Below, piece after piece: positions 1 through 43,870 of a stretch of 43,870 nt of DNA. The position numbers were made by a program, and so were the translations under genes. Every line of letters begins with the position of its first letter. Positions within the stretch are counted from its first letter, which is position 1. The notes beneath the pieces were generated by a model, which ran no database searches, was not told the DNA's origin, and saw only the letters and a program-made list of their open reading frames with translations. The stretch comes from Hyphomonadaceae bacterium. Its GTDB lineage: Bacteria > Pseudomonadota > Alphaproteobacteria > Caulobacterales > Hyphomonadaceae. The DNA is taken from contig JALEGE010000107.1 of assembly GCA_022760335.1 (NCBI GenBank), positions 1 through 43,870 on the forward strand, in the 5' to 3' direction.

Positions 1-1861
1 CGACATTCATATTCAACAGGAGATTGCTGTTGGGACGGAACGCAGCTTCCAGATCCGCGCCGATTGTGCGCGTGCTAGCAGCGTTGCGCAGCTTGTTCAC
101 CGTCGTGGGCCCGGTGGAATCCTGCACAAAGACCTGCCGATCCTGATAGTCATAATAAAAGACCGCACCGTTCAGACGCAGCCGGCCATCAAACCACTCG
201 GTCTTCGCACCAGCTTCATAGGCATAGATCTTTTCGGGATCGACCAGATCGGCTTCTGCCGGATCAAACAGGGCTCCACCATTGAACTCACCGCCCCGGA
301 AGCCCGATGAGAAGCTTGAATACAGCAAGACATCTTCATTCAGCCTGTAATCCAGCACCACTCGTCCGCTGAAATCATCCCAATCATCTTTTACAGCCAT
401 GGGATTGATGGTGTTGAAGAGATTACCGCCTGCGGCCGTTTCCGGTGAAACATAGACATAGCTGAGACCGGTTCCGTTATAGACGAAGGCCTCGCCATCG
501 ACCTTGCGGCGGTCATAAGTGTAGCGACCGCCAACAGTCAGCGTGATTGCATCACTCACTGCATAACTGACATCGCCGAACGCCGCCCAGGTAAAGGTGT
601 TCTGCTCGAAGATGGAACCGATCCCCTGAGCCACGGGAACGGGGATCAAGGATCCCGGCCCCAGTGCCTCTGCATTGATGCCGTTCCACTGGTCGACTTC
701 ATCCATGTAGAGATACGCGCCGGTCACCCAGTTCATCGGCCCGTCGCCATGTGAGCTCAGGCGCAGTTCCTGACTGAACATTTCCGCGTCAGTGAGATAG
801 CTGCTGTGAAGGATCGGGCTGGGACTGCTGTCGGTATCTTCAAGCACAAGCCGGCTGGCATCGTCGTAAGAACTGATGCTCGTAAAGGTGATGTCGCCGA
901 AATCCTGCTCCACCTGCAAGGTCAGACCCGTCTGATCCGTCTCCTCGCGCGTTTTGAGATCGGCCGAGGTTTCAGAGTAGCTTGGCGTTTCGACGAAGCC
1001 GAACAAGTCTCCGCACGAGCTGCCAATTTCGGGCATCTCACCGGGCGGGCAAAACAGCCCGATATTCTTGGTCGGCTTCAGTTCGCTCCGGTTGATACCA
1101 TAGCGAAGCGAAGCGCTAATGCGCGTGTCCGGCCCCGGCTCCCAGGCCAGAGTAGCGCGCAATGCCCCAACATCGGTTTCACCCAGACTGTCGAAATTTG
1201 TAGCAGGACCGACATTATCCTGCACACCTTCCCTGTAGCGGTAGTTTCCCGCAATCCGAATGGCCGCATTTGGCCCCAGGGGCGCTTCTACAGCGCCTTG
1301 CGCCTCAGCGAGACCGAAGTCCCCAACCGACGCAATGACATAACCTTCCGCTGGCGCACCCGGGCTCGGCTGGCGGGTGATATAATTGACCAGACCACCT
1401 GTGGTGTTGCGGCCATAGAGCGAGCCTTGAGGACCGCGCAGGGTTTCGACACGCTCAACGTCGAAAATCTGGAAGCCCTGAATGATATTGTTGCCGACAA
1501 TCGCACCATCCAGATAGACACCCACCGGCGTCTGCACCAGCGAGTAGAACTGCGCCGTTCCTATGCCACGAATATAGACGCGCGGCGCCGTGTATCCGAA
1601 GCCTGTCGTCCAGACCATGTTGACGGTCTGCTTCGCGGCCTCGCCGCTACTGGAAACACCGAGCGACTCAAGCTGCTCGCCAGAGTAGGTTGTTATCGAG
1701 GCCGGCACATCCTGCAACGACTGCTCGCGCTTCTGCGCAACGACGATGACATCATCGAGCCTCTGCTCGGCATCCTCAGAGGTGTCCTGTCCCCAGGCCG
1801 GCGGCGCAACCAACGCAACCGCAGCCACACTTAGCATCATCCATCCACGGCGAGTTTTCAT
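1..1861 (-). CDS. TonB-dependent outer-membrane receptor, C-terminus beyond the window
   Basis: This is an active importer in the outer membrane, energised by TonB, for an unknown substrate. The minus frame is open from an ATG at 1861 to the window edge, about 620 residues, and the barrel continues beyond it. Residues 1-25 form a signal peptide ending near AWG-Q. A TonB-box-like stretch (DDVIVVAQKREQSLQDVP) follows near residue 37. The plug carries the family signature RGPQGSLYGRNTTGG near residue 140, and later residues show the alternating pattern of beta-barrel strands. The receptor lies head to tail behind two IclR genes, which suggests it imports the substrate of the neighbouring RidA/amidohydrolase operon; that link is inference. 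A 342-residue antisense reading frame overlaps it and is only a shadow. Confidence 0.9.
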   Translation of the reverse strand, partial: MKTRRGWMMLSVAAVALVAPPAWGQDTSEDAEQRLDDVIVVAQKREQSLQDVPASITTYSGEQLESLGVSSSGEAAKQTVNMVWTTGFGYTAPRVYIRGIGTAQFYSLVQTPVGVYLDGAIVGNNIIQGFQIFDVERVETLRGPQGSLYGRNTTGGLVNYITRQPSPGAPAEGYVIASVGDFGLAEAQGAVEAPLGPNAAIRIAGNYRYREGVQDNVGPATNFDSLGETDVGALRATLAWEPGPDTRISASLRYGINRSELKPTKNIGLFCPPGEMPEIGSSCGDLFGFVETPSYSETSADLKTREETDQTGLTLQVEQDFGDITFTSISSYDDASRLVLEDTDSSPSPILHSSYLTDAEMFSQELRLSSHGDGPMNWVTGAYLYMDEVDQWNGINAEALGPGSLIPVPVAQGIGSIFEQNTFTWAAFGDVSYAVSDAITLTVGGRYTYDRRKVDGEAFVYNGTGLSYVYVSPETAAGGNLFNTINPMAVKDDWDDFSGRVVLDYRLNEDVLLYSSFSSGFRGGEFNGGALFDPAEADLVDPEKIYAYEAGAKTEWFDGRLRLNGAVFYYDYQDRQVFVQDSTGPTTVNKLRNAASTRTIGADLEAAFRPNSNLLLNMNV

Positions 1862-2062
1862 CTCGTCCTCCAATTTGCCAGGCCGATAGCTCAATCTCGA
1901 ATAAACCGTATAACGAAATTTATTTTTGTCTAATGGTTTTATGAAATTTTTAATTCGACCTCGCGAGCGCATAAAAAATGGGCATGCAGGCGCAATCAGC
2001 GGGCCCTGCGCCGCTCATCCGAGGCGATATCGATGCTTTTGGTGCGCGCAGAGGGGCGGGGC

Positions 2063-2884
2063 TCAGCGCCGCGCGGCCGCGCCCTGCTGATCAAGATCCA
2101 TCAGAGACACGCGCTCGGTAATACGCCGCGCGGTTTCTGAAAGGTGCGGAATGAAGAGGCGCTCGACCTCGGCCAATTCCGTCATGCCGATCGCAGCCTG
2201 AGCACTTATGGCTGCAATCGGTTGTTCATCGGCATTGAATATTGGCATCCCAATACTGACCATGCCTGCCGACAGCTCTTCATTGTTGATGGAGTAGCCA
2301 CGCGAGCGGATAAGCTGGAGCTCACGCATGAACTCTTCACGACGCGTAATGGTGTTTGGCGCCAGGCGTTCCCATGCAATAGCCTCCATGACACTCGAAA
2401 GCTCTCCAGGCGGGCAAAATGCCAAATACGCCTTGCCTGAAGACGTGGCATAAATGGGGAACCGGTGGGCGAGCGGGTGCACGAAGCCGGGCCGGACAAA
2501 TGAGAGGATCGATATCGTCTCGGCACCAGCAAAGATGGAGACATAAACCGCCGCATCGAGCGTCTTGTGAAGCTGCCAGGCATCGACCTTGGCCAGCTGT
2601 CCCAATTGCAGACCGAAGCTCCCGCCATATCCCAGATCAAGCGCGCGCAAGGTTAGCCCGAAGAGCCCCTCACTGTCCCTTGCAACATATCCGTCTGCTT
2701 GCAGCGAGGTCAGCACACGCCGTGCAGTGGTTATGGGAATCCCCACCATGCGCGACAGTTCCCGCGGGCTCAAACGTTGAGATGTCCTTGAAAAGGCCGC
2801 CAGGGCAGTCAATCCCCGCGCCAATGCGTCAACCCGATAGCGGTTGCGCTCACGCTTTCCCGACTGCTCGTTATTATTCACCAT
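2063..2884 (-). CDS. IclR-family transcriptional regulator A
   Basis: This 273-residue DNA-binding regulator has an N-terminal winged helix (about residues 15-80, with LSPRELSRMVGIPITTARRVLTSL as the recognition helices) and a C-terminal IclR effector-binding domain (about 95-260, containing YATSSGKAYLAF and SIGMPIF). The layout matches the PcaR/PobR branch, whose members often respond to aromatic or ring-cleavage acids. Its ATG overlaps the end of the upstream IclR gene by 7 bases, so the two are translationally coupled. Likely targets are the TonB receptor on its left and the divergent RidA operon. The effector cannot be read from the sequence. Confidence 0.9.
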   Translation of the reverse strand: MVNNNEQSGKRERNRYRVDALARGLTALAAFSRTSQRLSPRELSRMVGIPITTARRVLTSLQADGYVARDSEGLFGLTLRALDLGYGGSFGLQLGQLAKVDAWQLHKTLDAAVYVSIFAGAETISILSFVRPGFVHPLAHRFPIYATSSGKAYLAFCPPGELSSVMEAIAWERLAPNTITRREEFMRELQLIRSRGYSINNEELSAGMVSIGMPIFNADEQPIAAISAQAAIGMTELAEVERLFIPHLSETARRITERVSLMDLDQQGAAARR

Positions 2885-3594
2885 GCGTCATTCAGAGTTC
2901 TGGTCTGCACGGAAATATTCTCCGCAGCCTTTTGCAGATCCGGCACTGCACGCAGCAGTGTCTCTTCATCCGTGCCCGCACGGTATAGACGCGACCAGGA
3001 TAGCGCCGCCAATAGCCCATCCTCGCCCATTACGGGTACGGCTACCGTGTGCAGCTTCGCAACCAGCGTATCGATCGCACAGGCATATGCCTCGCCGGAG
3101 CCAGACAGCCAACCGCCAGCCAAACGGCCAGCACATAAAGTATCCGCCTGATAGCGCGCGCCTTGAAACAGGCGAGATGCAGACAGCTCGCCCGTCGCTC
3201 GGCTGGCAACCAGGAACACGCTGTCATCATAGCGCACCCACAAACCGACAAGCCCGGGACGGGATTGACTGAGATGCTCAAGCTCTGGAACGCAAGCCTG
3301 CACCAGTATTGAATTGTGCAAGGTGACCGACCCCAGCCGCAGTGCGCCAAGTGATGCGCGATACTTGCCCGTTGTCGGATCTTCCTCGAGGAAATCCAGC
3401 TCGCACAATGTACTCACAAGTCTCAAACTTGTTGAGGGGACACGCCCTGTTAGCCGCACAATTTCGGTCAGGCTCAGCGACGGGCGATCCGCCGAAAACA
3501 GTCTCAATATCTCCAACCCGCTGGTCAGCGCCTCAATCCGTTGATCATCGCCAGGACTGTCTGATTTTGGGGATGGAGGGCGTCCTCGCGGCAT
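2878..3594 (-). CDS. IclR-family transcriptional regulator B
   Basis: This 238-residue protein is the first gene of a tandem IclR pair. Residues 18-80 form the winged helix (EALTSGLEILRLF, then SLTEIVRLTGRVPSTSLRLV). Residues 95-230 are a degenerate IclR effector domain, shorter and more divergent than in regulator A. The N-terminus is a short basic, proline-rich tail (MPRGRPPSPKSD) common in this family. It is transcribed away from the RidA/amidohydrolase operon, the usual place for a regulator of a divergent catabolic operon. Two different IclR proteins in one transcript could form heteromers or read two signals, but nothing in the sequence decides this. Confidence 0.85.
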   Translation of the reverse strand: MPRGRPPSPKSDSPGDDQRIEALTSGLEILRLFSADRPSLSLTEIVRLTGRVPSTSLRLVSTLCELDFLEEDPTTGKYRASLGALRLGSVTLHNSILVQACVPELEHLSQSRPGLVGLWVRYDDSVFLVASRATGELSASRLFQGARYQADTLCAGRLAGGWLSGSGEAYACAIDTLVAKLHTVAVPVMGEDGLLAALSWSRLYRAGTDEETLLRAVPDLQKAAENISVQTRTLNDAW

Positions 3595-3931
3595 CCTCGG
3601 TCACTCTTTATACTGAAAACGTCTTTCGCACTCCGTTAGCGCGCCCATACCCTGCAGTACAAGCAGAAAGACCTTATGCTAGGAAATATTGTGATTTCGG
3701 CATCTGACAGCCTCACTGGCGCCATCCAGGCGACCTCACAGCAAGAATCTCCCCCCGGAGCCAGCCCTCACTGCGCGTTCAGAGAAATAGACTAACAAAA
3801 ACCGGGCAGTACATACACTGCGTCAATGAATTCCGAGCGCCCAAGCCTACCGGGTGAAGCCGATTGACAGCTCATGATGAAGGCATTAACACCGTTAAAT
3901 AGAAAATATTTTCATCTAATGGACCAATCTG
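3595..3931. promoter_or_regulatory. Divergent promoter region between the IclR pair and the RidA operon
   Basis: This gene-free stretch of 337 bases separates two divergent transcripts and must hold both promoters. I see two GAAAT-type inverted repeats of the style bound by IclR proteins. One is the perfect 12-base palindrome at 3902-3913. The other is a looser pair, GAAAT at 3683-3687 and ATTTC at 3694-3698, separated by six bases. No small reading frame with a convincing ribosome-binding site was found. Exact -10 and -35 elements could not be assigned with confidence. Confidence 0.5.
3902..3913. promoter_or_regulatory. Candidate IclR operator, perfect palindrome
   Basis: GAAAATATTTTC is a perfect 12-base palindrome in an AT-rich context, 18 bases before the RidA-gene start. 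IclR-family operators such as that of E. coli IclR centre on GGAAAT-ATTTCC type palindromes, so the resemblance is good. Its position close to the start codon would suit repression of the ridA-amidohydrolase-tauE operon. Binding is inferred. Confidence 0.45.
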
Positions 3932-5290
3932 ATGCACGCCAAGGAAACCCGGCTTTGCTGCCCAACGGGCACCGCAGGCCCATTTGTCTTCACCGCGGCC
4001 ATAACCCCTCATCGGGCCGAAACAGGCAGCATCGTAAGAATGATGGAAGATCTGGCCTCCCCACTTCCCGCGATGGGTGTTCCATTTGTTGATATCGCCC
4101 TGGCATCACACCTGGCCCAGACAGCACAGTGTATGACCAACCTGGCCCAGACGCTTAAGACGGCCGGGACATCCCTGGACCGATTGGTCCATCTTCGTGT
4201 TCTTGTGACAGATCCGCTTAGCGAAGGGCCGGTTCTGGGGCTGATCCTTACCCTTCTGCCCGCCGTACGACCGGCCGTTTCCATCGTGGTTGTGGACGGC
4301 ACAGAGCTCGATCCGCGCATCCTTGTTCAGATCGACGCCGTTGCACTGTCAGGCGAGGCTGAGGACGAGATTGTCGAAATTCCCGCCTCACCAACGCATG
4401 GGCTGCCCGTCGGGTTTCCTGCCGCTGTACGTGTTGGCAACTGGTGCTTCACATCAATGATCCTTGCGCTGGACTCCAATGGGGTCCCGGTTGCCTCCAT
4501 GGCCCAACTTGATGCGGGCGCGCGCGATATACTCCCCGATCCCGTCATCCCGGTTGCGCCATCATTAACCTCTTACATCGCCCAGCACGCCGCCTGTTTT
4601 AGCGCGACATCCGCAATTGTTGAGGCGGCAGGACTAGAGACTGGGGACATCGTCTATGTCGGCGAATTCTATGCCGGACTGGACATGGCGGGAACAATTC
4701 TAGGATGCGCCTCGGGCATGGCGACCCAGTTGAGCCCCTACTGCCTGTCTTCATTCATTCAGGGGCGCCTGCGACACCCGCTCGCCAGAGCCTGCAGCCG
4801 GGTGATCGCATATGCCGGCTCATCGCGTGAGACCCCCAATATTCAAGCCAGCGCACTTGCTCCGGTCTATGCCGATGCCGTGCCCGCTGGCGGGCTGCTG
4901 TTTACATCCGGGGAAGTGCCGATTGACGTAGAAAAAGTGCGCGCCCTCGCCGAGGCAGGCGATATGTCAGCAGAGTTCAATGGCACAGATATGGGGCGCT
5001 GGCACGGCCCACAGCCCGCCCTGGCACAGGCACGATTCATCTATGCATCACTGGCTGAAACTCTGGCAGAGAATGGCTGCACTGTGGACGATGTCGCGCA
5101 TCAGACGGTTTATCTGACCCATCCGAGCGACGCCCCGCAGATCGATCTGGCCTATCAGCTTGCGTTCGGGGGGCCACTGCCACCGACCACCTTCCTGCCA
5201 ATTGCTGCATGTTCGCCCGCCAAGACAAGCCGGCTTGAGATTGAGTTCGTGGCCGCAATTCCCTCCCCAGAGGTAAACGATGAAAATTGA
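3932..5290 (+). CDS. Triple RidA/YjgF-domain protein
   Basis: This 452-residue protein appears to be three RidA-like (YjgF/YER057c) domains in one chain: roughly residues 12-138, 160-300 and 312-446. RidA proteins are usually about 130 residues and act as homotrimers. They hydrolyse imines and enamines, and some relatives are 2-aminomuconate deaminases. Domain 1 ends in ILVQIDAVAL and domain 3 in PPTTFLPIAACSPA followed by RLEIEFVAAI, both typical RidA C-terminal strands. The middle domain is the most divergent. I could not place the catalytic arginine of E. coli RidA with certainty in any domain. The gene heads an operon and overlaps the next gene by 11 bases. No strong ribosome-binding site precedes the ATG, so the start is the least certain part. 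Confidence 0.75.
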   Translation: MHAKETRLCCPTGTAGPFVFTAAITPHRAETGSIVRMMEDLASPLPAMGVPFVDIALASHLAQTAQCMTNLAQTLKTAGTSLDRLVHLRVLVTDPLSEGPVLGLILTLLPAVRPAVSIVVVDGTELDPRILVQIDAVALSGEAEDEIVEIPASPTHGLPVGFPAAVRVGNWCFTSMILALDSNGVPVASMAQLDAGARDILPDPVIPVAPSLTSYIAQHAACFSATSAIVEAAGLETGDIVYVGEFYAGLDMAGTILGCASGMATQLSPYCLSSFIQGRLRHPLARACSRVIAYAGSSRETPNIQASALAPVYADAVPAGGLLFTSGEVPIDVEKVRALAEAGDMSAEFNGTDMGRWHGPQPALAQARFIYASLAETLAENGCTVDDVAHQTVYLTHPSDAPQIDLAYQLAFGGPLPPTTFLPIAACSPAKTSRLEIEFVAAIPSPEVNDEN

Positions 5291-6269
5291 CATCCACTCC
5301 CACGTTCTACCGCGTATCATCCTGGAAGCGCTTGCGGATAATCCCTCCAAGTCGCCATTTCCTGTAGCGCGCGCAGACGATGGCTATACGATCACTGGAT
5401 ATGGCCGCATCGAGCCGGGCATGTATGATCTCGACTTGCGCTGCTCCGCGCTGGATGATGCCGGGATTGCACGCCAATATTTTGCCCCACCCCCGCCGAT
5501 CCTGTCGCACTACAGCCATGCGATCCCGGCTGAATTTGCAACCGTGTTGAACACGGCCAATGCCGCAGTGACGCAGACAACCAATAGCCGGCTTATCGCG
5601 CTGGCCACGCCCGCGCTGGCTGACCCGGCGGAGACTGCCCCCCTCCTTGAACGCGCAGTGGGCGAGTTTGGCTTTCCCGGCGTTGCACTGCCCACCTCCG
5701 CAGGCGCGCGCGACTTCGACGATCCTGCCTTTGAGCCAATGTGGTCCGTGATCGAACGCCTGGGCCTGACTGTCTTCATGCACGCCACCTCGCGCGCCGA
5801 TCATCCCGCCGCTGGCAACTTCAATCTTGGTCTCCTTGTGTCCTGGCCAACCGAGGTCACCTACGCTGCTTCCCGGCTTATTTTCTCTGGTGTGATGGAA
5901 CGTCATCCGGACTTGAAGATCATCCTGTCGCATGGCGGAGGCACACTTCCGGCCCTGATCCAGAGACTTGATTTGGGATACCATGCGCCGGATTACGAGC
6001 ATGATCCGGAATGCTCCGAGCACATCGCTGCACCACCGAGCCGCTATCTTCGAAACTTTCACTTTGACACCGTTGTTGGTGGCGGGCCGGCCCTGCGCGC
6101 GCTGATCGACTCGGTTGGATACGCCAACATCGTGTTTGGCACCGACTATCCCTATGAGGTCGGCGATGCGGATGGATCGCGCGCCAGCGCCATTATTGAC
6201 GATCTGCCAGTCGATATCCGCGAAGCCATTTATCGAAACAACGCAGCGCGCCTGTTCCCACAGAATTGA
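5280..6269 (+). CDS. Amidohydrolase of the ACMSD (aminocarboxymuconate-semialdehyde decarboxylase) type
   Basis: This 329-residue metal-dependent TIM-barrel enzyme belongs to amidohydrolase family 2. The N-terminal HxH zinc site is IDIHSH (H6, H8). Further expected ligands are the histidine in FMHATS (about residue 168), the histidine in LSHGGG (about 218) and the aspartate in FGTDYPYE (about 289). Family members decarboxylate or hydrolyse acids such as 2-amino-3-carboxymuconate semialdehyde, 5-carboxyvanillate or gamma-resorcylate. A ribosome-binding site, AGAGG, lies just before the ATG. Overlap with the RidA gene shows tight coupling. Pairing with a RidA protein recalls aminomuconate chemistry, but no ring-cleavage dioxygenase is nearby, so the substrate remains open. 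Confidence 0.8.
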   Translation: MKIDIHSHVLPRIILEALADNPSKSPFPVARADDGYTITGYGRIEPGMYDLDLRCSALDDAGIARQYFAPPPPILSHYSHAIPAEFATVLNTANAAVTQTTNSRLIALATPALADPAETAPLLERAVGEFGFPGVALPTSAGARDFDDPAFEPMWSVIERLGLTVFMHATSRADHPAAGNFNLGLLVSWPTEVTYAASRLIFSGVMERHPDLKIILSHGGGTLPALIQRLDLGYHAPDYEHDPECSEHIAAPPSRYLRNFHFDTVVGGGPALRALIDSVGYANIVFGTDYPYEVGDADGSRASAIIDDLPVDIREAIYRNNAARLFPQN

Positions 6270-6279
6270 AGTAACAAAA

Positions 6280-7110
6280 ATGGAAACTCAAGACATATCG
6301 TCCCTGGTAATCTTTGCCATGGCCTTGATTGCAGTGGGCGCTGGCGCCGGGCTGGTTGCCGGATTACTTGGCGTGGGCGGCGGCATCGTGATTGTGCCTC
6401 TGCTGTTTCAAGTGCTCACAATGCTGGGCATCGAACTAGGTACAGCGATGCATGTCGCTGTTGGCACTTCACTGGCCACAATCGTCATCAATGGAATGTC
6501 CTCGGCACGGGCGCACTATCGAAAAGGGTCTGTCGATACAGCCCTTCTGCGCAGCTGGGGCCCAGCAATTGCCGTCGGCGCCATCACGGGGGCGGCATTT
6601 GCCGGACTTACGCGCGGAACCCTGCTCTCTGCACTTTTCGCCTGCGTCGCGCTTTGCGTTGCAGTCTACATGTTCTGGTCACGCGAAAGCACGCGCGAGA
6701 CAGCTGCCGCGCCGAGCGGGCTCGCCGGGACCGGTATTGCCGGATGTGTCGGACTATTATCCTCCATGATCGGCATCGGCGGCGGGACACTCATGGTTCC
6801 CATCCTTTCTGCATCCGGATATCCGATACGGCGCGCGGTTGGAACGGCGTCGGCCGTGGGCCTGATCATAGCCATTCCCGCAAGCCTGGCCTTTGTCATA
6901 ACAGGCTGGGGCACGCCAGACCGCCCACCTTTTTCCCTTGGCAACGTCAACATAGTCGCCATTGCGTGCATCGCACCGCTGGGGGTCCTGTTTGCACCCA
7001 TTGGTGCCCGGATTGCCCATGGGTTACCACCGCGCCTGTTGCGGTGGGTTTTCGCCCTCTTCCTGGTCATTTCAGCAACGCGAATGCTTTACGCCGCGCT
7101 GAGTGGCTAA
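6280..7110 (+). CDS. TauE/SafE-family anion exporter
   Basis: This is an inner-membrane protein of 276 residues with about eight hydrophobic helices. It carries the duplicated glycine-rich family motif: AGLLGVGGGIVIVPLL near residues 25-45 and SSMIGIGGGTLMVPIL in the second half. TauE/SafE proteins export or take up small anions such as sulfite, sulfoacetate or organic acids. I chose the METQDISS start at 6280, ten bases after the amidohydrolase stop; the longer frame to 6115 lies inside the previous gene. As the third gene of the operon it probably moves a substrate or product of the RidA/amidohydrolase steps. A sulfonated substrate is possible but unproven. Confidence 0.85.
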   Translation: METQDISSLVIFAMALIAVGAGAGLVAGLLGVGGGIVIVPLLFQVLTMLGIELGTAMHVAVGTSLATIVINGMSSARAHYRKGSVDTALLRSWGPAIAVGAITGAAFAGLTRGTLLSALFACVALCVAVYMFWSRESTRETAAAPSGLAGTGIAGCVGLLSSMIGIGGGTLMVPILSASGYPIRRAVGTASAVGLIIAIPASLAFVITGWGTPDRPPFSLGNVNIVAIACIAPLGVLFAPIGARIAHGLPPRLLRWVFALFLVISATRMLYAALSG

Positions 7111-7151
7111 GTCACTCGCTTGACCAAGACCGGAGATGCACACTCCGGGAT

Positions 7152-8090
7152 CTACTTGATGGCGTATGGATTGATAGGCGAGCCTACGGCGCCAGTGATT
7201 GGCAGGGGCGGCGCAACGAACATGAACTCATATATGCCGTCACCTGCGCAGTCTTCAGCGAGGTCTTCCAGGTCAAATATCTCACCGATATGCAGCCCCA
7301 TATTCGGCAAAACGACCTGGTGCAGAGGTTGGAAGCTGCCGGGCAGCTCATTGGGGCGCACCTCAAAGCCCCAAGTGTCCGTCGCGATTGCTGCGAGTTC
7401 GTTTCGGAAAAGCCAATCGGCAGAGTAGAATGAGAGCCCTGGCGCATCACCGCCAGCATATGCCCCCCATCCATTGGCCTTGCAGTGACCCATCTGTCCC
7501 GTTCTCACAAGAACGAAATCACCTGATTGAATATTCGAGCTTTGCCCCTGCGCAGCAACACATGCCTCAAGGTCTTCCTCGGTGATGGCATAGCCAGGAG
7601 CCAGAGACTCAACACCCTTCGATCTTGCGATGTCGAGCAGAATCCCTCGCCCGACAAAATTGTTGGACACCTTCTCAATGCCATTCTTGGCAGCACCTAA
7701 AGAAGATACAACACTGGCATCGTGACCATTATAGGCCTTGCCGCGATCAAATGCATGCGAGAGCGCGTCCCACTGGGTCGCACATTGCAGGGGCATGAAA
7801 ATAGTGTCGTCAGAGAAACCAATACCATGCGGAAGAGGCAGCGTATCGCATCCATCAAAGGTCATGCTGTGCATGGGATTGATGCGGCCATTCTCCCCGG
7901 TTTGAGGACCATTGTGATCAAAAGGTATCGCCAGCGCAAAGGTTTTGCCCTGCTTCACAAGGCCTGCAGCTTTGACAATCATTTCCGGTGACACGAAATT
8001 CAGTGTGCCGCGCTCGTCCGCCTCTCCCCATCTGCCCCAGTTTCTGTATTTTTCAGCTGCGGCGACGATTTCATCTTCGGTCTGTTTCAC
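7152..8090 (-). CDS. Cyclase-family (kynurenine-formamidase-like) hydrolase
   Basis: This 312-residue protein belongs to the PF04199 cyclase family, whose members are metal-dependent hydrolases including bacterial kynurenine formamidase and isatin hydrolase. Conserved stretches include YRNWGRWGEADERGTLNFV at the N-terminus and the metal-site region QCATQWDALSH near residues 100-112. The kynurenine formamidase signature is HxGTHxDxPxH, so this branch has Q and A in place of the first H and the G. Frame extends to a TTG at 8186 inside the previous gene; I prefer the GTG at 8090, which has AGG about 8 bases ahead and fits the family N-terminus. It is the last gene of the TetR/decarboxylase-like operon. 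It may open a lactone, ester or amide ring. Confidence 0.8.
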   Translation of the reverse strand: MKQTEDEIVAAAEKYRNWGRWGEADERGTLNFVSPEMIVKAAGLVKQGKTFALAIPFDHNGPQTGENGRINPMHSMTFDGCDTLPLPHGIGFSDDTIFMPLQCATQWDALSHAFDRGKAYNGHDASVVSSLGAAKNGIEKVSNNFVGRGILLDIARSKGVESLAPGYAITEEDLEACVAAQGQSSNIQSGDFVLVRTGQMGHCKANGWGAYAGGDAPGLSFYSADWLFRNELAAIATDTWGFEVRPNELPGSFQPLHQVVLPNMGLHIGEIFDLEDLAEDCAGDGIYEFMFVAPPLPITGAVGSPINPYAIK

Positions 8091-8145
8091 GGTAGATACC
8101 TGTTCTGATCGTGTTGTAAGATTGGCCTCATGGGCGCGGATCGCG

Positions 8146-8976
8146 TCATTTGAGCCTTTGCTGATCGCGCAAATCCTTGCTGCCAACGGATTTCACGATC
8201 GAGCCGGGGCGCCAGGCCAGGACTGGCAAGGCCGCCAATTTGTCGATGATATGATGCAGCGTTGGGAACGTCTCCCAGGGCCCTGGGCTGAACGCTGCGC
8301 GCGCATCGCCAATCTTGCTGGACAGAAGCTTGTAATTGGGAACGCCCAAAGGGGTCAGCGTGGCATAGGCCGCGTCCGCCTCACCCCAGTCTCCTGTCCG
8401 GGGAACATATTTATAATGCAGCAAGCCTGCAGCCCCGGCTTCGCCACCATGCGGGGGTTTGCCCTCCTGGAAGTCGGTTGCAAATTGCAGTTCCAGAAAG
8501 GGGGTCCCGCCCCAACCAGTCTGGATGACCATCATCCCATCTGTTTCCACAGGGTCGGCGATTTCTGCGTACAGTTTGTTGAAGCCAAGCTCTTCGCGAC
8601 CACTGATGATCGGGTCGGCCATGTTTTCAAACAGGACAGACAGAAAGCTGCCCCGAACCGGACCGTCCGCGCCATTATAAGCGGCAGGGAACCGAATCCC
8701 CACAGTGTTGTACCCCCGTCCGGCCAACCATCCGATATTGCTGATATACTGCACCTCAATGGTAACGACCGGTTCTCCGTCCAGGGAAAAAGGCTCCGGC
8801 AGCAAACCGGCCAGGGCGGCCTCTTCGGTTTCGAAACGGACCGCATAGGTCGTCATGTCCGGATTGTCTGAAAGATCGTGACGATGCCCAAACTGATTCT
8901 GGCGTGGCCCTGAACCCGCGCCAAAACCAACAGGCATGCGATAGATGAGACGCATTTCGTTGCCATCTGCAGTCAT
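8146..8976 (-). CDS. Acetoacetate decarboxylase-family protein
   Basis: This 276-residue protein resembles the acetoacetate decarboxylase (ADC) superfamily. The segment GREELGFNKLYAEI (lysine near residue 131) aligns with the region holding the Schiff-base lysine of true ADCs. Many members of this branch are not acetoacetate decarboxylases but act as aldolase-dehydratases or have unknown roles. Its ATG overlaps the stop codon of the upstream TetR gene (ATGA), so it is co-transcribed and probably under that regulator. A keto-acid or beta-dicarbonyl substrate is a reasonable guess given the neighbouring oxidoreductases. Confidence 0.7.
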   Translation of the reverse strand: MTADGNEMRLIYRMPVGFGAGSGPRQNQFGHRHDLSDNPDMTTYAVRFETEEAALAGLLPEPFSLDGEPVVTIEVQYISNIGWLAGRGYNTVGIRFPAAYNGADGPVRGSFLSVLFENMADPIISGREELGFNKLYAEIADPVETDGMMVIQTGWGGTPFLELQFATDFQEGKPPHGGEAGAAGLLHYKYVPRTGDWGEADAAYATLTPLGVPNYKLLSSKIGDARAAFSPGPWETFPTLHHIIDKLAALPVLAWRPGSIVKSVGSKDLRDQQRLK

Positions 8977-9698
8977 GTCTGAGTTCCTTGATCAATGTCG
9001 TGCTGCGCGCCGCGTATGTCGGCATCCCCTGCGGGGGCGCACAGTCCGGATGATAGAAAGGGGATGGCATAGCGCAGTGCCGCGTCGGCATCGCCCATGT
9101 CGAATTCGCCGCCAGACAAGTCTTCCAGACGCGCGGATGCATTGTCAGCGAGAATGTAGGTCATCACGCCAAACACACAGGAAAGCCGCCAGAAAAATTC
9201 GCGCCGGTCCAGCGCAGGATGCAACCGCCCCAGAAGGTCGGCAAACTCCAGAGCGGCGCCATCATATATTGTGGCCAGCAGAACACGTATGTCTGCCATG
9301 GGCGCGACACTTATCTTGCCAAGAAGCCGGCGATAGGCCCGACCGCCATCCTTGAAATGGGGCCCTCGCAAGGTGGGTTCTATGAAGGCAGCAAGAACCT
9401 GGGATGTTCCAAGTTGTCCGCTCTCCAAATTCTCGCGGCACAGGCTCAGCCGGCTCAGCCTTTCCGCATTAATAGGCTCTGCATGTCGTGAGAGAAGCGC
9501 TTTGACCAGGCCAAGCTTTGACCCGAAATAGTAATTCACCGCCGCGACATTTACGCCAGCCTCTCTGGTGATCTTGCGCACCGAGGCCGCCTGATAGCCC
9601 TCGTCACAAATAATCCTTTCGGCAACGTCCAGTATGGTCGCGCGGATGCTCAATGATCCGTCGGCAAGGTTTGCCGTCTCCTGATTGGAATCGCGCAT
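8973..9698 (-). CDS. TetR-family transcriptional regulator
   Basis: This 241-residue repressor has a classic N-terminal TetR helix-turn-helix (about residues 18-65: AGVNVAAVNYYFGSKLGLVKALL) and an all-helical ligand domain. The ligand domain is of the type common in regulators of lipid or aromatic catabolism. The gene is first in an operon with the ADC-like and cyclase genes, overlapping the former by 4 bases. Two perfect inverted repeats 47 bases upstream (9745-9767) are its likely autoregulatory operator. The C-terminal tail after about residue 215 is low in order and unusual in composition. The inducer is unknown. Confidence 0.88.
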   Translation of the reverse strand: MRDSNQETANLADGSLSIRATILDVAERIICDEGYQAASVRKITREAGVNVAAVNYYFGSKLGLVKALLSRHAEPINAERLSRLSLCRENLESGQLGTSQVLAAFIEPTLRGPHFKDGGRAYRRLLGKISVAPMADIRVLLATIYDGAALEFADLLGRLHPALDRREFFWRLSCVFGVMTYILADNASARLEDLSGGEFDMGDADAALRYAIPFLSSGLCAPAGDADIRGAQHDIDQGTQT

Positions 9699-9744
9699 GA
9701 CACCTCGGTCAGAAATCCTGGAGAGTTTACGACAAACCCTCAGG

Positions 9745-9767
9745 AAACATTGTTTAAAACACTGTTT
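9745..9767. promoter_or_regulatory. Tandem TetR-type operator, two AAACAnTGTTT palindromes
   Basis: AAACATTGTTT at 9745-9755 and AAACACTGTTT at 9757-9767 are two perfect 11-base inverted repeats with one base between them, centred 12 bases apart. Such paired palindromes usually bind two TetR dimers. They lie 47 bases before the TetR start at 9698, so autoregulation of the TetR/ADC-like/cyclase operon is the simplest reading. Confidence 0.65.
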
Positions 9768-9884
9768 AAGATCTCAACCTGCGCAGGTCAATGATTGCTG
9801 AGGAGCTGTGGCTCGCCCGCAGTTCGAGTACTGGACGAAAGAGCGGACTCCCGTTTTCGCAGAACCGGCGCGGCCATAAGCAAG

Positions 9885-9926
9885 CTGGATCATCCGGCGT
9901 TTCATATTAAACGCCGGATGATCCAG
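9885..9926. repeat. Perfect 18-bp inverted repeat with a six-base loop
   Basis: The left arm CTGGATCATCCGGCGTTT (9885-9902) is matched exactly by its reverse complement at 9909-9926, with CATATT between them. It sits 140 bases past the end of the oxidoreductase operon, so it could end or stabilise that transcript. No T-run follows on either strand, so it is not a standard intrinsic terminator. It could instead be a mobile palindromic unit; I saw no second copy in the window. Confidence 0.7.
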
Positions 9927-10066
9927 AGTCCGAAAAGCATGAGCCCGGCTTCTGCGATGATGCGCCTGCGCGCTCGCTTAGGCCCTCGGCGCTTCTACCT
10001 TCTGCTTTTAAGGACAGCCCGTCTTCTGCACCTGGGCGCGAGCAGCACGCCCGTGCGGGCGAGAGG

Positions 10067-11125
10067 TCATGCTGAGCGGCAATCGAGCACGATCTTTCCT
10101 GTCACCTCTCGCGCCTCCAGCATGGCATGCGCACGCGCGGCATCTGCCAATGGCAGGGTGGCGCCAATAGCAGGCCGTATGCTGCCGGAGCTGATCGCTT
10201 CCATAACGTCTGCCAGGTCTTCGCGATACGCGCCGGGGCGATTGTTGCGCCACAGGGTCACATTATATCCAACGACACCATTGCTTTGACGCGTGAGGCG
10301 GAAGGAGTCGATCTTGCTGCCGAGCAAGAGCCCTAAAATTGCAGACACACGAATTCGTCCCCCACGCGTGGTATCATAAGCACCAAACACCACTGCCGTC
10401 CCCCCCGGCTGCAGCGCCGGGAGACTTACTTTCCGCAAATGAGATCCAGCAATATGATCAAATACGGCGACGGCCCCACCTGCCGTGATCTCTTTGATAC
10501 GATCTGCAAGACCGGCACGCTCACGATAATCGAGCGGCTCCGCACCCGCGGCGCGAATTGCGTCATGTTTTCCAGGCGAAGCAAGTCCGATTGCGCGCAC
10601 ACCGCGAGCGCGGGCAAGATCGAGCAGAATTGAGCCAACGCCACCGCCTGCGCCGCACACAACGATCCACTCTCCTGGATCAGCCGACGCAACTCGCGTC
10701 AGCATTTGCCAGGCCGTCACGCCATTCAGCACACCGGCGAGCAGCAATGCGCCATCTGTTTCTTCCGGCACCCGGACAAGCCAGTCTGCCTGAACATTGG
10801 CCGCCGTCGCGTAAGATCCGGTGACCGTGATACCTGCCACGCGGTCTCCCACCTGCAGCCCATCAACACCAGGACCAAGCGCGGCAACGCGCCCGACAAG
10901 ATCATATCCTGGCACAACGGGCAGTTTGACCCCTGCATAGAGGCCATTGCGCATCACAATGTCCGCATAGGCGACACCGGTAAACTCGATATCGACGCGC
11001 ACCTCGCCCTGCCCGGGAGGCGGCAGCTCCACCGTTCTCCCACGCAGGCTTTTTGCAGGTCCACGGCGCGGGGCCATGACCTGGAAGACCTTATCGGTTT
11101 CGGTCTGACCGTAGCTGTCAGGCAA
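10067..11125 (-). CDS. Zinc-less MDR-family NAD(P)H:quinone/enone oxidoreductase
   Basis: This 352-residue medium-chain dehydrogenase/reductase has a GroES-like N-terminal domain (about 30-130: GEVRVDIEFTGVAYADIVMRNGLY). The Rossmann fold follows (about 150-310: VCGAGGGVGSILLDLARARG). The cysteine and histidine zinc ligands of alcohol dehydrogenases are absent, so it resembles quinone oxidoreductases and enoyl/enone reductases. The frame starts with TTG at 11125, preceded by a very strong GGAGGGAGGGG, and overlaps the end of the epimerase gene by 8 bases. An ATG at 11077 is the alternative. As last gene of the monooxygenase operon it probably reduces an unsaturated ketone or interconverts alcohol and ketone. 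Confidence 0.85.
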   Translation of the reverse strand: MPDSYGQTETDKVFQVMAPRRGPAKSLRGRTVELPPPGQGEVRVDIEFTGVAYADIVMRNGLYAGVKLPVVPGYDLVGRVAALGPGVDGLQVGDRVAGITVTGSYATAANVQADWLVRVPEETDGALLLAGVLNGVTAWQMLTRVASADPGEWIVVCGAGGGVGSILLDLARARGVRAIGLASPGKHDAIRAAGAEPLDYRERAGLADRIKEITAGGAVAVFDHIAGSHLRKVSLPALQPGGTAVVFGAYDTTRGGRIRVSAILGLLLGSKIDSFRLTRQSNGVVGYNVTLWRNNRPGAYREDLADVMEAISSGSIRPAIGATLPLADAARAHAMLEAREVTGKIVLDCRSA

Positions 11126-12146
11126 TCACCCCTCCCTCCAGCAGACCTGCTGACCTGAACCAGTTCACCTCATCGCGAATGGTGTCTTCGACCGGGCGGA
11201 AGGTCAGGCCCAGTTCGGTCTCGCTCTTTGTGTGGTTGAAGCGGGTGCGGAAGGATTCTTTCCGCATATTGTTCACCGCATCCATGCTCAGAAGGACCTG
11301 CTGTCCGAAAACACGCGCGCGCACCTCATTGAAGAAGGCAATCGTGTAGAGCGCGAAATAGGGCACAAGGGTTTTTGGCGCTGGCTTGCCAGTGACTTCC
11401 TGATAGCGCTGCGACAGCTCAACCATGGTCATGCCACGCCCGGCGGCGAGATACCGCTCGCCGCGCCGGCCCTGCCGAGCGGCTGCAAGCTGCGCTATGG
11501 CCACATCACGCGCATCTACGTAGGAAAATGTGGCGGCAGGCAGACCCGGCAAACTTCCATTCATGTAATCGAGTGTGAACTGGCCCGCTGAAGTCGGCCC
11601 CAGATCACCCGGCCCATGCATCCAACCTGGCAGGACCATGCAAACATGAGAGTCCGGATGCGCCGCAAGGTGCTTGAAGACCTCCTCATCGGCCAAAATC
11701 TTTGAGCGATAGTAATCATCGCCCTCATCCGGCTTGCGGGTCATGGTCTCATCAATCAGATCACCATCCTCACCATTCAGAACGGCAATCGAACTGGTGT
11801 GGACAATGCGCCGGATCCCACTTTCATGGGCAGCGGCCAGCAGGTCGCGCGTACCGTCGACATTGACCCTTTTCAGTTTTTCCCAATGTTTGCCGCCCTT
11901 GTAGCTGTCGCGGAAATACGCAGCCGTATGGAACACGATATCGCATCCCTCCAGCGCGGGCGAAAAGCCTGCGACATCTTCCATGTCGCCAATCACGACC
12001 TCGAGATTGTCCAGCCCAGCGAGCTGCTGCTCGGCCTTGGCCTGCGAGCGCGCCAGGGCCTTCACGCGATAGCCCTCCTGAAGAAGGAGCCGGACAAGAT
12101 TGTTACCAAGAAGACCGGTCGCACCGGTAACGAAAGCTGTTTGCAA
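11118..12146 (-). CDS. NAD-dependent epimerase/dehydratase-like SDR (dihydroflavonol-4-reductase type)
   Basis: This is a 342-residue extended short-chain dehydrogenase. The Rossmann motif TGATGLLG lies within the first 15 residues. The catalytic YxxxK is YYRSK near residue 145, with the serine-rich strand VHTSSIAVL before it. Relatives reduce ketones or epimerise sugars, and in catabolic operons usually act on hydroxy/keto steps of alicyclic or steroid-like compounds. I chose the TTG at 12146 because GGAG stands seven bases upstream and it begins directly at the first beta strand. The open frame reaches another TTG at 12230 without such a site. It lies 108 bases downstream of the monooxygenase gene. 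Confidence 0.82.
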   Translation of the reverse strand: MQTAFVTGATGLLGNNLVRLLLQEGYRVKALARSQAKAEQQLAGLDNLEVVIGDMEDVAGFSPALEGCDIVFHTAAYFRDSYKGGKHWEKLKRVNVDGTRDLLAAAHESGIRRIVHTSSIAVLNGEDGDLIDETMTRKPDEGDDYYRSKILADEEVFKHLAAHPDSHVCMVLPGWMHGPGDLGPTSAGQFTLDYMNGSLPGLPAATFSYVDARDVAIAQLAAARQGRRGERYLAAGRGMTMVELSQRYQEVTGKPAPKTLVPYFALYTIAFFNEVRARVFGQQVLLSMDAVNNMRKESFRTRFNHTKSETELGLTFRPVEDTIRDEVNWFRSAGLLEGGVIA

Positions 12147-12254
12147 CAGATTTCTCCATGAATTACTGCGAGGGAGATAGGCAACACACGCGCGCGCCAA
12201 CACCCACGCTTCCGCGAAGTTAATTTGCAAAAACAGAGTTCCGTTCTTGTCCGA

Positions 12255-14081
12255 TCAGGACACGGACGCAGCATGCAATATCAGCCCATCCAGGGAACCA
12301 CTCTCCTGCAACTCATGCAACATGGCGATAAAGTCCGCAGATCTGCCGGGATAATACTCATTGCGAACTGAACTCGGATCGACCTGGCCCTCAGCATTGT
12401 AATAACTGGGGGTACACTCTTGGTCGAACTTTGTCTTCAACCCTGCAAAGGACAGCATATGGTGAACCCAGGCATCCTCGGCATCCTTGCTCGGCTCAAG
12501 CGCGCCAAGCCCGCGGGCCCTGCATGCACTGACCAGAAAGGCAATATGCTTTGCTGCCTCATTGGACATATGGGTGAAGTTCGGCGTGTTTGGCGCCTGC
12601 GGCATGCCCATCAGGAACAAGTTTGGGAAGTCGTGCGACATCAGGCCGTGTAATGTCGACACGCCTCGTTCGCGCTGCCATTTCTGCGAAAGTGTTTCGC
12701 CTGACCGCCCTGTTATGGAAAAGCCGAAACGCTGTTCGAAACTGGTGCGCACCTCAAAGCCCGTCGCCAGGATGAGGCAATCAAGCGGGTAAAGTGTGTC
12801 GCCAACAATCGCACCCTCTTCCACGAATTCAGCAACACCGCGCCCGTCTGTATCGACCAAATGGACATTTGACCGATTATAGGCGTCCAGATACGCGTCG
12901 TGGAATGTTGGGCGCTTGCACCAGACATTGTAATAAGGCTTCAGCGCCCCGGCTGTCTGCGGGTCTTTCACCGTCGCATCGATACGCGCGCGCAGCTCTT
13001 CCATCTTTTGCAGGTCTGCCAACTGGCGCTGACGCTTTTCCTCATCGGTCATGTTCGCCAGTTCTGCGCCAACGTCTGCAAACAGCACCGTCCATCCATC
13101 ATTGACGAGGTCCAGTTCGACCCGAGATGCCGCGCCGCATACAATGTTGTTGAAATTGTCCATCCGCTCTTGCTGCCAACCCGGCTTGAGCGTGGCCGCC
13201 CAGTCTGGATCAGTCGACTGGTTCCCGCGCACGCCAACCGATGGCGGCGTGCGCTGGAATACAAACAGATCGCCAGCATAGTCCGCAACGCTCGGCACAA
13301 CCTGAATGGCCGTCGCGCCCGTCCCAACGATCCCCACACGCTTTCCAGCGAGACCGGTCTGTCCGCCGTTTTCATCACCACCGGTATAGGCATAATCCCA
13401 GCGGCTGGTGTGGAAGACACGCCCCTTGAATGTCTCCAATCCCGACACGCCCGGCAATTGTGGCCTGGTAAGCGGGCCAGTCGATACGCAAAGGAATTGC
13501 GCCATCAACTCGTCGCCATGGGACGTTGTGATATGCCACCTTTGGGTTGTTTCCACCCATTCCGCACGCTCCACACCAGCCTGGAACAGGGCGTCTCGTT
13601 CAAGATCGAAAACCTCAGCAATCCGTTTCGCATGCGCGCGGATCTCTGGCCCCGGCGCATATTTCATGCTCGGCAAATAGCCGGTCTCTTCCAGCAGGGG
13701 CATGTAGATATAGGCCTCGGTATCGCAGGACGCGCCGGGATACCGGTTCCAGTACCAGGCCCCCCCGAAGCCAGCGGCGCGATCAATGATCCGAATCTTT
13801 TCAACACCGGCCTGGCGCAAGCGCGCGCCGGCCAGCAAGCCACCAAATCCCGCACCGATAATGGCCACATCACACGCCTCGCGAACAGGCGCCCTTGAGG
13901 GCGGTTCAGGTGCGTGAGGATCATCGAGGATGTAGGCAAGTTCGCCATCGGCCGCGCGGAACTGGGCCGCGCCCTCACTGTGGAGGCGCTTTTCGCGCTC
14001 CAGTCGATACCGCTCAAGCAGTGCACTGGCGTTTGTCGCCGCGCCTGAATCTTCCCCTACCCGGTTTGAACCGTCGGCCAT
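12255..14081 (-). CDS. Type I Baeyer-Villiger monooxygenase
   Basis: This 608-residue flavoprotein uses FAD, NADPH and O2 to insert oxygen next to a ketone, giving an ester or lactone. The FAD motif VAIIGAGFGGLLAGARLR is near residue 72. The Baeyer-Villiger fingerprint FKGRVFHTSRWDY is near 220, fitting FxGxxxHTxxW followed by an acidic residue. The NADPH motif VGIVGTGATAIQVVP follows near 248. An N-terminal extension of about 65 residues matches the larger cyclic-ketone and steroid-type enzymes. A good GGGAG ribosome-binding site precedes the ATG. With the epimerase and MDR genes it forms a leftward operon, divergent from a LysR gene. The ketone substrate cannot be told from the sequence. 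Confidence 0.93.
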   Translation of the reverse strand: MADGSNRVGEDSGAATNASALLERYRLEREKRLHSEGAAQFRAADGELAYILDDPHAPEPPSRAPVREACDVAIIGAGFGGLLAGARLRQAGVEKIRIIDRAAGFGGAWYWNRYPGASCDTEAYIYMPLLEETGYLPSMKYAPGPEIRAHAKRIAEVFDLERDALFQAGVERAEWVETTQRWHITTSHGDELMAQFLCVSTGPLTRPQLPGVSGLETFKGRVFHTSRWDYAYTGGDENGGQTGLAGKRVGIVGTGATAIQVVPSVADYAGDLFVFQRTPPSVGVRGNQSTDPDWAATLKPGWQQERMDNFNNIVCGAASRVELDLVNDGWTVLFADVGAELANMTDEEKRQRQLADLQKMEELRARIDATVKDPQTAGALKPYYNVWCKRPTFHDAYLDAYNRSNVHLVDTDGRGVAEFVEEGAIVGDTLYPLDCLILATGFEVRTSFEQRFGFSITGRSGETLSQKWQRERGVSTLHGLMSHDFPNLFLMGMPQAPNTPNFTHMSNEAAKHIAFLVSACRARGLGALEPSKDAEDAWVHHMLSFAGLKTKFDQECTPSYYNAEGQVDPSSVRNEYYPGRSADFIAMLHELQESGSLDGLILHAASVS

Positions 14082-14160
14082 TTCTTCGCTCCCTATTCAC
14101 GTGTCTTTTCGACCTTGTGGGAAATGGGACGCCAGTATGAGTTGCAAATAAATGCGTATA

Positions 14161-14188
14161 CTCGCAAAAACAGTATCGAATTTCGCAA
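14161..14188 (+). promoter_or_regulatory. TCGCAA direct repeat in the LysR/monooxygenase promoter
   Basis: CTCGCAA at 14161-14167 and TTCGCAA at 14182-14188 are direct repeats exactly 21 bases apart. The pair before dgcA has the same core and spacing. It lies 24 bases before the LysR start and 80 bases from the monooxygenase start. It may bind the AraC-type regulator that controls the betaine genes, or be part of the LysR site itself. The flanking bases also include the small palindrome CGAATTTCG. Confidence 0.4.
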
Positions 14189-14212
14189 TGCTAGAGCCGG
14201 GAACGAGATCCG

Positions 14213-15055
14213 ATGAACTGGGATGACCTGAGGATACTGCTGGCCGTCGCCGAACGCGGCAGCTTTTTGAAAGCCGGGAACGCACTGTCCATCGCGCCGT
14301 CTACCATTGCTCGCAGGATTGATCAGTTGGAAGCGTCTGTCGGCCTGATGCTGATTGAGAGATCAGTTGGCGGAGCACGCCTGACGGCCAAAGGCAGCGC
14401 TCTTGCCGAGATCGCTGGAAGAATCGACAAGGAGTTGTTGCGCGAGAATGCGCAGACGGATCAGACAGGAGAGCTTCGGGGCACGATCTCTGTTTCCATC
14501 GGTGATGGCTTTATTCCAACCGTGTCGCGTTTGGCATCCGACTTCTCTGCAGAGCATCCCGGCTGCACGATCGAAGTGTTTGTGGAAAACCGGGCCGCCA
14601 ATGTTGGGCGCGGCGATGTCGACCTGGCAATCCGGACAGTCCGGCTTGGGGAAGCCTCGCTTATCTATCGTGCCATTTCAGAACTCGAATTTGGCTTCTT
14701 TGCCTCGCCCGAGTGTCTTGAAAGAAATCGCGAGCGCATGCAGCCGCACCTGGTGGATTATGTCACAACGCTACCACCACTGGACACCGTCCCACACATG
14801 CAGCAGGCCCGGCAAATGGGCTTTCAAAAGGTCACCGTTCGCGCATCAAGCTTTGCCGCTCAGCTTGCCGCCGTTCGGGCTGGAGCGGGAATTGCCGTTC
14901 TGCCACGCGCCTCCGCCGGCCGGCTTGAAGAGGTGTTCACCGAGTATGAACTGCCGTCCCAGACTGTCTATCTGGTGACGCGCCCAGCCGCGCTGAAGCA
15001 GCCGCACATCCGCGCTTTCGTTGATCGGATTTATGGCCTCTTCAATGCGACATGA
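14213..15055 (+). CDS. LysR-family transcriptional regulator
   Basis: This 280-residue protein starts directly with the LysR winged helix (MNWDDLRILLAVAERGSF, then NALSIAPSTIARRIDQLEASVG). A type 2 periplasmic-binding-like effector domain follows (about 90-275). The sub-branch lacks the long linker of CbbR-type regulators and resembles those beginning MDWDDLR. It is divergent from the monooxygenase operon across 131 bases, so activation or repression of that operon is likely. On its right it converges with betB. The inducer is unknown. Confidence 0.9.
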   Translation: MNWDDLRILLAVAERGSFLKAGNALSIAPSTIARRIDQLEASVGLMLIERSVGGARLTAKGSALAEIAGRIDKELLRENAQTDQTGELRGTISVSIGDGFIPTVSRLASDFSAEHPGCTIEVFVENRAANVGRGDVDLAIRTVRLGEASLIYRAISELEFGFFASPECLERNRERMQPHLVDYVTTLPPLDTVPHMQQARQMGFQKVTVRASSFAAQLAAVRAGAGIAVLPRASAGRLEEVFTEYELPSQTVYLVTRPAALKQPHIRAFVDRIYGLFNAT

Positions 15056-15142
15056 AAATTCTACATATCCCGATCCCACAACACATCACACATTGACGCG
15101 ACTCGCCGTCAGCAGATGCCAAACCGGGCCCTTGAGCGCCAG

Positions 15143-16591
15143 TCACCGCGACTGTGTCAGGATGCTTTTTGTCTGCGTGTAGTGATCAAGGACAAGCAGG
15201 CCATTCTCGCGTCCAAGTCCAGATTGCTTGTAACCACCGAAAGGCATGGCGATCGGATATTCATTATAGGTGTTTATCCAGCAAATGCCCGCCTGCAATT
15301 GGTGCGCGACCCGTTCTGCTCGTCCATTGTCACCTGTATAGATGCCAGCCGCGAGTCCCAGCTCGGTTGCGTTGGCGCGCCCGATCACCTCCTCTTCGGT
15401 GTCAAACATCATGACGCAGGCAACCGGCCCAAAGATCTCTTCTCTTGCAATCCGCATCGCTTCGCGAACATCTGTGAATATTGTCGGCCGCACATAAGTG
15501 CCGTCTGCAGCCATGCTGACCGAATTCGGCCCGCCGCTCACGCAGGTTGCACCTTCGCTGAGGCCAAGCTCTATATAGGTCCGCACACTTTCGGCATGGT
15601 GTTCTGAGACCAGCGGCCCGATCTCGGTTTCGGGATCGAGCGGATCGCCCATTTTCATGCTTTCCGCACGCGCGATGAACAGTTCCAGGAAGCGATCAAA
15701 TGCCGACCGCTGCACATAAATGCGGGTGCAATTGCTGCAAATCTGGCCGCTCGAATAGAAGTTTCCGGCAGCGGCGCCCTCTACCGCGGCTTCAAGATCT
15801 GCATCGTCGAACACAATCAGCGGTGACTTGCCGCCAAGCTCAAGCGAGACATGTTTGAGCTGTGCAGTGGCGGCCGCGTGGATTTTCTTTCCCGTTGCGA
15901 CAGATCCGGTCAGTGAAACCTTCGCAACACCCGGGTGCTCGACAAGCCACTGGCCCACCTTGCCATCGCCCTGGACCACATTGAACAAGCCTGCAGGCGC
16001 GCCCGCCTCGGCAATAATCTCCGCCAGTTTCAAGGCACTTAGCGGTGTGGTTTCCGACGGTTTGAAGATCATGGCATTGCCGCACAGCAAAGCCGGCGCG
16101 GCCTTCCAGCCCGCGATTTGTATGGGATAGTTCCACGCGCCGATGCCGACACAAACGCCAAGAGGTTCCTTCAGAACCTTGATGGTTCCAGTGTCGGTCT
16201 GCTCGGTAGATCCTTGAAGGGCAGTGGGTGAGAGGGCGCTGTAATATTCAAAGCACTCGGCGGCAGAGGCCGGATCCGATACCAAAGTCTCGCTGATGGG
16301 CTTGCCTGTATCGAATGTTTCAAGGCGCGCCAGTTCATCATTCCTGTCCCGTAGGATTTCCGCCACACGCCGCAGGACCTGTTGCCGTTCGGACAATGAG
16401 GTCGTGCGCCATATGGCCTGCGCATTCTGCGCGGAATGGATCGCGTGATCCAATATGGCTGGCGTTGCGACATGCAGACGGGCAATCACGCGCCCATCGG
16501 CAGGAAAGCAGCTCTGGAAGGGCGTGCCCTCGCGGTCGTCTCTATATGCGCCCTCAACGAAGTGAGAGCCCTCGGGTTGGTGCGGGTACAT
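15143..16591 (-). CDS. betB: Betaine-aldehyde dehydrogenase (ALDH superfamily)
   Basis: This NAD(P)-dependent enzyme oxidises betaine aldehyde to glycine betaine. At 482 residues it has the family length. The glutamate base lies in SLELGGKSP near residue 250, and the catalytic cysteine in SSGQICSNCTRIYV near 283. The N-terminal nucleotide-site strand is GIGAWNYPIQIAGWK, as in BetB/ALDH9 enzymes. I took the ATG at 16591 (MYPHQPEGSHF), which has AAGG nine bases upstream; the longer frame overlaps the cupin gene. It closes the leftward operon, 22 bases after the cupin. A related amino-aldehyde substrate is possible, but the divergent betA-like gene and downstream betaine pathway support the BetB role. 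Confidence 0.85.
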   Translation of the reverse strand: MYPHQPEGSHFVEGAYRDDREGTPFQSCFPADGRVIARLHVATPAILDHAIHSAQNAQAIWRTTSLSERQQVLRRVAEILRDRNDELARLETFDTGKPISETLVSDPASAAECFEYYSALSPTALQGSTEQTDTGTIKVLKEPLGVCVGIGAWNYPIQIAGWKAAPALLCGNAMIFKPSETTPLSALKLAEIIAEAGAPAGLFNVVQGDGKVGQWLVEHPGVAKVSLTGSVATGKKIHAAATAQLKHVSLELGGKSPLIVFDDADLEAAVEGAAAGNFYSSGQICSNCTRIYVQRSAFDRFLELFIARAESMKMGDPLDPETEIGPLVSEHHAESVRTYIELGLSEGATCVSGGPNSVSMAADGTYVRPTIFTDVREAMRIAREEIFGPVACVMMFDTEEEVIGRANATELGLAAGIYTGDNGRAERVAHQLQAGICWINTYNEYPIAMPFGGYKQSGLGRENGLLVLDHYTQTKSILTQSR

Positions 16592-16613
16592 TGAGTTGCC
16601 TTTGGCCGAGGGT

Positions 16614-17447
16614 CTATGCTGCGGAGTCCACATCCAGAATGCTGGCAAAATTCCCGGCAGCAGAGACAACCAGTCTTGCGCGGTCCGCGCTCAGATTGAA
16701 AACCTGCCATTCAATGCCTGCGGGAATGTGGAACGCATCTTCGACATTCATCTCCTGCCAGATATTGCTCTGCTTGACGCGGACATGAACGCGGCCAAAT
16801 TCGACATAGAGAGAGGTTGGCGCAGACCATGACAACGGGTCACTTCTTTGACCGGCAGAAAGCTCACAGACACCGACGGACAGACTGTCAGTGCTCGCAA
16901 GTGCACGAAGAAGGATAATGTCGGTCTTTCCGAGAAGAATGTTTGCAGCGCTGCGCTCATTTATGACCGCCATATCCTGATAGGCACTGGCGGTTTCGCG
17001 CGGGAAATCAAGCAGCTTTTGCGGATCAAATCCGTGCGGCGCTTGCGGAATTTCACGAGTGTTCGCCCCATCCTGTGAACCGGTGATGGCAATCATTTCA
17101 AGAACGCGCAGTTCGCTGTCGGAAAAATTGTAGCCGAAATGCCATTGCGGGCCGCGCATGAGGATCATGTCACCAGGATTGGCGACGCGCACTTCTCCCG
17201 TCTCAGGATTCTGGATCGTATACTGGCCTTCCAGCACATAGAGGCCTTCAATCGCATTGTAGATCGGGCGGTTTTCTTCAGATGCGCCATAGCGCGCGCC
17301 GGGCGGCATGGTGATCACCAGCGACACCAGTTCCGGATTGAACGAGTAGTAGAGATCGTTGATGTACCCCGCCTTATCGTCTCCCCAAAGAACGGGAATG
17401 ATGTTCTTGCGGGCAACGAAGGCAGGGGAATTTTGGGCGTCAGTCAT
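16614..17447 (-). CDS. Bicupin protein 1 of unknown function
   Basis: This 277-residue protein has two cupin beta-barrels (about residues 55-130 and 185-265). The first holds a cupin motif 2, GDMILMRGPQWHFGYNFSD, with one histidine, but its motif 1 (GLYVLEGQYTIQNPETGEV) lacks the usual HxH. The second barrel has tryptophan where motif 2 normally has histidine (HIPAGIEWQVFNLS). Metal binding is therefore doubtful, at least in domain 2. The MTDAQNSP start at 17447 has AAGGA upstream and overlaps the TetR stop by 8 bases. A paralogue lies at 18904-19746. A sensor, isomerase, lyase or chaperone-like role for a quaternary amine intermediate is possible; I do not assign one. Confidence 0.75.
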   Translation of the reverse strand: MTDAQNSPAFVARKNIIPVLWGDDKAGYINDLYYSFNPELVSLVITMPPGARYGASEENRPIYNAIEGLYVLEGQYTIQNPETGEVRVANPGDMILMRGPQWHFGYNFSDSELRVLEMIAITGSQDGANTREIPQAPHGFDPQKLLDFPRETASAYQDMAVINERSAANILLGKTDIILLRALASTDSLSVGVCELSAGQRSDPLSWSAPTSLYVEFGRVHVRVKQSNIWQEMNVEDAFHIPAGIEWQVFNLSADRARLVVSAAGNFASILDVDSAA

Positions 17448-18063
17448 GGTCGTCCTTTCCGAGTCCGGCGAGTTGTAATTCGATGGCTTCCTGGCAGGCC
17501 TTGATCGCCTTTTTGCGCGTGATGGCTTTCTCAATGGAAAGCTGGATCCAGAAGCCATCAATCAATGCGATCAGCGTGTATCCAGCGAGTACAGGATCAG
17601 CCACGCGGGCGCCGGCCTCATTGGCCTGCTGGTAAAGCGATGCCACTTCCTGGCGGTAGGTCGTGTAGAGCACTTCATGGTTCTTGCGGATATCGTCACA
17701 CGTGGCCGCAGCATGCCAGAAGGCCAGAAAGGCCTTCGCATTGATCTCAGTGAGCACCGAAGACGAGAAGATGGTCGCCGGCATCAGATACAGGCGCTCA
17801 CGAACCGTCAGGCTTGGGTTTGCCAGCTTTCTGACAACGATATCGGAAATGCGATTGCAGAGTCGCTTATGCGCCTGAACCAACAATGTCTCGCGATCAT
17901 TGAAATAGTGCCCGATCAAGCCACGCGACGTCCCGGCCGCATCGGCAATGGTGCGCACCGAAGCCCCCTTGAGACCTTCACGCGCAACGCACTCTATCGC
18001 GCCATTGATCAGCGCATTCAGACGATACTCATTAATCTCGGCATGCGTGTTGGGTCGGGCCAT
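17440..18063 (-). CDS. BetI-like TetR-family repressor
   Basis: This 207-residue regulator resembles BetI, the choline-responsive repressor of bet genes. The helix-turn-helix contains TIADAAGTSRGLIGHYFNDRE. The C-terminal domain has the BetI-type marks AFLAFWHAAATC and LIALIDGFWIQLS. I chose the MARPNTHAE start at 18063, with GGAG nine bases upstream, over an upstream ATG. It lies inside the leftward operon between the SDR and cupin genes. The paired TTGAC-GTCAA palindromes in the divergent promoter (19814-19827 and 19943-19956) are the obvious operators. Sequence similarity to BetI is clear, but the ligand could be another quaternary amine. Confidence 0.85.
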   Translation of the reverse strand: MARPNTHAEINEYRLNALINGAIECVAREGLKGASVRTIADAAGTSRGLIGHYFNDRETLLVQAHKRLCNRISDIVVRKLANPSLTVRERLYLMPATIFSSSVLTEINAKAFLAFWHAAATCDDIRKNHEVLYTTYRQEVASLYQQANEAGARVADPVLAGYTLIALIDGFWIQLSIEKAITRKKAIKACQEAIELQLAGLGKDDHD

Positions 18064-18101
18064 CGTGTCAAACTCCGCGTGTAATTGGCAGCGCCAGGAG
18101 G

Positions 18102-18872
18102 CTATTCCAGACACCAGCCTCCATCGACCGGAATAACGTGTCCCGTCACAAAAGATGACGCATCCGAAGCCAGGAAGATTGCCGGGCCGACCAGCTCATC
18201 AGGTTCACCCTTGCGCCGCATAGGCGTGCCCTGAATGACTTGCTCTCGGTATCCGGGGTCATCATAATACGCTTCGGTGCCGCGCATATGGCTGGTCATG
18301 AAGCCCGGGTTGATCGTGTTCACGCGCACACCGCGTGCGGCCCACTCGGTTCCCAAATGGCGCGCAAGGTGATCAACGCCAGCTTTGGCGGCGCCATATG
18401 CCGCGCCCCCCGGAAAGGCCACGATACTGGCCGTGGACGATACAAAGATGATCGATCCCTTGCCCTGTGAAAGCATTTGCCGGCCAGCGATCTGCGCGCA
18501 TGTAAACGCACTGTTCAGATCAATATCGATGACCCGCCGCCATTGATCTTCCGGCACATGCTCAGAGGGTCCGCCCTCACCTATACCGTGAGACACAAGC
18601 AGAATGTCCAGGCGACCATAAGCTTCCACAGTCTTTGCAAACAGTGCTTCGCAGTCTTCTCGCTTCGTCGCCTCGAAGGAAATCCCCATGACCTCGTGTC
18701 CTTCGGAGCGAAGTTCCTCAACCACAACATCAATGTCGCCCTGAGTCCGCCCCGCGATAACAACCTTGGCTCCCGCGCGGGCAAAGCCGGTTGCGATCGC
18801 GCGGCCAAGCCCCCGCCCAGCGCCGGTTACAACGGCGACCTTGTTGACCAGTTCAAATCGATCGAGCGACAT
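18102..18872 (-). CDS. Short-chain dehydrogenase/reductase
   Basis: This classical SDR has 256 residues. The cofactor motif TGAGRGLG is near residue 16, the catalytic serine in VSSTASIVAF near 143, and YGAAK gives the YxxxK near 158. The end, VIPVDGGWCLE, is typical of the family. Real start MSLDRFEL has AGAGG nine bases upstream; the frame's longer start runs into the cupin gene. It follows the second bicupin by 31 bases and precedes the TetR gene by 38, so it is an operon member. It would oxidise an alcohol or reduce a ketone. Together with the bicupins it makes this bet locus larger than the classical betIBA set. Confidence 0.87.
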   Translation of the reverse strand: MSLDRFELVNKVAVVTGAGRGLGRAIATGFARAGAKVVIAGRTQGDIDVVVEELRSEGHEVMGISFEATKREDCEALFAKTVEAYGRLDILLVSHGIGEGGPSEHVPEDQWRRVIDIDLNSAFTCAQIAGRQMLSQGKGSIIFVSSTASIVAFPGGAAYGAAKAGVDHLARHLGTEWAARGVRVNTINPGFMTSHMRGTEAYYDDPGYREQVIQGTPMRRKGEPDELVGPAIFLASDASSFVTGHVIPVDGGWCLE

Positions 18873-18903
18873 TTCATATACCTCTGTTACTTGAAAAAGG
18901 GGG

Positions 18904-19746
18904 TTATGGCGCGGCCGTGAAGCCGGTTGCGATATTGCCAGCCACAGCCAACACAACGGAGCAGCGATCGGCCTTGCCATTGAACAGCTGCCACTCGGTG
19001 TTCGGGGGCAGGGCGAACAGCTCGTCCACCGTCACCTCTGTCCAGACACCGCCATCCGGCACACGGACATGCAAACACCCGGAGGTCACAAAAACCGCCG
19101 CTTCAAAGGGCAGGCGGATCGAATCCGTCCGCTGACCGGGCGCAAGCTCAATCAGAGCCAGCGAGACGCGGTCGTTGCTGGCAAACACATCAAGGCGAAC
19201 TGGGTTTTGCTCGCCGTACAAAACGGCCACAGACTGATCTCGCGCAACAACATCCATGTTGCACGCCCCGCTGTCGCGCGTGCGAGGGAAGTCTTCCAGC
19301 GCAGACGGATCGAACCCTTTCGCAACCTCCGGCCGCACCATATCTGCCGTGCTGTTGTTGAGATCGACAGGCGCGATCGCCTCAAAGATGCGCAACTCAC
19401 GGTCGGAGAAATTGTACCCATAGTGCCATTGAGGACCGCGCAGCAGGATCAGCTCGCCTTCGTCAGCAACCCGAACCTCGCCGGTTTCGGGATTCTGAAT
19501 TGTGTACTGGCCTTCCAGGATGAAAAGCGCCTCATCGGAATCGAAAACGGTGCGGAAGGTATCAGAAGATGTAAAGCGCCCCCCTGGCGCCACGCACGCC
19601 ACAACGATCGCCAGCTCCGGCGTCAGCCGGTAGAAAAGATCATTGGCGAACCCGGCCTGCTCATCTCCCCACAAAAGGGGAGAAACCTCTGATTTCCGGA
19701 TCAGACCGGGCCGTGCCGCCCCCACATTACTATCTTCAGTGTTCAT
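18904..19746 (-). CDS. Bicupin protein 2, paralogue of bicupin 1
   Basis: This 280-residue protein is the first gene of the leftward bet-like operon. It shares long identical stretches with bicupin 1, such as LEGQYTIQNPETGEVRVA, RGPQWHYGYNFSDRELR, and LLWGDEQAGFANDLFY against its VLWGDDKAGYINDLYY. Domain 1 again keeps the single histidine of motif 2 and lacks HxH. Domain 2 again has tryptophan (ALPPNTEWQLFNGK). I chose the ATG at 19746, with GGAAG just upstream. Two paralogues kept in one operon suggest a heteromer or two related substrates. No enzyme family I can name has this exact motif pattern. Confidence 0.75.
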   Translation of the reverse strand: MNTEDSNVGAARPGLIRKSEVSPLLWGDEQAGFANDLFYRLTPELAIVVACVAPGGRFTSSDTFRTVFDSDEALFILEGQYTIQNPETGEVRVADEGELILLRGPQWHYGYNFSDRELRIFEAIAPVDLNNSTADMVRPEVAKGFDPSALEDFPRTRDSGACNMDVVARDQSVAVLYGEQNPVRLDVFASNDRVSLALIELAPGQRTDSIRLPFEAAVFVTSGCLHVRVPDGGVWTEVTVDELFALPPNTEWQLFNGKADRCSVVLAVAGNIATGFTAAP

Positions 19747-19813
19747 TCTTCCATCCCACGCAGCGGGCGCAAGCTGCGCCGAAAATTGCACTGCATTGGA
19801 GGTCACATAATGT

Positions 19814-19827
19814 TTGACAATCGTCAA
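19814..19827. promoter_or_regulatory. Candidate BetI-type operator, left copy
   Basis: TTGACAATCGTCAA is a near-perfect palindrome (one mismatched pair inside) 68 bases before the start of the leftward bicupin operon. An almost identical sequence stands at 19943-19956 on the betA side. The pair is the best candidate binding site for the BetI-like repressor encoded in the operon. Confidence 0.6.
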
Positions 19828-19942
19828 GCAAATATGCGCAAAAAATCTTGCGGCCTCGGCGCCAAGTCAGAGTAACAATATATTTTGTATGATGTTTTTG
19901 AAAAACATGGCTTGGAATGCTTTAGCGCATTCCTCATAAAAC

Positions 19943-19956
19943 TTGACGATCGTCAC
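19943..19956. promoter_or_regulatory. Candidate BetI-type operator, right copy
   Basis: TTGACGATCGTCAC contains the perfect 12-base palindrome TGACGATCGTCA (19944-19955), 55 bases before the betA start. It matches the left copy except at two positions. The first six bases, TTGACG, could also serve as a -35 element for betA, so a bound repressor would block RNA polymerase. Confidence 0.6.
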
Positions 19957-20011
19957 ATATTTTGACATCCGCATTACAGATGATCACCACTATTGAGGCG
20001 AGGAGAGGCAA

Positions 20012-21676
20012 ATGGCAGCTGGGACATCAAGCTCGGGTCGGTTTGATTATGTTGTCGTAGGCGCAGGCTCCGCCGGCGCTACGATTGCGCACCGACTGGC
20101 AGAAGACCCGCACCGCCGCATCCTGTTGCTGGAAGCCGGTCCGCGCGACAACAAGCTGCTTGTGCGCATGCCGGCCGGCGTCGGCGAACTGCATGGCCGG
20201 CGCCTATATGAGTGGGACTATGCGACCGAACCTCAGACGAATCTGAACGGCCGGCGCCTTCCCCAGCCGCGCGGCAAGATCCTTGGCGGCTCATCGTCCA
20301 TCAACGGCATGATCTTCATCCGCGGGCATGCCCTGGATTATGACCGCTGGGAGGCAGAGGGGGCCCACGGATGGTCGTATCAGGACGTTCTTCCCTATTT
20401 CAGGAAACTCGAATCGCACACGGGAAGATTAAGCCCATACCGGGGAACAGACGGACCGGTCGGCACCCTGAAGGGGCCATGCCACAATCCATTATTCGGC
20501 GCCTTTATCCGCGCTGGAGAGCAGGCGGGTTATCCCGTGACCAGCGACGTCAATGGGTATCAGCAGGAAGGCTTTGGCCCCTATGATGCCAATATCAAGG
20601 ATGGATACCGCCACAGCGCATCGCTCGCCTATCTACAGGCGCCACCTGAGAACCTGACAATCGCCACAGAAGCCGATGCCAAATCCCTGATCATCGAAAA
20701 TGGCAGGGCCGTGGGCGTCACTTACACTCAAGCCGGCCAAGAGCGGCAGGCCTATGCCGAAAGTGAAGTTATCGTTTCATCGGGCGCGATTGGCTCTCCC
20801 ATGCTTCTCCTGAGATCCGGGATCGGCCCGGCAGAGGACCTGCACGCGCTTGGCATCCCGGTTGTGGCAGACCTGCCTGGTGTAGGTCAGAACCTGCATG
20901 ATCATCTGGAGATCCAGTTTGATTTCGGCTGCCAACAGCCCATCACCCTCTACCGCGAGTTCCAGCCCCATACCCAGATCATGATTGGCCTGCGCTGGCT
21001 GCTGAACCGAACGGGTCCCTGCGCCCAAAATCATCTGGAGGCTGGCGCCTTCATCAGGAGCCGGCCCGGCATAAGGCACCCCGACATACAATATCATTTC
21101 ATGCCGATGTGCCTGACGGATCCGCGGAAATTCAAGATTACCGAACATGGCTTCCGCGTGCATGTCGGCCCCTTGCGCACCAAGAGCCGCGGCTTTGTGA
21201 AACTGCGCTCTGCCGATCCGGACGCGCGGCCCATTATCGATCCCAATCATATGAGCCATGAGGATGACTGGACCGAAATGCGCGCCTGCTTTGATCATAC
21301 CCGCGAGATTTTCTCGCAGAAGGCGTTTGAGCCCTATATCGGGCGCGAGATCTGGCCTGGCACCAATGTAAGTACGCGCGAAGAGCAGGACGAATATGTC
21401 CGCGCACGCTCTGTCAGCGCGCATCATCTGTGCGGCACCTGCCGGATGGGAAGCGATGAAGAGGCTGTTGTCGACCCGGAATGCCGGGTTCGCGGGATTG
21501 ATGGCCTGCGCGTTGCCGATGCCTCGATCATTCCGAGCATTACGAGTGGAAACCTGCATGCGCCAAGCCTGATGATCGGGGAGAAAGCCGCAGACCATAT
21601 CCGCGGATTTGGCATGGAAGCGCCGCTCCCTCTGCCGCACTACCAGGCTGAGAACTGGCAAACCGCCCAGCGCTGA
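20012..21676 (+). CDS. betA: Choline dehydrogenase-like GMC oxidoreductase
   Basis: This FAD enzyme of 554 residues should oxidise choline to betaine aldehyde, probably feeding electrons to the respiratory chain at the membrane. The FAD motif YVVVGAGSAGATIAHRLAED is at residues 9-28. The GMC signatures GGSSSINGMIFIRGHALDYDR (about 90-110) and SSGAIGSPMLLLRSGIGP (about 253-270) are present. The C-terminal active site has HHLCGTCRMG and SGNLHAPSLMIGEKAAD, close to the E. coli BetA pattern. AGGAGAGG precedes the ATG. It is divergent from the bicupin/SDR/TetR/betB operon and followed after 186 bases by dgcA. Other GMC alcohol dehydrogenases look similar, so choline as substrate is inferred from context. 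Confidence 0.83.
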   Translation: MAAGTSSSGRFDYVVVGAGSAGATIAHRLAEDPHRRILLLEAGPRDNKLLVRMPAGVGELHGRRLYEWDYATEPQTNLNGRRLPQPRGKILGGSSSINGMIFIRGHALDYDRWEAEGAHGWSYQDVLPYFRKLESHTGRLSPYRGTDGPVGTLKGPCHNPLFGAFIRAGEQAGYPVTSDVNGYQQEGFGPYDANIKDGYRHSASLAYLQAPPENLTIATEADAKSLIIENGRAVGVTYTQAGQERQAYAESEVIVSSGAIGSPMLLLRSGIGPAEDLHALGIPVVADLPGVGQNLHDHLEIQFDFGCQQPITLYREFQPHTQIMIGLRWLLNRTGPCAQNHLEAGAFIRSRPGIRHPDIQYHFMPMCLTDPRKFKITEHGFRVHVGPLRTKSRGFVKLRSADPDARPIIDPNHMSHEDDWTEMRACFDHTREIFSQKAFEPYIGREIWPGTNVSTREEQDEYVRARSVSAHHLCGTCRMGSDEEAVVDPECRVRGIDGLRVADASIIPSITSGNLHAPSLMIGEKAADHIRGFGMEAPLPLPHYQAENWQTAQR

Positions 21677-21760
21677 CAATCTGGACTGCCCGCTCTGAGT
21701 CCGGGCGCAAGACTGCTGCGCAATAAGGCATGCAACTCTTGCAGCTGGAAGAGCTGCGCC

Positions 21761-21788
21761 GTCGCAAAACGCGCATCTTCTGTCGCAA
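21761..21788 (+). promoter_or_regulatory. Candidate GbdR operator before dgcA
   Basis: GTCGCAA at 21761-21767 is repeated at 21782-21788, exactly 21 bases on, in direct orientation. Two turns of helix between direct repeats is the usual layout of AraC-family sites. The second copy ends 74 bases before dgcA. The same half-site is found before gbcA and soxB. Confidence 0.6.
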
Positions 21789-21862
21789 TTGCAGAAGAAA
21801 ACTCAAACCGCCCACGGCAGTATTTCCGATAGAGCATTACAGGTGTCAGGGAATACAGGCTT

Positions 21863-23905
21863 ATGGGTTCACCCTACGAAGCATTGCTGCGGCCGCTGAC
21901 GATCAAGGGCCTGACGATCCGCAACAGGATCATGAGTACGTCGCACGCCCCTTCTTATGGCGACGCAGGCCGGCCAAAAGACAGGTATCAGCTCTACCAT
22001 GCCGAGAAGGCAAAAGGGGGCATCGGCCTGACCATGTTTGGCGGCTCGTCATCTGTTTCCCCCGACAGCCCGGCCTCTCCCTGGAACCAGATCTCCGTCG
22101 CTGATGACGGTGTGATCCCCTACTTCCAGGAATTTGCCGCGCGCGTACACGGCCACGGCGCCGCCCTGATGATCCAGCTGACGCATATGGGCCGGCGCAC
22201 GCGTTGGGACACGGAGAACTGGCTGCCAACCGTGTCCCCATCCCCCGTGAGAGAGCCCGCAAGCCGCTCCATCCCAAAACAGCTGGAGCGCTGGGACATG
22301 GAGCGCATCATCGCAGACTATGTTTCTGCCGTGCGCCGTTGCCGCGAAGGCGGTCTTGATGGCTGCGAGATTTCCGCCGCCCATGGCCACTTGCTGGACC
22401 AGTTCTGGAGTCCATCCGTCAATCGCCGGACAGATGAATATGGCGGCAGCCTGGAAAATCGCATGCGGTTTGGCATGGAGGTCTTCGAGGCGATCCGCCG
22501 GGATGTCGGCGAGGATTATATCGTCGGCATTCGCATGTCAGCCGACGAGCTGATTGATGACGGCCTTTCCTTTGAGGACTGCCTGACCATCGCCAAAACA
22601 CTGTCACAAGCCGGGCTTGTGGATTTCGTAGACCTGCTCGGCGGGCAGGCGCGCGATCATATGGCCCACGCGATCATCTTGCCGAACATGGCCTTTCCGG
22701 TTGCCCCCTTCCTTCCCCTGGTGAGCGCATTCCGGGCCGAGCTTGATGTTCCTGTGTTCCATGCCCAGCGGATCATGGATCTGGCAACGGCCAGCAGGGC
22801 GGTCGCCGATGGGCATGTCGACATGGTCGCCATGACGCGCGCGCATATTGCCGATCCCCATATCGTCAACAAGCTGATGGCCGACAAGGCCGATGATATC
22901 CGGCAATGCGTGGGTGCGGGCTACTGCATCGACCGGATCTATGCCGGCAAGGATGCGCTGTGCATCCAGAACGCCTCGACGGGCCGGGAGGCGACACTCC
23001 CACATGATGTCGCCAGGGCAGACACACATTTGAAGACCGTCGTCATTGGCGCGGGTCCTGCCGGGCTTGAGGCCGCGCGCGTTCTGGCCCTGCGCGGCCA
23101 CGAGGTTGTGCTGATCGAGCGGGAGGCTCTGGCGGGCGGACAGTTGCTTACCGCGTCAAAGGCAACCTGGCGCGAAGCGCTCACCGGCATCACGCGCTGG
23201 CTCGTGCAACAGGTACAGAAGCTGGGTGTGGACCTGCGTCTCGGCACGGAGGCGACCGTCGAGACCATTCTCGCCGAGGCGCCCGATATCGTTGTGGTTG
23301 CAACGGGCGGATATCCTTCCGATGGATGGATAAAGGGGGCCGAACTCGCCCAGAATACCTGGGAGATCCTCAATGGCAGCGTGGAGCCTGCTGAGACCGT
23401 CCTGATCTATGACGGGCTTGGTCAGCACCAGGCCGTCTCCTGCGCTGAAGTGATGGCCAAACGGGGCGCGAAAGTGGAGCTTGTCACGCTGGACCGCGCT
23501 GTGGGGGAGGAAGTTGGCGGCACCAATTTTCCGGTGCATCTGCGCGAGCTCTATCGGCTCGATGTGATCATGACGCCAAACCTCACGCTCACCGAGATCT
23601 ATGGAGAAGGCAATAAGCGCGTTGCCGTGCTGCGAAACGATTACACGCTTGAGGAAGAAGAGCGCCTGGTTGACCAGATCGTCCTCGAATTTGGCACCCT
23701 GCCAAATGACGCGCTCTATTTCGCGCTGCGCGAGCAATCGGCCAACAAAGGCAAGCTCGATCTTGAGGCTCTAATTGATGGCCGGCCTCAGATGGCGTCC
23801 AGCACGGAAGGCCAGTTTGCGCTGTATCGCATCGGGGATGCGGTCGCCGGGCGCAATGTCCATGCGGCAATCTATGACGCCAAACGCCTTTGCCGGGTCC
23901 TTTGA
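21863..23905 (+). CDS. dgcA: Dimethylglycine dehydrogenase subunit A (DgcA type)
   Basis: This 680-residue flavoprotein demethylates N,N-dimethylglycine to sarcosine. Residues 1-340 form an old-yellow-enzyme TIM barrel for FMN (AALMIQLTHMGRRT; SAAHGHLLDQFWSPSVNRRTDEYGG). A cysteine-rich link (CVGAGYC and a later C near residues 352-372) resembles the 4Fe-4S site of trimethylamine dehydrogenase. The rest is an FAD/NAD-type domain (VVIGAGPAGLEAARVLALRGHEVVLIERE near 393). The architecture matches DgcA of Pseudomonas and Sinorhizobium. It heads the operon dgcA-dgcB-etfA-etfB, and dgcB begins three bases after its stop. Electrons probably pass to DgcB and the dedicated EtfAB. Confidence 0.92.
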   Translation: MGSPYEALLRPLTIKGLTIRNRIMSTSHAPSYGDAGRPKDRYQLYHAEKAKGGIGLTMFGGSSSVSPDSPASPWNQISVADDGVIPYFQEFAARVHGHGAALMIQLTHMGRRTRWDTENWLPTVSPSPVREPASRSIPKQLERWDMERIIADYVSAVRRCREGGLDGCEISAAHGHLLDQFWSPSVNRRTDEYGGSLENRMRFGMEVFEAIRRDVGEDYIVGIRMSADELIDDGLSFEDCLTIAKTLSQAGLVDFVDLLGGQARDHMAHAIILPNMAFPVAPFLPLVSAFRAELDVPVFHAQRIMDLATASRAVADGHVDMVAMTRAHIADPHIVNKLMADKADDIRQCVGAGYCIDRIYAGKDALCIQNASTGREATLPHDVARADTHLKTVVIGAGPAGLEAARVLALRGHEVVLIEREALAGGQLLTASKATWREALTGITRWLVQQVQKLGVDLRLGTEATVETILAEAPDIVVVATGGYPSDGWIKGAELAQNTWEILNGSVEPAETVLIYDGLGQHQAVSCAEVMAKRGAKVELVTLDRAVGEEVGGTNFPVHLRELYRLDVIMTPNLTLTEIYGEGNKRVAVLRNDYTLEEEERLVDQIVLEFGTLPNDALYFALREQSANKGKLDLEALIDGRPQMASSTEGQFALYRIGDAVAGRNVHAAIYDAKRLCRVL

Positions 23906-23908
23906 CAT

Positions 23909-25801
23909 ATGGTCGGCCTCATCCTGTCGGTCGGCATTCTGGCGATCCTGTCTGGCGGCCTTCTTGTCGCGGCACTGAGAGTGAGATTGTGGGCGAAGGG
24001 GCGCCCAGCCAATATAGATTGGTGGACTGGCATCGCAGCATTGCCGCGCAGATATCTGGTCGATGTCCATGATGTGGTGGCCAGGACACCGCTGAATGCC
24101 CGGTTTCACATGTTTGCGGCCGGTGGTTTTCTGCTTTCGCTCCCGCTTCTGCTGCTGACCGGTATTCCCGGTTTCAGCAGTCCCTGGCTCTGGTCCCTCG
24201 CCGCGCTCAGCTTCATCGCCGCGATCCTGGGCGCGCTGCTCGATATCTATCGCAGGGCAGTTCTGCGGCCGGGCGAACTCTCAAGGGGCGGGTTTGCGCG
24301 TTTTCCGTTTTTGATCCTCATATATGCCCTGGCGATGCTGATCATTGCCAGCGTCCACGTCCTTGGCGGGCGTCTGCCATTTGAAGCGCTTGCGCCACTC
24401 ATCGCGGTCGGCCTTGGCGCGGCGGCCCTTCTTATCTTCGGCCTTGGACGAGGGCCTTTGCGGCATGCTTTCGCGGGCGCAGTCCACCTTGTTGTCCACC
24501 CGCGCCCGGCACGATTTGCGCCCGCGCCGGCAGAGAGGCGCGGCATTGCGAGCGGGTTGGAACCGCTTGATCTCGATCAGCCGAAACTCGGCGTGGAAAC
24601 CCCTTCTGACTTTGCCTGGAACCGGCTGGTCGGCTTTGATGCCTGCGTGCAGTGTGGGCGGTGTGAAAGTGTCTGCCCGGCGCATGATGCCGGCTTGCCG
24701 CTCAATCCCAAGGCGCTGGTGCAGGACCTTGTCCGGAGCCTGGATGCGCAAAGTCCGGACTATTTCGGAACACCGCACACAGGCATCGCGTCCAGCCGGC
24801 CTGGCCGCCCCGACCAGCGCGTTATTGGGGAGGGGGCCACACTTCACCCGGATACGCTCTGGGCGTGCACAACCTGCCGGGCCTGCGTCGAGGCCTGCCC
24901 GATGATGATCGAACATGTCGATGCCATTGTGGATCTGCGGCGTTTCCAGACCCTCGACAAAGGCGCCACGCCCGGCAAGGGGCCAGAACTTCTCGAAGAG
25001 CTGCAGGCAACCGACAATACGCGCGGGCTCGCCGCTGTCCGCCGCGTCGATTGGGCGAGCGACCTGTCCCTGAAGGTGCTGGATGAGAGCAATGCGTGCG
25101 ATATTCTGCTCTGGCTGGGTGATGCGGCCTTTGAGATGCGGGGCCAGCGCACACTTCGGGCGCTCGTTCATCTTCTGGACAAGGCTGGACTGGATATCGC
25201 CATCCTGGGCGAGGCCGAGAAAGATTGCGGCGATCAGGCCCGGCGTCTTGGCGACGAAGCCGGTTTTCAAAGACTGGCCCATGACAATATTGAACTGCTC
25301 GAAAACCGCAGGTTCGGGAAAATCGTAACGGCAGATCCGCACGCGCTTCATGTTCTGAGAAATGAGTATCCGGCCTTTGGCGGCCACTATGAGGTCGTCC
25401 ACCATACGGCCCTCTTGCTGGAGTTGGTCGAAGACGGCCGTTTGCAGCTCCCGGACCTTGAGGGCGAACAGGTCACCTATCATGATCCGTGCTATCTGGG
25501 ACGCTATAATGGCGAGTATGCCGCGCCGCGAAAGCTGCTCGAAATTGCCGGCGCGCAGCTGGTCGAAATGGAGCGCTCGGGACCGCGGTCCCATTGTTGC
25601 GGCGGCGGGGGCGGCGCACCGGTGACCGATATCTCCGGCGAGGCGCGTATCCCCGACAGGCGCATGCAGCAGGCCGTGGCGACAGGGGCAGGCTGCGTTG
25701 CGGTCGCCTGTCCGGGCTGCACACAAATGCTGGAAGGCACAGCGCAGCCGCGGCCCACCGTGCTGGACATCGCAGAGCTGCTTTCAGGCGCCAAACCGTG
25801 A
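23909..25801 (+). CDS. dgcB: Dimethylglycine catabolism Fe-S membrane protein (DgcB type)
   Basis: This 630-residue inner-membrane iron-sulfur protein is the electron-transfer partner in dimethylglycine oxidation. About six hydrophobic helices fill residues 1-200. Two ferredoxin-type 4Fe-4S motifs follow: CVQCGRCESVCP near 246 and CTTCRACVEACP near 320. The C-terminal half has CCG domains (HDPCYLGRYNGEY near 525, SHCCGGGGG near 562) like heterodisulfide-reductase and glycolate-oxidase subunits. It starts three bases after dgcA and ends in a GTGA overlap with etfA. A long antisense frame over it is a shadow. It probably passes electrons to the quinone pool. Confidence 0.92.
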   Translation: MVGLILSVGILAILSGGLLVAALRVRLWAKGRPANIDWWTGIAALPRRYLVDVHDVVARTPLNARFHMFAAGGFLLSLPLLLLTGIPGFSSPWLWSLAALSFIAAILGALLDIYRRAVLRPGELSRGGFARFPFLILIYALAMLIIASVHVLGGRLPFEALAPLIAVGLGAAALLIFGLGRGPLRHAFAGAVHLVVHPRPARFAPAPAERRGIASGLEPLDLDQPKLGVETPSDFAWNRLVGFDACVQCGRCESVCPAHDAGLPLNPKALVQDLVRSLDAQSPDYFGTPHTGIASSRPGRPDQRVIGEGATLHPDTLWACTTCRACVEACPMMIEHVDAIVDLRRFQTLDKGATPGKGPELLEELQATDNTRGLAAVRRVDWASDLSLKVLDESNACDILLWLGDAAFEMRGQRTLRALVHLLDKAGLDIAILGEAEKDCGDQARRLGDEAGFQRLAHDNIELLENRRFGKIVTADPHALHVLRNEYPAFGGHYEVVHHTALLLELVEDGRLQLPDLEGEQVTYHDPCYLGRYNGEYAAPRKLLEIAGAQLVEMERSGPRSHCCGGGGGAPVTDISGEARIPDRRMQQAVATGAGCVAVACPGCTQMLEGTAQPRPTVLDIAELLSGAKP

Positions 25802-26982
25802 GCGTGCGCAGGGATCCGCGCGGCGAGCGAGACGCCCGCAAGATCGAAAGCCGCTCCGGCTTGCCCCGTTTCACGATTGCGCCGGTAGAGGCTGGCACCT
25901 CACGGCGGCGCATCGATCCGCGCGCTGCGCGTGATGCGCGCAGGGTGAGCAGCCATGGCCGGCCGCGCTTCGGCCTGGTAACCGCCCTCAACCCCGGCAA
26001 GATCGCCGATCCGGTCTCCTCTGAGGCGCGTGCCAGGCCAATCCGAATTGTCGAGACGCCGGACTTTCTTGTCCTTGCCGTGCCGGACCGGAGTTTTGGC
26101 GCGTCAGACGCCGACACCCAAGCCGTCATCAATGCAGCCCACAGACTATGCGCGGGATCAAACGGCGCCGTGTGCGTGCTGAGCGAACCGGGCGATCCGG
26201 ACTATGGCGCGGTCGGTGCAGACAGGGTCTTGCAGCTTCCCCTAGAAAGGACGACGGCGGCGTCAATCTCCCGGCTGATTGACCAGTTCCCCATTCGCCA
26301 TGTCGTCTTTGCTGAATCGCCTGAGGGCGCTGACCTTGCAAGGCAAACCGCTGCCCGAACCGGGACTCGGTTGTTTGCGGCAGCCGAACGGATATCGGAG
26401 GGACAAGCGAGCCGGCGGTGCGATGGCGGAAAGATGGAATTGACGGCAGAGTTACCGCTGGTCGTGTCCATCTTGCCGCACATCTTCAGGGGTGAAGCGA
26501 AAGAGGCGGGTGAGGCCCGGCCGATCACTGTTGACCCCGCATTGCAAGGCGCTGAGACGCCTTTGGCAAGGCCGCGACTGCTTGAGGCAGACCCATCGGC
26601 ACTTTCCCTGTCAGAGGCCGAATTCATTCTCAGCGCGGGCGACGGGGTAACGGACTGGGAGGGCTTCTCAACGCTTGGTGATCTGCTGGGCGCGGCCCTG
26701 GGCGGCAGCCGCAATGTCTGTGATGCCGGCCACCTTCCGCGAGACAGGCAAATAGGCGCTTCAGGGACCATTGTGACGGCAAAATGCTATCTGGCACTCG
26801 GCATATCCGGCGCCCCTCAGCATTTGCAGGGCATCAGCGATGTTCAACATGTCGTCGCGGTGAACACAGATCTTCACAGCGCCATGATCAAGAGAGCCGA
26901 TCTGTCCATTATTGCCGATGCGCAAGAGGTGATCCCTGCACTCATTGACCGCCTCAAACGCGAGGAGGGACGCGATGATTAA
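25798..26982 (+). CDS. etfA: Electron-transfer flavoprotein alpha subunit, dimethylglycine-type
   Basis: This 394-residue protein is the FAD-carrying alpha subunit of an ETF serving DgcA/DgcB. The C-terminal FAD domain is clear: SAGDGVTD near 282, then QIGASGTIVTAKCYLALGISGAPQHL and the closing ADLSIIADAQEVIPALI. It is about 80 residues longer than housekeeping EtfA. The extra arginine-rich N-terminus begins SVRRDPRGERDARKIES, a feature I also associate with the dgcB-linked EtfA of Pseudomonas. The start is a GTG at 25798 overlapping the dgcB stop. It overlaps etfB by 8 bases. Confidence 0.88.
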   Translation: MSVRRDPRGERDARKIESRSGLPRFTIAPVEAGTSRRRIDPRAARDARRVSSHGRPRFGLVTALNPGKIADPVSSEARARPIRIVETPDFLVLAVPDRSFGASDADTQAVINAAHRLCAGSNGAVCVLSEPGDPDYGAVGADRVLQLPLERTTAASISRLIDQFPIRHVVFAESPEGADLARQTAARTGTRLFAAAERISEGQASRRCDGGKMELTAELPLVVSILPHIFRGEAKEAGEARPITVDPALQGAETPLARPRLLEADPSALSLSEAEFILSAGDGVTDWEGFSTLGDLLGAALGGSRNVCDAGHLPRDRQIGASGTIVTAKCYLALGISGAPQHLQGISDVQHVVAVNTDLHSAMIKRADLSIIADAQEVIPALIDRLKREEGRDD

Positions 26983-27745
26983 GGCTCTCATTCTCTTGTC
27001 TGCGGGCCGTCATCCCGTATCCGGGCGTGCGCGATGTGCAAGGCTTGATGCCCTGGCCCTGGAGATGGCCCTGTCTCTCGCCCCACCGGCTCAGGTTATG
27101 GCTGTGCATGCTGGCGATCCCGGCAATCCGGCCTTGCGCGGCTATCTTGGGATGGGACTGACGCATTTGACCGTCCTCGACCTCCCGGAAGGTCATGACC
27201 CTGTTCCATCCCTTATCGAGCATGTGCGCGCGGAGGCTCCCGATATCGTATTTGCGGGTAACCAGGCTGAAATCGGGGAAGGCAGCGGCACTGTGCCTTA
27301 TCTCATCGCAGAAGCGACGGGTGCGAGTGTGGCGCGCGATGTGATTGCTGTTGAGCTCCTCAAGGACGGCTTGCACGTGCGCCAGGCCTTGCCGAAAGGA
27401 TTGCGGCAGGAGACCGCGCGCGCCTTTCCTGCCATTCTCTGTGTCGCACCACAGGCGCCACCGGCGCGCCAGCAGAGCTTCGCACGCGCACGCGAGGGAG
27501 AAATCGTCACAAGAGAAACTGCTCAGACGCCAGAGCGCTTTTTGCCCGGCTGCACGCTGCGCCCATACAAGCCAAGGTCCGCGCTCAATATTCCCTCCGG
27601 GTCCGCCATGGATCGGCTGCGGGCCGCCACGGAAGTTCGCGCTGGCGAAGAACGTGTTCTGATAGACCCGCAGCCTGACAAAGCCGCTGAAGAAATCATT
27701 CAATATCTCACCGCAAAAGGCGTACTTCGAAAGCCGCGGCAATAA
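26975..27745 (+). CDS. etfB: Electron-transfer flavoprotein beta subunit, dimethylglycine-type
   Basis: This is a 256-residue ETF beta subunit. The nucleotide loop GNQAEIGEGSGTVPYLIAEATG lies near residues 89-110, followed by the recognition-loop region LPKGLRQETARAFPAILCV. GAGGAGGG before the ATG at 26975 is a strong ribosome-binding site, and the gene overlaps etfA by 8 bases. The C-terminus (KAAEEIIQYLTAKGVL) is the usual terminal helix. It closes the dgcAB-etfAB operon, 130 bases before gbcA. Its role is to accept electrons from dimethylglycine oxidation and pass them to the respiratory chain. Confidence 0.9.
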   Translation: MIKALILLSAGRHPVSGRARCARLDALALEMALSLAPPAQVMAVHAGDPGNPALRGYLGMGLTHLTVLDLPEGHDPVPSLIEHVRAEAPDIVFAGNQAEIGEGSGTVPYLIAEATGASVARDVIAVELLKDGLHVRQALPKGLRQETARAFPAILCVAPQAPPARQQSFARAREGEIVTRETAQTPERFLPGCTLRPYKPRSALNIPSGSAMDRLRAATEVRAGEERVLIDPQPDKAAEEIIQYLTAKGVLRKPRQ

Positions 27746-27801
27746 CCAGCGGGCTCTGCGCGCCATGACAATCTGCGCGTGCCGTTTTTGAGACTGGAAA
27801 T

Positions 27802-27829
27802 GTCGCAAATACGAATGCGTACATCACAA
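27802..27829 (+). promoter_or_regulatory. Candidate GbdR operator before gbcA
   Basis: GTCGCAA at 27802-27808 is followed 21 bases on by ATCACAA (27823-27829), which matches it at five of seven positions. The wider word ATGTCGCAAATA (27800-27811) occurs identically on the minus strand before soxB. It ends about 46 bases before the preferred gbcA start. Confidence 0.6.
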
Positions 27830-27875
27830 CTCAAAGGCAAACTTTCACTCCAGACCCGGCTGAATGGAGGTGCAT

Positions 27876-29153
27876 GTGGACATATCCGAAACGCTCAGGC
27901 ACCGCATCCTGAACCGCCGCGCCGGAATGAGTCTTGATGCGGAATTCTACAATACTTCCGAAGTGCATGCACTCGACCTGGACGTCATATTTGGACGCCA
28001 TTGGATCTATGCCGCATGCGATCCTGAACTTCCCGAACCTGGAGACTGCGTCACTGTGGAAGTGGGCTCCAATTCAATCCTGCTCCTGCGCGGCGAGGAT
28101 ATGGAAGTCCGCGGCTTTCACAATGTCTGCCGTCATCGCGGGGCCCGTCTTATAGATGCACGCAGCACCACGATCGGAAACATTGTCTGCCGGTATCATG
28201 GATGGACATATGACGAGACCGGAAAGCTGCTGTTTGCCGAGCATATGGGCGCCGGATTCGACAAATCCTGCCACGGCCTGAAGCCCGTTCACGTTCGATC
28301 CGTCTCCGGACTGCTCTTCATCTGCCTTGATGAAGCCCCACCAGCAGACATCGAGTATCTGGCACAAACACTCACGCCCTATATTGCCCCTCACGATCTG
28401 GCCAATTGCAAGGTCGCGCATGTCAGCGAGCTGGTTGAGGAGGGCAATTGGAAGCTGGCAATGGAGAACAATCGGGAATGCTATCACTGTGATGGCAACC
28501 ACCCCCAGCTGACGGTGCCATTGTCTGAATTCGGGTTTGGTTTCTCGCCGGATGAGCTGGACCAGCGCCGCTCAAAGGATATTCGCACCTATCTGGAAAC
28601 AATCGAATCCGAGCATGCGCGCTGGGAAGCGCTTGGCCTGCCTTCCGCGGAAGTGGAAGAGCTTTCAAGCCGCGTCACCGGCTTTCGGACCATGCGGCTT
28701 CCGCTCATGGGGGCAGGGGAATCCCACACACTCGATACCCGCGCCGCAAGCGGAAAGCTGCTTGGCGCGTTCAACGAATCCCGGCTCGGCGGATTGAGCG
28801 TCTGGACACAGCCCAATTCGTGGCACCACTTCATGAGTGACCACATCGTCACCTTCTCCGCATTGCCCCTTGCGCCCGACAAGACCCTCGTGCGCACGGT
28901 CTGGCTCGTCCACAAGGACGCCGTAGAGGGGCAGGATTACAAGCTGGATAATCTGATCAATGTCTGGATGATGACGAACCAGCAGGATGCTGATCTGGTC
29001 AGGCTGGCCCAGCTCGGAACACAGGAGGCTGCCTACGAACCGGGCCCATATTCAGGCTATACCGAACCACATGTGGAGAAGTTCTGCGAGTGGTATATCG
29101 GGCGTCTTGCCAGTACTCTGCTGGAACCGCGCGCCCACATAGCTGCGGAATGA
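27876..29153 (+). CDS. gbcA: Glycine betaine monooxygenase, Rieske oxygenase subunit
   Basis: This 425-residue ring-hydroxylating-type oxygenase demethylates glycine betaine to dimethylglycine plus formaldehyde. The Rieske 2Fe-2S motif is CRHRG (C85, H87) with CRYHGW (C105, H108). The mononuclear iron site includes NNRECYHCDGNHPQL (H204, H209). The N-terminus ISETLRHRILNRRAGMSLDAEFY matches GbcA of Pseudomonas in layout. I prefer the GTG at 27876, with GGAGG five bases ahead; an ATG four codons earlier lacks a ribosome-binding site. It is coupled to gbcB by an ATGA overlap. The related carnitine or stachydrine oxygenases are alternatives, but the full downstream pathway argues for betaine. 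Confidence 0.92.
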   Translation: MDISETLRHRILNRRAGMSLDAEFYNTSEVHALDLDVIFGRHWIYAACDPELPEPGDCVTVEVGSNSILLLRGEDMEVRGFHNVCRHRGARLIDARSTTIGNIVCRYHGWTYDETGKLLFAEHMGAGFDKSCHGLKPVHVRSVSGLLFICLDEAPPADIEYLAQTLTPYIAPHDLANCKVAHVSELVEEGNWKLAMENNRECYHCDGNHPQLTVPLSEFGFGFSPDELDQRRSKDIRTYLETIESEHARWEALGLPSAEVEELSSRVTGFRTMRLPLMGAGESHTLDTRAASGKLLGAFNESRLGGLSVWTQPNSWHHFMSDHIVTFSALPLAPDKTLVRTVWLVHKDAVEGQDYKLDNLINVWMMTNQQDADLVRLAQLGTQEAAYEPGPYSGYTEPHVEKFCEWYIGRLASTLLEPRAHIAAE

Positions 29154-30238
29154 CTGAAATGCCTGCGGAATATTTTGCGGAATCCGGTCTTGTCCCACTC
29201 TGGGACCCAGACAGTGACTCAACCCTGGTTTGCCGGCAGGTACGCCAGGAAACTCATGATGTGAAAACATTCGTTTTCTCAGCCATCGAGCCGCGCATCT
29301 TCAAATTCCTGCCCGGCCAGTTCATGACCTTCACTCTGCCGGTCGGATCGGACATATCGCGCTGCTATACGATCTCCAGTTCCGCGGGCCGGCCTTACAG
29401 GATCTCAATCACGGTCAAGCGCGTCCCGGGGGGACAGGCGTCGAACTGGCTGCATGACAATATGCGTCCAGGCACGCAGATCCAGGCATACGGCCCCGCA
29501 GGCAGTTTTACGACCGATGCCACGGATGGCGCAAAGCTGCTCTTTCTGTCTGCCGGCAGCGGCATAACGCCGATGATGTCGATGACACGCACGGCATTCG
29601 ATCTTGAGGCCCCTTCCGATCTGATCTTCGCGCATGGCGCGCGCACACCAAGAGACATCATTTTCCGGCGCGAGTTGGCCCTGTTGGCAAGTCAGTCGCC
29701 GACATTCCGCCTGGCATATTTCTGCGAGGATTCTGAGCCTTCAGATGACTGGGTCGGGTTTAACGGCCGGCTCACACGTCCAATGCTGCAGCTTATCGCG
29801 CCGGATATTGAAGAGCGCCGGATCTTTTGCTGCGGGCCAGTCCCATTCTTGCAATCCGTGCAGTCCATTCTGAACGAAATCGGCTTCAGCATGACGCAAT
29901 ACAGCCAGGAAGAATTTGAGCTTTCGACCAATCTGACAATGGATGTGACCCCTCGGGAAGATGCCGGCGATGAGGGTGGATTTCGTGTCACGCTTGGCAA
30001 ATCGGGCAAGACAGTCGCGTGTTCTGCCAGCACCACACTGCTTGATGCCGCGCGTGACGCAGGCGTTCGCATTCAGTCTGCCTGTCAAAGAGGAATGTGC
30101 GGCACGTGCAAGACCAAGCTGCTGTCCGGCAAGGTCGATATGGTGCATGCTGGCGGCATCAGGCAGCGCGAAATCGACCAGGGGATGATCCTGCCCTGCT
30201 GCAGCTATCCCGTTTCGGATGTTGAGATTGATATTTGA
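29150..30238 (+). CDS. gbcB: Glycine betaine monooxygenase, reductase subunit
   Basis: This 362-residue reductase passes electrons from NAD(P)H to GbcA. An FAD domain (RCYTISSSAGRPYRI near 85) is followed by an NAD domain (LLFLSAGSGITPMMSM near 145 and FCCGPVPFL near 245). A C-terminal plant-type 2Fe-2S ferredoxin has CQRGMCGTC and a later PCC near 350. The ATG at 29150 overlaps the gbcA stop (ATGA), and a second ATG three codons on is possible. It ends 24 bases before the convergent serine dehydratase gene. Confidence 0.92.
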   Translation: MTEMPAEYFAESGLVPLWDPDSDSTLVCRQVRQETHDVKTFVFSAIEPRIFKFLPGQFMTFTLPVGSDISRCYTISSSAGRPYRISITVKRVPGGQASNWLHDNMRPGTQIQAYGPAGSFTTDATDGAKLLFLSAGSGITPMMSMTRTAFDLEAPSDLIFAHGARTPRDIIFRRELALLASQSPTFRLAYFCEDSEPSDDWVGFNGRLTRPMLQLIAPDIEERRIFCCGPVPFLQSVQSILNEIGFSMTQYSQEEFELSTNLTMDVTPREDAGDEGGFRVTLGKSGKTVACSASTTLLDAARDAGVRIQSACQRGMCGTCKTKLLSGKVDMVHAGGIRQREIDQGMILPCCSYPVSDVEIDI

Positions 30239-30262
30239 CGAGCCGTCTTCATTCGCAGGCGG

Positions 30263-31657
30263 TTAGCAATTCGGCACATTCACAGCCAGCCCGCCAAGCG
30301 CCGTTTCCCTGTATTTTGAGTTCATCTCAAGTCCGGTCTGGCGCATGGCTTCGATACAATTGTCGAGCGGCATGAAGTGTGTCCCATCGCCATGCAGGGC
30401 CAGTGACGCCGCCGCCACGGCCTTGATCGCGCCAAAACCGTTGCGCTCTATGCACGGGACCTGCACGAGGCCGGCGACAGGGTCACAGGTCATTCCCAGA
30501 TGGTGTTCCAGCGCAATCTCGGCCGCGTTTTCGATCTGCCAGGGCGTGCCGCCCAACACGGCGCATAGGCCCGCCGCGGCCATGGCCGAGGCCGTGCCGA
30601 CCTCGCCCTGACATCCCGCTTCAGCGCCAGATATGGACGCGTTGCGCTTGATCAGGCCACCAATTGCGCCCGCCGTAAGCAGGAACTCTCTTACCAGCTC
30701 CGCTTCTTCAGCATAGGTCTTCTCATCCTCAAGGCAGTGGCTCAGAAAAAAGCGCAAGACAGCCGGGACAACGCCTGCCGCCCCATTGGTGGGCGCCGTT
30801 ACAATCCGCCCGCCTGCGGCGTTTTCCTCATTCACCGCCATGGCGTAAACTGTCAGCCAGTCATTCGACGCGAAGGGCAATCTCTTGTCATTTGCAAGCG
30901 AGGTTTGCAGGCGCCGGTAGATATCCGGGGCGCGGCGCCGCAGGCCGAGACCTCCCGCCAGTGTCCCGTGTTCGGCCAGTCCTCTGCTGATGCAGGCATC
31001 CATTTCAGCCCAGATCGCCGCCAGATCCGCGTCGACAGCCTTTGGTGAACGCAGCGCCACTTCGTTTTCACGCATGATCTGGGCAATGCTGAGCTGGCTG
31101 TCCTCGACCATGGCCAAAAGCTCAGACGCATTCCGAAAGCCAAAGGGCACCTCGTCTTCCCGCGCCTCGCCGGCCGAGAGCCGATCCAGTTCTGCCCGGG
31201 TATGGACAAAGCCGCCCCCGATCGAGAAATAAGTTTGCCCGACAAGCACATCCGGCGTGTCGCCGAGGGCTTCAAAGCGCAACTGGTTGGGATGTCCGCC
31301 CTCCAGCTCTTCGGTATCAAACACCACATCTTCGCCTGGGCAAAATTTCAGGCTGCCAAGACCTGGCACCTGCAGCATGCGCGTGGCTTTCAGCTCGCCA
31401 AGCGCCGCGTCAGCCTTGTTGATATCCACGGTGTCCGGCCGGAAACCGAGCAGCCCCAGGGCAACGGCGCGGTCCGTCGCATGGCCGCGCCCCGTGAACG
31501 CCAGCGATCCCCGCAGATAACACTTCACGGACCTGGCCGAGACCTCGCTGTCCCTGAGAAGGTCCAGAAACAGTCCGGAGGCCAGCATCGGTCCCATCGT
31601 GTGCGAGGAGGAAGGCCCGACACCAATCTTGAACATGTCGAACACGCCAATATACAC
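30263..31657 (-). CDS. sdaA: L-serine dehydratase, iron-sulfur type
   Basis: This 464-residue single-chain enzyme deaminates L-serine to pyruvate and ammonia. The N-terminal segment [24 protein letters not shown] is the family hallmark. The 4Fe-4S ligands are C in [11 protein letters not shown], and two in [18 protein letters not shown] chose the GTG at 31657, which gives the family N-terminus and has GAGGGG nine bases ahead; an ATG seven codons upstream overlaps glyA and lacks a site. It closes the leftward soxBDAG-glyA operon. It thereby completes the route from betaine to pyruvate. Confidence 0.92.
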
Positions 31658-31670
31658 GGGCCCTGTCCCC

Positions 31671-32942
31671 TCACGCATAAACTGGAAAGCGGCTGCAGAG
31701 CGCCTGCACCCGTGCGGAAATTTCTTCTTGCATTGCCGCCGGCAGCTGGCCCTGGCCGTCCAGGGCCATTGCCTCGATGACCTGGAGAATGAGGGTGCCA
31801 ACCTGATCGAACGCCTCTGGCCCAAGCCCGCGGCTCACCCCAGCCGCTGTCCCGAGGCGAATACCGGATGTGACAGCAGGCTTTTCAGGATCGAAGGGAA
31901 TCGCATTCTTGTTACAGGTCAGCCCAACGCTTTCCAGGGCCACTTCGACATCGCGCCCCTTCAAGCCTTTCGGGCGCAGGTCCACAAGAACCAGGTGGCA
32001 ATCGGTCCCGCCGCTCACAATGTCCAGCCCGCCGCTGGCCAGCCGGGTGGCAAGGGATTTCGCACTGTCGACAACATGTCTGGAATAGGTCTTGAACTCG
32101 GGCTTGAGCGCTTCTCCGAGGGCGACCGCTTTCGCGGCGATGACATGCATCAAGGGCCCGCCCTGATTGCCCGGGAAGACAGCCGAGTTCAGTTTCCTGA
32201 ACAGCGCTTCCTCATTTGACAGGATCATCCCGCCCCGTGGCCCCCGCAGGGTCTTGTGGGTTGTGGTCGTCACGACATGGGCATGAGGAAGCGGATCGGG
32301 ATAATCCCCTGTTGCGACCAGGCCGGCATAATGGGCCATGTCGACCATCAGATAGGCGCCCACTTCATCGGCAACAGCGCGGAATGCGGCGAAATCGATG
32401 GCGCGTGGATAGGCCGAGGCCCCGGCGATGATCATCTTCGGCCGCGCGGTTCGCGCGAGCTCTGCCATGGCGTCATAATCGATCTGCTGATCGCTTTCGC
32501 GCACGCCATAGGAAACAATGTCAAACCACTTGCCGGACATGGTGACGGAGGAACCATGCGTCAGGTGACCACCATGTGCGAGCGACATTCCCATGACGCA
32601 ATCACCCGGTTTCACAAGCGCAAGATAGACCGCCTGATTGGCCTGGGCGCCGGAATGCGGCTGTACGTTTACATATGCCGCGCCAAACAGCGCCTTGGCG
32701 CGCTCAATCGCAATTGCCTCAACCTCGTCTACAAATTCGCAGCCGCCATAATAGCGCTTGCCGGGATACCCCTCGGCGTATTTGTTCGTCAGAACAGATC
32801 CCTGCGCCAGCAGGACATCGCTGGAAACCATGTTCTCTGACGCGATCAGTTCGATCTGGTTTTGCTGCCTGTGCAGTTCCCTGTCGATGCTCTCAGCGAT
32901 TTGCGGATCACTGAGCCGGCCCGTGAGTTGAAAGACTGACAT
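31671..32942 (-). CDS. glyA: Serine hydroxymethyltransferase
   Basis: This 423-residue PLP enzyme combines glycine with 5,10-methylene-tetrahydrofolate to make serine. The PLP lysine is in [14 protein letters not shown] near residue 230. Other family marks are the substrate region [15 protein letters not shown] and [14 protein letters not shown] precedes the ATG at 32942, and the longer frame overlaps soxG. Placed between soxG and sdaA, it uses both products of SoxBDAG, glycine and the one-carbon unit on folate. A separate housekeeping copy elsewhere in the genome is likely. Confidence 0.95.
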
Positions 32943-32958
32943 GGTCGATTCCTTCCGA

Positions 32959-33474
32959 TTAGACGAGGTCATTGAGCGCCAGATCCAGACAGGCGCGGAT
33001 ATGTGGGACAAACGACCGCCAGACATCGAGCCGGAATGCATCGTCTTGCCACTTCACCAAGCCAATCGCGACGCCATCGAAAACGGTTCTGGCAGCACTG
33101 GGTGTCGGCATGCCTCTCAAATTTCTCGGGCAGCCTGAATTCAGCAGCGTGGCAGCCTCAGCGCCTTCGATCAGGTAACCCACTTCACGTGCGCTGATAT
33201 CGGTGATGCTGCCTTCGAAATGTTCCGGAAGCTCTGCGCATGCACTGGCAAGCCGGGATTTTTCAGGCCCTGGCGCGACGAAGCTCCATTCATCGGGGCC
33301 AAGGCACGAAACAAATCGGTCTGGCATGCCGGACACCTGCCCGACTTGCGTTGGAAAGCTTTCCCCGAAGAGGTCTTCCAACAGCGCAAGCCCCGACGGG
33401 AGAGTCCGGATGCTGTAGCGGATGCAGGGGGGAAGCGGCGTAACAGTTGTCGCCGGGCGCATGGCATCAGGCAT
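32959..33474 (-). CDS. soxG: Heterotetrameric sarcosine oxidase gamma subunit
   Basis: This 171-residue subunit of the tetrameric sarcosine oxidase has weak conservation, as usual for SoxG. The segment [30 protein letters not shown] is the best family match, resembling part of the aminomethyltransferase fold. The ATG at 33474 ([10 protein letters not shown]) overlaps the soxA stop by 8 bases, with GGGAGAG upstream. The longer frame is antisense-like and out of family. It precedes glyA by 16 bases. Confidence 0.88.
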
Positions 33475-36442
33475 TGATGCGCTCTCCCTTCGGGTCGTAG
33501 AAAACTGTGCCCGTGATTGTCGCGGACGCCATATCCCTGCCCGCAACGACCGTAACTTCAGTGTCCATGGCGTCATGGCCACCCGCGACAAGCGCAAGCG
33601 CGATAGAGCGGCCAAGCGCCTCACTCCAGTAACTTGATGTGACATGTCCGAGCGGGCGCGCGGTTGCAGACCAGTCGGAGACGACCTGCGCGCCCTCTTC
33701 GAGCACCTTACCTGCATCCGCCGTCAGCAGGCCCACCAGTTGCGGCCTGTCCGGCAACAGCATGTCGGGCCGGGTCAGTGACCGCTTGCCGACGAAATCG
33801 GGCTTCTTCTTGCCGATGGCCCAGGCAAGGCCCGCATCCTGCGGCGTAACCGTTCCGTCCGTGTCCTGACCGACAATGATATAGCCTTTCTCGGCCCGCA
33901 GGACGTGCATGGTCTCAGTGCCGTAGACAACGAGGCCATGGTCGGCTCCCGCCGCATGGAGCATGTCCCATATCCGCAAGCCTTCGCTGGCAGGAACATT
34001 GATCTCATAGCCGCGCTCGCCGGTGAAGCTGACCCGGAAAAGCCGCAGCTCCACACCGGCAATTGTGCCCTCGGCATAGGACATGTGCCGGAACGTCTCG
34101 TCGGAGAGGTCGATGCCTTCAATAAAAGGTTCGATCAGGCGTTTGGCATTTGGTCCGTTCACCGCGATCACGGCCCATTGCTCCGTGGTCGAGGTCAGCC
34201 AGACCTTGAGGTCCGGCCACTCGGTCTGGCGGTAGTCTTCCATCATGGTCAGGACGCGCGCCGCCCCGCCTGTGGTTGTCGTGACGTGGAACCGGTCCTC
34301 GGCGATTCGCGCGATGACGCCATCATCACGAATAAAGCCATCCTCGCCGAGCAGGACGCCGTATTTGCACCGGCCCGGCTTCAGCGTTGTCCAGGCATTC
34401 ACATAAAGCCGGTTGAGGAACTCTGCCGCATCAGGTCCAACGACTTCAATCTTGCCAAGGGTTGAGGCATCGAACATGCCAACGCCTTCGCGCACAGAGC
34501 GGCACTCGCGCGCAACTGCCTGGTGCATGGTCTCATGGGCCTTGGGAAAGTATCGGGCACGCCGCCAGAGCGACACGGGTTCAAACACGGCCCCCTTGTC
34601 TTCCGCCCACGGATCTATGGGGGTCTTGCGAACCGGCTGGAACGTCTCATCCCGGCGCAGCGCGGCAAGTGTACCGAATGTGATCGGCGTATAAGGCGGG
34701 CGGAATTTCGTCAGCCCGGCCTCATGCGGCGCCACGCCGAGCGCCGACGCACTGGTCGCCAGCGCATTGATGTTTGACGTCTTGCCCTGGTCGGTGGCCA
34801 TGCCGGTCGTCGTGTAGCGTTTGATATGCTCGACAGACCGGAAGCCTTCCTGCACGGCCAGCCGGATATCCTTTGTCGTGACATCGTTCTGGAAGTCGAC
34901 AAAGGCGCGGCCCTGCGGGTGTGTCAGCGCGGGTGTAGCGGGCGAGGATATGGCCTCGCCTCTGACCTTGAACGCAGGAGCCTGCGCGGTGAGTTCGAAA
35001 CCTGCAGAGGCCACGGCGTGTGCGCCCGCACGCCAGCCCGAAACCAGCGCTTCGGCGAGCCCAAACTTGCCACTGCCGGCCCCGGCGACAAAAACCCCGT
35101 CCAGCCCCCCGTCAGGAACATAGGCCTGGAGCGCATCATCCCATGCGATTGCCCCAGAGGCCTGGGACCAGAGATGAAGGCTCGGTGTCCAGCCCGCGCT
35201 CATCAGGACACTGTCGCAGGCAATCTTCTTCTGGCCCGCATGTTTGGGCGAACTGATCGTGATTGAACTGACCCGCAGACGGCCTGACGTGCCCAGGACC
35301 TGGCTGCCCGTAAAGACGGCAATACCGGCCCTGTCCGCACGGGCGACCAATCCTTTGGCAACCGTGTCGCGAACATCCACAATCGCGGATACGGACATGC
35401 CGGCGCCGGCCAGATCGAAGGCGCTCTGCCAAGCCGTATCATTGGAGGTCACGATCACCGGCCTGTGACCAACACAGACGCCATGGCCGTTGAGATAAGT
35501 GCGCGCGGCCCCGGCGAGCATCACGCCCGGCCTGTCATTTCCACTGAAGCTCATTGGTCGCTCAATGGCGCCCTGCGCCAGGACAACCGCTTTTGCGCGA
35601 ACCTTCCATAGCCGTTCGCGCGGCTGGTCGGGCGGTAGGTCTGCCTGGTGATCGGTCAGGGCCTGGCGCAGGCCGATAAAATTCTCATGGTAGACCCCGA
35701 ATGCACATGTGCGCTCCAGGACTGTGACGTTCTCGGCCTCGCGCAACGTTGCAAGCGAGGTATGGAGCCAGGTATCACTCGGCGCCCCGTCGATACGGGC
35801 CGGGTGCTCCTTGAGCATAGTGCCACCCGGCTTGGCTTGCTCGTCAGCAAGGATCACCTGTGCGCCCGTCTTTGCCGCGGCAAGGGCGGCTGCGATCCCC
35901 GCCGCACCGGCCCCGACGATCAACACATCGCAGAAGGCATGGCGGCTTGTATAAATATCCGGATCGCGTTGCGTGGGGGATTTCCCCAGTCCCGCCGCCT
36001 GGCGGATGAAGGGCTCATAGACCTTGTCCCAGAAGCTGCGCGGCCACATGAAGGTCTTGTAGTAAAAGCCCGCCGCAAACAGGGGGTGCAGCAGATCATT
36101 GACCGCACCCACATCAAAGCTCAGGCTTGGCCAATGGTTCTGGCTATGCGCCTCAAGGCCCTCATAGAGCTCAATCATGGTCGCCGGAAGGTTGGGCGTC
36201 GTGCGTCCAGCGCCGCGCGTCACGGTGACCAGGGCGTTTGGCTCCTCCGCGCCCGCCGAGAGAAATCCGCGCGGGCGGTGGTATTTGAAGGAACGCCCGA
36301 CCAGGTGCACCCCGTTCGCCAGCAATGCCGAAGCAAGGGTGTCGCCAACGAACCCGGTATGTTGGGTACCGTTGAAGCGGAAGGAAACGGGTTTGCCCCT
36401 ATCGATCCTGCCGGTGTCTGGAAGGCGAAACGTGTTACGCAT
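33467..36442 (-). CDS. soxA: Heterotetrameric sarcosine oxidase alpha subunit
   Basis: This 991-residue subunit converts the oxidised sarcosine methyl group to methylene-tetrahydrofolate and carries NAD. The N-terminal ferredoxin-like fold is at about 10-90 (SFKYHRPRGFLSAG). The dinucleotide domain starts at about 150 (DVLIVGAGAAGIAAALAAAKTG) with a second strand set near 300-480. The C-terminal half is a glycine-cleavage T-protein-like folate domain (about 600-985, TGERGYEINVP). AGGAGGG precedes the ATG at 36442, which overlaps soxD by 8 bases. The full family length is present with no interruption. Confidence 0.95.
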   Translation of the reverse strand: MRNTFRLPDTGRIDRGKPVSFRFNGTQHTGFVGDTLASALLANGVHLVGRSFKYHRPRGFLSAGAEEPNALVTVTRGAGRTTPNLPATMIELYEGLEAHSQNHWPSLSFDVGAVNDLLHPLFAAGFYYKTFMWPRSFWDKVYEPFIRQAAGLGKSPTQRDPDIYTSRHAFCDVLIVGAGAAGIAAALAAAKTGAQVILADEQAKPGGTMLKEHPARIDGAPSDTWLHTSLATLREAENVTVLERTCAFGVYHENFIGLRQALTDHQADLPPDQPRERLWKVRAKAVVLAQGAIERPMSFSGNDRPGVMLAGAARTYLNGHGVCVGHRPVIVTSNDTAWQSAFDLAGAGMSVSAIVDVRDTVAKGLVARADRAGIAVFTGSQVLGTSGRLRVSSITISSPKHAGQKKIACDSVLMSAGWTPSLHLWSQASGAIAWDDALQAYVPDGGLDGVFVAGAGSGKFGLAEALVSGWRAGAHAVASAGFELTAQAPAFKVRGEAISSPATPALTHPQGRAFVDFQNDVTTKDIRLAVQEGFRSVEHIKRYTTTGMATDQGKTSNINALATSASALGVAPHEAGLTKFRPPYTPITFGTLAALRRDETFQPVRKTPIDPWAEDKGAVFEPVSLWRRARYFPKAHETMHQAVARECRSVREGVGMFDASTLGKIEVVGPDAAEFLNRLYVNAWTTLKPGRCKYGVLLGEDGFIRDDGVIARIAEDRFHVTTTTGGAARVLTMMEDYRQTEWPDLKVWLTSTTEQWAVIAVNGPNAKRLIEPFIEGIDLSDETFRHMSYAEGTIAGVELRLFRVSFTGERGYEINVPASEGLRIWDMLHAAGADHGLVVYGTETMHVLRAEKGYIIVGQDTDGTVTPQDAGLAWAIGKKKPDFVGKRSLTRPDMLLPDRPQLVGLLTADAGKVLEEGAQVVSDWSATARPLGHVTSSYWSEALGRSIALALVAGGHDAMDTEVTVVAGRDMASATITGTVFYDPKGERINA

Positions 36443-36737
36443 CACCACCCTCCTCAGATGGGGGCGCCGGAGGGGCTTCACCCATCCGATATGTCACCAA
36501 TATGCGGTCGCTCACTGTGTCGCGCAGCGCATTGAAGAAACGAGAGCAGCCATGCACATGACGCCAGCGCTCATGATACGGCCCACGCGCATTCGTCCGT
36601 AGAAAGAGATAATCCCGCCAGGCCTCATCGGAGAGGGCGCCGGGATCTTCAGGGCGCACAATGTGCGCTTCACCGGCATAGGCAAACTCCTGCTCTGGAA
36701 GCAGTTCGCAACAATAGGGACAGTGGATCTGTATCAT
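36435..36737 (-). CDS. soxD: Heterotetrameric sarcosine oxidase delta subunit
   Basis: This 100-residue zinc-binding subunit has CPYC near residue 6 and HVHGC near 62 as the ligands. EAWRDYLFLRTNARGPYHERWRH is the conserved SoxD core. It lies in the usual soxB-soxD-soxA-soxG order, 11 bases after soxB and overlapping soxA by 8 bases. The proline- and acid-rich tail is common in the family. Confidence 0.95.
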   Translation of the reverse strand: MIQIHCPYCCELLPEQEFAYAGEAHIVRPEDPGALSDEAWRDYLFLRTNARGPYHERWRHVHGCSRFFNALRDTVSDRILVTYRMGEAPPAPPSEEGGDA

Positions 36738-36748
36738 GTCTGCCTCCG

Positions 36749-37999
36749 TCAGTGCGCCACGGCGGCTGCAGCGGCTTCATCGACCAGCCGGCCAGTGCGA
36801 AACCGGTCCAGCCGGAATGGGGCGTTGAGGGGATGGGGCTCATCGCGGGCAATCGTGTGCGCGAACACATGCGCCGAACCGGGTGTCGCCTTGAAACCGC
36901 CCGTGCCCCAGCCGCAATTCACGTAAAGCCCCGGGACCGGCGTCAGGCCAAGAATGGGCGAACGATCCGGCGTCACATCGACAATGCCGCCCCAGTTCCG
37001 CAGCATGCGCATGCGCGAGAAGATCGGGAAAATCTCGCAAATCGCGGCCACCGTCTCTTCAACGATGTGCAGCGCCCCCCGCTGAGAGTAGGACGTGTAC
37101 TGATCTGTTCCGGCGCCGATGACCAGTTCGCCCTTGTCAGACTGGCTGATATAGGCATGGACAGTATTGGACATGACCACGCAAGGCATGACCGGCTTGA
37201 CGGGCTCTGAAACCAGGGCCTGCAGCGGATAGCTCTCAAGTGGCAGACGAATGCCGGCCGTGTCCATGAGGGGGGTCGTGTTGCCCGCGACCGAAACGGC
37301 CACTTTCTTCGCCGCAATAAATCCGCGGTCTGTTTCGACGCCAGCCACGTTTCCGTTCGCATCGCGGCTGATGGAGCGCACCGCGCAGTTCTGGATGATA
37401 TCCACACCGCGCTCTGCCGCCGCGCGCGCATATCCCCAGGCCACCGCATCATGGCGCGCTGTTCCGCCCCGGCGCTGCAGGGCCGCCCCCATGATGGGAT
37501 AGCGTGCGCCCGGATCAATATTCAGCGGCGGGCAGTAGGCCTGCGCTTCTTCCGGCGAAAGCCACTCATTGTCCACGCCCAGCCGGCGGTTCGCATAGAC
37601 ATGGCGCTTGAACACCTGAACATCGTGAACAGAGTGCGCCAGCATCAGAACGCCGCGGCGCGAGAACATCACATTGTAATTGAGATCCTGGCTGAGATTT
37701 TCCCATAATTTCAACGCATGGTCATACAGTCCCACGCTCTCATCATAGAGATAGTTCGAGCGGATAATGGTCGTGTTCCGACCCGTATTGCCCCCGCCGA
37801 GCCAGCCTTTGTCGATCACGGCGACATTTGTGATGCCGTGCTCCTTGGCCAGATAATAGGCTGCGCCGAGGCCGTGCCCTCCGGCGCCAATGATTACGAC
37901 ATCATATTCCTTTCGCGGCTCTGCTTGCGGCCATTGCGGGGTCCAGAGCGACTGACCCGCCAGCGCATTGCGCAGCAATGACAGAAATGAAAACCGCAT
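36749..37999 (-). CDS. soxB: Heterotetrameric sarcosine oxidase beta subunit
   Basis: This 416-residue subunit holds FAD and covalent FMN, and oxidises sarcosine to an imine. The FAD motif [22 protein letters not shown] is near residue 34. [40 protein letters not shown] and [15 protein letters not shown] are all diagnostic of SoxB. I chose the ATG at 37999 (MRFSFLSLL), which gives the family N-terminus; the frame's longer start runs back into the divergent promoter. It heads the operon soxBDAG-glyA-sdaA and is divergent from an AraC-type gene. Confidence 0.95.
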
Positions 38000-38053
38000 G
38001 AAATTGGTCCGCACACCAAGGTTTTGAACTGATCCAATTCTTGATCTCGCCGA

Positions 38054-38081
38054 TTGCGAAAGGACAGAATATTTGCGACAT
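38054..38081 (-). promoter_or_regulatory. Candidate GbdR operator before soxB
   Basis: On the minus strand ATGTCGCAAATA spans 38081-38070, identical to the word before gbcA. A second half-site, TTCGCAA, lies at 38060-38054, offset by 19 bases and not 21. The element ends about 54 bases before soxB and lies about 35 bases before the divergent AraC-type gene. Confidence 0.6.
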
Positions 38082-38115
38082 TCACCCTGTAAAATAACGC
38101 CAGCGGGGGCCAAGC

Positions 38116-39108
38116 ATGTCCTTATTTTCATCCCAGGGCCAGGCGCGGCTGAATGTTGGCTTTCTTCTGGTTGACGGCTTTACGCTCGGCGCCTTTGCGA
38201 ACTTTGTGGATGTCCTGAGATTGTCTGCCGATGAGGATGATGGCAGCCGCCAGATCAATTGCTCCTGGCGCATTCTCGGCCGCACATCCGCGCCGGTAAA
38301 ATCCAGCTGCGGCGTGTCCATCCAACCTGATTATCGCAGCTTTGAGCCTGACAGTTTTGACTATCTGGTTCTTGTGGGCGGTGTCCTGCGCAACAAGGCC
38401 GGCCTGGACCCCTGGCAGATTGAATATTTGAGACGCGCAGCGGCCTCCGGCGTGCCGCTGGCTGCACTTTGCACAGGTGTTTTCCACCTAACCGCCGCCG
38501 GCCTGATGAAGGGATACAAATGCTGCGTAAGCTGGTTCCATCATCAGGACTTTCTTGATCAATTCGAGAAAACCGTACCTGTTTCCGACCAGCTCTATGT
38601 TGTCGACCGGGACCGTCTGACCTGCTCTGGCGGGGTTGGGTCTGCGCATCTGGCCGCCCTTCTCGTCAACCGCCATATCGGCGTGGCGGCCGCCAAGAAA
38701 AGCCTCAGTATCATGATGATTGATCAGGTCTTTGGCGAAGACGTCCCACAGCCGCAATCTGACTTGAACATGGAAATCAATGACCCACTCGTGCGCAAGG
38801 CCATACATTTCATGCGCCAGCGCATGAACTCACCTCCAACGACCCCGGAGATTGCCGCTCGCCTGGGCATTAGCCGCCGTCAGTTGGAAAGGCGATTTCA
38901 AATTGCACTTGGTTCCAGTCCCGCGCGTGTTTGCCGAAGTCTGCGTCTGAGACATGGCGCACTGGTGCTGGCGCGCGGACATCGCTCACTAAGCGACATC
39001 GCCGAAGAAACCGGTTTTTGCGATGCGTCGCATTTCATCCGCAGCTACAGGAATGAGTTTGGACATCCACCTGCTTCCCAGGCGGGTTTGCAACATTCAC
39101 CGCCATAG
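38116..39108 (+). CDS. GATase1-AraC transcriptional regulator (CdhR/GbdR-like)
   Basis: This 330-residue protein joins a DJ-1/PfpI-type domain (about 12-195: [49 protein letters not shown]) to two AraC helix-turn-helix motifs (about 225-325: [18 protein letters not shown] and [23 protein letters not shown]). Relatives sense glycine betaine, dimethylglycine, carnitine or arginine. It is divergent from soxB across 116 bases holding the TCGCAA element. It converges with a second regulator of the same type, leaving two bases between them. It is less like Pseudomonas GbdR than its neighbour is, so it may sense a different intermediate. Confidence 0.88.
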
Positions 39109-39110
39109 CC

Positions 39111-40130
39111 TCACGAAGCAAGCTTGCACGCATTGCGAAGATTAATGCGGTCCGCCTTGGGCGAGACACCGTAGTATTCCTTGTAACATTTGCTGAAATG
39201 CGTGGAGGATGAAAACCCGCAGCTTATTGCGATTTCCACGATCGGCATGGTGGTTTGCTGAAGCAATTGCCGCGCGCGGATCAGACGAAGCCCCAAATAG
39301 TACTTCGCCGGCGAACGGTTGAGCAGCCCGCGGAAAAGCCTCTCAAGGTTGCGTCTTGATTTGCCCAGCCGAAAGGCCAGGTTTTGAAGATCCAGAGGAT
39401 CTTCGAGATTCTCCATCATAATGGTGATCGCAATCCTGAGATCCTCACGATCGGTTCCAAGCGGCAACTGGACAATTGAGTTTTGCTTAATGGATCCGGG
39501 GCGAATTCCAGGGTGCAGTGCCAGTTCGCTAACTCTCGCAGCCAGGTCATCACCGTGGAGCGACGCAATCTGATGCAGCATCATGTCAGCAGACGCCATC
39601 CCGCCAGCACAGGTGTAGCGCTTGCGATCGACTGTAAAAAGCTCGCCGGTGAGCTCTGTATCCGGAAAAAGCTCCACCCAGCTCGCCATATGTTCCCAGT
39701 GAACGGTACATCTGTGCCCCGAAAGAAGACCGGCGCGCGCCAGGGCAAAACTTCCGGTACACGTCGCCCCCAGGATCCCTCCGCGCGATGCGACCTGCCT
39801 TAGCCAGGCAAAGGTAGGTGCATGCTGAAATTGATCACTGGAAACTCCGCCACAGACGATAACATTGTCCGATTTCGGAGGACTTTCGATGCTGAAATCA
39901 GCAAGCATGCGAATGCCGCTGCTTGCTGTCGCCACACCATCTTCGACAGAAACCAGACTCCATTGGAAAAGGGCGCGTCCGCTGACCAGGTTTGCAAGAC
40001 GCAACGGTTCGACGAGACCGGAAAACGCCCCCATTGAAAACCCGGGCAAGAGAAGAATCGTATAAGATTTGGCCGGCAGCACAGGGCCGTCGTGAATGGA
40101 AACTTGTTCTGCTCTTGCTTGCTCGTTCAC
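39111..40130 (-). CDS. gbdR: GbdR-type GATase1-AraC activator
   Basis: This 339-residue regulator has the GbdR plan: a DJ-1/PfpI-like domain (about 20-210: ILLLPGFSMGAFSGLVEPLRLAN, VIVCGGVSSDQF, TCTGSFALARAGLLSGHRCTVHWEH) and a C-terminal AraC domain. The latter contains SRRNLERLFRGLLNRSPAKYYLGLRLIRARQLL and SCGFSSSTHFSKCYKEYYG, very close to Pseudomonas GbdR as I recall it. GbdR activates betaine and dimethylglycine genes when these accumulate. The start is a GTG at 40130 with GGAAG upstream. Likely targets are the dgcA, gbcA and soxB promoters with TCGCAA pairs. Confidence 0.85.
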   Translation of the reverse strand: MNEQARAEQVSIHDGPVLPAKSYTILLLPGFSMGAFSGLVEPLRLANLVSGRALFQWSLVSVEDGVATASSGIRMLADFSIESPPKSDNVIVCGGVSSDQFQHAPTFAWLRQVASRGGILGATCTGSFALARAGLLSGHRCTVHWEHMASWVELFPDTELTGELFTVDRKRYTCAGGMASADMMLHQIASLHGDDLAARVSELALHPGIRPGSIKQNSIVQLPLGTDREDLRIAITIMMENLEDPLDLQNLAFRLGKSRRNLERLFRGLLNRSPAKYYLGLRLIRARQLLQQTTMPIVEIAISCGFSSSTHFSKCYKEYYGVSPKADRINLRNACKLAS

Positions 40131-40318
40131 CTATATCTTCCCGCCGTAAAACATCCCTTCAGTATGCTCTCCCGAGTTGAACTTCGCCTGTGAACTATAC
40201 AGGCCAGCGCTCAGACTCTTAATTTTTGCCACTCCTTGAGGATCCGATTATGTTGGAACCAGAATGGCTGCAGAACTGTCTTTATGCCGACAATTCACCT
40301 CCACTACAGATCTTGCAA

Positions 40319-40387
40319 TAAAAACGTTCCGGGCGAAATGAATTTCCAATGAAGTGCATCAAGATGGAGCATCGTTTCGCCCGGAAC
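40319..40387 (-). terminator. Intrinsic terminator of the TonB receptor gene
   Basis: On the minus strand a 13-base arm (GTTCCGGGCGAAA at 40387-40375) pairs perfectly with its complement at 40338-40326. Five T residues follow (40324-40320). The loop is long, 36 bases, and the hairpin starts 23 bases after the receptor stop codon. Position, perfect stem and T-run all fit a Rho-independent terminator for the leftward transcript. Confidence 0.75.
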
Positions 40388-40409
40388 CAGTTGGGAGGAG
40401 GTGGGCCTT

Positions 40410-42683
40410 CTAAAACTCCATTTTCAGCTCTACCGAGAGGCTCGCCGGTTCCTGAAGCTCGTAGATCTGATTGCCAACAAGGTTGGCGGCGGCAAAAGTC
40501 TTGCCATCCTCATCGGTGATGTTTCGCCCGATCAGCGCGAGCTGCCAGCCTGCGCGTGGATTGCCGACACCCAGGCGGAAGCCAAGCGCGTAGTATGAAT
40601 CCGTAACAGCAAGAGGGTCAGCCAGATACAGGACTTTCTCGTCCGTATAGTTGAGCGACAGGGCAAAGTCCCCCTCAAGCGTGTCACTCAGGTCGAACGC
40701 GTAGTCCAAGGCCGCATTTGCTGTCCATTCCGGGGTCTGTGTTAATCTGGCGCCGTTGGCGATCGGAACCGCAAATGACAAACCACGCACCATTGTTGGC
40801 GCCTTGTCGATTTCTGAATCCAGGTAGGCAACGCCAAGATTGAGATTCAAGCTATCCAGCATCGCATATTGAAGCTCGACCTCACCGCCCATCACGGTGG
40901 AGTCTTCGATATTTCCAAGCGTCGCAATTGCCCCAAGCGGAACCTGGACAAAGGACAGGGTTTGCTTGTCTGAATAGTCGTAATGGAACGCGGAAACGCC
41001 AACATAGAGGCGCCTGTTCAGAGTCGACTTTACGCCGACTTCCAGAGCCAGAAGCTCCTCAGGCTCCACATACCCCCATGCGCCAGGGTCGGGGGTGGGC
41101 CCTGAGAAAAAGACCCCGGATTTGAAGCCGGTGGCTGCGGATGCGTACAGCATGGTGTTCTCGGTTGCGTCATAGTCAAACCCCAGACGCCAGGAGAAGT
41201 TTGTCTCCTTCTCAGTTTGCTCCAGTTCTACCAAAGCTGCGCCCGGAACCGAGGTCAGGTATCCGGTATCGTCAAACGCTGCCCCGCTAAATGTCCTGTC
41301 ATCATGGGAAACACGTCCGGCTGCCGTCAAACCCAACTTCTCACTTAACCGCCATTCCGTATGCAGATATGCGCCAAGCGATGTGGTCTCCTGTTCGGTG
41401 TCTGTGGTGCTGGTGATCTCGAGACCAAAGTCCGACGGGCGAGCCCCCGCCGGCGCCACCAGTTCATAGAAGTCTGTGTTCAGGACGGTATCATTCACAC
41501 CAATGGTGTCGTAGCCAAAAAACACGCCACCCACGATCGTCAGATAATCCGTTGGATCTGCGTTGATCCGGAATTCCTGGCTAAACTGCTCGACATCGGT
41601 TCTGAAGAGAAAGTCAACCAGCCGGGCGGGAGTGCCATCGTTATTTTCGTAGAGCTCCCGGTCCAGGACCTGATAGGCTGAAATTGATGTTATCTTGCCG
41701 ATGCCTGTACCGATCTCGAACCGGGCATTTGCCCCATACAACAGATTGTCTGTTTCCGGCTGATCGGTTCCGTCAACGCCCGAGAAGAATGGCCCAAGAT
41801 CCACCTCATCGACATTTCCTGACGAGCTGAACTGGATGCCCAGCACGCCATCAAGCCCAAGACGGTCATCCGCCTGCCAGCTCTTGTCGATGGATTTGTT
41901 GCGTTCAACGAACCCGGTGAAGAGCGCGTAGACATTGCCTCCGAGTTGAGTGTCGATATGCGCGCGTGCCGAGAGTTTATCGAGCTGGGCCGCGTCTTCG
42001 CTTCCACGCACGCCTTTCTGCCAGGCACTGGTTCCATACGCATAGTTTACAGCGACCCGGCCACGCGTCTCTTCGGATATTGGGCCAGACACCACCCCCG
42101 TCGCATTCAGCTGATCAAGGGTGTCATATCGCAACCGGACAGAGGACTCCAATTCATCGCTTGGCTTGGCCGTGATGAAACTGATCGCACCACCTGTTGC
42201 ATTTCGCCCATAGAGCGTGCCTTGAGGCCCCTTCAGAACCTCGACGCGCTCAAGGTCGAACAACTGAAATGCCTGTTGGGTCGAAGAGACTGGATAGACC
42301 TCATCCACATAAACCGCAGTTCCGCTGGTATTGTTTCCAATGAAGTCTTCCAGCCCCACGCCTCGAATACTGTAGGACGGCGCCCCGGAAGCCGAGAAGC
42401 TGGCGGACAGCCCAGGCGTGATATCCGCCAGTCCGACAGGGTCAGAAATGACCTTGTCTTGAATCTCCTCGCCAGAGAAAGCTGAAATAGCAATGGGAAC
42501 GTCGGTAACAGCCTGTTCTCGTCTTTGCGACGTCACGGTCACCGCCTTCAAAACCGTGGTTTCGTCGTCTGGCAGATCCTGACTGTCCACACCTTGCGCA
42601 AACGCCTCTGCTCCCATGAGAAGCAAGGGTGCGAACACCAGCGTCGACGTAACGAGCATCATCTTTTTCATCTTTTTCCCCAT
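40410..42683 (-). CDS. TonB-dependent outer-membrane receptor
   Basis: This complete receptor has 757 residues from the ATG at 42683. A signal peptide (KKMMLVTSTLVFAPLLLMG to AFAQ) is followed by a TonB-box-like TVLKAVTVTSQRREQ. The plug carries GPQGTLYGRNATGGAISFIT near residue 140, and a 22-strand type barrel ends in SLSVELKMEF with the terminal phenylalanine. A second ATG at 42671 is a possible start. It is divergent from a BetI-like TetR gene across a palindrome-rich operator and lies beside gbdR. It may import a quaternary amine compound or a larger choline-containing molecule, but the substrate is not readable from sequence. Confidence 0.93.
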   Translation of the reverse strand: MGKKMKKMMLVTSTLVFAPLLLMGAEAFAQGVDSQDLPDDETTVLKAVTVTSQRREQAVTDVPIAISAFSGEEIQDKVISDPVGLADITPGLSASFSASGAPSYSIRGVGLEDFIGNNTSGTAVYVDEVYPVSSTQQAFQLFDLERVEVLKGPQGTLYGRNATGGAISFITAKPSDELESSVRLRYDTLDQLNATGVVSGPISEETRGRVAVNYAYGTSAWQKGVRGSEDAAQLDKLSARAHIDTQLGGNVYALFTGFVERNKSIDKSWQADDRLGLDGVLGIQFSSSGNVDEVDLGPFFSGVDGTDQPETDNLLYGANARFEIGTGIGKITSISAYQVLDRELYENNDGTPARLVDFLFRTDVEQFSQEFRINADPTDYLTIVGGVFFGYDTIGVNDTVLNTDFYELVAPAGARPSDFGLEITSTTDTEQETTSLGAYLHTEWRLSEKLGLTAAGRVSHDDRTFSGAAFDDTGYLTSVPGAALVELEQTEKETNFSWRLGFDYDATENTMLYASAATGFKSGVFFSGPTPDPGAWGYVEPEELLALEVGVKSTLNRRLYVGVSAFHYDYSDKQTLSFVQVPLGAIATLGNIEDSTVMGGEVELQYAMLDSLNLNLGVAYLDSEIDKAPTMVRGLSFAVPIANGARLTQTPEWTANAALDYAFDLSDTLEGDFALSLNYTDEKVLYLADPLAVTDSYYALGFRLGVGNPRAGWQLALIGRNITDEDGKTFAAANLVGNQIYELQEPASLSVELKMEF

Positions 42684-42717
42684 TTTAGGCACCGATTTAT
42701 CTTCATATGACTTGACG

Positions 42718-42756
42718 TAACAGTTGTTATAACACAAATGTTACATAACAAATGTT
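42718..42756. promoter_or_regulatory. Palindrome-rich operator between TonB receptor and TetR genes
   Basis: In this AT-rich spacer there are several overlapping inverted repeats. These are TAACAGTTGTTA (42718-42729), GTTATAAC (42726-42733), TGTTACATAACA (42739-42750) and AACAAATGTT (42747-42756). ACAAATGTT also occurs twice in direct orientation, 14 bases apart. The half-sites share AACA/TGTT. This is the likely operator of the adjacent TetR protein, controlling both directions. Confidence 0.6.
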
Positions 42757-42794
42757 TTGAATGTCAATGCTTAGAAAATACGCACGAGGAACCA

Positions 42795-43379
42795 GTGCCG
42801 AGAGAAGTTGATCACCAAGAGAGGCGGGCGCATTTTGTGGCCGCAAGTACTGAGGTTATCTCCAAAGGTGGCTTCGATTCAGCGACTATGCGGAACGTGG
42901 CCGCCGAAGCAGGTTGCACCACCGGAGCGCTCACTCATTACTTTCCCGACCGCCTGACATTGCTGGTCGAAACTTTGCGTACGGCCAACAATGCCACCGC
43001 CGAACGGATGAGAAAGATTGCAGATCAAGCGCTGGATGACTCTGAGAAGCTGCGGGCAGTCATCTACGAGTCGCTTCCGATGGATGAAAGGCGCCTGAAA
43101 GAGTGGCGCGTTTGGCTCAGCTTCTGGGCTGCATGCATGAATGAACCGGCCTTGGCGAAAGAGCAGAAACAGAAATACCACGAATGGCGGTCCGCGCTGA
43201 CTGAACTGTTGGAGCCCTTGTCAGATCACCCGCGCGAAGATGCCGAGTTCCTGGTCGTGCTGATTGATGGGTTAGGTATTCGTGCAGCGCGCTTGAGCAA
43301 TTCATCAGAAAACTTCGCCACTCAAGAAGAGAGCATGAAGCGTACAATCGACCGATTTATGCGCAGTCTCAATTCCTAA
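42795..43379 (+). CDS. BetI-like TetR-family regulator
   Basis: This protein has 194 residues from the GTG at 42795. The helix-turn-helix reads TMRNVAAEAGCTTGALTHYFPDR, and the C-terminal domain has the BetI-type marks EWRVWLSFWAACMNEPAL and VVLIDGLGIRA. The frame also opens at an ATG at 42738, but that lies inside the operator. The GTG has GAGGA just ahead, so I prefer it. It is divergent from the TonB receptor gene, which it probably represses. It is the second BetI-like regulator in the window and followed 17 bases later by a membrane-protein gene. Confidence 0.85.
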   Translation: MPREVDHQERRAHFVAASTEVISKGGFDSATMRNVAAEAGCTTGALTHYFPDRLTLLVETLRTANNATAERMRKIADQALDDSEKLRAVIYESLPMDERRLKEWRVWLSFWAACMNEPALAKEQKQKYHEWRSALTELLEPLSDHPREDAEFLVVLIDGLGIRAARLSNSSENFATQEESMKRTIDRFMRSLNS

Positions 43380-43396
43380 CCATATCGGAAGACAAA

Positions 43397-43804
43397 ATGA
43401 GCCGATCACTCGCAATATGCCTGTCTGTGACTGACATATTCTTCATGACATACTGGGCAGTTGCCTTGCTCGCACTGTTTAATGTTTTCCAACTGCCGCC
43501 AGACCTAATGTATGGAGACTATACCGATCCAAGGGTCTCCGCCTGGAACTGGTCCTTTTTCCCGCTTGATCTGGCATTTTCCGTTTTTGGCTATCTCGCG
43601 GTTTCCGCAGCTCGTCGTCAGGCCCCGGTATGGCGCTCCTATGCCATCATATCGCTGATCTTGACCATGACCGCGGGGGGCATGGCGGTGGCCTATTGGG
43701 CAATCCTGCGCGAGTTCGATCCAAGCTGGTTCCTACCGAACCTGGTGATCTTTGCCTGGCCGGTTTTCTTCCTTCCCGGATTGATCAAGGGCACGGCAAA
43801 CTGA
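43397..43804 (+). CDS. Small four-helix membrane protein (DUF5360/YvaD-like)
   Basis: This 135-residue integral membrane protein has four hydrophobic segments, near residues 5-30, 52-72, 80-103 and 113-130. The pattern and the phrases WAVALLALFNVFQLPPDLMYGDY and AWNWSFFPLDLAFS recall the DUF5360 (YvaD) family of unknown function. GGAAG lies just before the ATG. It follows the TetR gene by 17 bases and is probably co-transcribed. No catalytic residues are evident. Confidence 0.75.
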   Translation: MSRSLAICLSVTDIFFMTYWAVALLALFNVFQLPPDLMYGDYTDPRVSAWNWSFFPLDLAFSVFGYLAVSAARRQAPVWRSYAIISLILTMTAGGMAVAYWAILREFDPSWFLPNLVIFAWPVFFLPGLIKGTAN

Positions 43805-43805
43805 A

Positions 43806-43870
43806 ATGATCAACAATCGCGCGCTTGTTTTGATCGGCGCAAGTCTGCTTCACGCGACATCGATCGGCGC
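43806..43870 (+). CDS. Start of a further gene, cut by the window end
   Basis: An ATG one base after the preceding stop opens a frame of 21 codons to the window edge (MINNRALVLIGASLLHATSI). The hydrophobic N-terminus could be a signal peptide or first membrane helix. It would be the third gene of the TetR/membrane-protein operon. Nothing more can be said. Confidence 0.4.
   Translation, partial: MINNRALVLIGASLLHATSIG

Follow-up and report, generated by a model that had tools for sequence, protein, structure and literature searches.

A strongly diverged Rid protein with three domains in one chain and unlike sites, encoded in a probable operon of a Hyphomonadaceae bacterium

Rid proteins usually occur as single units that form trimers. 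Within a 43,870-nucleotide stretch of DNA from a Hyphomonadaceae bacterium (hereafter the window), one gene encodes what an initial annotation took for three consecutive, diverged RidA-like domains in a single chain, and the locus thus raises the question of whether such a chain would still pack as a trimer and what its sites would do. Fusing a homotrimer into one chain leaves its three sites free to diverge. Our best explanation, which we hold to be probable, is that the gene encodes an intact, strongly diverged protein of three Rid domains (3x-Rid): an asymmetric intramolecular trimer in which no more than one cleft would still be family-like and which would act on a catabolic intermediate (coordinates in Table 1).

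Table 1. Position in the window, strand and basis of assignment of the 3x-Rid gene, its domains and the neighbouring genes.
Feature	Position	Strand	Remarks
3x-Rid gene (three tandem Rid/YjgF domains)	3932..5290	+	452 aa
Rid domain 1 (D1, aa 1-145)	3932..4366	+	PF01042 33.7 bits; single-Rid profile 58.0 bits
Rid domain 2 (D2, aa 146-300)	4367..4831	+	most diverged; PF01042 12.2 bits; single-Rid profile 19.8 bits; fold Z 16.3 to RutC
Rid domain 3 (D3, aa 301-452)	4832..5290	+	PF01042 43.7 bits; single-Rid profile 77.5 bits
ACMSD-like amidohydrolase/decarboxylase (PF04909)	5280..6269	+	Pfam; start codon within 3x-Rid gene end
TauE/SafE-type membrane exporter (PF01925)	6280..7110	+	Pfam; third gene of probable operon
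IclR-family regulator	2063..2884	-	Pfam; divergent from operon
Second IclR-type regulator (HTH_IclR)	2878..3594	-	Pfam; divergent from operon
Cyclase-family hydrolase (PF04199)	7152..8186	-	Pfam; convergent neighbour
Acetoacetate decarboxylase-like protein (PF06314)	8146..8976	-	Pfam

The whole protein reaches 79.4 bits against PF01042 (E 2.9e-22), above the curated Pfam cut-off of 27.3 bits; Pfam detects no other family in it, and Rid models alone were matched in NCBIfam. Active-site positions were transferred by alignment, in RidA/TdcF numbering. The suspicion of the initial annotation that the catalytic arginine is missing from all three domains is confirmed: at position 105, arginine in RidA, we find V116 in D1, C271 in D2 (Cys or Ser, depending on the alignment) and T419 in D3. 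Position 120, glutamate in Rid proteins, is Q133 in D1, lost in D2 and kept as E436 in D3, while position 17, tyrosine in Rid proteins, is Phe in D2 and Tyr in D3; D1, whose first strand is truncated, lacks the corresponding stretch. With Tyr17, Asp at 88 and Glu120 all retained, D3 is the sole domain whose residues look Rid-like. These differences (V/C/T at 105; Q/lost/E at 120) support the proposal that the sites have become non-equivalent. According to PMC4433059, Arg105 is required for imine hydrolysis and is present in active RidA proteins, and the functions of Rid4-Rid7, which lack it, are given there as unknown.

In the mechanism that we propose, the three fused domains would pack as a predicted intramolecular trimer whose inter-domain clefts, identical in a homotrimer, have become unlike, none of them carrying the carboxylate-binding Arg105. 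Because that arginine is found in no domain, and Tyr17 together with Glu120 in D3 alone, at most one cleft would be catalytic in a Rid-like manner, the other two being presumably structural or binding something else. Most likely, the protein would hydrolyse, deaminate or tautomerise a catabolic intermediate that stems from a ring compound and is not an alpha-imino acid.

The main rival holds that the trimer is catalytically dead and would sense or buffer a pathway intermediate, in a ligand-binding, regulatory or chaperone-like role. The disappearance of Arg105 from three domains and of Glu120 from two would suit such a protein, as would the very long branches of its domains in a tree of Rid domains (D2 4.42, by far the longest in the tree; D1 1.89; D3 1.74). 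However, the frame is intact and overlaps a metabolic gene, its codon-position GC is similar to that of the neighbouring genes, and Tyr17 and Glu120 are retained in D3, all of which makes a dead trimer unlikely in our judgement.

With regard to the asymmetric trimer with one Rid-like cleft, the surroundings of the gene suggest a catabolic region. The 3x-Rid gene end and the start of the ACMSD-like gene overlap by 11 bases, and 10 bases separate the latter from the TauE-type gene; the three genes form a probable operon and would be transcribed together, and probably translated together, under the divergent IclR regulators. We read the role as catabolic because of this overlap with an ACMSD-like gene and of the IclR, cyclase-family and acetoacetate decarboxylase-like neighbours; the last two lie beyond the operon on the other strand, along with oxidoreductase genes. 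The step carried out by the 3x-Rid protein would stand either upstream or downstream of the decarboxylase. Two cupin proteins and one aldehyde dehydrogenase are encoded about 8-13 kb from the operon, also on the other strand. Promoter-like sites at the locus did not rise above shuffled sequence. It counts against this reading that the pairing of a 3x-Rid with an ACMSD-like gene was met at this locus alone: no Rid gene was found at the 29 amidohydrolase loci compared, 4 of which lie on stretches of 12-16 kb and 25 of which have about 1.5 kb or less per side.

Farther along the window, positions 20012-40130 hold genes for a GMC oxidoreductase, an FMN oxidoreductase, a DUF3483/ferredoxin protein, ETF alpha, a Rieske oxygenase and its reductase, a serine dehydratase, SHMT, sarcosine oxidase alpha, a DAO-type oxidase and two DJ-1/AraC regulators, apparently a cluster for the catabolism of glycine betaine to serine. 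Two genes of the TonB-dependent receptor type lie towards the ends of the window, one at 2-1972 that runs off the left end (judged by sequence) and one at 40410-42737, near the right end (Pfam match).

A second rival makes the protein the deaminase of an enamine or imine arising after the ACMSD-like step, that is, a functional analogue of AmnE (2-aminomuconate deaminase) in which other residues replace the arginine. Among solved structures, the neighbouring amidohydrolase comes closest to human ACMSD (E 3e-33), followed by bacterial ACMSD and 5-carboxyvanillate decarboxylase, and AmnE is itself a Rid protein whose structure (PDB 6izh) matches domain 2 of our model with Z 15.6. On the other hand, the cleft arginine is kept in AmnE (Arg117; PMC6742747) and in active RidA (PMC4433059), and no ring-cleavage dioxygenase of the 2-aminomuconate pathway was recognised beside the operon. 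We therefore regard this analogue as doubtful, and the imine and aminomuconate chemistry suggested by the initial annotation is weakened on the same account, since RidA and AmnE both retain the arginine that is missing here.

A reading in which only two Rid domains are real, the middle third being another fold or a degenerate linker, seems very improbable. It draws on the score of D2 on PF01042, which lies below the cut-off when each third is scored separately (D1 and D3 each exceed it on their own), and on the single-sequence prediction of D2, which without an alignment gave no fold (pLDDT 35.3). Nevertheless, PF01042 is still the sole Pfam match of D2, and its score on a profile built from 46 single-domain Rids was reached by none of 3,000 shuffles, nor were those of D1 and D3 by theirs (best shuffle 9.1, 8.6 and 5.8 bits for D1, D2 and D3; hmmsearch reported 2,537, 2,239 and 2,393 of each 3,000). 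A profile comparison aligned D2 over 72 columns (E 1.8e-6), and the middle unit of the model described below (residues 144-297) superposes on RutC with Z 16.3 and 2.1 A over 123 residues. Because no shuffle comes near its score, D2 is, on the evidence of the profile, a genuine if strongly diverged Rid domain. Neither of the outcomes that the initial annotation had named as speaking against it, namely just one or two RidA domains or a middle part of another fold, appeared when looked for.

Structure prediction, which the initial annotation had proposed, likewise returned three Rid-type units in succession. The AlphaFold2 model (mean pLDDT 68.4, pTM 0.76, pLDDT below 50 in 106 of 452 residues) was computed from an alignment of the window protein with 19 full-length 3x-Rid relatives (21-25% identity to it); these rows are 3x-Rids themselves and may steer the model, so that its support depends on them. 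Together, domain scores, shuffles and model uphold the claim of three consecutive diverged domains in one chain. Only the pTM and whole-chain matches served to judge how the domains pack. With VIA-align, chorismatases came first for the whole chain (Z 20.7, 3.4 A, 277 residues, model residues 15-442, 14% identity). Chorismatases are single-chain pseudotrimers of a similar kind. An intramolecular trimer, as the initial annotation had it, is from this match the likeliest fold, and the closed ring is a prediction of the model. In Foldseek the whole chain matched chorismatases (E 1.6e-9) and the Toblerone enzymes AtzD/barbiturase (E 2.6e-7). For AtzD, PMC3758960 reports that every one of its three repeats supplies one Lys and one Ser, giving three Ser-Lys pairs, and traces the presumed origin of the enzyme to a concatenation of YjgF-type monomers. 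Since D2 contains no lysine in residues 146-300, the three pairs cannot all exist in the window protein, which largely refutes an AtzD identity. That the protein is a pseudotrimer enzyme of the chorismatase or Toblerone kind is thus extremely improbable despite these fold matches, which reflect a pseudotrimer shape in common, given an identity of just 8-15% in the fold alignments and matches to Rid families alone in Pfam and NCBIfam.

The preferred reading, an asymmetric Rid trimer, concerns an orphan: none of the searches made found a close relative. Four overlapping genome samples gave no second full-length match to it and otherwise weak, domain-sized matches; genomes with any match numbered 1 of 61, 66 of 385, 25 of 398 and 43 of 349, the window's own genome being included in each count. 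A pattern scan of an 84,980-species collection produced 55 pattern matches, none of them confirmed, and a plasmid search with the protein yielded only 5 weak partial matches.

Triple Rid proteins as such are not rare. Further ones were read at loci L026, L027, L028, L029, L030 and L032; genome G004 has one too, and the window's own genome a second copy. Viral contigs, scanned with a 3x-Rid alignment (A2), gave none. The long N-terminal frame of the L032 protein overlaps rlmN and was for that reason not taken for a fusion. One group without the arginine spans 21 loci in alpha- and gammaproteobacteria, Dongia mobilis included (L086-L106, where L105, L091 and L086 are the same loci as L026, L032 and L029). 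Its members align to the window protein over the full three domains at 21-25% identity, and resemble it domain by domain in residue type at position 105 (V/A/T against V/C/T): throughout the 19 relatives, domain 1 has Val, Ile or Leu there, domain 2 has Ala and domain 3 has Thr or Ser, and position 120 of domain 2 is occupied by Lys in 18 of them and by Glu in the other one. They differ from it in their shorter loops before helix 1 (three members were measured and have 19 residues, where the window protein has 39-42) and in often lying beside arginine-metabolism genes. Within 5 kb, argininosuccinate synthase is found at 7 of the 21 loci (6 of which also have rlmN), an arginase-family gene at 6, and an amidase with a class-V aminotransferase at 2; a link of this group to guanidino or arginine metabolism is possible.

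Loops before helix 1 take up 15-27 residues in 65 single-domain Rids, against 39-42 in all three window domains (40 in D1), and the only group comparable to the window protein in this respect comprises L030, G004 and the second copy of the window's own genome (locus L131, contig C150), with three domains and loops of 28-41 residues. Its members differ in that domain 2 has retained Arg105 in two of these three proteins, and they share just 21-23% identity with the window protein, in a domain register that does not match. The second copy (L131:1438-2754, 438 aa) adjoins genes for an LVIVD-repeat protein and an MFS transporter, while its relative in G004 lies in a series of genes for SDR, amidohydrolase, beta-lactamase-like and MFS proteins. 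With three-domain and domain-specific profiles the window protein was assigned to neither group, the generic single-Rid profile mostly scoring higher; D2 is an exception, at 23.0 on one group domain profile against 19.5 on the generic one. Domain profiles did not confirm common descent with the Arg-less group, as the likeness at position 105 might have implied.

To place the unlike sites in context, nine 3x-Rid proteins were compared with 65 single-domain Rids. Glu120 is present in 65/65 of the latter and in 16/27 domains of the former, which argues that loss of symmetry is common among 3x-Rids; eight of the nine have at least one domain without it, against 0/65. Arg105 occurs in 28/65 single-domain Rids and in 2 of the 27 domains. 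The loss of Glu120 is hence a simple, testable case of a symmetric assembly turning asymmetric.

The domain tree groups the three domains by protein in L027, in L028 (with one single-domain Rid) and in the L029 group, and this grouping suggests that triplication happened several times, separately. The D1, D2 and D3 of the window protein fall apart from each other, but a tree constrained to unite them is not rejected (p-AU 0.714), so that an origin by internal triplication or by fusion of different Rids is undecided from the tree.

The novelty that the initial annotation implied finds no support, as 3x-RidA has been in print since 2015 (Niehaus et al., PMC4433059) and more 3x-Rids exist in other Proteobacteria and in the same genome. 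The three-domain architecture is already known, and the window protein is an unusual member, otherwise unremarkable in architecture. Our literature searches, which subscription papers mostly escaped, found no further paper on 3x-Rid proteins besides that one; Arg-less 3x-Rids were not met in the full-text searches made, and nothing on a 3x-Rid/ACMSD-like operon came up, although the AmnE paper (PMC6742747) did. PMC4433059 acknowledges the function of Arg-less Rid subfamilies as an open question. As a tentative idea, which we consider unlikely as it stands, the orphan fused trimer with its broken threefold symmetry might be a new single-cleft enzyme in a ring-catabolic operon, coupled to the ACMSD-like decarboxylase; if so, it would add to the Toblerone enzymes another example in which a Rid trimer, once concatenated, gained new chemistry.

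Compared with known systems, the chorismatases FkbO/Hyg5 (4bps, 5ag3, 5a3k) and AtzD/barbiturase are likewise single chains, and the whole model matches their fold, but at 8-15% identity they have no family-level sequence match to the window protein. AmnE shares the Rid fold and, if our reading is right, a place in aromatic catabolism, but, as described in PMC6742747, it is a homohexamer whose conserved cleft arginine is missing here. The imine deaminases RidA and TdcF have the same fold, and D3 retains their Tyr17 and Glu120; the window protein differs from them in lacking Arg105 and in being one chain, not three. Finally, the 3x-RidA proteins, exemplified by EF_0115, have three tandem RidA domains in one chain, described in PMC4433059 as "presumably covalently linked trimer units"; for the window protein, such a packing is a prediction of the model. 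They are classed there as a RidA subset, whereas the window protein has Arg105 in no domain, lacks Glu120 in two, and consists of domains only 17-19% identical to one another, with loops of 39-42 residues before helix 1.

Follow-up and report, generated by a model that had tools for sequence, protein, structure and literature searches.

The two bicupins encoded in the window, a stretch of 43,870 nucleotides that corresponds to contig C32 of a 3.5 Mb Hyphomonadaceae genome, probably constitute an undescribed enzyme that assists in the breakdown of alcohols or quaternary amines. In the reading that we prefer, to which we assign a probability of about 0.4, the pair forms an auxiliary enzyme that probably works without a metal. 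This enzyme would belong to an oxidation module under TetR control, composed of a GMC dehydrogenase, an SDR and bicupins, and in this genome the module is joined to betB and to an island for the degradation of choline and betaine. The bicupins may act specifically on quaternary amines.

Organization of the bicupin operon

The open reading frames of both bicupins are real coding genes. They belong to a minus-strand operon of five genes running from 19746 to 15143, opposite a divergently transcribed GMC dehydrogenase gene. G451 and G724 in the following list are the two other genomes with close bicupins described below.

18904-19746, minus strand: bicupin-2, first gene of the operon, 280 aa; Pfam Cupin_2; two-barrel AF2 model with pLDDT 76; 45% identity to the G451 homologue
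18102-18872, minus strand: SDR family dehydrogenase, 256 aa; adh_short_C2; 58% and 55% identity to the SDRs near the bicupins of G451 and G724
17440-18063, minus strand: TetR-family regulator with BetI-type C-terminal domain; TetR_N and TetR_C_6; 40% identity to the TetR adjoining the G724 bicupin
16614-17447, minus strand: bicupin-1, 277 aa; Pfam Cupin_2; two-barrel AF2 model with pLDDT 78; 48% identity to the G451 homologue
15143-16591, minus strand: betaine-aldehyde-dehydrogenase-like ALDH (betB); NF009725 695 bits; 53-57% identity to the BetBs of three betIBA operons
20012-21676, plus strand: BetA-like GMC dehydrogenase, divergent; PRK02106 742 bits (cut-off 605)

In the order bicupin-2, SDR, TetR, bicupin-1 and betB the genes are separated by 31, 38, -8 and 22 bp, the negative value being the overlap of the bicupin-1 and TetR genes. 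Gene order and packing agree with the original prediction of one operon with an SDR, a BetI-like repressor and betB, opposite betA, but the GMC and TetR proteins are not clear orthologues of BetA and BetI. The GMC protein scored 671 bits with TIGR01810, under the cut-off of 732, and in a tree of only 11 rows it grouped with the GMC protein of G451 (support 91/95), whereas the BetA clade (98/97) excludes it. Classed by score and tree it is not a canonical BetA, although it may still act on choline. The rest of the genome contains no BetA over the cut-off, the next best score being 622 bits. The TetR protein fell under both BetI cut-offs (TIGR03384, 95.5 bits compared with 201.3; PRK00767, 98 compared with 118). 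BetB exceeded the cut-off of NF009725 (593 bits) but not that of TIGR01804 (636 bits compared with 669).

The betIBA operons used for comparison, from Duffyella (annotated) and from Paracoccus and Shinella (our own gene calls), share with the window a BetB-type ALDH, a BetA-like GMC and a TetR with BetI-type C-terminus. The window differs in its additional bicupin pair and SDR, in the divergent orientation and phylogenetic position of the GMC gene, and in the low BetI scores of its TetR. None of the three operons harbors bicupin or SDR genes, in line with the earlier statement that classical bet operons have no such genes.

Metal-binding motifs of the bicupins

Bicupin-1 and bicupin-2 share about 41-43% identity. 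With Cupin_2 they scored 40.4 and 34.2 bits, respectively (cut-off 27.2), each in two stretches, and single-chain structure prediction gave two beta-barrels for each protein. Both thus belong to the two-barrel Cupin_2 superfamily, as originally proposed. The AF2 models were built on four sequences and are weakest around the motif-1 loop of barrel 1, where residues 56-63 of bicupin-1 have a pLDDT below 50.

In the window pair, barrel 1 has GARYGASEENRPIYNAIEGLYVLEG and GGRFTSSDTFRTVFDSDEALFILEG as its motif 1; HxH is absent and the glutamate is retained. Motif 2 of this barrel keeps its WH (W102-H103). In barrel 2, a tryptophan occupies the position of the motif histidine (GIEWQVFN and NTEWQLFN), and motif 1 is also devoid of histidine, so that HxH is missing in both barrels. 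The alignment therefore bears out the depleted metal sites described before, with no HxH and a single motif-2 histidine in barrel 1 and tryptophan for histidine in barrel 2. Judged by sequence, neither bicupin has the combination of HxH...E in motif 1 and H in motif 2 that characterizes at least one barrel of classical metal-binding cupins.

The W-H pair of barrel 1 is invariant among the 14 aligned family members (14/14), and none of these harbors HxH in barrel 1 (0/14), which indicates that the loss of this motif is an old event. Glu67 is present in four close members and replaced by arginine in three distant ones; His103 occurs in all 14. Among the aligned members, tryptophan at the barrel-2 position is restricted to the window pair, and the position is occupied by histidine in two close homologues and by tyrosine in some distant ones. 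Since the window pair forms one group in the family tree (support 86/84; long branches), the simplest reading is that the barrel-2 histidine was lost before a lineage-specific duplication gave rise to the pair.

Relatives of the bicupins

No specific NCBIfam model exceeded its cut-off for either bicupin. The proposal of an undescribed enzyme or sensor was upheld in this respect, as this search placed the pair in no characterized family with a known unrelated substrate. A single-sequence search of solved structures returned nothing significant, and a search with the family profile gave generic cupin matches only (best 3e-7, RemF). MncA, oxalate decarboxylase, quercetinase, BacB and AerE share the two-barrel cupin fold with Z values of 20-22, but show only 10-16% identity and none of them stands out. 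The fold search thus matched generic bicupins with no prominent candidate and allowed no assignment of function. (S)-ureidoglycine aminohydrolase (TIGR03214; PDB 1rc6 and 4e2q) is likewise a bicupin of similar size (Z about 20), and its profile weakly matches the C-terminal half of bicupin-1. This candidate was rejected, as the match reached 14.9 bits compared with 200 required, and bicupin-2 had no listed match. A Pfam scan of the bicupins found no DNA-binding domain. Titles and abstract openings of the literature on cupins with choline, betaine, carnitine or GMC described no such module. Within the libraries searched, the window bicupins are thus without characterized relative.

Distant bicupins of Shinella, Ensifer and the genomes G734, G725 and G944 belong to the same family, with an LWGD or LWGE start and the invariant WH of barrel 1, but share only 23-29% identity with the window bicupins. 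Several of them are encoded in sugar-type operons with an ABC transporter, a Gfo/Idh oxidoreductase, a ROK kinase and a TetR or GntR regulator. The adjoining regulator is a TetR in Shinella and a GntR-UTRA protein in G734 and G725. Because distant members occupy several settings, many of them sugar-type operons, the family extends beyond amine metabolism and is not confined to quaternary amines.

Recurrence of the module

The other 104 genomes of the same family contained no bicupin match. Besides the window's own match, 299 genomes of the same order yielded one weak partial match only, and a phylum sample of 397 genomes yielded a distantly related bicupin and, again, a single match that was weak and partial. 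A contig scan of species genomes with bicupin-1 alone as query gave no match. With the family alignment, the scan of 84,980 species genomes, restricted by its two peptide patterns, matched only loci L047 and L048, which belong to G451, a Baikal-deep Alphaproteobacteria MAG, and G724, a Rhodospirillaceae MAG, respectively. Close bicupins were thus located in three genomes in all among those sampled, including that of the window.

Both relatives also harbor the SDR and the divergent GMC gene. Identities to the window genes in G451 and G724 are 58% and 55% for the SDR, 48% and 35% for the bicupin, and 55% and 51% for the GMC protein. The SDRs beside the bicupins are the best matches to the window SDR in their genomes, the next reaching 48%. 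In G724, genes for a BetI-like TetR (40% identity), the bicupin, the SDR and a PhyH-type oxygenase form one tight run. G451 has the SDR, bicupin and GMC genes with no TetR nearby; its SDR and bicupin genes are not one transcript because a gene on the opposite strand intervenes. In both genomes, betB is absent among the called neighbours of the module. The recurring unit is therefore SDR, bicupin and divergent GMC, accompanied by a BetI-like TetR in G724 and by betB in neither relative. Of the cupin-SDR-betIB neighbourhood for which a search for conservation had been suggested, the cupin-SDR part recurs together with the GMC gene, but betB does not and the TetR does so in G724 only.

The contig of G451 also encodes a trimethylamine N-oxide demethylase (L031:4862-7189; NF053776 1212 bits, cut-off 1100), located 3.3 kb from the GMC gene with unrelated genes in between.

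Palindromes in the divergent promoter

The starts of the bicupin-2 and GMC genes are separated by a divergent promoter of 265 bp (19747-20011), which contains two palindromic boxes.

19814-19827, unstranded: palindromic box 1, TTGACAATCGTCAA, 14 bp; putative TetR operator
19943-19956, unstranded: palindromic box 2, TTGACGATCGTCAC, 14 bp; putative TetR operator

A comparable pair of palindromes occurred in none of 2,000 promoter regions simulated with a Markov model, and no further exact match to the joint consensus of both boxes was found in the 3.5 Mb genome. The equivalent gap of G724 (88 bp) harbors a perfect palindrome of 28 bp; none of 5,000 simulations reached even 24 bp. The paired palindromes, together with the G724 palindrome in the corresponding position, suggest that the operon and the divergent GMC gene are controlled jointly. 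The window TetR would be the protein that binds both boxes.

The choline/betaine island

A co-directional block of dgc, etf and gbc genes begins 186 bp after the GMC gene and is followed by genes on the opposite strand.

21863-30238, plus strand: dgcA-like, dgcB-like, etf alpha and beta, gbcA-like and gbcB-like genes for betaine and dimethylglycine demethylation; etf, GbcA and GbcB models all under curated cut-offs
30263-38014, minus strand: genes for serine dehydratase, SHMT and sarcosine oxidase; the former two assigned by Pfam, soxB by TIGR01373 (705 bits, over the cut-off)

The names dgcA and dgcB rest on domain type and position, with no specific model matched, and the gene at 33467-36442 was tentatively called soxA by size, place and GCV_T similarity. 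The GbcA-like Rieske protein (27864-29153) scored 417 bits with NF058607, compared with a cut-off of 670, and contains a CxxC pair (CYHC at 206-209, C206-Y-H-C209). A paper on carnitine monooxygenase (PMC10952381) describes this pair for some of the Rieske enzymes of Group V, the quaternary-ammonium group. Two GbdR-like regulator genes lie side by side and converge at 38116-40130; their products scored 172 and 337 bits (cut-off 480). The presence of the CxxC Rieske, GbcB-like, SoxB and GbdR-like genes indicates a quaternary-amine setting, and the annotation supports choline/betaine catabolism well as the surroundings of the module.

Possible function of the bicupins

In the proposed pathway, the TetR would bind the palindromic boxes between the bicupin-2 and GMC genes and thereby control both transcripts. 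The GMC enzyme would oxidize choline, or another primary alcohol closely resembling it, to the aldehyde, which the BetB-type ALDH would convert to the acid, and the SDR would oxidize a further hydroxyl. The bicupins, as two paralogues that may assemble together, would isomerize, tautomerize or hydrolyze the carbonyl compound resulting from the GMC or SDR step, relying on W102-H103, the invariant pair of barrel 1, and not on a three-histidine metal site. The joint recurrence of the SDR, bicupin and GMC genes, the invariant W-H, the palindromes, the island genes and the trimethylamine N-oxide demethylase gene of G451 speak for this reading. The sugar-type surroundings of distant bicupins, the lack of betB beside the module in both relatives, the small number of genomes with close bicupins and the separate SDR and bicupin transcripts of G451 speak against it. 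A narrower version, in which a heteromeric metal-free bicupin, the SDR and the BetA-like dehydrogenase together convert a choline analogue carrying a hydroxyl group and glycine betaine passes into demethylation, would make this a new quaternary-amine enzyme, but we consider it unlikely.

The bicupins had been put forward as an undescribed enzyme or sensor of quaternary-amine metabolism. The island setting and the lack of an assigned family agree with this, whereas specificity for amines is reduced to a possibility by the sugar-type operons of the family, and the sensor alternative was weakened. Bicupins that bind a ligand and, together with the TetR (distantly with GntR or TetR elsewhere), tune the catabolic genes would fit the loss of metal ligands, the 8-bp overlap of the bicupin-1 and TetR genes, and the regulators that adjoin several distant bicupins. 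These regulators are, however, from different families, as in ordinary catabolic operons, and the bicupins carry no DNA-binding domain of their own. An enzyme is favored over a sensor because G451 has no TetR gene nearby but has the SDR, bicupin and GMC genes, and the sensing role is considered improbable.

It is similarly doubtful that the pair acts as oxygenases or lyases whose metal is bound by a reduced, non-classical set of ligands, such as Glu67 and His103 of barrel 1 and others. The conservation of Glu67 in the four close members and of His103 throughout the family would fit such a site, and metal bicupins (MncA, quercetinase, oxalate decarboxylase) are among the top fold matches, but a common cupin fold is no proof of metal use. 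Moreover, HxH of barrel 1 is missing family-wide, Glu67 is exchanged for arginine in three distant members, and barrel 2 of the window pair has tryptophan for histidine and a histidine-free motif 1. A module for an unrelated alcohol or sugar-like substrate that lies near the choline island by chance would be in keeping with the position of the GMC protein outside the BetA clade and with the sugar-type operons of distant bicupins. This explanation has a low probability, too, given that the GMC gene lies only 186 bp upstream of the co-directional dgc/gbc block, that the bicupin operon ends in a betB passing NF009725 and that no other BetA over the cut-off is encoded in the genome.

If confirmed, the preferred reading, an auxiliary enzyme in an oxidation module, would extend the turnover of choline and methylated amines by a step so far unassigned and by an uncharacterized family of bicupins, and would show that BetA/BetB-like pairs can occur in modules besides betIBA. 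It would also provide a functional handle on the rhizobial sugar-operon bicupins that are annotated merely as 'cupin domain-containing protein'.

Other genes of the window

The region 5280-8976 encodes an amidohydrolase, a TauE/SafE permease, a cyclase-family protein and an acetoacetate-decarboxylase-family protein (8146-8976). A carnitine route via the SDR and the latter gene was considered and rejected, as no beta-keto-acid cleavage enzyme was present among the annotated genes. Genes for a zinc-type alcohol dehydrogenase, an NAD-dependent epimerase/reductase-like protein and a Baeyer-Villiger-type monooxygenase (NF045818 680 bits, cut-off 1100) at 10067-14081, adjoined by a LysR regulator at 14213, resemble a separate degradation cluster. 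At the other end of the window, a second TetR with BetI-type C-terminus (42738-43379) adjoins a TonB-dependent receptor (40410-42683), and the inverted repeat GTAACAGTTGTTATAACACAAATGTTAC lies between the starts of these two genes.
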